The notes beneath the pieces are model-generated. The model was given only the letters and a program-made list of their open reading frames with translations. It was not told the origin of the DNA and did not search any database. Position numbers and translations under genes: made by a program. A stretch of DNA of 36,391 nucleotides, from positions 1-36,391 of IMG/VR virus record IMGVR_UViG_3300025276_000014; one strand, written 5' to 3'. Shown in pieces: positions 1-36,391 of the stretch (within the stretch, counting starts at the first letter, position 1; each line of letters begins with the position of its first letter). Source of the stretch: a virus.

Positions 1-127
1 ATCGCTAAAGATATAAAAAGCTTAGCGAACGCTTGAATAAAGCACACATTCAGATAACTAAATAGGTGGGCATGCGCTCACTTATTTTTTTACCCAAAAA
101 CCGCCTTGTATATTTTCGCAGGCGCGC
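1..127. repeat. 127-bp direct terminal repeat, left copy
   Basis: Positions 1-127 are identical to 36265-36391. The copy holds the last 12 codons of the gene that ends at 36300 plus its terminator. An exact 127-base overlap equals a common assembler k-mer length, so it most likely marks a circular or circularly permuted molecule rather than a biological terminal repeat. The unique genome would then be about 36,264 bp. Confidence 0.95.
66..91 (+). terminator. Rho-independent terminator
   Basis: GTGGGC (66-71) pairs with GCTCAC (76-81), with one G-U pair, around the loop ATGC, and TTATTTTTTT follows. It lies 29 bases after the stop codon at 34-36, which is the repeat copy of the gene ending at 36300. 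The same hairpin is at 36330-36355. Confidence 0.8.
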
Positions 128-385
128 ACGTTCTATTAGGCGTTATACGCGTTTCTAATCATGTGCATCTGCATGTATATGTATGAGGCTATAATTGTAT
201 TAAAGGCTTTGAAAATCGGGGGGGAGTATGAGATTTTGTCTTTTTTATCATTTCCTGTTTTAAATTTTTGTGCGACCGCGTACAACATTCAAGTCCTACT
301 GACGAGTGGGCTTAGGTTACCAACGCCTAAAACCAAAACGTGGGTTAGAAAGCTATCGCTAACAACCAAGAAAGGATAGCAACAT
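128..385. other. Gene-free leader region before the tRNA-like element
   Basis: I see no convincing gene in this stretch. It holds short hairpins: GCGT-TAT-ACGC near 139-149, TTAGG (312-316) with CCTAA (326-330), and GCTATC (352-357) with GATAGC (375-380). The last ends five bases before the tRNA-like element and could be part of its 5' leader. A 72-codon open frame at 161-379 has no recognisable protein features. CCGCGTACAAC at 276-286 is a one-mismatch copy of a motif repeated elsewhere in the genome. Confidence 0.5.
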
Positions 386-474
386 GGTGCGTTCGTCTAA
401 TGGTGTCGGGGTTTATCTCCGCAGGACAAGTTGATTTCATCTTCTAAATGTTGGTTCGAATCCAACACGCACTA
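386..474 (+). tRNA. tRNA-like element (Glu-UUC-like) with a hairpin inserted in the D-loop
   Basis: The acceptor strands GGTGCGT (386-392) and ACGCACT (467-473) pair, with G-U at the end, and A474 is the discriminator. The T-arm is perfect: GTTGG TTCGAAT CCAAC (450-466). A D-stem forms from GTCT (395-398) and GGAC (424-427). The D-loop AATGGT is followed by an extra ~18 bases (405-422) that fold as CGGGG-TTTAT-CTCCG. The candidate anticodon arm AGTTG ATTTCAT CTTCT (429-445) would present UUC (Glu), but two of its five stem pairs are U-U. No CCA is encoded. It is either a decayed tRNA or an unusual tRNA-like RNA; standard tRNA function is doubtful. Confidence 0.55.
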
Positions 475-494
475 CTAACCAAACACGATTGATT

Positions 495-2117
495 ATGAGA
501 ATTACGGAAGATTTTGCATCGTTGTTAAGCGACTGCAACGATATTATGCACACGAAAACTTCGACTTTATTGTTGGAGTTATCGAAAGGAAATATTAATG
601 ACGAGCAACTGCTCAAGGGAGATATACCTATGTTCCTCAGTAAAAGTATAACTGAGATAGGCAAGGTTAGTTATGCGACGTATAATAGAATAGAATACTA
701 TTCTTGGAGTGACGAGGAAGCTTCCGATTGTTCAAACGAAAAACGAATGAAGGCTAAGGTAGGTAAAACTATCAAGAAAATATTTACGTCTTCTTTCTTA
801 GACGGGTATTACGGCGACAAATTCAACAACGATGTAGAACTTTTTACATCTCAACTTAAGTCTAAGTTTGACGAGGACAACGAAAGTCATCTTTGCGAAA
901 CCAGAGATGTAAATAGTAACTATCATTGGGAAAGAACTTCTCCTGATACTATCGAAGGTTGTGGTTCTTTAGGAGAAAGTTGCATGAGGAGCGACGAATG
1001 TATAGAAGAGGAATACATGGCTTTATACGACTGCCCAGACACCCCCGCTCGCTTATTATATGCAGATGCAGGGGAAGGTATATACGCTCGCGCTTTATTG
1101 TGGGATATTGGAGGTGAAACCTACATGGATAGAATTTACGAAACGCACGACGGGGATATGAACGTATTCAAGTCTTACGCGAAAAAGAAAGGGTGGATAT
1201 ATAAAGAACGCCAAAGCTATAATAGAAAGACTAAATGGATTGTTAACGGGGAAGCACAAACTATTCCCTTGATTGTTAATTGTACTGACTTAGATTGCGT
1301 TGAGAAATTCCCATATGTAGACACGTTTAGTTACGGGTTCATTGATGATGAGGGAGAATCCTATTTAACTAATGACATGAAGCATGCTCATAGCGTGTAT
1401 GGAGTTACTGAGTTTAGGAGGTTTGAAAGCACTTCGGGAAGACACGATGTAAGAGAATACTATATAGTTCACTTTATTAGTGATGACGGCTCGACCACGT
1501 ACACAGGATTAGATATTAACGAGGACTATATAAATATCGAAACCTCCTCAAACACTTCCCCGATGATACAGAAAATTTACTCAGCTTGGAGGTTAATGAA
1601 TCCAAATGAACTCTACTTTAGATTATCAAGGATAAATAGTGAAGGTAAAAGAATAGTGCATAGGATAAGGGATGCTTTTGATTCGCGAATGTGGGTTCAC
1701 TTATCAGAAACCATTGAGTGTGAGTATTCAAATTCCTTATACCTTAAATCTAGCCACAAATTAATTGAGGTTGAGCATAATGGCGGGGTAATAAAAGCTG
1801 AACCTAGATTCTTTATAACAGATAGAGATGGTGTTCTGAGAGCGAAAAACGATTGCGCTTGGTATATTGATTCTAACGGGAAACAGCAGATAGTTTACAA
1901 CAGAGATGTGCCTACCATTACTTACGAAACTGTAAAAGATTGGTTCGGGGTTAGAAGATTGAGGAGTGAGTGTACTTATATTGAAGGGTACTCTGATTGT
2001 TGGATTTCTAATTCAAATGTACAACTAATCAAGACTATGACCTTAAGAACTCAAGAGGCTAATACCATGCTAAGTACAGGTAATATTGACCAATACATAT
2101 TAAGTACAAATAACTAA
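495..2117 (+). CDS. Large conserved phage protein, unknown function
   Basis: 540 residues from the ATG at 495; an upstream TTG at 489 is in frame but less likely. The central part (about residues 155-230) has a pattern I associate with uncharacterised proteins of many large and marine phages: SLGESCMR near 158-165, ARALLWD near 198-204 and YMDRIY near 210-215. The protein is acidic and has many cysteines, but no signal peptide, membrane segment or catalytic motif that I can name. It is the first gene after the tRNA-like element and heads the early arm. The leader carries CTAACCAAACA (475-485), which is complementary to a segment of the candidate small RNA near 10821. Function unknown. Confidence 0.85.
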   Translation: MRITEDFASLLSDCNDIMHTKTSTLLLELSKGNINDEQLLKGDIPMFLSKSITEIGKVSYATYNRIEYYSWSDEEASDCSNEKRMKAKVGKTIKKIFTSSFLDGYYGDKFNNDVELFTSQLKSKFDEDNESHLCETRDVNSNYHWERTSPDTIEGCGSLGESCMRSDECIEEEYMALYDCPDTPARLLYADAGEGIYARALLWDIGGETYMDRIYETHDGDMNVFKSYAKKKGWIYKERQSYNRKTKWIVNGEAQTIPLIVNCTDLDCVEKFPYVDTFSYGFIDDEGESYLTNDMKHAHSVYGVTEFRRFESTSGRHDVREYYIVHFISDDGSTTYTGLDINEDYINIETSSNTSPMIQKIYSAWRLMNPNELYFRLSRINSEGKRIVHRIRDAFDSRMWVHLSETIECEYSNSLYLKSSHKLIEVEHNGGVIKAEPRFFITDRDGVLRAKNDCAWYIDSNGKQQIVYNRDVPTITYETVKDWFGVRRLRSECTYIEGYSDCWISNSNVQLIKTMTLRTQEANTMLSTGNIDQYILSTNN

Positions 2118-2123
2118 TAATAA

Positions 2124-2135
2124 AACCAAACAAAC
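2124..2135 (+). promoter_or_regulatory. Leader motif AACCAAACAAAC, complementary to two downstream RNA segments
   Basis: This 12-mer ends one base before the ATG of the peptidase gene. Its exact reverse complement, GTTTGTTTGGTT, occurs just after that gene (3240-3251) and inside the candidate small RNA (10823-10834). A related site, CTAACCAAACA, lies at 475-485 before the first gene. RNA pairing would cover the start codon region. A regulatory role is inferred from position and complementarity only. Confidence 0.4.
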
Positions 2136-2136
2136 T

Positions 2137-3234
2137 ATGAATTACAAGGAATTAAAAGATAGCTTACAAGAAGTGTTGAGTACTCAAGCTACAAGCCACG
2201 AATATAGTGACACTATGAATTTTTTGATAGACAAATCTATCGAGTTAGGCGCAGACGATGTTGAGGTAGATGAACACGATAATATATATATCACAAAGGG
2301 TAAAACTGATGTTTATCCCTGCGTTGTTTCACACACAGATACGGTTCACGATATTTACAAGGAGTATAAAGTCTATCAAGTCAAGGGCAACTTCGTTGCT
2401 TTCGATTCAGATACAATGCAACAAGTAGGTACGGGTGGCGACGATAAGGTTGGGATGTGGGTGTGTTTAGAAATGCTACGGAAGTTCGATAATATTAAGA
2501 TATGCTTCTTCGCTCAAGAAGAGATTGGTTGTGTAGGAAGTTCTAATGCTAGAGAGGATTTCTTCAACGATGTTGGATACGCTTTCGAGTGCGATAGGAA
2601 AGGTAACGGAGATTTCGTTCAAGAATCTTCGGGAGTTAAGATGTTTGGAGATGTATTTAAGAAGGCAATCAGTTCAACCCTAACTAGTTACGGATACAAG
2701 ATTACTGATGGCGGTTTAACTGATGTTCACGAGATTTCTCAGATTGCAAACATATCATGCGCTAATATGAGTTGCGGGTATTACAATCCTCACACCAAGA
2801 AAGAGTACGTAAATATTGCAGACGCAGTAAATACCTGCAAAATGGTCGGGGCTTTAATTACTAAGCTAGGAGAAGTCAGATACGACCACAAAGCAGAAGA
2901 CGTTTATAGTAGTTATAGTGGTTGGAGTGCTTATAGTTCGTATGGGGCTTATGGGCATTCAAAGTGGAAATCTAAGCCTGTAAAAAAAGTTATTAACAAT
3001 TCTAAAATATTCTCAGGTTGCGATATGTGCGGGGCTATCTCTACTGATGGTTGCGATTTTTGTATTACTAATCACGAGTCAGAGATTACTGAAGAGCCTT
3101 TAAATGCAGTATCATCGGGAATAAGTTACGCTTGTAGTTGCGGAGGTACTCAAAAATCTTTTAAAGACTCAGAGGGAGAGTTCTTGCATTGCAATGCGTG
3201 TGGAATGTACAAGCCTTCCTTTATTCCGTTTTAA
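2137..3234 (+). CDS. M20/peptidase T-like metallopeptidase with C-terminal zinc-ribbon region
   Basis: The 365-residue protein has the ordered metal-site motifs of the M20 di-zinc peptidase clan. These are SHTD (H66, D68), GGDDKVG (bridging Asp 102 or 103), the catalytic/metal Glu pair QEEIG (E128-E129), ECDRKG (D153) and a C-terminal NPHTKKE (H219). The core ends near residue 240. A Ser/Tyr-rich linker follows, then two CxxC-type pairs (CDMCG...CDFC and CSCGG...CNACG) that look like zinc ribbons, an addition I do not know from ordinary peptidase T. It probably acts in the cytoplasm on small peptides or amidated compounds; the substrate is unknown. The gene is bracketed by a 12-bp inverted repeat (2124-2135 and 3240-3251). 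Confidence 0.85.
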   Translation: MNYKELKDSLQEVLSTQATSHEYSDTMNFLIDKSIELGADDVEVDEHDNIYITKGKTDVYPCVVSHTDTVHDIYKEYKVYQVKGNFVAFDSDTMQQVGTGGDDKVGMWVCLEMLRKFDNIKICFFAQEEIGCVGSSNAREDFFNDVGYAFECDRKGNGDFVQESSGVKMFGDVFKKAISSTLTSYGYKITDGGLTDVHEISQIANISCANMSCGYYNPHTKKEYVNIADAVNTCKMVGALITKLGEVRYDHKAEDVYSSYSGWSAYSSYGAYGHSKWKSKPVKKVINNSKIFSGCDMCGAISTDGCDFCITNHESEITEEPLNAVSSGISYACSCGGTQKSFKDSEGEFLHCNACGMYKPSFIPF

Positions 3235-3237
3235 AAA

Positions 3238-3288
3238 TTGTTTGTTTGGTTAGTAGGGGGTATGCTCAGTAATGGGTACACCCCTACT
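3238..3288 (+). terminator. Repeat element plus hairpin after the peptidase gene
   Basis: TTGTTTGTTTGGTTAG (3238-3253) is identical to 10821-10836. It runs into a hairpin of AGTAGGGG (3252-3259) with CCCCTACT (3281-3288) and a loop of about 21 bases, followed by TTAAAA rather than a T-run. It may stabilise a 3' end or weakly terminate. The 5' part could pair with the leader of the same mRNA at 2124-2135. Confidence 0.5.
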
Positions 3289-3335
3289 TAAAAGTAAGTA
3301 ATATATAACAAAGTTTATAACTAAAATATATAGTC

Positions 3336-3563
3336 ATGTTTAGAAAGTGTATAATAGACCAAGTCATTATAGATGGTTCTCTGAGGGGTAAAAGCCTTGA
3401 AGTGATACAAAGATACTTAAGTGTATTTTATAGCCTTAAAGCGTCTAATAATGTGCTTAAAAAGAGAAAGAGATACCTATGGTTATCGGGTAAAGTAAGA
3501 AAGGTGGTAGCTAAAACATTTAATAATGCGTGGAAAACCACGTACAACGTTGATAAGATATGA
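3336..3563 (+). CDS. Small basic protein, unknown
   Basis: 75 residues, strongly basic (KKRKRY near residues 42-47), with a predicted helical middle. No family was recognised. Its stop overlaps the next start by four bases (ATGA at 3560-3563), which argues that it is a translated member of the early operon. The positive charge suggests nucleic-acid binding, but that is only inference. Confidence 0.65.
   Translation: MFRKCIIDQVIIDGSLRGKSLEVIQRYLSVFYSLKASNNVLKKRKRYLWLSGKVRKVVAKTFNNAWKTTYNVDKI
3533..3548 (+). repeat. 16-bp repeat GAAAACCACGTACAAC, copy 1
   Basis: An identical copy is at 9533-9548. The core CCACGTACAAC is also at 35283-35293, and CCGCGTACAAC at 276-286. The two long copies lie in genes in different reading frames, so conservation is at the DNA level. 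Confidence 0.75.
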
Positions 3564-3829
3564 AGTTTTTACACGACAAGAAAGCAGTAAGAAAAACTGA
3601 GTTTGATTTTAAAACTCCTGAAGGTAAGAGGGCTTACGCAAAAGACAGATACGATAAGTTAAGAGGGCTTAATCAAGCTAAAGAAGGTTTAGTTACTAAA
3701 AGCGATTACGAATTGGTTATGGGGTTTGTTCCCGATAAGCTATTCTTAGACAGCGTTAAGGTTGGAAGAAAGTGGATAGATAAGTTTGGGCAATACAAAG
3801 GTACTCACGATAGAAGACAAGCAAGATAA
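3560..3829 (+). CDS. Small basic protein, unknown
   Basis: 89 residues, rich in Lys, Arg and Asp, with no membrane segment or known motif. The start overlaps the upstream stop (ATGA) and the stop overlaps the downstream start (TAATG at 3827-3831), so it is translationally coupled on both sides. Function unknown. Confidence 0.7.
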   Translation: MKFLHDKKAVRKTEFDFKTPEGKRAYAKDRYDKLRGLNQAKEGLVTKSDYELVMGFVPDKLFLDSVKVGRKWIDKFGQYKGTHDRRQAR

Positions 3830-3972
3830 TGAACTCAGAAGATATACAAAACGTAATATGCTCTCTTTGTGGGAGTCCTACACCCGAAGATGAACTAATG
3901 TTCTCAGATTGGGATTATGCAATGTGTGGCAAATGCTACACGGGTAATAACGAAAAAGAAAAAAACGACTAA
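3829..3972 (+). CDS. Zinc-ribbon mini-protein
   Basis: 47 residues. Two cysteine pairs, CSLC near residues 11-14 and CGKC near 34-37, are spaced as in a small treble-clef or zinc-ribbon fold. The ATG overlaps the previous stop (TAATG). It ends four bases before the next gene's ATG at 3977, which makes an in-frame extension of that gene back to 3917 unlikely. It probably binds one zinc ion and may bind protein or nucleic acid; the role is unknown. Confidence 0.65.
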   Translation: MNSEDIQNVICSLCGSPTPEDELMFSDWDYAMCGKCYTGNNEKEKND

Positions 3973-3976
3973 GATT

Positions 3977-4369
3977 ATGGGAAAGATGAAAGAAAAAGCT
4001 ATCAATGATAGAAACGAGGACAGAGATAACTTCGCGAAGATGAAAGAAAATAAACTTATAGCAGAATTTATGGGTTTCCCTACTCAAACAGATGTAGTAG
4101 ACGATAGAACATTAGCGTATTATGTTGGGAAAAGTATTATTCATACAGACAATAAAGACAACGAAAATGATGATGATGTGTATCATCCCGAAGATATGCA
4201 ATTTCACACCTCTTGGGATTGGCTGATGCCTGTAATAGAAAAAGTATTCATACTATCTGAAGATGAGGAGGCTTGGCGAATGGATATTGAAAGTGGACTT
4301 ACCACATTGAATATAGATGAAACTTACAGAGCAGTAGTAGAATTTATTAAACAACTAAAACAAGACTAA
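3977..4369 (+). CDS. Conserved phage protein with FHTSWDWLMP motif
   Basis: 130 residues from the ATG at 3977; an in-frame ATG at 3917 would overlap the zinc-ribbon gene and add a poor basic leader. The N-terminus is charged and helical. The segment FHTSWDWLMPVIEK (about 76-89), followed by a Y-x(3)-VEFI end, is a pattern I recall from uncharacterised proteins of Bacteroidota phages. Function unknown. The last nine codons are nearly duplicated at 4548-4574, just past the next small gene. Confidence 0.7.
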   Translation: MGKMKEKAINDRNEDRDNFAKMKENKLIAEFMGFPTQTDVVDDRTLAYYVGKSIIHTDNKDNENDDDVYHPEDMQFHTSWDWLMPVIEKVFILSEDEEAWRMDIESGLTTLNIDETYRAVVEFIKQLKQD

Positions 4370-4370
4370 G

Positions 4371-4547
4371 ATGATAACTAAAGAGAAGAGCTGTTTAGGA
4401 AAATGTGTTAACTGCGGGAGCGATAACATAGAGTACAGAGCAATGGACGTATTTGATGACTACGTATTCTATCCTATATACTGCAATGAATGCGGGGTAG
4501 ATAGTAAAGAGTATTACAGCTTGGTGTATGATACATCAGTAGCATAA
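4371..4547 (+). CDS. Zinc-ribbon mini-protein
   Basis: 58 residues with CVNCG (about 12-16) and CNECG (about 40-44), a classic two-knuckle zinc-ribbon layout. It starts one base after the previous stop. It is enclosed by two near copies of the sequence ending ACTAAAACAAGACTAAGATG, so it may have been inserted beside a duplicated gene tail. It may serve in zinc-dependent binding; the partner is unknown. Confidence 0.65.
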   Translation: MITKEKSCLGKCVNCGSDNIEYRAMDVFDDYVFYPIYCNECGVDSKEYYSLVYDTSVA

Positions 4548-4574
4548 TTCATTAAAGAACTAAAACAAGACTAA
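4548..4574 (+). pseudogene. Duplicated gene tail (FIKELKQD-stop)
   Basis: Read in frame, these bases encode FIKELKQD and a stop. The gene ending at 4369 finishes FIKQLKQD and a stop, with nearly identical DNA. There is no start for this copy. It is best read as the remnant of a duplicated paralogue or a recombination scar left when the zinc-ribbon gene was acquired. Confidence 0.6.
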
Positions 4575-4575
4575 G

Positions 4576-4800
4576 ATGAGCGAAACGAATAAAACAAGGG
4601 TAATTAAGTACATAAAAACGTACGGAAGCATTACACCTATCCAAGCTATACAAGACTTGGGAAACACAAGGCTAGCAGCCTCAGTATTTGAACTTAAGCA
4701 GTTAGGTTGGAATATTGAAACAGAGATGTTGAAAGTCCAAAATAGATTTGGGAGAACCACTAATGTAGCAAAGTATTCTTTAAAAACTGTTGAGAATTAA
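4576..4800 (+). CDS. Helix-turn-helix protein (HTH_39-like)
   Basis: 74 residues. The arrangement KYIKTYGSITPIQAIQDLG, then TRLAASVFELKQLGW, followed by a short beta-like segment, matches small winged-helix proteins of the HTH_39 type common in phages. Likely a DNA-binding regulator or replication accessory. It starts one base after a duplicated gene tail. A TTG-N19-TATATTTG promoter overlaps its 3' end (4790-4819), separating it from the annealing-protein gene. Confidence 0.75.
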   Translation: MSETNKTRVIKYIKTYGSITPIQAIQDLGNTRLAASVFELKQLGWNIETEMLKVQNRFGRTTNVAKYSLKTVEN

Positions 4801-4819
4801 AATAAAAACACTATATTTG
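4790..4819 (+). promoter_or_regulatory. Bacteroidota-type promoter (TTG-N19-TATATTTG)
   Basis: TTG at 4790-4792 is followed after exactly 19 bases by TATATTTG (4812-4819), matching the Bacteroidota -33/-7 pattern (TTTG, TAnnTTTG). Transcription should start near 4825, giving a leader of about 20 bases before the ATG at 4845. Confidence 0.75.
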
Positions 4820-4844
4820 TATCACTAATTAATAACAGGGAACT

Positions 4845-5441
4845 ATGAGCAAAAAAACAAACAATTTGCTATTTTGGGATTCAGTACAAACTACTGACCC
4901 AAATTTTACAAAAGAAGTAGGCTTCGGTCGGAAGTTTACGAGTATCAACGCACAATATCAAGTTAGAGAACTTACACGAGCATTCGGTCGTATAGGAGAG
5001 GGATGGGGTATTAGTGAAGAGCAATTCTACAACCTTAACGGTATAGACGGTCTTATATGCTATCAAGCAATACTTTGGTATAAAGACGGAGAAGAAGTAC
5101 GCAACTTTGCTATAAACTCATCTATCGCATCTCACAACGGAAAAGGTAAGCTAGATGATGAGTGCTTTAAAAAGGTTTCCACCGATGCGCTTACAAAGGG
5201 ATTATCTAAGTTGGGATTCAACGCAGATATATTCTTGGGTATGTGGGATGATAACCGATACGTTAATCAAGTGAAGGAGTCTTTCAAGACTAAAACAAAA
5301 CTAACACCTACGAAGTTGGACGCAATGGTTCTCGCTATTAAAGGAGGTAAAGGGGATGTTGTGAAGTCTAAGATGGGTGATTACGAGATTACAAAGGAAC
5401 AATCCATAGCTCTTAAATCAGCTTTCGATGAAGCTAAGTAA
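4845..5441 (+). CDS. Sak3/Rad52-like ssDNA annealing protein
   Basis: 198 residues. The N-terminal pattern (W-x(2)-V-x-T-T-D-P, then GRKFTSI, FGRIGEGWGI and a YQAILWY strand), together with STDALTKGLSKLGFNADIFLG near residues 112-132, is what I recall of the Sak3 branch of phage single-strand annealing proteins related to Rad52. It would form rings on ssDNA and anneal complementary strands in phage recombination. This fits its place before a 5' exonuclease and an SSB-like gene. It has its own promoter. The family call is from memory; ERF or another Rad52-like branch is possible. Confidence 0.7.
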   Translation: MSKKTNNLLFWDSVQTTDPNFTKEVGFGRKFTSINAQYQVRELTRAFGRIGEGWGISEEQFYNLNGIDGLICYQAILWYKDGEEVRNFAINSSIASHNGKGKLDDECFKKVSTDALTKGLSKLGFNADIFLGMWDDNRYVNQVKESFKTKTKLTPTKLDAMVLAIKGGKGDVVKSKMGDYEITKEQSIALKSAFDEAK

Positions 5442-6174
5442 GGGAGATGTTAAGACGGCTCTGATAGACGCGGATATTATGCTCTATCGAGCCGCTTGGA
5501 AGCATGAAGGCGAGGATGTGGAAAGCGCTTACGAAACTATAGACGCTATGTTTGAGCATTTATTTTACGTAACTAAAGCAGATAGCTATATAGGGTTTCT
5601 AACGGGAAAAGGTAACTTCAGAAAAAAATTAGCTACAATAAAACCATACAAAGGTAATCGCAAAGATATTATCATGCCTGAGCATTTAGACAAGATAAGG
5701 GACTATCTAATAAATACTTGGAATTGTGAGAATGTAGAAGGGCTTGAGGCTGACGACGCTTTGGGTATTTGCCAAACGGAAATGGAAGACGCGACAATTA
5801 TTTGCAGTATAGATAAAGACTTGCTTCAAATAGAAGGGTATCATTACAATTGGAATAAGAACGAAATTTCGTTTGTAAGCGAATACGATGCTTGGCAAAA
5901 ACTTTACGAACAAACTTTATCAGGAGATTCTACTGACAATATAGTAGGGATACCTAGAATTGGGGAAAAGAAAGCTAAGAAGTTATTGGAAGAGTGTTTT
6001 TCTATTGAAGAAGCTAAGACTGTTTCTATATTTGCTTACGCAAAATACTACGAAGATGATAATCACTTAACTATGTTTCAAGAAAATCACGACTTAGTAA
6101 AGATATGCACGTCATCAGATGATAGTCGATTATCTGAGAAGTTTTTAATACCAACAATAAGTTATACTTTTTAA
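5428..6174 (+). CDS. FEN-type 5'-3' exonuclease
   Basis: 248 residues. The order of acidic clusters follows the PIN/FEN nuclease fold: IDAD (D14, D16), GLEADDALG (E107, D109, D110), CSIDKD (D129, D131) and SGDSTDN (D167, D170). The helix-3-turn-helix DNA-binding motif GIPRIGEKKAKKLL (about 174-187) follows. It resembles T5/T7-type flap exonucleases, which remove RNA primers and make the 3' overhangs used by an annealing protein. It overlaps the annealing-protein gene by 14 bases, consistent with an exonuclease-annealing pair. Confidence 0.9.
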   Translation: MKLSKGDVKTALIDADIMLYRAAWKHEGEDVESAYETIDAMFEHLFYVTKADSYIGFLTGKGNFRKKLATIKPYKGNRKDIIMPEHLDKIRDYLINTWNCENVEGLEADDALGICQTEMEDATIICSIDKDLLQIEGYHYNWNKNEISFVSEYDAWQKLYEQTLSGDSTDNIVGIPRIGEKKAKKLLEECFSIEEAKTVSIFAYAKYYEDDNHLTMFQENHDLVKICTSSDDSRLSEKFLIPTISYTF

Positions 6175-6175
6175 A

Positions 6176-6439
6176 ATGGATGATAAAAATTTTCAACAAA
6201 AGATGTTAAAGACTCAAGTAGAAACAAATGACTGTGTAGTTATCGCTATAGGGAATTACGTTAGCGACGAGTCCCCCGACATGGAAATCGAATTTGCTTT
6301 AAACGCAGATACTGAGGAGTTGTTCGGGTTGTTCAGCGAGTTATTTAAAAACAAAGCGGTTAGAGATGAAGCTAGAAGAGCTGTCCTTCAATCTGACTAT
6401 GGTAAAAATCAAGACAGCTTAGATAATCTATTTAATTAA
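6176..6439 (+). CDS. Small acidic protein, unknown
   Basis: 87 residues, acidic, with a beta-rich start (DCVVIAIGNYV) and a helical end. No motif was recognised. It sits one base after the exonuclease and six bases before the SSB-like gene, so it may be an accessory to DNA replication or recombination; this is inferred from position only. Confidence 0.65.
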   Translation: MDDKNFQQKMLKTQVETNDCVVIAIGNYVSDESPDMEIEFALNADTEELFGLFSELFKNKAVRDEARRAVLQSDYGKNQDSLDNLFN

Positions 6440-6445
6440 TCAACT

Positions 6446-6787
6446 ATGGAAAACAAAATAACAGGAACTCTAGTAAAAGTATTAGAGGCAGAAAAGGGAA
6501 TGACTAAAGCAGGTAAAGAATGGGAAAAGAAAGGTTTCGTTGTAAAGACGGTGGACAAATTCCCGAAAGAGGTTTGCTTTACTCTATTCGGAGAGAAGAC
6601 AACCCTAATAAATTCTCACAAGGTAGGAGATTCCGTAGGGGTACACTTCAATCTTTCTTCAAGAGAGTACAACGGTAAATACTATCACAATATAGACGCG
6701 TGGAAGATAGATGCGTCAGAAGGCAATGCCGAAAAGTTACCCGACAATGGTTACCAATCGGCTAAAAAGGATGACTTACCTTTCTAA
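6446..6787 (+). CDS. SSB-like OB-fold protein (DUF3127-type)
   Basis: 113 residues. The layout TGTLVKVLEAEKG, W-x-K-KGFVVKT, a central FTLFGEK strand and KVGDSVGVHFNL matches the DUF3127 OB-fold family typical of Bacteroidota. The protein ends in acidic DDLPF, the same kind of tip that bacterial SSB uses to recruit partner proteins. It likely coats ssDNA during phage replication and recombination, next to the exonuclease and annealing protein. A GC-rich hairpin follows it. Confidence 0.8.
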   Translation: MENKITGTLVKVLEAEKGMTKAGKEWEKKGFVVKTVDKFPKEVCFTLFGEKTTLINSHKVGDSVGVHFNLSSREYNGKYYHNIDAWKIDASEGNAEKLPDNGYQSAKKDDLPF

Positions 6788-6810
6788 ATAAAAAAAGTCT
6801 TTTAATCGTA

Positions 6811-6830
6811 GAGGGGGGTTTGCCCCCTTT
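6811..6830 (+). terminator. GC-rich hairpin after the SSB-like gene
   Basis: AGGGGG (6812-6817) pairs with CCCCCT (6823-6828) around GTTTG. Only three T residues follow, so termination may be partial and may lower expression of the downstream replication genes. Confidence 0.55.
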
Positions 6831-6855
6831 ACTTAACCCTTAAAGTGTTTAGATT

Positions 6856-7056
6856 ATGTCTAAAGAAAACAAAGTATCTCAATCAGAGATGAACAAGAGA
6901 ATCAAGCAAGTTACAATGGAAGCAGACTTTCGTTTTAAGTGCTTAGAGTTAGCAAGTCCTACGTCTAAAAAGATAGAGGACTTGTTAGAGAATGCTTCAC
7001 TAATATATAACTATGCTTTCCACATCCCTGCAAAGGTAGATGAGGATGCAAAGTAG
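6856..7056 (+). CDS. Small helical protein, unknown
   Basis: 66 residues, charged, probably all alpha-helical, no recognised family. Its 3' end overlaps the DnaA-like gene by 11-17 bases depending on that gene's start, suggesting coupled translation with the replication module. Confidence 0.65.
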   Translation: MSKENKVSQSEMNKRIKQVTMEADFRFKCLELASPTSKKIEDLLENASLIYNYAFHIPAKVDEDAK

Positions 7057-7447
7057 TGACGCTTTTTTAGAGGCAATTAGTTTTGTTTCCAACCTCACGG
7101 GAGTCCCTCAAATAGATATAATGAAGAAGAGTAGAGAGAGAAACTTAGTAGTATCTCGTCACTTCTTGAGGTATTATTTGAGACGTAATTTTGAAATGAC
7201 TTTCAAAGAGGTTGGGGACTTAACTAATGGTCATCACTCATCGGTAATACATTCAGTAAGATATGTAGAAGACTACTCTCTTTTTGACAAAACCTACAAG
7301 CTATACAAGGAAAGCATAGATGCTAGAGTTTTTGTTCAGAAGTTAACCCCTAGGGAGAAGATTACTAAAGTCTTAGTGAGTACAAGGAACAATGAATTTA
7401 AGTGTAACGCTATCCTAGAGATAGTACAAGAAATTATAAATGGATAA
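7040..7447 (+). CDS. Stand-alone DnaA domain IV-like protein
   Basis: 135 residues; the start could also be the ATG at 7046. Residues about 8-80 follow the DNA-binding domain of DnaA. They have the basic-loop and helix region (SRERNLVVSRHFLRYYLRR) and then NGHHSSVIHSVRYVE (63-77), which corresponds to the DnaA signature G-R-D-H-S/T-T-V-x-H-A. The AAA+ ATPase domain of DnaA is absent. The Asp of the signature is His here, so box specificity may differ. It could mark the phage origin or compete with host DnaA. It lies upstream of the replication protein and helicase genes. Confidence 0.8.
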   Translation: MRMQSSDAFLEAISFVSNLTGVPQIDIMKKSRERNLVVSRHFLRYYLRRNFEMTFKEVGDLTNGHHSSVIHSVRYVEDYSLFDKTYKLYKESIDARVFVQKLTPREKITKVLVSTRNNEFKCNAILEIVQEIING

Positions 7448-7697
7448 CCTAGAACAACAAAATAGAGGTCACTCTAGACCTGTGGTAGCTGTGTGTATTA
7501 ATCGTAGCGCTGAAGAATACAAGGAAGTTATTTGGTTTGGAAGCGTTAGAAGTTGCGCTAAATACCTAGAGAGAAATCCCGCTGCGGTTACTAAAGTTTG
7601 TCAAGGAGCGTGGAATACTTGCAACAAACATAAACTATACTACGAAGAGGATTACGAGAAAGAATTTGGTAAGATAATAAAAGACTGGGAGGACTAA
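7440..7697 (+). CDS. NUMOD1-like small DNA-binding protein
   Basis: 85 residues. The central pattern (RPVVAVCIN, a W-F-x-S-V-x-S-C-A-K-Y-L helix pair, KVCQGAWNTCNKHKLYY) resembles the NUMOD1 module usually fused to homing endonucleases, where it helps hold DNA. No nuclease domain is attached or adjacent. It overlaps the DnaA-like gene by eight bases. The family call is tentative. Confidence 0.55.
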   Translation: MDNLEQQNRGHSRPVVAVCINRSAEEYKEVIWFGSVRSCAKYLERNPAAVTKVCQGAWNTCNKHKLYYEEDYEKEFGKIIKDWED

Positions 7698-7700
7698 ACA

Positions 7701-8351
7701 ATGAGTAGAGGATTTAAGGGAATATGGATTCCAAAAGAGATTTGGGAGTCTAAAGATATATCTATGCAAGAGAAAGTTTTCTTGGCAGAGATTCATAGTT
7801 TAGATAATGAGAATGGTTGTATCGCTAGTAACGCTTACTTCGCTGAGTTCTTTGGGCTTAGCAAGAGTAGTGTTAGTAGGGTTGTTTCCTCTCTATCTAA
7901 AAAAGGTTTAATAGATGTTAAACTTTTATATAAACCCAATAAAGAAGTAGACAAGAGGGTTATTAGATGCAAGAAGTACGGAGATAAAGAGGTTAAGGTT
8001 ATAGAGAGAGAGATAGCTATACCTAAAGCACCATCTATGTCTGTGGGATTTGTTTCTGAAATCATTGACTACTTAAATGAAAAAGCAGATAAAAGGCTTA
8101 GGGTAGGGTTAGCTATAAAAAAGCTAGTCAATGCTAGGTGTAGCGAGGGGTATGTCTTAGACGATTTTAAGCACGTTATAGACGTTAAGTGCTCTCAATG
8201 GTTAGGAACGGACTTCGAAAAGTTTTTACGACCTTCAACGCTCTTTAGTGCGACTAAGTTTTGTGAGTATCATTCAGAAAAACTCAAGGCTTCTAAAGAA
8301 GTTAAGGCAGAAGAAATTACTAACTCTCAAATAGGTTTCTACAATGTATAG
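7701..8351 (+). CDS. Replication initiation protein (HTH plus Phg_2220_C-like domain)
   Basis: 216 residues. The N-terminal 1-75 contains a winged helix (ISMQEKVFLAEI, NAYFAEFFGLSKSSVSRVVSSLSKKGLI) like those at the start of phage O-type replication proteins. The C-terminal part, about 115-190, has EIIDYLNEKA, VNARCSEGYVLDDFKHVID, W-L-G-T-D and LRPSTLFS, the pattern of the Phg_2220_C domain. It probably binds the phage origin and loads the helicase encoded next, with which it overlaps by eight bases. Confidence 0.8.
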   Translation: MSRGFKGIWIPKEIWESKDISMQEKVFLAEIHSLDNENGCIASNAYFAEFFGLSKSSVSRVVSSLSKKGLIDVKLLYKPNKEVDKRVIRCKKYGDKEVKVIEREIAIPKAPSMSVGFVSEIIDYLNEKADKRLRVGLAIKKLVNARCSEGYVLDDFKHVIDVKCSQWLGTDFEKFLRPSTLFSATKFCEYHSEKLKASKEVKAEEITNSQIGFYNV

Positions 8352-9282
8352 AATAAGCAATAAAGACGATATAAAAAGATACGCAGGGAACGTATTCAGA
8401 AACGGATTACCTAAAGGAGTATCTACGGGGATACCAAACCTAGACCCTCACTATAAATATAGAAAGGGAGAGTTGGATGTTATCATGGGGTTGGCTAATA
8501 TAGGTAAAACTACGACGATGTTCTACCTTATGCTTAATGCTTCGATGCGTTACGGTTGGAAGTGGCTTTGCTACTGTCCTGAGAATGAACCTGTAGGCGA
8601 TATGATTTCAGATATAGCAGAGATGTTTATAGGTAAAAGTGCCGATAAAGACAGAGAAGATAGGATGACTGCAACTGAATTTAGTAATGCAATCGATTGG
8701 GTTCTAGACCACTTCACTATAATATCATTCAAAGAACAACCGTCAGCCACTCAAGTGTTGGAAGCTTTTGAAGAGCAGATGGAAGTACTAAAATACGATG
8801 GGTGCTTAATAGACCCTCTAAACGACTTACGGGTTGAGAATGGATTTAGTAAGTACGACTATTACTACAACATGCTATCTAGCATTAGGAGATTTAAGCA
8901 AAAGCATAACGTAAAATTTATACTAACGACTCACGCAGGAACTGCCGCAGCTAGAAAGAAAGACGATGCAGGTAGAGTGCCAGCACCCTCAATGTATGAT
9001 GTGGAGTTCGGTGGGATGTTTGCCAACAGAACAGATAATTTTATAGTTATACACAGGCATTTAAACAGCGAACAATGGGATGTTACTGAATTGCACGTAA
9101 GGAAAATAAAGTTTCAAAAGCTAGTAGGTCTACCGACTCAAGAGGATAGTCCTGTTTATTTGAAGTTTTCCCCAAAAAGTTGTAGATTTACATACTTAAA
9201 CGCATCAGCAGGAGGTAATTTCTTAGACCCATTGAGTTCCGTTAAAGTAAAAGACAAACAAGAAGATGAATTAAACTTTTAA
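8344..9282 (+). CDS. DnaB-type replicative helicase ATPase
   Basis: 312 residues, about the length of a DnaB C-terminal RecA-like domain without the N-terminal helical domain. Walker A is GLANIGKTT (49-57, with K55 and T56); Walker B is around YDGCLIDPL (151-159). ILTTHAGT (193-200) fits the DnaB sensor motif. The initiator gene immediately upstream overlaps it, as in phage initiator/helicase pairs. It would unwind the fork as a hexamer. The short form could instead resemble Sak4-type ATPases, but this phage already has an annealing protein. Confidence 0.85.
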   Translation: MYRISNKDDIKRYAGNVFRNGLPKGVSTGIPNLDPHYKYRKGELDVIMGLANIGKTTTMFYLMLNASMRYGWKWLCYCPENEPVGDMISDIAEMFIGKSADKDREDRMTATEFSNAIDWVLDHFTIISFKEQPSATQVLEAFEEQMEVLKYDGCLIDPLNDLRVENGFSKYDYYYNMLSSIRRFKQKHNVKFILTTHAGTAAARKKDDAGRVPAPSMYDVEFGGMFANRTDNFIVIHRHLNSEQWDVTELHVRKIKFQKLVGLPTQEDSPVYLKFSPKSCRFTYLNASAGGNFLDPLSSVKVKDKQEDELNF

Positions 9283-9284
9283 CC

Positions 9285-9488
9285 ATGGGAAGACTAAAGC
9301 AATTTTTAATACACGAACAAATGCGTTTATCGGGAGATTGGCGAGAACAAAATCATTATGAATACTTAGCTTGGAGAAAAAGCTTAGAAGAACAAGAACA
9401 ATATGGAGAACAAGAATTATCACACGGACAAGGAGATAAGAGCGAAGATAGACAAGATGTTGAAGCAGAACGCTATCAATGTAGCTAA
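9285..9488 (+). CDS. Small hydrophilic protein, unknown
   Basis: 67 residues, Glu/Gln-rich, beginning two bases after the helicase stop. No family was recognised. The last 86 bases overlap the next frame (9403-9609), so either both are translated or this frame is shorter in function than it appears. The tight spacing behind the helicase supports translation. Confidence 0.5.
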   Translation: MGRLKQFLIHEQMRLSGDWREQNHYEYLAWRKSLEEQEQYGEQELSHGQGDKSEDRQDVEAERYQCS

Positions 9489-9609
9489 TTCAGGAACGGG
9501 AAGTAGACTAGATATTGGAGACGAAAACCACGTACAACAGGCTTGGCTCGCTCTTCAGTTTGAGATAAGAAGACTTGACCCTGTATTTTACAACATAATA
9601 AAAAACTAA
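9403..9609 (+). CDS. Small protein, unknown
   Basis: 68 residues with a helical N-terminus (DKEIRAKIDKML) and an aromatic C-terminal part (QQAWLALQFEIRRLDPVFYNI). It looks more protein-like than the frame it overlaps. The bases 9533-9548 carry a 16-mer also found at 3533-3548 in a different reading frame. Function unknown. Confidence 0.6.
   Translation: MENKNYHTDKEIRAKIDKMLKQNAINVANSGTGSRLDIGDENHVQQAWLALQFEIRRLDPVFYNIIKN
9533..9548 (+). repeat. 16-bp repeat GAAAACCACGTACAAC, copy 2
   Basis: Identical to 3533-3548. Here it is read as codons for ENHVQQ, whereas copy 1 is read for KTTYN. Confidence 0.75.
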
Positions 9610-9610
9610 A

Positions 9611-9763
9611 ATGATTAAGAAAGACGAAAAAACAGAAGCAGAGAAGCACGCAGAAGATGTGGCAAGAAATACTTGGGACTCTTGGATTGTAGATTTAACA
9701 GACTCAGACCAACCTGAATCTTGCAGTATAGATGACGATGATTGTGAAGCCTGCGGAAGCTAA
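9611..9763 (+). CDS. Small acidic protein with C-terminal cysteines
   Basis: 50 residues. It starts one base after the preceding stop. It is acidic, with an Asp run and three cysteines near the end (CSIDDDDCEACGS). No family was recognised. Support comes from spacing and an uninterrupted frame in a dense operon. Confidence 0.5.
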   Translation: MIKKDEKTEAEKHAEDVARNTWDSWIVDLTDSDQPESCSIDDDDCEACGS

Positions 9764-9791
9764 CTAACTTAAAAATAAAATACGAAGAACT

Positions 9792-9875
9792 ATGATACAG
9801 AACGTAATAATTTTAATCGTAACTATATTGTGTTTAATTACAGTGGTAGAACCCTTTATGAACCGCAATAAATAA
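9792..9875 (+). CDS. 27-residue single-pass membrane peptide
   Basis: The frame encodes one hydrophobic helix (residues about 4-20, VIILIVTILCLITVV) with a short polar tail. It has an AACTATG start context like several neighbours and ends six bases before the next ATG. It may sit in the inner membrane; a role in host-membrane modification is only a guess. Confidence 0.45.
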   Translation: MIQNVIILIVTILCLITVVEPFMNRNK

Positions 9876-9881
9876 AGCAAA

Positions 9882-10211
9882 ATGGATATAGCAATACAAG
9901 CAATGAAGATTCTAAGGGAGTCTCAAGAATCAAGAAAGGAATCTTCTTTTATGACTCAGTACTCAAACTTATTGTTGGAGATTCATAAAATGGAGGATGA
10001 GTTAAATACAGTTAAATCAAAGCTATCAAATCAGAATTTTGAATTAAAAAGAGACAGGGTTAATGGTTTGAAGTTAGCTTTAATAAGCTTCAGCGAGTGC
10101 TACTTCTTGATGTGTAGCTACAAAGAGCAATCTACAAATTGGAAGTACAAGTACTTGGAAAAAGAAATGGAATACATTAACTTTGTGAATAAAGGACTGA
10201 AGGATGAGTAA
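9882..10211 (+). CDS. Coiled-coil protein, unknown
   Basis: 109 residues, largely helical and charged. A likely coiled coil runs through about residues 25-60 (LLLEIHKMEDELNTVKSKL). No catalytic motif is visible. The 3' end overlaps the MazG-like gene by eight bases. Confidence 0.65.
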   Translation: MDIAIQAMKILRESQESRKESSFMTQYSNLLLEIHKMEDELNTVKSKLSNQNFELKRDRVNGLKLALISFSECYFLMCSYKEQSTNWKYKYLEKEMEYINFVNKGLKDE

Positions 10212-10479
10212 GATTGAAAGCAGTGTTGTATCTAAGATTTTAAAGCGCTCTAATCAAGGCTTTGAGAAGTATGGAACAACTATGGAGAGGAGTGACTTAA
10301 GTCGCTTAGAATGGCTTATACACGCTCAAGAAGAATCAATGGACTTAGCAGTCTACTTAGAAAAACTTATACATGAGGAACAAAAGAAACAGCCCTGTAA
10401 GAACTGCCGCTGTGAAGGCGGGGTTTCGCAGTGGACTAGAACATCGAGTTTGGAAGAATTTGATCCAAAGAAAGGTTAA
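10204..10479 (+). CDS. MazG-like / all-alpha NTP-PPase-like protein
   Basis: 91 residues. The region 10-60 (RSNQGFEKYGTTMERSDLSR, then EWLIHAQEESMDLAVYLEKL) matches small phage MazG-like proteins, where the EE-x(2)-D acidic helix holds Mg2+ and cleaves (d)NTPs to the monophosphate. The first of the two usual acidic helices is weak, so activity is uncertain. The last 107 bases overlap the endonuclease gene in another frame, and the tail beyond residue 62 looks unconstrained. Confidence 0.6.
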   Translation: MSKIESSVVSKILKRSNQGFEKYGTTMERSDLSRLEWLIHAQEESMDLAVYLEKLIHEEQKKQPCKNCRCEGGVSQWTRTSSLEEFDPKKG

Positions 10480-10783
10480 AGGCGCAGCCTACGAGCCTAT
10501 TAAGATTTCATACGTTATCCCCCTGAGTAAGCACTCTTACACCCCCGATATAGTATTAGCCAATGGTATTATATTGGAGGTTAAGGGTCGCTTAATGAAA
10601 GCGGATAGGGATAAACACGTATTAATCAAAGAGCAATACCCTGATATAGACCTTAGATTTGTATTTCAAAATGCAAACAATAAGATTAGAAAGGGAAGTC
10701 AAACCACTTACGCTCAATGGTGTGAAAAAAATGACATAAAATGGTGCGAGAAATTAGTCCCCGATAGTTGGCTTAAAGAGTAA
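10373..10783 (+). CDS. T7 endonuclease I-like Holliday junction resolvase
   Basis: 136 residues that align along most of their length with phage T7 gp3. GFRSGLEHRV carries the catalytic Glu (E23), YTPD the Asp (D59), and LEVKG the Glu-x-Lys (E69, K71), with spacing nearly the same as in T7 (E20, D55, E65, K67). C-terminal motifs KGSQTTY, WCEK and KLVPDSWLKE also match. It resolves branched DNA and recombination intermediates before packaging. It begins inside the MazG-like gene. Confidence 0.92.
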   Translation: MRNKRNSPVRTAAVKAGFRSGLEHRVWKNLIQRKVKGAAYEPIKISYVIPLSKHSYTPDIVLANGIILEVKGRLMKADRDKHVLIKEQYPDIDLRFVFQNANNKIRKGSQTTYAQWCEKNDIKWCEKLVPDSWLKE

Positions 10784-10797
10784 ATGTGTTATATTTG
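10768..10797 (+). promoter_or_regulatory. Bacteroidota-type promoter (TTG-N19-TATATTTG)
   Basis: TTG at 10768-10770 lies inside the end of the endonuclease gene, followed after 19 bases by TATATTTG (10790-10797). No coding gene begins before the terminator at 10844-10877, so it appears to drive a short untranslated RNA. Confidence 0.7.
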
Positions 10798-10802
10798 ATT
10801 AT

Positions 10803-10877
10803 TCCCTGTTTATCTCTGCATTGTTTGTTTGGTTAGAGACTTGGTAGCCCTTGCATTTGCGGGGGTTGCTTTTTTTT
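10803..10877 (+). ncRNA. Candidate phage small RNA (~75 nt) carrying an anti-leader segment
   Basis: A promoter (10768-10797) and a strong terminator (10844-10877) enclose about 75 bases with no start codon of a known gene. The RNA would carry TTGTTTGTTTGGTTAG (10821-10836). The reverse complement of this segment matches CTAACCAAACA (475-485) and AACCAAACAAAC (2124-2135), which lie just upstream of the start codons at 495 and 2137. The sense copy at 3238-3253 is identical. The 5' end is predicted from the promoter. Confidence 0.5.
10844..10877 (+). terminator. Rho-independent terminator
   Basis: GTAGCCC (10844-10850) pairs with GGGTTGC (10863-10869), with two G-U pairs, and eight T residues follow (10870-10877). 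It closes the early operon and the candidate small RNA. Its loop contains the TTTG of the next promoter. Confidence 0.75.
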
Positions 10878-10887
10878 ACTATATTTG
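10856..10887 (+). promoter_or_regulatory. Promoter of the phosphoesterase gene (TTTG-N20-TATATTTG), near-leaderless
   Basis: TTTG (10856-10859), 20 bases, then TATATTTG (10880-10887). The ATG of the next gene is only four bases further on (10892), so the transcript should start at or very near the start codon. This fixes the start at 10892 and excludes an in-frame upstream start at 10829. Confidence 0.75.
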
Positions 10888-10891
10888 TTTC

Positions 10892-11623
10892 ATGGAAAAA
10901 CAATATCGACCTCGATTATCTGAATTTGAATGGAGTTTAGTTCGAAAAGCTAGAGAGTCAGAATCCCCATCAACAGGAAACGTCTTAGTTATAGGCGATA
11001 TTCACGAACCTTTTTGTATAGACGGATACCTAGAGCATTGTAAGGCTCAGATGGTTAAGTATAGATGCTCTGAAGTGGTATTTATAGGAGATATAATAGA
11101 CTCTCATTACTCAAGCTTCCACAGAGCAGACCCTGACGGTTACGGTGCGGGAGACGAGCTAGAAAGAGCTATAGATAAAATACAAGCATGGTATAACGCT
11201 TTCCCAATAGCAAAAGTTTGTATAGGAAATCACGACGCAATTGTTAGACGTAAAGCTTTTGATAGCGGAGTTTCTAAGGCTTGGATTCGAGATTTCGATG
11301 AGGTGTTAGGAGTTGAGGGTTGGGACTTTAAAGAAGACCACAAAATAGGAAATGTTCTTTATGTTCACGGAACAGGAACTTCAGGTAGAAATGCTGCAGC
11401 AGGAAAGTCTTTAGAATTTAATTGCCCCGTAGTTCAAGGACATATTCATACAGAATCTTCCGTTATTTATAATGGAGCTAATTGGGGAATGCAAGTAGGG
11501 TGCGGAGTTGATAGAGATTCCTACGCTATGGCTTACGCCAAGCATTTTGCTAAGTCTTACAAGTTATCTTGCGGAGTTGTACTCAACAATGGAACTCTAC
11601 CAATCGTAATACCCTTTATTTAG
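10892..11623 (+). CDS. Calcineurin-like metallophosphoesterase
   Basis: 243 residues from the ATG at 10892. It has the full set of two-metal phosphoesterase motifs: GDIH (D36, H38), GDIID (D67), GNHD (N113, H114), VHG (H159) and GHIHT (H184, H186). It should hydrolyse a phosphomonoester or diester; related phage enzymes act on nucleotides or nucleic-acid ends, but the substrate here cannot be read from sequence. It has its own promoter and ends eight bases into the converging gene on the other strand. Confidence 0.85.
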   Translation: MEKQYRPRLSEFEWSLVRKARESESPSTGNVLVIGDIHEPFCIDGYLEHCKAQMVKYRCSEVVFIGDIIDSHYSSFHRADPDGYGAGDELERAIDKIQAWYNAFPIAKVCIGNHDAIVRRKAFDSGVSKAWIRDFDEVLGVEGWDFKEDHKIGNVLYVHGTGTSGRNAAAGKSLEFNCPVVQGHIHTESSVIYNGANWGMQVGCGVDRDSYAMAYAKHFAKSYKLSCGVVLNNGTLPIVIPFI

Positions 11624-11900
11624 AATCAGGAGCATATACTGTAGCTGCCGCTAAAGCGAACATGACTAAGTGTTGCCAAGTAACCTCGCCTGCAACTTCT
11701 GTTTGATGAACAGCCGCGATAGCTATAACACCACCTATAGTTCTTTTACTAGACCACTTACCGTTTTTATCCTTAAACATTTTAGGAATAATAAACGACA
11801 TAATCTTAGCTCCTGTAGTAATTAAAGGATTAATCATAGGGTCTTTGATGTCTTCAAGCTCTTCGTTTTTAACCTTTCTATTTTTCCTTCTTAGTCCCAT
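11616..11900 (-). CDS. Small membrane-associated protein of the lysis region
   Basis: 94 residues. A basic N-terminus is followed by PMINPLITTGAKIMSFIIPKMF, a WSSKRTIGG turn and hydrophobic stretches near residues 57-65 and 77-90 (WQHLVMFALAAATVYA). The arrangement resembles small membrane proteins near phage lysis genes. It may be holin-like or a holin partner. It is the last gene of the late arm and overlaps the 3' end of the converging phosphoesterase gene. Confidence 0.6.
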   Translation of the reverse strand: MGLRRKNRKVKNEELEDIKDPMINPLITTGAKIMSFIIPKMFKDKNGKWSSKRTIGGVIAIAAVHQTEVAGEVTWQHLVMFALAAATVYAPDSK

Positions 11901-12057
11901 AATTAGGAATTAAAAATTCAAATATTTTATCTACCTTACCGAAGATAGCATCATCTTTTACGTTAGGTGTAAGTCTAACGAAAACTTTTGCGGCAGCCAT
12001 TAATCCAACTAATACAGCGATAATGTCTGAGCCGTTCTGTGAAATGTATTCAATCAT
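11878..12057 (-). CDS. Holin-like single-pass membrane peptide
   Basis: 59 residues: a short polar N-terminus, one hydrophobic helix (about 10-25, DIIAVLVGLMAAAKVFV), then RLTPNVKDDAIFGKVDKIFEFL. This helix followed by an LTP...DD stretch is common in small phage membrane proteins beside lysis genes. It overlaps the next late gene by 23 bases. It could be a holin or a structural membrane peptide. Confidence 0.6.
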   Translation of the reverse strand: MIEYISQNGSDIIAVLVGLMAAAKVFVRLTPNVKDDAIFGKVDKIFEFLIPNYGTKKEK

Positions 12058-12063
12058 GTTTTC

Positions 12064-12465
12064 TTAAATTATATTTATGTAAAATGAATCGGGAAGTATA
12101 GACAACAATGAATCCAAGGTATCTCTACTAGAGGTAACATCCAACTCCCCATCTTTGTTTATATCAGAATAAGACTTTCCAACAGCAATGCAACCTCTTA
12201 ATTGAGAATGATAATTTGCTGCATGAACAAGGATGTAATCCCTATCTTCAACATCTTTAATTATAAAATGCTCGCCATGTTTTTCTGAGAACCTTACAAT
12301 AGCAAGGTACTCTCCTCTTGGAATGCAAGATACATTAGTTTTATTATCTTTCCAAGAAAGCTCTAAGGTTTTGCAGGAAAAAGACTCCTTTATTTCGTCG
12401 TGAATAGTTAACGCTCCGAGTGTTTCTTTCCCTGTATCTACTAATCTATTTAAAACTACTTTCAT
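12064..12465 (-). CDS. DUF5675-family protein, candidate lysis enzyme
   Basis: 133 residues. Motifs LGALTI, CKTLEL, SCIPRGEY, DYILVHAANYHSQLRGCIAVG fit the DUF5675 family. The end of this pattern, His-x(n)-GC, recalls the active site of L,D-transpeptidase-like cell wall enzymes, and the gene is followed by two membrane peptides. It is therefore my best candidate for a peptidoglycan-active enzyme, as no classical endolysin is visible. The biochemical role of the family is not established to my knowledge. Confidence 0.65.
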   Translation of the reverse strand: MKVVLNRLVDTGKETLGALTIHDEIKESFSCKTLELSWKDNKTNVSCIPRGEYLAIVRFSEKHGEHFIIKDVEDRDYILVHAANYHSQLRGCIAVGKSYSDINKDGELDVTSSRDTLDSLLSILPDSFYINII

Positions 12466-12544
12466 CTCTGTTTGTTAGGGCTTCTCCCATTTCACTAATT
12501 AAACTAATCATTGCTTGAGTCCAATTTTTAAAAAAACTTTTCAT
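12446..12544 (-). CDS. Possible 32-residue peptide
   Basis: The ATG at 12544 overlaps the stop of the upstream late gene (TGATG), and the frame runs 32 codons into the DUF5675 gene. The peptide has an amphipathic helix (FKNWTQAMISLISEMGEAL). Coupling of start and stop supports it, but its length is marginal. Confidence 0.35.
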   Translation of the reverse strand: MKSFFKNWTQAMISLISEMGEALTNRDESSFK

Positions 12545-12792
12545 CACTTAGCCCTGTTTACCTTTTTAGCAACTTTCTTACTGTAAGAAGCTTTTTGCTT
12601 TCCTTTAGCTGTTGCTTTCTTTTTTTTCTTGTTCTCTGAAGCCTTTTGAGCAGGTGTAAGGGACTCTCTAACGCTCTTTGGTAAATATCTACCTCTTTTA
12701 CTTTTAGGCTTCTTCTTGTCCTTATCTGAGATGTAGTCCCATTCTTGCTTAGTCCATTTTTTAAGACTTTGTTGAGGTTTTTTTGTAGCCAT
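12544..12792 (-). CDS. DUF5872-like basic phage protein
   Basis: 82 residues, very Lys-rich. The pattern KKWTKQEWDYIS, RGRYLPKSVRESLTPAQKAS and a basic Ala/Lys tail matches the DUF5872-type protein seen across many phages, including cyanophages. The function is unknown; a DNA-binding or virion-internal role is plausible from charge. It starts on the base that ends the upstream stop codon. Confidence 0.75.
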   Translation of the reverse strand: MATKKPQQSLKKWTKQEWDYISDKDKKKPKSKRGRYLPKSVRESLTPAQKASENKKKKKATAKGKQKASYSKKVAKKVNRAK

Positions 12793-12977
12793 TATTTGTA
12801 TCCCCCTCCTGCTTTTTTATATTCGTTAGCTAATAGTTGAGCTTTTCTTGCAGACCATTGACCTGCCCCACCACCTTTACTTCCTGCTTTTATCTTATTA
12901 AATAAACGCTTTCTCATAGTTGGCTTGGTATAATTACCTGAACTATTAACTGTGCTCTTTTTCTTCTTTACAGCCAT
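12792..12977 (-). CDS. Conserved small basic phage protein
   Basis: 61 residues, Lys/Gly-rich. The segment YTKPTMRKRLFNKIKAGSKG, then GQWSARKAQLLANEYKKAGGGY, is one I recognise as widely conserved in marine and Bacteroidota phages, often next to the DUF5872 protein. Function unknown. It overlaps its neighbour by one base. Confidence 0.75.
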   Translation of the reverse strand: MAVKKKKSTVNSSGNYTKPTMRKRLFNKIKAGSKGGGAGQWSARKAQLLANEYKKAGGGYK

Positions 12978-12980
12978 AAC

Positions 12981-13268
12981 TTACCACTTTACTTTATCAG
13001 CCCAATAGGCAGCAGACATCTTTCCTTTAGCAATATTCTTTCCGTGGCGAGCTTTAAATGATTTACGTTTAGCTTTCATCTTATCAGACTCTCCTTTCTT
13101 TGGTTTTCCCGCAGTGCTTGCGCCTTGCTCTCCAAATCGAATAGTCTTGATTTTATCTCCATCTTTAGCAACCACCACGTGTGATTTCTTAGGGTGGCTA
13201 GGGGTTCGCTTAGGTTTGTTGAAACCTGAGACTCCTGCCTTATCTAGTCTTGAATCTTTCTTAGCCAT
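12981..13268 (-). CDS. Conserved small basic phage protein (SRLxxAGVSGFNKPKRTP type)
   Basis: 95 residues. The start (SRLDKAGVSGFNKPKRTP, HPKKSHVVVAK, IKTIRFGEQGAS) and the end (KSFKARHGKNIAKGKMSAAYWADKVKW) are almost invariant in many tailed phages of very different hosts. It usually travels with late genes, and I suspect a virion or DNA-associated role, but the function is not known to me. It sits with two other small basic proteins as a set of three. Confidence 0.8.
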   Translation of the reverse strand: MAKKDSRLDKAGVSGFNKPKRTPSHPKKSHVVVAKDGDKIKTIRFGEQGASTAGKPKKGESDKMKAKRKSFKARHGKNIAKGKMSAAYWADKVKW

Positions 13269-13269
13269 A

Positions 13270-14034
13270 TTAACCTGTAAATCCTGATGAGTATTTTGAA
13301 TACTGATAACCTAAATTAATCCTAAGATTTTCAGTTGCACCTCCGCCGTGACCTGTATTTCTTATAAATGCGAATATCTTCTTTCCTTGAGGTATTACTA
13401 CGCTAGGAGCGGCTGAACCTACGAAGCCGTATGAAGTGCCAGTTGCCGCTACGTTTATTGTAGGGACTGTGCATAAAAAAACGGGACTTACAAGGTTGCT
13501 CTGTGAAGCGTCGTCATTGTTGTAGTAAAAAATTACTATATCTACAGCTCCTGTAGCGCCTGTGTTAATAACTGAGCCAAAAACTTTAAAATTCCTCATA
13601 TCAAAAGGAACGTCAACTCCACAGTTACTATACAACCCAAACATTGCTGCGGGAGTTGTGCTATTTATTGCTGACTGAGTATTGAATTGACTCCAACTAT
13701 TATTCGACCAACCCGCTCCTTGATGCCCAAAATACCACCGATTAGCAGCTCCTGTAGATATAAAAAAAGAAGTGTGCATTAGTATAGCAAAAGTCTTATC
13801 GTCAGATAAAACAGAAACGGATTTAACTAAAGCGTGTAAAAAAGCTCTTAAGTTTTCTAGTTTAACACCACCCTTTACGTTAGTCTTAAAGTTTTCTTCT
13901 ATAAAAAAAAGTAAGTTATCTCTATCAACAAGCTCGTTTGCGGTAACGGCAGCAGAATCATTACTTCTTGACTGTGAGTTAAACTTTAAAGCGTAACTAG
14001 CAGCTTGGGCTGTATAATCAGGAGTATTAGGCAT
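13270..14034 (-). CDS. Putative virion surface or fibre protein
   Basis: 254 residues, Ser/Ala/Asn-rich with low Lys. Residues about 1-75 look helical; the rest is predicted beta-rich with Gly and aromatic residues (NRWYFGHQGAGWSNNSWSQF; GYQYSKYSSGFTG at the end), like the C-terminal domains of receptor-binding or decoration proteins. Its place after the holin-like peptide in the late operon fits a host-recognition or head-decoration role. No close family was recognised. Confidence 0.6.
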   Translation of the reverse strand: MPNTPDYTAQAASYALKFNSQSRSNDSAAVTANELVDRDNLLFFIEENFKTNVKGGVKLENLRAFLHALVKSVSVLSDDKTFAILMHTSFFISTGAANRWYFGHQGAGWSNNSWSQFNTQSAINSTTPAAMFGLYSNCGVDVPFDMRNFKVFGSVINTGATGAVDIVIFYYNNDDASQSNLVSPVFLCTVPTINVAATGTSYGFVGSAAPSVVIPQGKKIFAFIRNTGHGGGATENLRINLGYQYSKYSSGFTG

Positions 14035-14035
14035 G

Positions 14036-14215
14036 TTATTCTTTCCCTTTAATTAGTAATTGATATATTCTAACAGCAGTATATGCAACAGCTAAAACAA
14101 GAGATAACATTCGTAATCCTTGCTCAACTTCAGCCATTGTAGAAAGCATTACTGCCCCCCCATTTACTGCGGTAATTTCTATAGAGTCTTTTATTTTAGT
14201 TATAGTATCGTTCAT
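14036..14215 (-). CDS. Putative holin (single-pass membrane peptide)
   Basis: 59 residues. The N-terminal half is polar, then MLSLVLAVAYTAVRIYQLLI (about 37-56) forms one transmembrane helix with a basic end (KGKE), which fits small holin-type proteins. It overlaps the connector gene by 20 bases and ends one base before the next late gene. It could be a holin or a pinholin-like peptide; this cannot be settled from sequence. Confidence 0.55.
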   Translation of the reverse strand: MNDTITKIKDSIEITAVNGGAVMLSTMAEVEQGLRMLSLVLAVAYTAVRIYQLLIKGKE

Positions 14216-14786
14216 CCTTCTTATTTATGGAGGTGTATCTATTCATTTTACTTCCGTAAGCTAAAATCCCTCCTAGCCTTACTACGTTATCTCCATTTAT
14301 GTGCATGTCATTTTGAGAAGACTCATACTCAGGATAAACACCTACGTTTTCGGTGTCATCTAACCACTCCATCATATCTTTTAAGAGTATCTCAGCCTTT
14401 CTAAAAGTATCATCTTTAAGGACAGCTAATTCAGAAGAATCAGCAGCGTCACTCCAATCGTCATCATTAGTAACTATACCTGAAGACGTTGTATTGTATT
14501 GCATGTCATTTAAGACTTCATACTTAACGTAAAAAGATAGACAAGGCAATATGTAGTTATTTAAAAGAGTTATCTCGACAGCTTGTAAACTTCCTGCGTG
14601 ATGCTTTTTTCTTAACTCTCCCCAAAAATAATCTCCTAAGTGAGGTTTAAGGTGCGTTAATTCAGCTATAAGAACTATGTTGTCATCAATTATAGAGGAG
14701 TCCATATTGACGTTAGTCATAGCCTTTAAAACCACTTCATTAGCGGTTATAAGATTGTTGTATTGTCTATAATCTGTTTTAGCCAT
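14196..14786 (-). CDS. Putative head-tail connector (neck) protein
   Basis: 196 residues, mostly helical. The segments IVLIAELTHLKPHLGDYFWGEL, ILPCLSFYVKYEVLND and DDTFRKAEILLKDMMEWL resemble the helical head-completion proteins found next to portals in Bacteroidota phages. It follows the portal with an eight-base overlap, so a neck role is supported by position. Confidence 0.65.
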   Translation of the reverse strand: MAKTDYRQYNNLITANEVVLKAMTNVNMDSSIIDDNIVLIAELTHLKPHLGDYFWGELRKKHHAGSLQAVEITLLNNYILPCLSFYVKYEVLNDMQYNTTSSGIVTNDDDWSDAADSSELAVLKDDTFRKAEILLKDMMEWLDDTENVGVYPEYESSQNDMHINGDNVVRLGGILAYGSKMNRYTSINKKDERYYN

Positions 14787-16062
14787 TATCCTTACCTTTT
14801 AAGTCTTCTAAATAAATATCTTCTAAGTCTGGTCTCTCCTCTAATCCTATCAATGCCCGAAGCTCGTTTACGTCAGCTATTTTAGTAATATCAATATCTG
14901 CAGCAAAACCTATAGGGGATTCGAATTGAACCTCTAAAGATGAAGCGTCAGTTTTTAAGACTTTACCTAAAGCGTCACGCATAGGCTTGAATACTTGCTC
15001 TATAGTGTCTTGAATAACTGTCCTCATAACCAAGTCGTAAGAAATTCTAATCTCACTACCTGTGTTATTCATTTTACCACTAGAAACAATACCTGAAAGA
15101 GCGGGTTGCCATCTGTGAGCTGTAACTATATTATTACGGGTAAGCTCTTGGTATTCCATAAAGCTACCGTCTTTGTCATCTTTAAGTATCTGAACATTAG
15201 CACCTCCACCTGAGCCGCCTCCGTCTTTAACTAAGAATAATATCTTTCCGTTATTACCTTCTCCCGTTAATTTGTCTTGAGCTAAAGAAATTAATTCCTC
15301 TGCCTCATCGTCGCTCATAGAGCCGTCTATCTCAACGATAGCTGAAGGCATAAAGCCATTCTCAAATTTTGAACGATTGTATTTTTGTATAAGATAATCT
15401 ATCTCTATAGAGCCACTTTCAGCCGCAGCTATATAATCAGGAATACCATATCTTTGGAATCCACTTTCGTAATCCTTAAACATAAGAACAGACCGCCCAT
15501 TCTTAAAGTTAGGGAACATAGGAATCTTACGAACCTCTTTATCCTTAACGTCATAGTGCGCCCAATCAGGATTAACATAAACAGAGTCCATGTTTTTACC
15601 TACACGAACCATTGTTGAGTCAACGTGATACATATTGCATCCACCCTCGTATTCAACAAATTCAATGTAGGAGTTTCCAAATGTGTAGAAATCATCTACA
15701 ACTAACCTAAAAAGGTTTCTTAAAGACTGCCCTGAAGGGTTAACCTCCTTTAAATAGTCGTTTAATTTTGCGTTTATGGTAGTTATTTTACTACCCGCTG
15801 TGTAAGTTGCTTTTTGAGAAAGAATAGCTCTGTGTGTGCTTGACTTTCTTTTTAACTCAGCAAGATATTGAGGGAACAAATTATCATCCCCAAATTTATA
15901 GAACTCTTTTGAGGTTATATTGTGTTGTCTCTCTAATATGTTAGGCATAGGAGCTAAGTTTACTATATCAAACTTAACTTTACCCGTTGCTTTTTGCCTT
16001 ATAGTTTTAGATGTCGCACTAGCTACGAATCTTCCGTTGGAATCTCTTTTTCTTTCAGCCAA
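14779..16062 (-). CDS. Portal protein
   Basis: About 427 residues from a TTG at 16062 (MAERKRDSNGR start). The in-frame TTG at 16089 lies inside the TATATTTG promoter box, so the later start is preferred. The region DDFYTFGNSYIEFV, YHVDSTMVRV, GIPDYIAAAES...YNRSKFENGFMPSAIV, YQELTRN and ISSGKMNNTGSEI matches phage portal proteins of the PBSX-like type, the dodecameric ring through which DNA enters the capsid. The Arg/Lys-rich start with NGRF could help assembly. It is followed by the connector gene. Confidence 0.88.
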   Translation of the reverse strand: MAERKRDSNGRFVASATSKTIRQKATGKVKFDIVNLAPMPNILERQHNITSKEFYKFGDDNLFPQYLAELKRKSSTHRAILSQKATYTAGSKITTINAKLNDYLKEVNPSGQSLRNLFRLVVDDFYTFGNSYIEFVEYEGGCNMYHVDSTMVRVGKNMDSVYVNPDWAHYDVKDKEVRKIPMFPNFKNGRSVLMFKDYESGFQRYGIPDYIAAAESGSIEIDYLIQKYNRSKFENGFMPSAIVEIDGSMSDDEAEELISLAQDKLTGEGNNGKILFLVKDGGGSGGGANVQILKDDKDGSFMEYQELTRNNIVTAHRWQPALSGIVSSGKMNNTGSEIRISYDLVMRTVIQDTIEQVFKPMRDALGKVLKTDASSLEVQFESPIGFAADIDITKIADVNELRALIGLEERPDLEDIYLEDLKGKDNG

Positions 16063-16086
16063 AATTTTACAAGTATAATGATTACA

Positions 16087-16094
16087 CAAATATA
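16087..16094 (-). promoter_or_regulatory. -7 promoter box TATATTTG upstream of the portal gene
   Basis: CAAATATA on the plus strand reads TATATTTG on the minus strand. No clear TTG is 19-20 bases upstream. It immediately follows a terminator, so it would restart transcription for the portal-to-lysis genes, starting near 16081. Confidence 0.55.
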
Positions 16095-16133
16095 AGAAAA
16101 TTAAGGGGGTACTTCCGTAGTTTCGCCCCTTAA
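16092..16133 (-). terminator. Rho-independent terminator after the 175-residue structural gene
   Basis: The minus strand forms TTAAGGGG/CCCCTTAA (16133-16126 with 16108-16101), followed by TTTTCTTAT. It lies between the stop at 16145 and the portal start. Confidence 0.75.
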
Positions 16134-16144
16134 TCTAAATATTA

Positions 16145-16672
16145 TTACGCTTTAACTAAAGGTAATCTACCTTGAATTGCAGTAAAAGTTAACGTAACGC
16201 CGTTAGCGTCTACTAAAGCTGTTCCTGTGTCCGCTTCAATCCCCGTTAAAACTAAAGGATAAAGAGTTGTAGTTCCTGTAGAACCATCTCCTGAACCAAG
16301 CTCAGGGTCATATCCAACTAAATACGTAACATCGCTGTACATTTGAACTAATGCGTTTAGAGGTGTTCCTCTCATATTCTCCAAAGCAACCAAAGTTGTT
16401 AGCTTCATATTCGGAACGTACCCTTCTATTGTTACTGTATGCAGCATTAATCCCTTGTCTTGAGACGAAGAAATCTTCATGTTTGCAGTTTCTTTATCGA
16501 AAGATATTACTACTGCAGTACCTCCTTGGACTATACTCGAATCTGCTACAGTTCCGTTGGCTGCTCCAGTGTCAAATAAAGTTGCAGAAGAATACTCTGC
16601 TAGGCTTAATGATTTAATTCCACCTTTTACAAAGTGGTCAGTATTCACTACTGTTATTGCTGATAATGCCAT
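16145..16672 (-). CDS. Virion structural protein (tail tube or decoration candidate)
   Basis: 175 residues, beta-rich, with few charged residues. It is flanked on both sides by terminators. Motifs include FVKGGIKSLSLAEYS, ENMRGTPLNALVQMYSDVTYLVGYDPELGSG and YPLVLTGIEADTGTALVDANGVT. It lies directly after the major capsid gene and its isolation between terminators suggests a separately controlled, abundant protein. No other tail tube candidate was found, so a tube role is plausible, with head decoration as the alternative. Confidence 0.6.
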   Translation of the reverse strand: MALSAITVVNTDHFVKGGIKSLSLAEYSSATLFDTGAANGTVADSSIVQGGTAVVISFDKETANMKISSSQDKGLMLHTVTIEGYVPNMKLTTLVALENMRGTPLNALVQMYSDVTYLVGYDPELGSGDGSTGTTTLYPLVLTGIEADTGTALVDANGVTLTFTAIQGRLPLVKA

Positions 16673-16694
16673 TTTATTTTTTTTTAAAAGTTAT

Positions 16695-16730
16695 AAAAAA
16701 AGGGAGCGGAGCAGAACCCCAACTCCCTTT
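16695..16730 (-). terminator. Rho-independent terminator after the major capsid gene
   Basis: On the minus strand AAAGGGAG (16730-16723) pairs with CTCCCTTT (16706-16699), with a T7 run (16701-16695). It may limit read-through so that capsid mRNA is more abundant than downstream messages. Confidence 0.85.
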
Positions 16731-16753
16731 AATATTAATCATTATACTGTATA

Positions 16754-17812
16754 CTATTGGTGTAACGCAGTAACTGCTAGTTTAGCATCCATTAATTGCG
16801 TACCGCACTTGTATCCAAATCGCATTCTGTATGCTTTTTGGTCTTGAGAATACCAATTTTCAACTGAAGCATTGTCAAAGTCAGTACCTACAGCAATAGC
16901 TCCGTCAGCAACCATAACAACACGACCTACTGAATTAGCATCTGTAGCTCCATCAATTAAAGCGTGGTCACTAGCAATGTGTGAATCCCAATCTCTACGA
17001 ACAACAATAGGAATACCATCCCAAGTTAAGTTTGGAGTTCCATCTTGCAATACCATGAAAGACTCAGAAATACCTTGCGCTCTTAAGTACTTTCTATAAG
17101 CGTTAGCTATAACACCCGAAACAAACATTGTTTTAGGTAGCTCTAACAACTCAGGAGTTGCAGCGTTATAAACGGATTCAAAGATACTAATAACCTCAGC
17201 GCCTGTATAAACACCTGCTGCGGCTAATGCACAACCTGTTGATGGGCTAGCGGAACTTATATCTATAACTAGTTTTTGACCACTAGCTAATGAGTCTTTA
17301 AGAACTTCAAAGATTCCGTCATAAACATCGTAATCAAGGTTTCTACCTGTTGCATCTGCATCACTTCCTGCTGCGGTAGAGTTTACGTTTGCAAACCATA
17401 ACTGTCTGTTGAAATCACGCTTTACAGCTTGAAGCATAACGCCTGCCATAATTTCTTTGATTACAGTTCCGTCAATATTATCTTTAGCTGTACCTAATTT
17501 TAAAGCTTGAGATTTTACTGTAGCAAAAAATACGTTTGCTCTTTGCTCCATTTCAGCTTCAAGATTTCCAACCACTAAAGTTCTTTGAGTGTAAGCAGAA
17601 GTCTCAGCGTCTGCAGCAAATGCAGCACCTGCATTAGGAACTGTAATATACTCAGCAGACTGAAAGTGGTCTAGCTTCATGCTTGATTTTACGTCAGGAT
17701 AAAGCGTAAATTTGTTTAAGTATTCTTGCCCTAAAAATAAAGGCGATAAGAAATACTTCGCCACCTCTTCTTGGTGGTATCCTGAAATGCTTGTACTAAT
17801 AGCGTTAGCCAT
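16754..17812 (-). CDS. Major capsid protein
   Basis: 352 residues. The layout (short helical N-terminus, VPNAGAAFAADAETSAYTQRTL, DGTVIKEIMAGVMLQAVKRDFNRQLW, central beta/Gly/Ala region, IPIVVRRDWDSHIASDH, SQDQKAYRMRFGYKCGTQLMDAKLAVTAL at the end) fits phage capsid proteins of the HK97 fold. It follows the protease-scaffold gene by 22 bases and precedes a strong terminator. There is no long N-terminal scaffolding domain, matching a separate scaffold in the protease gene. Confidence 0.85.
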   Translation of the reverse strand: MANAISTSISGYHQEEVAKYFLSPLFLGQEYLNKFTLYPDVKSSMKLDHFQSAEYITVPNAGAAFAADAETSAYTQRTLVVGNLEAEMEQRANVFFATVKSQALKLGTAKDNIDGTVIKEIMAGVMLQAVKRDFNRQLWFANVNSTAAGSDADATGRNLDYDVYDGIFEVLKDSLASGQKLVIDISSASPSTGCALAAAGVYTGAEVISIFESVYNAATPELLELPKTMFVSGVIANAYRKYLRAQGISESFMVLQDGTPNLTWDGIPIVVRRDWDSHIASDHALIDGATDANSVGRVVMVADGAIAVGTDFDNASVENWYSQDQKAYRMRFGYKCGTQLMDAKLAVTALHQ

Positions 17813-17834
17813 AATTTAGTTTTTTAATTTATTA

Positions 17835-18881
17835 TTACTTATTGAAAATTTTGTTTGCTAATTCATCCCAAGCGTCTGGTTTATTAGCGGTTTTCTCTAC
17901 TATTCTAGGTTCATTCTCAGCTAAAGTAACTGAGGGTGTAGCCTCTAGTTTTGAAATTCGTTGAGTCATTGTCTCAAACTGAGTTTTAAACTCTTCCTTA
18001 GATTCATTTGACTTTTCTTTTTGAACACTTAGTTTCTGAGATAAAGAATCTCTTTCTTCAGTCAATTCGTCTAATCGAGCCTTTAAGTCATCTACATTAA
18101 CAGCCTCTTCGGTTGCTACTGCTTCTGTCTGTGCGGCAGGCTCTGCTTGCGCCGTTTCTTCTGCTTTACCTACTATTAGGCTTTTGATTTCTGTGAACCA
18201 ATTTTTCATAGTTTCCTCGTTCATTTTACTCTCTGTTTTTATTTCTTCGTTTCCGAAGGTGGTTAATATATCCTCTGCTGTTTTGTTTTCGAAACCACTC
18301 ATATCGTATTTAGCTACAATATCCATTTTACCCGCAACGCTATCGATAAAGCCCATCTCTTTAGCTTCATCAGCACTAAGCCAAGTTTCAGCATCCATCA
18401 TAAAGGAAATCTTTTCCTCATCAAGATTACTTCTTTTAGAGTACACGTTAAGCATAGTCGCCTCAACTTTCTCTAAAACGTTTATTTGTCTTCGCATTTG
18501 AGACTTATTACCGAATACATTACTCATAGGAGAATGAATCATAAATAAGCTATTAGAGGTCATTTCTATAGTGTCTGCTGCCAAAGCTATCACTGAAGCC
18601 ATAGATGCCGCTAAACCTTCTATTTTTGCCGTTACCTTACCTGAATAGTTCTTTAACGCTGTGTAGATTGCTTGACCTTCGAAAACATCGCCTCCTGTAC
18701 TATTAATATGGAGGGTAATATCTTTACCTTTTAAATCTTTAAGGTCTTGCAAAAAACTCTTGGCTGTAATCCCGTGAACACCTATCTCATCATAAATGAA
18801 GATGTCTGTAGATTTGCCTTTAGCTTTTGCTTCTATCGGATTGATAGCGTACCAAGACTTATTTTCGTAAATATTTTCCAT
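17835..18881 (-). CDS. ClpP-type prohead protease fused to scaffold
   Basis: 348 residues. Residues 20-185 are a ClpP-like serine protease: INSTGGDVFEGQAIY (oxyanion region), AASMAS (Ser93 nucleophile), HSP (His116) and MMDAETWLSADEAKEMGFID (Asp163). Residues about 215-348 are acidic and then a coiled coil (ELTEERDSLSQKLSVQKEK), the usual scaffold region; internal Met codons at about 220-225 could give a separate scaffold. The ATG lies four bases after a TATATTTG box, implying a near-leaderless mRNA. It makes and matures the prohead with the capsid protein next door. Confidence 0.9.
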   Translation of the reverse strand: MENIYENKSWYAINPIEAKAKGKSTDIFIYDEIGVHGITAKSFLQDLKDLKGKDITLHINSTGGDVFEGQAIYTALKNYSGKVTAKIEGLAASMASVIALAADTIEMTSNSLFMIHSPMSNVFGNKSQMRRQINVLEKVEATMLNVYSKRSNLDEEKISFMMDAETWLSADEAKEMGFIDSVAGKMDIVAKYDMSGFENKTAEDILTTFGNEEIKTESKMNEETMKNWFTEIKSLIVGKAEETAQAEPAAQTEAVATEEAVNVDDLKARLDELTEERDSLSQKLSVQKEKSNESKEEFKTQFETMTQRISKLEATPSVTLAENEPRIVEKTANKPDAWDELANKIFNK

Positions 18882-18885
18882 AATA

Positions 18886-18893
18886 CAAATATA
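18886..18893 (-). promoter_or_regulatory. -7 promoter box TATATTTG, near-leaderless, for the head operon
   Basis: The minus strand reads TATATTTG-TATT-ATG, with four bases between the box and the protease start. No good -33 TTG is visible. The same four-base spacing is seen at 10880-10892. Confidence 0.55.
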
Positions 18894-18898
18894 AATAA

Positions 18899-19186
18899 TT
18901 AGTTAGTTATAGTGTTGCCATTGCTTGACACTTTATTCTTCATGTAATCATAAACAATTCTTTGAGCTTGCCTTATAGATATATTATACTCTACTGATAA
19001 GTCTATAAATATATTTTTTATAAGCTCTGAGTTATTCTTCTTTAGAGCATTATTAAAATCTAATCTAATCAAATAGTTCCTAACCGAATTACTACTTAAT
19101 AATCCTTCATCATAAAGAGTGTTTATAGTTTCTTTAGAATCAGCTCCGCAAAGCCCCTGTATTACCTCTGTTAGTTTGTTTTTCAT
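18899..19186 (-). CDS. Small helical protein, possible HTH
   Basis: 95 residues, helical throughout. DLSVEYNISIRQAQRIVYDYM near residues 68-88 looks like a helix-turn-helix or replication-type helix pair. It is located between tape measure and protease genes. It may be an assembly factor rather than a regulator. No family was assigned. Confidence 0.6.
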   Translation of the reverse strand: MKNKLTEVIQGLCGADSKETINTLYDEGLLSSNSVRNYLIRLDFNNALKKNNSELIKNIFIDLSVEYNISIRQAQRIVYDYMKNKVSSNGNTITN

Positions 19187-19189
19187 TTC

Positions 19190-22177
19190 TTAAAATTTAG
19201 CTGAACTTTCTAGCATTTTAACTCTTTTTTGTGTTTTATTGAAAGACTCTACAGGTAGTACTACGTTTGTGTTTCGACCTATAACACTCCCTAAAGCTTC
19301 GTAATCTATAAGCCCTGAGCCGCCAAAGTTAGGCGAGCCAAAAGAAGTTCCTCCTCCCGCTACATTCATAGCACTCAAAGCCCCACCAAACATAGAAGTG
19401 CTTTTTTTATTTATAACAGCTTCGCCTCCTTCAAGCTCAACAACTCTACCGCCTACAGCAAACCTCTCCCCGCCTTGAGCGTGAGAATTACCATGAACCA
19501 TACCCCCTTTTGCAAACTCCTGAGCCTTAATGGAACTAGAAGCTGTTGCGAAACGAGCAAGAGCTAGCGCAGCTTGTATAGTGTATTGAGCAGCACCTGC
19601 CGCACCGAAAGTAAAAGCATTCCCAGGATTTGCAGACGCAGCTACGGCTATATTTGATAATTCTTGTATGAGGTTAATCTTAGCCATTTTAAGCTCGTTT
19701 TCCTTTCTTGCTTCAAAAGCCTCTTTCTCTAGTTCTTTCTGCTTATCAGCGGCTTGCCTTTGATTTATAAGACCATCTGCAGCTTCTTGATTAACAGTGT
19801 CTTTCCTTTTTTGGATAGCTCTTTCTTGGTTTGCTAACTCAGTCGCTAAGGCTTTTTTTCTAGCGCTAGCAATTAACTCTATACCTTTTAAAGCCAAGTC
19901 AACCTTTTGTTTTTCAATATTCTCTTCTTCTTTAAAGGATGCTTGGGCTAACTGAACATTAAGGTTAGAAATTTTAGCTCTTATTTTTTCTTTTTCTGCT
20001 TCAGTAGAGCCTGCAATTAAAAGTAGCTTTTCTTGATAAGCTATTTCATCTGTAATATTTTGTATTCTAAATTGCTTGTTAGTTAAGTTCCTAGTTTTTG
20101 CTTGCTTTAAAGCACCCGCAGTTTTATCCTCTTGAAACTTCTTTGTTATAGCCGCTTCTTTTAAGTTAAACTCATCGGTATTTGTGTTCCTTATTTGAAG
20201 GGATTTCTTTTTTGCTTGAGTCTCAAGCTTATCTAGTCGAGTTTGTATAGCTATTCTCTTCGAGTCATTGTCAATCTCAAAAGCAAACATAGCCGCAAGC
20301 AAGTCCCTTTCTTTTTGTATCTTTGCTTGAATAATAGATAGGTCAGTATCAGCCCTGCTTTCTTCGTCAGTAAGGTCAATCTCGTTTAGCGTTTTTATCT
20401 GAGACGATAAATTCTCTCTAGACTTCAACTCAAATTTATCGTATTGTTGAGCTAAATCTGCTCTCCTATCTTTTTCGTCTGAAATCTTTTTATTGTCAGC
20501 GTCGTCTAAAATCTCCATCTTAGCTAAATGCGCTTTGTAGCTATTCGCGTAGTTATCAAGCTCAGAGTTAAACCCCTCTAAAGTAGGCGCGCCTAAAAAA
20601 GACTTCATGAATGAAAGCTCATCATCAGTAAAGTTATTATCCCCTCCAATCATCTTAGTCCTAATTTCAGAAGTTCTATCTCTAAATCCTTCTAACTGTT
20701 TTTGGCTTTCCATAAACACATCCGCTTGTCTTTTAAGCCCTTGGTCTGTGATTGTTTTCGCTAACTCAGCTACCTCGTCGGCGTTAATACCTAAAGCACC
20801 CGCCCCGCTAAACTGCAAGAAGAAAGCTTGAGCTTTTTGCCAAGTAGTAGCATCTTCACTAGAAAGAATATCAAAAAAGTCTGCAATCTCTAAAGATTTA
20901 TCTTTAATAAAATCAGAGTCTCCCATTGCTACTTTTAGATTGCCCCAAGAAGCGGAAAATCGATCTAAAGCGAATTGACTAGAATCCATATTTTCCTCCA
21001 ATGCTTTTTGGGTATTAGCAGCACGAAGAGTCTCATCTTGATTCTCAGCTAAAACTTCATTATAAGTTGCAGCGTTATCTCCCGCAAGAGAAAATATAGC
21101 GGTAAGCCCACGAACATTACCAAACATTAATTCAATATCTCTAGGGCTAGTCTTATAAACATTATTCAATCTCTTTAATGTTTCAGTAAACCCTACCGCT
21201 TTCATTTGAGCAGCTCCGATAGGAATGCCGTATTTAACAAATAAATCTCTAGAAGCAGATGCGGGTTTTTGCATTTGAGATATGGCGGCACGAAGAGCTG
21301 TTACCGATTTTGCAGCATCTAAACCTGAACGAGTTGTAGTTGCAATAGCAGCTCCTAATTCCTCTATCGATATACCCGATGCCGCAGCAAAAGGAACTAC
21401 AACCCCTAATGATTTAGAAAGTTCCGCTACAGTTGTTACACCGAACTTTTGAGTTGTAAATAAGATGTCGGTAATCCTTCCTGCTTCACTAGCCTCTAAG
21501 CCGTAAGCATTTAACACCGTAGTTAAGCCCATTGTAGACGACTTTAGGTCTGTAACCCCTGCAATAGCCAGCTTAGAGGATTCGTTAAGAAACCTTATAG
21601 CATCCCCACCCGATATACCTGCCGAGACAGCGTTAAACATTGCTTTATTAACATCCTTTAATCCAAGACCAAAATCCTTTGCTAGCTGTAAAGACCCCTT
21701 ATATAAGTTGCCTGAGAACAAACCCGTATCGTCTGAGTTCATAAGGGTTAAAACATTCTTAACTCCTTTTTCGTATTCAGCAAAAGCTTTTACGTTAGCA
21801 CCTATGAACCCCGTTAATCTTCTAACAACTGCAATAGCACCCGTTATAGCCGCAGCCATTTTAGCAAAGTTTTTTAAACTACCCGCTACAGAGGTTGTTT
21901 GTTTTTTCTGAGCAGCAGTGTTTTTATTTGTTGTAGTTGTGTTTTTAGTTATGGCAGCGCTTTGAAGTTTTATAGCGTTTTTCTGCCTTTCAATCTTACT
22001 AGTCAGATTCCCTACTTGCTTCGCGCTTGCAGCGTCAGCGCCTTTATGTTTAGCTTTTTTCTTTAAAACATCTGCTAGCTGTTTGTTTAACTGAGCTAGT
22101 TCTATTTTAAATTTACCTAATTGGTCTCTTCCGTCGATACCAAATTTAATTCTGTACTCATCTGTAGCTTTAGCCAT
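19190..22177 (-). CDS. Tape measure protein
   Basis: 995 residues. The N-terminal basic coiled coil (to about 90) and a TP901-type core follow (FAEYEKGVKNVLTLM near 133; KFGVTTVAELSKSLG and SGISIEELGAAIATTTRSGLDAAKSVTALRAA near 245-300). Long charged coiled coils follow (about 550-850), with a hydrophobic Ala-rich stretch near 860-890. The Gly-rich end (AKGGMVHGNSHAQGGERF, VELEGGEAVINK) is typical of tape measures. At about 1.5 angstrom per residue it would set a tail near 150 nm, a family rule of thumb. The tail-tip gene is immediately upstream. Confidence 0.92.
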   Translation of the reverse strand: MAKATDEYRIKFGIDGRDQLGKFKIELAQLNKQLADVLKKKAKHKGADAASAKQVGNLTSKIERQKNAIKLQSAAITKNTTTTNKNTAAQKKQTTSVAGSLKNFAKMAAAITGAIAVVRRLTGFIGANVKAFAEYEKGVKNVLTLMNSDDTGLFSGNLYKGSLQLAKDFGLGLKDVNKAMFNAVSAGISGGDAIRFLNESSKLAIAGVTDLKSSTMGLTTVLNAYGLEASEAGRITDILFTTQKFGVTTVAELSKSLGVVVPFAAASGISIEELGAAIATTTRSGLDAAKSVTALRAAISQMQKPASASRDLFVKYGIPIGAAQMKAVGFTETLKRLNNVYKTSPRDIELMFGNVRGLTAIFSLAGDNAATYNEVLAENQDETLRAANTQKALEENMDSSQFALDRFSASWGNLKVAMGDSDFIKDKSLEIADFFDILSSEDATTWQKAQAFFLQFSGAGALGINADEVAELAKTITDQGLKRQADVFMESQKQLEGFRDRTSEIRTKMIGGDNNFTDDELSFMKSFLGAPTLEGFNSELDNYANSYKAHLAKMEILDDADNKKISDEKDRRADLAQQYDKFELKSRENLSSQIKTLNEIDLTDEESRADTDLSIIQAKIQKERDLLAAMFAFEIDNDSKRIAIQTRLDKLETQAKKKSLQIRNTNTDEFNLKEAAITKKFQEDKTAGALKQAKTRNLTNKQFRIQNITDEIAYQEKLLLIAGSTEAEKEKIRAKISNLNVQLAQASFKEEENIEKQKVDLALKGIELIASARKKALATELANQERAIQKRKDTVNQEAADGLINQRQAADKQKELEKEAFEARKENELKMAKINLIQELSNIAVAASANPGNAFTFGAAGAAQYTIQAALALARFATASSSIKAQEFAKGGMVHGNSHAQGGERFAVGGRVVELEGGEAVINKKSTSMFGGALSAMNVAGGGTSFGSPNFGGSGLIDYEALGSVIGRNTNVVLPVESFNKTQKRVKMLESSAKF

Positions 22178-22180
22178 TTT

Positions 22181-25100
22181 CTATAATATTTCGTAATTAG
22201 TACCTGTTCTAGTAACTAGCAATAACTCAACCTCTGTGGTTTCTCCTGAGAAGTTAAAGTCTTTTATTTTGTTTAATATGTACAATTCGTTGTCTATTTT
22301 TATTAATTGCTTAAAGTTAATAGACCTAACGTCTTCCGCTGTTAAATACACTTGAGCAGTAATCATCTTATCCCTCATCGACAACATATCAACAAGTCCT
22401 TGATGATACTCTTTAAACAAGCTAAAAGATTCTCCTTGATTACTTTCGCTATCTGAAAATAAAATCGAGGGAGTACTTGGTTCAAAAGGGAAGTAAGAAC
22501 CTACTTCTAGGTAAAGAACCGTTGAAGTTTCTTTATACCTAAATAAGCCATCCGTCGAACCCCCATTGGCATCTCCGTTTCTTATAAACAACTCATCTAA
22601 AGAGTAATGAATACGGGGAGCTGCAGAATAGTCAAGGTTCCCTTCAGAGCTAATGATTTCATAAGTAGTAAAGTCAGATTCATAAACCTCATCAGTATAT
22701 TTTGTTCCTTTAATAAGGCATAATTTGTATTCGTGAGAATTGTTAGGGTTCGGTTTTTCTTCAGGAAGAGTAGGTTCTAAAGTTGACCGAGGTTCACTCC
22801 ATATCCTAGGTAGGTATAATGGTTTTCTTGATACGTTTTCATTTTCAGCACTCAAGTGAGGTATCAAAGGATTCCCCCCTTGTTTTCTACATATAAATTT
22901 AGCGTAACCCATTTTTAATGCAGAAAAAATTTCCAAAGAAACGCCATTACTATCTTCGCTTTCTAAAGGATTTCCCGCCAAAGCCATTCCGTTTAGAGCT
23001 AAGTAAACTTTTTTATCCCCAAAAGATAAAGAGCTATCTCCTGTAGTGTGATTAGATACAGAGTAATCAGACGAATCTGCAGCCATTGAATAAACTAAAT
23101 CAGAGCTTATAATTTGATTGTTTTTTATCTCTGTTATTAAAGCCTTCTCAGTGAGGTCATTAAACCCATAAATCTCTCCACTAAAATCATAAAAAGCATT
23201 GAAAGGTTCTACGCTTATTTCTTTAGACACTTCATTCGTAGTCCAAATCAAATTAAAGCACTTCGTTATTTCAGAAACAAAATCTAAAGCTTTAACATCA
23301 GGAAGAATATCTAAATAAGTTACTCTAGGGTTGGAAACAGCCGTGTAAACTACTTTATTCCTACCCTCCATAGCGTATGGCGATTCGCAAATAGCCATTC
23401 TAAGGTCTAACTCCCTAACTCTAAACCCGCAATTAAATTTTTGAAAAGTTAAACTTGAAGATTGCGTATTACCACTATCCCTGTTTCTAGTCCCCATAAG
23501 GGCGATTACGTGATACTTTTTTCCTTGCTCTAGGTATTGAGTCCTATTTAAAGATACCCTCGTGTTTGTGTAGTCTGTAGATAAAAGCTCCACTGCATTT
23601 TCGTCGTACAAATCAAAAGCATTAGCAGACAGCCTTTCATTGTCGATGTAAATATCGTCGTCAGCAAAATCTTCGTCAACCAACATTACAGTCATGAACG
23701 TTTTCTTATCGTCATTATTTATACCTGTGTAATTGTCGCCGTGGTAGAATCCAAATTTATTTGATTGAGTGCCATCAACCCTTAATAAATCAAAGTTTAT
23801 TGCTATATCTAATTTATAGTAATCAGAACTCCCCACTTCTATAACTGATTTACTAACTCCTAGATTATTGTTTTTTAACTTATTCTTTTGATTAACGCTT
23901 GAATCATAATAAAGACCTACGCCATTTAGTTTATCCGTAGAACTAATATTTTCATAAGAGTGAGATGAAGAGCTGTCTTGATTTATTATATTAAACTTAA
24001 TGAAAGCCCAATCAATAAAGTAAACAATATCCTGACCTCCATGCTGTCCTAAGAAATGTCTAGCAGAAATAAAAGGTCTACTTTCTAACAGGCTACCTGA
24101 AAAGGCTGAGTTTTGTTTAGTGCCTGCGTTGTTAAGATTGTAATCAAACGAAGCGTCTAAAACTGTTTGCTTAATATGAAAATCAGGCTTATTCATTGAT
24201 GGAGCTATAACAGCTAACCTACTTACTATATTCCCAAAGTCAATAGAAAAGTCGCCATCAAACTCGCTATCCGCATTAAAGAAGTCGCTATTTAAAGTGT
24301 AACCTACTGTTGCGAATATTTTCTCTAAAAGTTTCTTTATAGAAAACGCTGCCTTTATGTTTCCCCAACCAATATTAACTGCGTCAAGATTTTCGGAATC
24401 CCGAACCTTCCACTTACCGTTATCAACAAGAGGAAAGAATATTTCAGTGTCTAAACTAGGGTTTAAAGCTGCGCTAGTTATTTCATACTCTGTAATTGGA
24501 TAAGACTCTGACTTAATAGATTTTAACTCTATCTGTTTAAGGGTTTCAGTCCAACCTGCGTTTCCTGCTAATAGATTAATATCTAGAGAATAAGCACCAT
24601 TATGGTCTAAAGCAGAGCCTAGAAAGTTTGCGTATCCTTGAAATAGATTTACCCCACCAGCTTTTAACGAAAACTTTTTAGGTTTTATAAAGTTATACCC
24701 TCCTTCCCAAGAAAACTTACTAGAGATAGAATTTAATTCATTTTCAAATCCGAAAGCTCGCTTGTTTTTTGAAGTAGCGGGTAGTGATATTGTTTTTGAA
24801 AAAGAAGAACTAGAAGCTCCTAATTCTCTAAAATCCTTAACTGTAGATGTCATAGGTATTTCAAAATCCTCAAACAAATCCAAAGAAGTAATCTGAGTAT
24901 CAGTACCTGTAGTTATAATCCCTTCTATTATTACGTCAGAAACTATACAGTCTAAAGTATTGCTTGCACTATTACTCTTAAACTTTAATTTCAAAAATTT
25001 TGAGTTAAGTACTTGAGCGGGGCTAGCTATATTTATTTCAAAATATGTGCCTAGAGAGCTTGAAGATATTAAGTTCTCTACTGTAGAGCCATTTGCGTTA

Positions 25101-27865
25101 GCGTCGTGAGAAACAATAATTGTATTTCCTGACCCTAAATGAGTGACTAGTATTTTTATTTTAAGAGAGCTGTAAACAACCCCTTGAGTACCTGAAAAGA
25201 ATGCGGAGATAGAAGCTTCTTTATCGGCAGCTAACAAGGCAAACGTTTGAGCGTTTATACACTTAACCCTTAAAGCTGTATCGTAAGCAGACACGTAAGG
25301 GAGGGATGCGTTAAGACTAAGTATAGCTCCGTACTGCTCCATAACAACTCTGCTTCCTTGCTGAGGAATAGCGGACGACACGCTTGAGATTAAAACATCG
25401 TTACCCGCTAAAGCAGAACCTTTTTCTGCAGCAGTCTCACTTCTTAATCTAATAAACTCTCCTTCAACAGGAATGCTTACGGTTACTGAGCCTGTAGCAT
25501 TAAACTCCTCCGACGTTGTATTTTCTCCTGTATCTACTCTTAAATTATCTCCTGAAGCAGAGCTAATAAATGCTGTTACGTTTAAAGTTTGACCTAAAAA
25601 CCCACTAGGAATAGGTGATAGGGATTCAATTAAAGGAGGCTTAACCCCATTTGAAGGGTCGTACTTATACCTTACAATGTCACTCCCGCCAGTATGTCTA
25701 GTTATAAAAGAATTTTGAGAATCAAAAAACTCGATTGATTTTATATTGAACACACCATAAATGTGATTATCATTAAACTCCTTGTCTAGAAATAGGTGCA
25801 AATCATTAGAGCCTATCTTTACATTAATTCTTTTTGTAATATCCACTTGTTGAGGAAACCCATCAATATCGTAAATCGCATCATCATCTAAAGGATGAAC
25901 TCTTTCCGTCTCGTCTGACTTAATTTGCTTAAGGCTATCAAGACCTCCTGCGTTATAAAAGCCGTTGTCATCATGAAAAGGTAGTATTATATTTTCCTTA
26001 TCTGTTACTAAAGTTTCGTCGGGGTTAAAGCCTGAACCACTTGCAGAATATGAGTGCTCAGTGAAATAAGGCGAAGCCGATGTATTTAATTTTGAGTAGG
26101 TAGCCGTGTGCTTCTTTAGCTTTGATGTAGTGAAAATAATAGGAGCGTTAGAATCCTTTTTACTAGTACTAAACAAAATATTGCCCGCAAAGTTAGTAGA
26201 AATCGGAGTCTCTAAAGTATTCGCTTGTAAATCTAAATTGTACTCCTCTTCAAAGGCTTGTTCTTGTATGGCGTAATTACTCTTTTCGAATCTAATATAG
26301 CTTATTCTAGTGTAACCATTGAAGGTTTGATTTTCTTGAACCTTAATATCAATGCAATGAGATGTTGCGCTTTTGCAAGCCTCAAAAGAAAAATTAAATC
26401 TAGAAGTAGTTGGTATTACCCCAACGGCAGCTATTACTTCGTTTGCAACAGTTTTTCTAATCGAACCGTCTGCGTTTAATGCTCGAACACTTACAAGTAG
26501 AGAGACGTTAGACTCTCTTAAACAAATAGAAACATGATATTCTTGAGCCTTCTCTAGAGTTATTAAGCTTCTAGCAACAAAGGAAGCTATAGAAGAGTTT
26601 AAGTGCCTAATAAGTAAATGCCTTGCGCCTGATGTTCCTCCAACTGAAAGAGGTGTCTGAGAAGATGATGTTGAATTATAGGTCTCGTTGCTAGCCGTTA
26701 TAGTAGGAAAGAAAGAACCATTAGCTGCGCCTGAAACAACTCCGTTTGTTACTTGATATGAGTTAGCTAAAGCGAGTAACGTGTCGTCAAAATTATGATT
26801 ATTTACATTCCCGAAGGGGACTCCGTCAGTATAAGCATTTGAAAGGATGTTAGTTGGAGAACCAAGAAGAGGTATCTTATACACTACCTCGAGCTCAACA
26901 TTAGTTCCTATTACGTGGTTAGGGAAAATGTTTTCTAAAGTTAAAACAACAGGCGGTAGTTGATAGTTAATTGTTTTTTCAGGTAAGTTTACGTAGCTAT
27001 CAAATGCAGAATCTTCAAGTGTTAGCATCTTTCTTTGCCCCCAAAAAGTAAACTCGCCCTCGTTCTCATACTCGTTTATACTAGGGTAGTACCTGATATT
27101 TGCGGTATCAAAGTTAAACGCTAAAAACGCTAGATAACCCGCCTCATTATCAAATACACGAAGGTATCTATTGTTATTATTTACCGTTCCTGTTAGTACT
27201 ATTGATTGATATTGGGAATTAGCGATAGTGTTAGCAGTTCTAATAGACCCAAAATTAACTCTAGCTGTAGGGTCTAAAGCAAAATTATCCGCAAGAAAAA
27301 CATTATTAAGGTATTGTTTATTATTTAAATTAATAGAAACTTGTGGGTGGGTACTTGATGCGTTGTTTATTAATTTAGAAGTTAATTTTTTAGCTCTTTC
27401 AGCAGTATTTGACGAAGAAGCTCTTCTATTGTAAAGGGTTAAGCTTGGAGCTAATTCATCTACGTCAGCATTGTAGTATGAGTAACCTGTCGAGGAAGCG
27501 TCTTCTAACTCACTATTACCGTTTTGAGTTAACCCATTGTTCTCTAAAGTATGTATAGTAAATCTCCAAGAATCTGCGTGGTAAAAAGAAGAGTGAGCAT
27601 CGTCATCATTGTGAAGAAATTTAGGATTCCACCCTGCGGTAAAATTGGTATTATTTGTAGTCAAAACAATTAAAGACCCTCCTGTAAAGTTAATGGAGTC
27701 AAACCCACTGTCTAACCAACTTGAAACTTTACTAAAACCTGCTATTGATGTTTGAACATCCCAATTACTGAATGTAGAGTTCTCAAGAACTATAGCTACA
27801 ATCGAATTTTCAACTGAACCAAAAGCCGTATCTCCTATTATTATTTCAAATATATTTCTAGCCAT
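22181..27865 (-). CDS. Giant tail-tip / baseplate hub-like protein (1894 aa)
   Basis: The largest gene of the genome. The first ~950 residues are Ser/Asn/Thr-rich beta domains with carbohydrate-binding-like stretches. Around 985-1100 the pattern DLFEDFEIPMTSTVKDFREL, SFSKTISLPATSKNKRAFGFE and KKFSLKAGGVNLFQGY is like tail-tip proteins of Bacteroidota phages and prophages. The last ~60 residues (LTAEDVRSINFKQLIKIDNELYILNKIKDF) match the usual end of that family. It therefore appears to join a baseplate-hub core to receptor- or glycan-contacting domains. The gene ends three bases before the tape measure start. Confidence 0.78.
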   Translation of the reverse strand: MARNIFEIIIGDTAFGSVENSIVAIVLENSTFSNWDVQTSIAGFSKVSSWLDSGFDSINFTGGSLIVLTTNNTNFTAGWNPKFLHNDDDAHSSFYHADSWRFTIHTLENNGLTQNGNSELEDASSTGYSYYNADVDELAPSLTLYNRRASSSNTAERAKKLTSKLINNASSTHPQVSINLNNKQYLNNVFLADNFALDPTARVNFGSIRTANTIANSQYQSIVLTGTVNNNNRYLRVFDNEAGYLAFLAFNFDTANIRYYPSINEYENEGEFTFWGQRKMLTLEDSAFDSYVNLPEKTINYQLPPVVLTLENIFPNHVIGTNVELEVVYKIPLLGSPTNILSNAYTDGVPFGNVNNHNFDDTLLALANSYQVTNGVVSGAANGSFFPTITASNETYNSTSSSQTPLSVGGTSGARHLLIRHLNSSIASFVARSLITLEKAQEYHVSICLRESNVSLLVSVRALNADGSIRKTVANEVIAAVGVIPTTSRFNFSFEACKSATSHCIDIKVQENQTFNGYTRISYIRFEKSNYAIQEQAFEEEYNLDLQANTLETPISTNFAGNILFSTSKKDSNAPIIFTTSKLKKHTATYSKLNTSASPYFTEHSYSASGSGFNPDETLVTDKENIILPFHDDNGFYNAGGLDSLKQIKSDETERVHPLDDDAIYDIDGFPQQVDITKRINVKIGSNDLHLFLDKEFNDNHIYGVFNIKSIEFFDSQNSFITRHTGGSDIVRYKYDPSNGVKPPLIESLSPIPSGFLGQTLNVTAFISSASGDNLRVDTGENTTSEEFNATGSVTVSIPVEGEFIRLRSETAAEKGSALAGNDVLISSVSSAIPQQGSRVVMEQYGAILSLNASLPYVSAYDTALRVKCINAQTFALLAADKEASISAFFSGTQGVVYSSLKIKILVTHLGSGNTIIVSHDANANGSTVENLISSSSLGTYFEINIASPAQVLNSKFLKLKFKSNSASNTLDCIVSDVIIEGIITTGTDTQITSLDLFEDFEIPMTSTVKDFRELGASSSSFSKTISLPATSKNKRAFGFENELNSISSKFSWEGGYNFIKPKKFSLKAGGVNLFQGYANFLGSALDHNGAYSLDINLLAGNAGWTETLKQIELKSIKSESYPITEYEITSAALNPSLDTEIFFPLVDNGKWKVRDSENLDAVNIGWGNIKAAFSIKKLLEKIFATVGYTLNSDFFNADSEFDGDFSIDFGNIVSRLAVIAPSMNKPDFHIKQTVLDASFDYNLNNAGTKQNSAFSGSLLESRPFISARHFLGQHGGQDIVYFIDWAFIKFNIINQDSSSSHSYENISSTDKLNGVGLYYDSSVNQKNKLKNNNLGVSKSVIEVGSSDYYKLDIAINFDLLRVDGTQSNKFGFYHGDNYTGINNDDKKTFMTVMLVDEDFADDDIYIDNERLSANAFDLYDENAVELLSTDYTNTRVSLNRTQYLEQGKKYHVIALMGTRNRDSGNTQSSSLTFQKFNCGFRVRELDLRMAICESPYAMEGRNKVVYTAVSNPRVTYLDILPDVKALDFVSEITKCFNLIWTTNEVSKEISVEPFNAFYDFSGEIYGFNDLTEKALITEIKNNQIISSDLVYSMAADSSDYSVSNHTTGDSSLSFGDKKVYLALNGMALAGNPLESEDSNGVSLEIFSALKMGYAKFICRKQGGNPLIPHLSAENENVSRKPLYLPRIWSEPRSTLEPTLPEEKPNPNNSHEYKLCLIKGTKYTDEVYESDFTTYEIISSEGNLDYSAAPRIHYSLDELFIRNGDANGGSTDGLFRYKETSTVLYLEVGSYFPFEPSTPSILFSDSESNQGESFSLFKEYHQGLVDMLSMRDKMITAQVYLTAEDVRSINFKQLIKIDNELYILNKIKDFNFSGETTEVELLLVTRTGTNYEIL

Positions 27866-27870
27866 AATAA

Positions 27871-29238
27871 TTATCTATTTACTGTAAAGGTGTCTTTTAT
27901 AAAGGATATTGAGAATTGATCTAAACCTGTAATATCTTGAGATAAAGGAACGGTGTCTGCGTCAATAACCGACACGGGGCAGAACCTACCAACATTGTCA
28001 TCTCCGATTTCATAAATAAAAACATTCGTGCTTCTATAAAGCTCTGACAACCAACTAGAAGTCTCTTTGTTTATAAGCGCGCTTAAAGTGTAAACCTCTT
28101 CCGTAATCCCTCTAGCGACTCCTCTGTTCGATGAGTTTCTTTTAGTGTAATCTTTGTTGGCTGTTTTAAAAACGTCTTTAGTGTTTACGTGAGATATTCC
28201 TAGATTAGATTCAAAGGTATAAAAATCTAGCAAATTGTAATCATTAACAAAGTAAATTGTTTGAGCGTTTTTTACTTTCTTGAAGTTTGCATTCGTGGTA
28301 GAGTTTATATCTATTATCTCAAACTTTAACGGATTACTAAGTGCTGAACTTCCTGCCTTAGTTATTCTTGCCGTAAAGCCCCCTTTACCCATTCCCGCAA
28401 TGGTAGTATTGGTTGCGCTTAAAAGCAGGAAGCTGTCAGACACGCTTAAGTTCACTGTTTTTATTGTGTTTGAATTTACAGCCATTACCGCTTGAGGGGT
28501 AGCGTTGAAAACAGAATTAGCGCCTGAGTTCTTTGTAGCATTAATCGAAATTTTTAATTCAGAATCGTTATTCTGAGCAAGAATTGATAAGCCTAGAGGA
28601 AACCCTACAGGTATCTTCCTTGTTATAGATGAGGGGCAGTTGGTTAGGAATTTATAAAAATCATGCCCGTTAGAATTTACTACTATAGCCGAATCCATTC
28701 TCCAGCCTGAAAGTTTAAAAGAAGCGGGTAGCGTGTTGCTGTGCTTGTTAGCGTTGATTTCTCTATTAGGTATTTCTATATCGCAAACCATTAAGCTGCC
28801 TGCAGGGGTATTAACCTCAGCGTCATCTTCATTTAGAGTTAGGACACCTGTTACCGTATCAACATACCAACTCCTAGCTGAAACTGAGTAATTTTTAATT
28901 AACAAAAAGCTAGCCTCTCTATCTATTCCTCGTTGACCGTTTACCGTAGAAAACAAGTCATCGTAAGTATCTTTAGGTATTGCGCTTTTTAGAATTGAAG
29001 AAATGTCAAAAGTAAAAATCGGAGAGCTTACAGTACTACCAACATCTCTTCCTTGAATTAACGGAACGCCTATCTTAGTTACTACACTCGAAACAACTTC
29101 TTTAACTTGGATTTGAACTAAGGTTGTATTTGGGGTTCCTGAACCTTGATACGATACAAGTATTGGTCTATTACACGTTTCTATCGCTTTCGTAGCTATT
29201 GAAGAGGTGGAATTTGTTAATGCTATATTTTGAGCCAT
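27871..29238 (-). CDS. Tail tip-associated structural protein
   Basis: 455 residues, rich in Ser/Thr/Asn and beta-structure. The C-terminal part (IYFVNDYNLLDFYTFESNLG, KRNSSNRGVARGITEEVYTLSALI, WLSELYRSTNVFIYEIGD) is a conserved pattern I recall next to hub proteins in Bacteroidota phages. It probably forms part of the distal tail. It lies between the gp10-like gene and the giant tip protein. Confidence 0.65.
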   Translation of the reverse strand: MAQNIALTNSTSSIATKAIETCNRPILVSYQGSGTPNTTLVQIQVKEVVSSVVTKIGVPLIQGRDVGSTVSSPIFTFDISSILKSAIPKDTYDDLFSTVNGQRGIDREASFLLIKNYSVSARSWYVDTVTGVLTLNEDDAEVNTPAGSLMVCDIEIPNREINANKHSNTLPASFKLSGWRMDSAIVVNSNGHDFYKFLTNCPSSITRKIPVGFPLGLSILAQNNDSELKISINATKNSGANSVFNATPQAVMAVNSNTIKTVNLSVSDSFLLLSATNTTIAGMGKGGFTARITKAGSSALSNPLKFEIIDINSTTNANFKKVKNAQTIYFVNDYNLLDFYTFESNLGISHVNTKDVFKTANKDYTKRNSSNRGVARGITEEVYTLSALINKETSSWLSELYRSTNVFIYEIGDDNVGRFCPVSVIDADTVPLSQDITGLDQFSISFIKDTFTVNR

Positions 29239-29247
29239 AGTATTTTA

Positions 29248-29805
29248 TTATTTAAAAAATGTTTTTACTTCCCCATTCGATTCTCTTGAAAACGATAAAG
29301 ATTCTTGAGACAGTCCTTTAACTACTGCTAGCAAATCTTTTCTTGCTAAATTTCTTAACCTCTTCTTTTCTTCGTTCCAAACGATGTCTAACCAACCTAT
29401 ATTATGGTCGTTATAAGTTTTAAACCCCTTTTTTTGAATACTTCGAGCTATAAGATAAGCGGCTTGTTTCTTCTTCATAAACCGACCCTTTTTATCTCTC
29501 CCTGCTTTTATTCCTTTATCATCCATCCAACGCATTATAGCATCTACAGGAGGCATCTTTTTAGGGTGTATATTCTTGTTTAAAAATCTACCATACCCCT
29601 TTAGCATTACCTCAAATCCTGCTATTAAATTACCCTTATCATCAAATCCTTTCGTAAGCTTACCTTTAACGGAATTGAGGAGTTCTGAAGAAGCAATATT
29701 ATTTCTAGAAGATAATGACTTCCTAAGCTTAGTAGTAAAAGAGCCTGCGTAACCCGCGACTCTTCTTCTTAATTTATTATAAGCCTTTACTTTATTTAAA
29801 GACAT
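29248..29805 (-). CDS. HK97 gp10-like head-tail joining protein
   Basis: 185 residues, basic. The segment VMLKGYGRFLNKNIHPKKMPPVDAIMRWMDDKGIK followed by AAYLIARSIQKKGFK resembles gp10-type neck/tail-completion proteins, which join capsid and tail. It is downstream of the tail terminator, its usual partner. The C-terminal 40 residues are more variable. Confidence 0.75.
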   Translation of the reverse strand: MSLNKVKAYNKLRRRVAGYAGSFTTKLRKSLSSRNNIASSELLNSVKGKLTKGFDDKGNLIAGFEVMLKGYGRFLNKNIHPKKMPPVDAIMRWMDDKGIKAGRDKKGRFMKKKQAAYLIARSIQKKGFKTYNDHNIGWLDIVWNEEKKRLRNLARKDLLAVVKGLSQESLSFSRESNGEVKTFFK

Positions 29806-29806
29806 T

Positions 29807-30982
29807 TTATAAAGTTTTAAGTTTATTCATAATTAAAGTGACATTAGAAGGGCTTACAGCTTCATCGTATATAGCTAAGGATTTTAACTTACCTGCAAAG
29901 CCTTGAAATATAAAGTTTTCGTTAAGCTTTGTTGCGCCAAAAATAAACTGAGAATTAGATATTACGTCATCTCTGAAGTTAGATAATTCATGAGAGCCTG
30001 TTTCAGTATAAAGTATTGTTTTCTGATTTGCGTGGTCATTAACTAAAGCTATAACTTTTAATTCAGAAGGGTTCCCGTAAGGTCTTAAGTCTACAGAAGA
30101 AAAAGATTCAGTAGTCGCCGATGTATCATCATCCACTAGTAATTCTAAATTTCCTTCTCCTCCCCCTCCTGTTTTCACTCTAGCTCTAAAAAAATCTAAT
30201 TGGGCGTCTTTACTGAACGAGAATAAAGTCATGCTGTCATTAACTGCTTCTTGAGATATAAAAACTTTTGCGAAAACAGTAAAGCTTGCGCTGCTAAAAC
30301 TGATAGAAGGAATTTGAAGCGCCTCGCTGCTCGAGAAAGTTACAGGGCTTTCAAAAACAAAATCAGTCCCATCAAAAGCAACAATATTATCACTACGTAA
30401 GTGAGTCATGTTTAAGGAAGAGCCTAAAGGTTTTGTTGGAGTCCAAGCAATAGAATTTGAGTTAACTAAAACCCCGCTAGCTGCGTTGTAAAAAGCTTTT
30501 AAGTTTGATTCGTAAGGAAGCGCTACAGGTGATGAAGCTACTGAAAATCCTAAAGATGAAGGGGCTAAGAGAGTCAAGGTAACTTTAACGCCTTTAGTGA
30601 GGTCAGCCCCAAACTTGGTAAGCCTTTCTACTTGAAGCGAGTCTTCGTTTAAAATATACTCTCCATCTCTTGTTGCTAAAATCTTATTCATCATTTGATG
30701 AAACAAAGACATGCAGTCGTCGTACAAGCTTAATGAGTGATAATCGCTGTGAGTTCTGCTTTCAGGTTTTAATATAAAACAAACCAACTCATACTCCTCG
30801 TAAGCTCTATTTATATCTGACACCTTAGAATTTGGTGGTTCAATAATGCACACAGGGTAATTGTAATTGTTTATTTTATTTATTTCGCTTTCGTCAAACA
30901 TATATAATTCATTCAATCCTGAAGTGTTTGAAACAGCGGTATTGAAATCGTTGTATATGTGTTGTAGGCTTTTGTAATTCAT
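29807..30982 (-). CDS. Tail terminator fused to a LamG-like domain
   Basis: 391 residues. Residues 1-145 look like a phage tail terminator: short alpha/beta domain with VCIIEPPNSKV, YELVCFILKPES and a KFGADLTKGVKVTLTLLAP strand. Residues about 155-391 form a beta-sandwich of the concanavalin/LamG type (LKAFYNAASGVL, IVAFDGTDFVFESPVTFS, SFTVFAKVFI, IFGATKLNENFIFQGFAGKLKSLAIYDEAVSP). That is an unusual addition to a terminator and would project from the neck, possibly binding host glycans. The start is six bases from the end of the frameshifted chaperone. Confidence 0.75.
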   Translation of the reverse strand: MNYKSLQHIYNDFNTAVSNTSGLNELYMFDESEINKINNYNYPVCIIEPPNSKVSDINRAYEEYELVCFILKPESRTHSDYHSLSLYDDCMSLFHQMMNKILATRDGEYILNEDSLQVERLTKFGADLTKGVKVTLTLLAPSSLGFSVASSPVALPYESNLKAFYNAASGVLVNSNSIAWTPTKPLGSSLNMTHLRSDNIVAFDGTDFVFESPVTFSSSEALQIPSISFSSASFTVFAKVFISQEAVNDSMTLFSFSKDAQLDFFRARVKTGGGGEGNLELLVDDDTSATTESFSSVDLRPYGNPSELKVIALVNDHANQKTILYTETGSHELSNFRDDVISNSQFIFGATKLNENFIFQGFAGKLKSLAIYDEAVSPSNVTLIMNKLKTL

Positions 30983-30988
30983 AATGTA

Positions 30989-31812
30989 TTACTTATATTT
31001 TTTACTTTGCTCTTCGTTTATTTCGAAATCGTAGTTAGCTTTACACGCAAGATACGAAAGATATTGAAAAACATCTGAAATGTTTGTATATAAAACACTG
31101 TCAATCGGAGTCTTGTCAGGTCTTTTAAATATATTACCCTCCGCCAATTCATATAGCGTTTTAATCCACCCAAGGTGGCTAAAATTCTTTTTATATATGG
31201 CAGATTCTTTTCCTTTTGCCGAGCCTCGTATATTAGGTATGCTAGACTGTAAATCTTGGATTTCTTTGACAAAAAAAAAGAGAAGTCTAATGCTATTGAT
31301 ATAGGAATATCCTCAAACCTCTTAGCTAAAAGGTCTCTATCTTTATTCTGCCAATCGCCGTCGAGCTCTATTGTGTGAGCTAATTGATGAGCTAGATACA
31401 TTACGGAGTTTGGGTCTGTATTTTTAACGTAAAACTCAGACTGAACCGCCTCTAAGTATTGACCGTAGTTGGTGTTAACCCTAAGCCCATCAGGTAAAGT
31501 GTATTTTATTCCTTCAAACTCGAATGACTTAATGTCTTCACTTTCTCTTTCCTCTTTTAAGAAGTTTAAGGATTGATGGTATTCTTCAATTAAAGCTATC
31601 GGAAGCTTAAGCACCTCATCTCTACTTAAACCTGAAAATATAGTGCAAGAATCTATCCTAATTTTAGCATCTAATCTGTCTAGAAATTCGTCAGTTATAT
31701 TTTCATTCTCTTTAATCGACTCTCCGTATTTAACGCAAGCCTTGTTGTAGTCCGAGAACTGTCTTAATGTAACTGCATCCCAACTTGTAGGAAATTTCAT
31801 TTCTTTGCTCAT
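30989..31812 (-). CDS. Tail assembly chaperone, needs -1 frameshift at a T9 run
   Basis: The zero frame (31812-31018, 264 aa) gives a credible chaperone-like N-terminal part (FPTSWDAVTLRQFSDYN, FSGLSRDEVLKLP, FEFEGIKYTLPD). After ALDFSFFL it turns into basic, unconserved sequence. Slipping -1 on the T9 run (31279-31271; slippery T TTT TTT) continues as FVKEIQDLQSSIPNIRG, then NFSHLGWIKTLYELAEGN and YTNISDVFQYLSYLACKANYDF. It ends at 30989 after about 274 residues, six bases before the next start. Tail chaperones often use such shifts to make two products. A homopolymer length error is the alternative. Confidence 0.75.
31271..31279 (-). promoter_or_regulatory. T9 slippery run in the tail chaperone gene
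   Basis: The plus strand has nine A (nine T in the mRNA sense), read TCT TTT TTT TTG in the zero frame. Both ribosomal -1 slippage and transcriptional slippage are possible on such a run. The -1 frame beyond it is open for 94 codons and looks more protein-like than the zero frame. Confidence 0.65.
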
Positions 31813-31818
31813 GTTTGT

Positions 31819-33264
31819 TTATCTAAATGCACTTATTCGTTTTCCTTTACCGTATAAATCTAAAGCTATCTGCAAGCAATCCACCATGTCGTCGTGGCGA
31901 GCGTTGGGGAATTGAGCGCACTGAGAAAGGAAATTGTCATTCCACATTCCCTCTACGATGTTAACCCTCCCCGATTCTATTATATTTACAACGTCAGTTA
32001 TCCTAGCCACCTTGTCCTTGGACGGAGGCTTTGATTCTATAATGTTTAATCTAGTATTCCTCTTTAATGTTTGAACTATAGACTTCCCGCTAGCTTTTGG
32101 TTCTACGTAAATCTTAGAGCGTCTATCGTAGCCATTTCTTTCGCAGAAAGTTTGTATATACTTTACTAGTTCAGGGAACTCCATGTACTTCTCTTCAACA
32201 CATCTAATGTAATACTCGTTCTCGTATATAGAGTAGCACAGTAAAGCCGAAGGGTCGTTGTTTTCTTTTGACGTGTAAGCAGGGTCTATAACAAAGTTCC
32301 AAGTCATAAGGTATTCATCACTCAATGTTTTTACGACATTAAACCAATCCTTCTTTATTATCCCACCGTCGGCAGGAGCGGGCTGTTGTTGAAGCTGACC
32401 TGCGTATTCATAGCTACCTAATTGGTATTTATAATCTTGTAGTATTTTCCTAGAAAACCTAGTATCCCAAAACAGTTCATTCCTATAGAATTTAAGGAGT
32501 CCTTTAGGACTCAAATTTTTTGAATATTCCGCAGGTATGCAAACATGTTTATAAGAGTCAGGATTATTACTTAAAAGGTATCCGCTTAAATCATCCTCAT
32601 GCAGTCTTTGCATAATTATTATCCTCACGCCTGTTCTAGGGTTGTCTAAGCGACTATAAAGAGTGGTGTTATACCAATCGTTAGCCTGAGTCCTTTCGGC
32701 TTGTGAGGCGGCTTGTTTTGGGCTTATAGGGTCATCTACTATTATGATAGATGCACCTGCTCCTGTCACAGTACCTCCAACCGAAGTTGCTCTACGATTT
32801 CCTGTGTGGTCGTTCACATAATGGTGCTTAGTATTTTGGTCGGGCTTTATAACAAACAAATCTCCCCAATTGTCTTGAAACCATTTACTTTGTATAACAT
32901 CCCTTGACTTAGCGCTATGCTCTACGCTTAGTGAAGCAGAATAAGAAGCTGTTATGAATCTTAGCTTAGGGTCTTTAATCCAGCACCAAACAGGGAAGAG
33001 TATCGTACACATAAGAGATTTAGATGCACGAAAAGGGACGTTTATGATTAAGTCTTCTGTTTTAGGTTTATCGGCTATGATTCTTTCAGCCTCCTTCTGT
33101 AGAAGTTGGCAAACATATTGATGATGCCAATTAATATCTAACTGAACAGCAGGCTCAACAACTTTAAACGCTTCCTTGAAAAATTCAAAGTAAGACATTT
33201 CGCAGAGCTTTCTCCTTAGAGCCTCTGCCATTTCCTTAGTTGGAGCTGTGTTTAACTGATTCAA
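31819..33264 (-). CDS. terL: Terminase large subunit
   Basis: 481 residues from a TTG (33264), three bases after the upstream gene; an ATG at 33231 is the alternative. The ATPase has a deviant Walker A (NVPFRASKS, 75-83, with K82-S83 but no Gly-Lys), RFITASYSASLSVEHS, and Walker B IIIVDDP (173-179). The RNase H-like nuclease has FVIDPAYT (D327), YVEPKASGKSI and RHDDMVD (D458, D459, D462). It cuts and pumps DNA into proheads through the portal. Length and motifs fit Terminase_6-type proteins. Confidence 0.92.
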   Translation of the reverse strand: MNQLNTAPTKEMAEALRRKLCEMSYFEFFKEAFKVVEPAVQLDINWHHQYVCQLLQKEAERIIADKPKTEDLIINVPFRASKSLMCTILFPVWCWIKDPKLRFITASYSASLSVEHSAKSRDVIQSKWFQDNWGDLFVIKPDQNTKHHYVNDHTGNRRATSVGGTVTGAGASIIIVDDPISPKQAASQAERTQANDWYNTTLYSRLDNPRTGVRIIIMQRLHEDDLSGYLLSNNPDSYKHVCIPAEYSKNLSPKGLLKFYRNELFWDTRFSRKILQDYKYQLGSYEYAGQLQQQPAPADGGIIKKDWFNVVKTLSDEYLMTWNFVIDPAYTSKENNDPSALLCYSIYENEYYIRCVEEKYMEFPELVKYIQTFCERNGYDRRSKIYVEPKASGKSIVQTLKRNTRLNIIESKPPSKDKVARITDVVNIIESGRVNIVEGMWNDNFLSQCAQFPNARHDDMVDCLQIALDLYGKGKRISAFR

Positions 33265-33267
33265 TTT

Positions 33268-34023
33268 TTATATTTTTTCTAAATAGATGGTAGTACCTGC
33301 TAATACAGTTACGGTTGTGTTAGAAGCAGCCTGTAAGGAGAAGTGAAGCACTTGCCTTGAGTCAGTAATAGTTAATAAGTCTACGAATGAGAAGTCGCAA
33401 AAAGCTCCGTTGTTAGTGAATTGGCGTTGAACTACTGCATTTCTTCCAATATTACCTTTGATTGTAACAGGGTTATTTGCATTAGCATTTGCAATTACAT
33501 TTACTTGAACCTTATAAGTTCCTGTACTTAAGCTGCTAAACGTAATTCCATTTCTCGAATCAATAGTCACAGCGTGGTTTAAAACAGGAATAGACGGGTT
33601 GGTTGAACCAATTCCTAAACCAGACTCTCTTGCTACTATATTGCTAGCGTTAGAAGTTAGCCTTATAAAGCAAGGAGATAATCCTTTCTTAGCTGTATTA
33701 GCTGTAATAGCTGAAGTCTGCCCACTAGTTATACCTGTCTTAGCTGTATTAGCTGTAATAGCTGAGGATTGAGAAGAGCTAATTCCGTTTTTAGATGTGT
33801 TAGCTGAAATAGCTGATGCTTGAGATGAAGTTATACCTGTCTTGCCTTCATTTAAAGCTGAAAGGTTACACATAGCATTCATATCATCTCTTAAGTTTTC
33901 AATAACATCTATTTCGTCAGGCTCTCTTCCTATTCTGCCCTCGTCATCAATTAAAGGTGGTCTAGTTCCTATAGCTGCTTTGTATATAGGGTCAGTGGTC
34001 TTTTCTCTTCTTGCTACTGCCAT
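33268..34023 (-). CDS. Fibre-like virion protein with 18-residue tandem repeats
   Basis: 251 residues. A charged N-terminus is followed by three 18-residue repeats (residues about 58-115: GITSSQASAISANTSK, GISSSQSSAITANTAK, GITSGQTSAITANTAK), typical of trimeric fibre stalks. A beta-rich C-terminal domain (about 116-251) follows, which could be a head-fibre tip or receptor binder. It lies between the two terminase genes, an odd place for a fibre. It likely attaches to the virion, but to head or tail is unknown. Confidence 0.65.
   Translation of the reverse strand: MAVARREKTTDPIYKAAIGTRPPLIDDEGRIGREPDEIDVIENLRDDMNAMCNLSALNEGKTGITSSQASAISANTSKNGISSSQSSAITANTAKTGITSGQTSAITANTAKKGLSPCFIRLTSNASNIVARESGLGIGSTNPSIPVLNHAVTIDSRNGITFSSLSTGTYKVQVNVIANANANNPVTIKGNIGRNAVVQRQFTNNGAFCDFSFVDLLTITDSRQVLHFSLQAASNTTVTVLAGTTIYLEKI
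33681..33852 (-). repeat. 54-bp tandem repeat, three units
   Basis: Three near-identical 54-base units encode the 18-residue repeats of the fibre-like gene; the first two units read on the plus strand share the stretch TTAGCTGTATTAGCTGTAAT. Copy number could vary by recombination. Confidence 0.75.
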
Positions 34024-34025
34024 TT

Positions 34026-34397
34026 TTATAAGTCTTCAAAGTTTATATCCTCAACACTTCCTAATCCTTCGCCTAATAATTTTTTTAGGTCTGCGGTTGT
34101 CGTGTCTTCAGTTAAATTAATTTCTATTTTATGTGACTTCTCTTCGTTTATCTGAGCCGCTAGCAACTTAGGCGTAACGTAAGGAAGTAATTTTACTATG
34201 CAATCTATGTAATCTTTGGCGCTTCTATCTCTAACTTCAGCTAAAGCTTTTTTTATTTCAGAAGTACTACCTTGTAAGGCTAATGCAAGAGTTTCTCTAG
34301 TAACTTTTGTTACCTTATTACCTGAGCCCTTAGTTCTTCCGCTAGGATTCCCGCTTTCGCCTTTTTTAAATTTTGTTATTCTCCTGCCTTCAGACAT
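34026..34397 (-). CDS. Terminase small subunit-like protein (DUF5681-like)
   Basis: 123 residues. The start (KFKKGESGNPSGRTKGSGNKVTK) matches the DUF5681 pattern seen at the beginning of many phage packaging genes. A helical middle (TRETLALALQGSTSEIKKALAEVRD; CIVKLLPYVTPKLLA) and an acidic end follow. By position before the fibre-like and large-subunit genes it should recognise phage DNA and load the large subunit. It overlaps its upstream neighbour by one base. Confidence 0.75.
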   Translation of the reverse strand: MSEGRRITKFKKGESGNPSGRTKGSGNKVTKVTRETLALALQGSTSEIKKALAEVRDRSAKDYIDCIVKLLPYVTPKLLAAQINEEKSHKIEINLTEDTTTADLKKLLGEGLGSVEDINFEDL

Positions 34398-34531
34398 TAA
34401 TACTTTGGTTTAGCTTTTGCTTTAGGTTTAGTGTGACTCCATCCTTTTGCTTTAAGGGCTAAATGCTCTTTATTAGTCTTTGCCGTCTTAACTTGACCTG
34501 ACTTGCTGTACATTTTATGTGGTAACTTCAT
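34397..34531 (-). CDS. Small basic phage protein, 44 residues
   Basis: It runs from an ATG at 34531 to a stop at 34397, which overlaps the next start. Lys-rich, with MYSKSGQVKTAKTNKEHLALKAKGW, which resembles small basic proteins near packaging genes of other phages. No function is known. Confidence 0.6.
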   Translation of the reverse strand: MKLPHKMYSKSGQVKTAKTNKEHLALKAKGWSHTKPKAKAKPKY

Positions 34532-34533
34532 AA

Positions 34534-34803
34534 TTATTTTTTATTTTTTTTAGAACCTGCCTTGTATTTGTTTCTAGCTCTGTTAGTAGATGCTTTTTCT
34601 TTAACTAATTTACCGCTTTTAGTGTGAGACATGTCTAATCCGTCTCCATTGCCATAAGTTCCTGCTTTTCTGTTAGCTTTAACTAACTCAGCCCGCCTTT
34701 TCTTTCTTGCGGGGGTTGCGTCGTACTTTTTATCGTAAGCCGCCTTCGTTTTTCTAGAAGCGGGACTCTTCTTATAATTTGTTGCAGATTTCTTTAACGC
34801 CAT
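34534..34803 (-). CDS. Conserved basic phage protein beside terminase
   Basis: 89 residues, 30% or more Lys/Arg. The order K-x-A-Y-x(3)-Y-x(3)-P-A-R-K-K-R-R-A-E, GNGDGLDMSHTKSGKLV, then NRARNKY fits a small protein often found next to terminase genes in phages. Its His/Asp content recalls degenerate HNH elements, but the catalytic set is not clear. It is the first gene of the late arm behind a TACATTTG box. Confidence 0.7.
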   Translation of the reverse strand: MALKKSATNYKKSPASRKTKAAYDKKYDATPARKKRRAELVKANRKAGTYGNGDGLDMSHTKSGKLVKEKASTNRARNKYKAGSKKNKK

Positions 34804-34821
34804 AGTATATCATTTAAAAAA

Positions 34822-34829
34822 CAAATGTA
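34822..34829 (-). promoter_or_regulatory. -7 promoter box TACATTTG for the late arm
   Basis: The minus strand reads TACATTTG, matching TAnnTTTG, 18 bases before the first late gene's ATG (34803). No TTG at the usual distance is evident, so an activator may be needed. Confidence 0.5.
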
Positions 34830-34959
34830 AGAAAAAAAATCGTAAATCCCTTGACTTTATGCAAATAAAAGTATAACTTCGCTCGAAGTATTATCTGAGT
34901 CTTTACGAAGCAATCTAAAAACAAGGGCGCACTGTATTCTTTTTACTAATCAGCCCTGA

Positions 34960-35031
34960 CTATACCCCCTTTATACTTTTTTATACCTATTTACACCCCT
35001 CTCAACACTTAGTACATTTACCTCAACACTT
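34960..35031. repeat. Helically phased TATAC/CTCAAC short repeats
   Basis: CTATAC at 34960, TTATAC at 34971 and 34981, TTACAC at 34991 and CTCAAC at 35001 are about 10-11 bases apart. CTCAACACTT repeats at 35001-35010 and 35022-35031, 21 bases apart. Such spacing places all sites on one face of the helix. Confidence 0.6.
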
Positions 35032-35040
35032 TAGAAGAAG

Positions 35041-35055
35041 TCACAATTTCTGTGA
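35041..35055. promoter_or_regulatory. TCACA-N5-TGTGA palindrome, possible operator
   Basis: Perfect 5-bp arms with a 5-base spacer in the control region, just beyond the phased repeats. The binding protein is unknown; the HTH protein at 4576-4800 is one candidate. Confidence 0.4.
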
Positions 35056-35737
35056 TTTGGCTAAAAACGCCCACCATTATATCGACGGTTCTATATATGT
35101 AGGAAGGGGTATGTCATTGATTGTCAGGAAGTTAACCTAGTAGAGCATCATATATAGGTTCCTCAATACGTTGATCAAAATGTCGCTTTATATATCTAGA
35201 TTGTTATATACTTTGCTGTTTTTGTGTTGATACTTTTCTGTTTTCAGCAGGACTCAAATAGGACAATGTAGCCCCTTTTTAGCCACGTACAACCCTCATC
35301 TATTCCTTTGTATGTTAGTACCCCCCAAACACCGAAGTCGTATTAGGCGCGCTTAAAATGAGTTTAAGTATATCTAGAAAACCATATTCATTGAATAAGC
35401 CTCTCTCCTGCACTTTAAAAAATTTCGTATGCCTACATATACAAGGTGTTGAGATACGCTCTTAAATGAAAAAACCCAGTGATAGCCTACGTTGTAGCCT
35501 TATTTAGAATCTGCCCAAAACAAAAAAACTTTCGCTCTGCAGCCCTTACTACCAGTACAATCGTTATTTTTTTCATTCTAAATAAGCCTTAATTCAACTA
35601 AGGTGCTTGCGTATGTCAAAGTGTTTAGGTATGTTTACGCTAGTTCTTTGAATCTCTGCTACGCTCCGCCTTACTGTTGTATCGCGCTAGCCATATATGT
35701 AGGTTCTTATATATCTAACCAACCAAATATCTTAATT

Positions 35738-35878
35738 ATGAATACCATTTCGCAAAGAATTTTAAATCTTATTGCCGAGGGCAAAAAAGAAGTCGCTAGA
35801 AAGTTAGCCGATGAGTACTTGAAAGCTACCAAATGTACGCCTTTAAACTCTACTATTAATCAAACTTTAGATAACTAA
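35738..35878 (+). CDS. Small helical protein, unknown
   Basis: 46 residues from the ATG at 35738; a longer frame back to 35603 would use a non-ATG start in repeat-rich DNA. The first half is an amphipathic helix (ISQRILNLIAEGKKEVARKLADEYLKA). It ends two bases before the next ATG. CTAACCAACCAAA is just upstream (about 35716-35728), related to the leader motif at 475 and 2124. Function unknown. Confidence 0.55.
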   Translation: MNTISQRILNLIAEGKKEVARKLADEYLKATKCTPLNSTINQTLDN

Positions 35879-35880
35879 TT

Positions 35881-36300
35881 ATGAAGACATCAGACAAAAG
35901 AATTATCGCGCTTATTAGTACTTCAAGTCGCTCAATAGCTGAAGAAACTGAGTTAAAAAACTTAATGCGAAACGGCGCGAGCGCAAGCGCTGACAAAGTT
36001 AAGGTGCAAAAAGAAAAGCGAACTATTCAGTTAGAAAAAGCGAATAAGAAAATTAACGCGATTATTCGCGAATGCGCAAAAGAAATTCAAGCTATTTACT
36101 TGGATAACGATATTTGTATCGAAAAGCGAAATTTAAATTTTAGTTACTCCGCTAAAGCGACTTCGAAGCCGAGCGCGAAGAACTCAAAAAGCGCATTACC
36201 ACTTATTCAAAAGCGCAAGAAAGTTGAGTCGAAAAGTAAAGAATTCAATGAAAGAGCCGTCCTAATCGCTAAAGATATAAAAAGCTTAGCGAACGCTTGA
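35881..36300 (+). CDS. Basic helical protein of unusual base composition, unknown
   Basis: 139 residues, Lys/Ser/Ala-rich, mostly helical with a likely coiled coil around residues 40-75 (VQKEKRTIQLEKANKKINAI). No family was recognised. Codon use is distinctive, with many GCG, GCGA and TTCG triplets compared with neighbours that prefer GCT/GCA for Ala, so it may be a recent arrival or under different selection. It ends inside the 127-bp repeat and is followed by a terminator. Confidence 0.65.
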   Translation: MKTSDKRIIALISTSSRSIAEETELKNLMRNGASASADKVKVQKEKRTIQLEKANKKINAIIRECAKEIQAIYLDNDICIEKRNLNFSYSAKATSKPSAKNSKSALPLIQKRKKVESKSKEFNERAVLIAKDIKSLANA

Positions 36301-36391
36301 ATAAAGCACACATTCAGATAACTAAATAGGTGGGCATGCGCTCACTTATTTTTTTACCCAAAAACCGCCTTGTATATTTTCGCAGGCGCGC
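36265..36391. repeat. 127-bp direct terminal repeat, right copy
   Basis: Identical to 1-127; see the left copy. Confidence 0.95.

Follow-up and report, generated by a model that had tools for sequence, protein, structure and literature searches.

The viral record of 36,391 bases analysed here in full (the window) very likely carries a real regulatory RNA gene. It occupies the gap that separates a T7-type endonuclease I gene (10373-10783) from a metallophosphoesterase gene (10892-11623), where the rightward arm nears its end. We propose, with a probability of about 0.55, that it encodes an independently transcribed phage small RNA (sRNA) of ~77 nt, which would act in trans by pairing of its single-stranded 5' end. 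The predicted unit, its conservation and its independence from the downstream gene are established by sequence and comparison, and we describe it as a phage sRNA gene of ordinary architecture that belongs to a new sequence family. A compact, strongly conserved sRNA gene, for which a promoter, a seed and a terminator are predicted, is shared by a group of 32 viral contigs and offers a direct, testable entry to RNA-based control in Bacteroidota phages, in a phylum that initiates translation without Shine-Dalgarno pairing.

The predicted transcription unit and its genomic setting

The record is probably complete, because the same 127-base repeat occurs at both ends (1-127 = 36265-36391). Genes up to about 11.6 kb point rightward and encode recombination and replication proteins; beyond, most genes point leftward, including those for the head maturation protease and the terminase. 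A Bacteroidota host, probably a flavobacterial one, is suggested by promoters of the form TA..TTTG (72 found versus 45 expected) and by leaders rich in A. In named genomes, a protein profile search detected a single relative, a distant Flavobacteriaceae MAG contig sharing 32% identity, which supports this host weakly. The features of the locus are as follows.

10768-10797, + strand: sRNA promoter, with a -33 TTG at 10768-10770 (inside the 3' end of the endonuclease gene), followed after 19 nt by a -7 box TATATTTG at 10790-10797
10801-10877, + strand: predicted sRNA of ~77 nt, with 20 distinct homologous sequences plus L113, folding better than shuffled sequences
10801-10821, + strand: 5' domain AUUCCCUGUUUAUCUCUGCAU, almost without variation and probably the functional (seed) region, from alignment, predicted accessibility and comparison with neutral sites
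10802-10810 and 10813-10821, + strand: motifs UUCCCUGUU and UCUCUGCAU, respectively, inside the 5' domain
10821-10841, + strand: variable hairpin 1, including a proposed 'anti-leader' segment TTGTTTGTTTGGTTAG (10821-10836); stem kept, sequence changed in most lineages
10843-10877, + strand: intrinsic terminator with a 12-bp stem, an ATTT loop and T8
10856-10887, + strand: second promoter, for the phosphoesterase gene, with TTTG in the terminator loop (10856-10859), 20 nt and TATATTTG at 10880-10887, kept in relatives

The original prediction had pointed to a promoter, a gene-free stretch and a hairpin with T8, and all these elements were found where it had placed them, the gene-free interval extending from 10784 to 10891. 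The promoter matches the Flavobacterium consensus TAHHTTTG, and its TA[TC][AC]TTT[GA] box is retained in relatives. Since the TAHHTTTG box occupies positions -12 to -5 in Flavobacterium johnsoniae (PMC6847099), the sRNA should start at 10801/10802; it should end in the T run 10870-10877. RNA polymerase of the host, carrying the main sigma factor of Bacteroidota, would initiate at this site and stop at the intrinsic terminator ending at 10877. The terminator hairpin (GGTAGCCCTTGC-ATTT-GCGGGGGTTGCT, 10843-10870, with T8 at 10870-10877) ranks best of the 12 terminators found in positions 1-20000, and the predicted sRNA fold was beaten by only 1-3 of 200 shuffles.

The promoter of the phosphoesterase gene, which the original prediction had missed, contains a second copy of TATATTTG and is embedded in the sRNA terminator; its mRNA is predicted to be leaderless, with the A of the ATG at 10892 as +1. 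The spacing of this promoter differs by a few bases in some relatives. The sRNA unit is intact in L012, L013 and L019, where the downstream gene is replaced: another gene (10531-11670 in L012, likewise in L013 and L019) sits precisely at the junction of the sRNA unit with the phosphoesterase gene, and in L012 the phosphoesterase gene is found about 1.2 kb further on. The sRNA unit is independent of the gene that follows it. To judge by its sequence, the inserted gene of L012 resembles DNA C5-cytosine methyltransferases.

Conservation and folding of the sRNA

An endonuclease search gave 57 loci, and the whole sRNA unit follows the endonuclease gene in the 21 nearest ones (L002-L022). With the addition of a DNA pattern search and a phosphoesterase profile search, the unit was found at the same place after the T7-type endonuclease gene in at least 31 IMG/VR contigs besides the window, one of which (L106) is cut off at its 5' end. 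L122, outside this count, is a diverged case that retains UUUCCUGUUUU and a terminator. The unit was absent from distant relatives with an endonuclease at ~57% or less, and a looser viral pattern added only chance matches. No real match to the unit was found in 50,697 cultured phage records, its pattern had no match in GTDB genomes (hosts or prophages), and none of the 4227 Rfam families matched at or above the gathering cut-off, the best Bacteroides model, BTnc201, reaching 18.3 bits versus 105.

Conservation within the unit peaks at 10801-10821, a stretch lying 5' of the segment stressed by the original prediction. Outside the closest relatives, fourfold-degenerate sites are 42-59% identical, whereas the 5' domain is almost invariant: between the window and L021, all its 21 nucleotides agree, against 45% identity at the fourfold-degenerate sites of the two flanking genes. 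The domain is likewise identical in L016 (plus one inserted base), L069 and L014, fourfold sites in these lineages and L021 being 45-57% identical, and UCUCUGCAU is identical in every clear homologue. Owing to this conservation, the unit goes beyond chance. Insertions or deletions of one base between CCCUG and UCUCUGCAU fit an RNA and speak against a conserved peptide. A small ORF inside the sRNA (frame TTG ATT ATT CCC ... TAG), present in the window, was rejected, as it is broken by single-base indels in relatives. A host-type promoter and an intrinsic terminator of its own, together with conservation as a non-coding RNA that does not depend on the neighbouring gene, are what would be expected of an independent phage sRNA.

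Compensatory changes were observed at two pairs of the terminator stem. The sequence of hairpin 1 turns over while most lineages keep the stem, with GUGUUU/AAACAC in L068, GUGUUU/AGACAC in L072 and L014, GCACU/AGUGC in L021 and L022, and GUGUUU/AAACAU in L012. This hairpin is weak in the window (GUUU/AGAC), and in L015 and L074 it is unformed, with an alternative pairing instead. AUUCCCU at the sRNA 5' end, which is near-invariant, was unpaired in all 13 folded sequences, so that folding predicts an open 5' end with a conserved and accessible seed. The UCUCU core is predicted to be open in several lineages; in the window, L016 and L069, AGAGA offers it a pairing partner.

Candidate targets of the 5' domain and of the loop

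A single-stranded, near-invariant 5' domain followed by a variable hairpin and a terminator stem is how trans-acting, base-pairing sRNAs are usually built. Most probably, the 5' end UUCCCUGUUU, perhaps together with UCUCUG, would act during infection by pairing with one mRNA or a few, around their translation starts. We scored the 5' domain of each lineage against the orthologous leaders, using column-permuted domains as the null. Taken singly, genes 4845 and 9285 gave p = 0.010 and p = 0.007, and the best score had a family-wise p of 0.23 over all genes. The best phage candidate, which is not significant after correction, is the leader of gene 4845, a gene of the recombination/replication arm with the PHROG annotation 'exonuclease'.

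4812-4844, + strand: candidate target, the predicted 21-nt leader of gene 4845 (4824-4844), with the promoter TATATTTG of this gene (4812-4819)

In this leader, AACAGGGAA (4834-4842, positions -11 to -3 of gene 4845) is complementary to UUCCCUGUU of the sRNA (10802-10810), and pairing would cover these positions and hinder initiation. L016 allows 10 bp of this pairing, the window and L007 each 9 bp, and L021 8 bp; in L072 and L075 the pairing shifts to AUCUCUG:CAGAGAU, and in L076 and L012 it is weak. A host mRNA would be an equally possible target. The non-significant target enrichment, the shifted or weak pairing with gene 4845 in some lineages and the pairable UCUCU in the lineage of the window all count against a 5' seed. 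The coding start of ORF 6856, complementary to UGUUUAUCUCUG, was considered and rejected: the complementary sequence tracks the codons for a conserved SE[IM]NK peptide, and it has decayed in L076, L072 and L020.

The original prediction had assigned the regulatory role to another part of the RNA, proposing that TTGTTTGTTTGGTTAG pairs with the early leaders 495 and 2137, among others, and thereby shuts off or protects those mRNAs. The matches themselves are real (CTAACCAAACA at 475-485, AACCAAACAAAC at 2124-2135, CTAACCAA before 35738 and AAACAAAC before 31812). In the window, the loop segment pairs with three leaders at -15.9 to -16.8 kcal/mol, energies that most shuffles do not attain, and its matches are in modest excess over composition-matched genomic segments (p = 0.02-0.08) for a segment that had been picked post hoc, for its leader matches. 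The full sRNA showed no leader-pairing excess (p = 0.7). In 11 lineages, loops paired with leaders better than shuffled loops did, and they beat composition-matched genomic segments in about 8 of the 11 (mean energy, p from 0.008 to 0.084; 0.11 for L016), these lineages not being independent since their loops are homologous. Gene 2137 was the best-scoring leader over the lineages. Swapping loops between lineages gave no better fit to their own leaders (double-centred diagonal of -0.10 kcal/mol).

The segment lies in the fast-evolving loop region of hairpin 1 and is replaced by GCACUUUAAAUAGUGC in L021 and L022. Among relatives keeping the promoter and the terminator, these two lose the complementarity, the outcome that the original prediction had itself named as refuting it, and L011 is at chance. 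Pairing with leaders is also at chance in L021 (p = 0.56), where the energies for the two main targets, 495 and 2137, are -4.4 and -3.9 kcal/mol, versus -15.9 and -16.2 in the window. The phage small RNA with an anti-leader segment is thus upheld as a predicted sRNA gene with its own promoter and terminator, identified in 31 further contigs, and not as a conserved anti-leader function. Leaders enriched in A are general in Bacteroidota (PMC6847099), and we read the loop-leader excess as a generic match of a U/G-rich loop with A/C-rich leaders rather than as a selected target site; a weak general bias towards leader pairing may remain. Despite the real matches, the slight pairing advantage in about 8 of 11 lineages and the good rank of gene 2137, we therefore hold specific regulation through the loop to be unlikely, given its variability and its loss in L021 and L022, the chance-level pairing in L021 and L011, the lack of fit to the own genome and of excess for the full RNA, and the post hoc choice of the segment. 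It is still somewhat less probable that the 5' end (UUCCCUG) and the loop (UUUGGUUA) jointly recognise A-rich, Shine-Dalgarno-less Bacteroidota starts, as a broad anti-leader RNA. If so, the phage would tune the translation of many mRNAs at once, its own or those of the host; the weak generic loop-leader excess in about 8 of 11 lineages is compatible with this.

The proposed anti-leader segment also recurs at 3237-3253 on the + strand, as an exact 17-nt copy, ATTGTTTGTTTGGTTAG, that the original prediction had missed. This copy was rejected as a paired control element: it is a U/G-rich run before another hairpin and drifts in L007, L066 and L021. The region 3237-3300, between a peptidase gene (2137-3234) and ORF 3336, is itself a conserved structured element composed of a hairpin, GGGG-GUAUGCUCAGUAAUGGGUAC-ACCCC, followed by TATATAACAAAGTTTATAACT. 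Its inner stem shows a compensating change between L007 (CUCA/UGAG) and L066 (CUUA/UAAG), and it has no Rfam match.

Other explanations and known systems

The 5' domain could also be bound by a protein of the host or the phage, such as a host RNA-binding protein or RNA polymerase, the RNA serving as a decoy or scaffold without base pairing. A near-invariant sequence that finds no significant pairing partner in the phage would fit this explanation, as would the likeness of the two motifs CCCUGUUUA and UCUCUGCAU; yet there is no candidate protein, and a terminal, single-stranded, C-rich end also looks like a pairing seed, so that we consider it rather doubtful. It is more doubtful still that the locus makes no functional RNA, and that the conserved sequence is a DNA site of the promoter (an operator or initially transcribed sequence) placed before an ordinary early-operon terminator overlapping the next promoter. 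A terminator and a promoter are needed here anyway, and ATTCCC lies at a nearly fixed distance past the -7 box. However, UCUCUGCAU stays identical even though its distance from the start varies by several bases, the next element is a hairpin whose sequence changes in a compensatory way, and a promoter firing into a terminator 40 nt further on would have no other product. The position of the unit directly 5' of 10892 would fit a leader or attenuator acting in cis on the phosphoesterase gene, or a replication-priming transcript, and in many sequences CUCUGCA is able to pair with the terminator's UGCRGGG. We regard this as very unlikely, as the phosphoesterase gene is served by a promoter of its own and gives way to another gene in three lineages, and the antiterminator pairing CUCUGCA:UGCRGGG is broken in the alignment of L016-L020. 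An RNA anti-CRISPR, mimicking a repeat, was also among the readings considered.

The preferred reading, a trans-acting sRNA with a 5' seed, has parallels in known systems. FopS/GibS of Bacteroides thetaiotaomicron are also Bacteroidota sRNAs with a single-stranded 5' stretch carrying a conserved seed, followed by an intrinsic terminator (PMC11697453, PMC7366714). They form a chromosomal multicopy family binding RbpB, whereas the phage sRNA is single-copy, phage-borne and has an extra hairpin; the likeness is one of layout, and family membership is not claimed. PreS (lambda), VpdS (VP882), sar (P22) and OOP are likewise phage-made small RNAs with their own promoter and terminator, and some phage-encoded sRNAs act in trans on the start regions of phage or host mRNAs (PMC12197685). 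These four come from temperate phages of Gammaproteobacteria, several are Hfq-dependent or cis-antisense, and none matches the present sRNA in sequence. Our literature search found no small RNA from any Bacteroidota phage. Firmicutes sRNAs with a C-rich (UCCC) motif, such as RsaE, expose an unpaired UCCC-type motif complementary to purine-rich ribosome-binding regions, while Bacteroidota mostly lack Shine-Dalgarno sites. UUCCCUG, facing AACAGGGAA here, resembles this type by motif alone and no homology is claimed.

Elsewhere in the window, convincing genes are few or lacking over about 1 kb around the joined ends of the circular contig (35000-35700 and 1-380). Two consecutive small genes carry at their ends the copies of a 43-nt direct repeat (4332-4374 and 4537-4579; 91% identity), which spans the next start codon. 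At 386-475, ARAGORN calls a 90-nt tRNA-Ala(CGC), where the matching place in the L012 contig holds an ordinary tRNA-Glu(TTC); the copy in the window looks like a tRNA-Glu with an 18-nt D-loop insertion and a broken anticodon stem.
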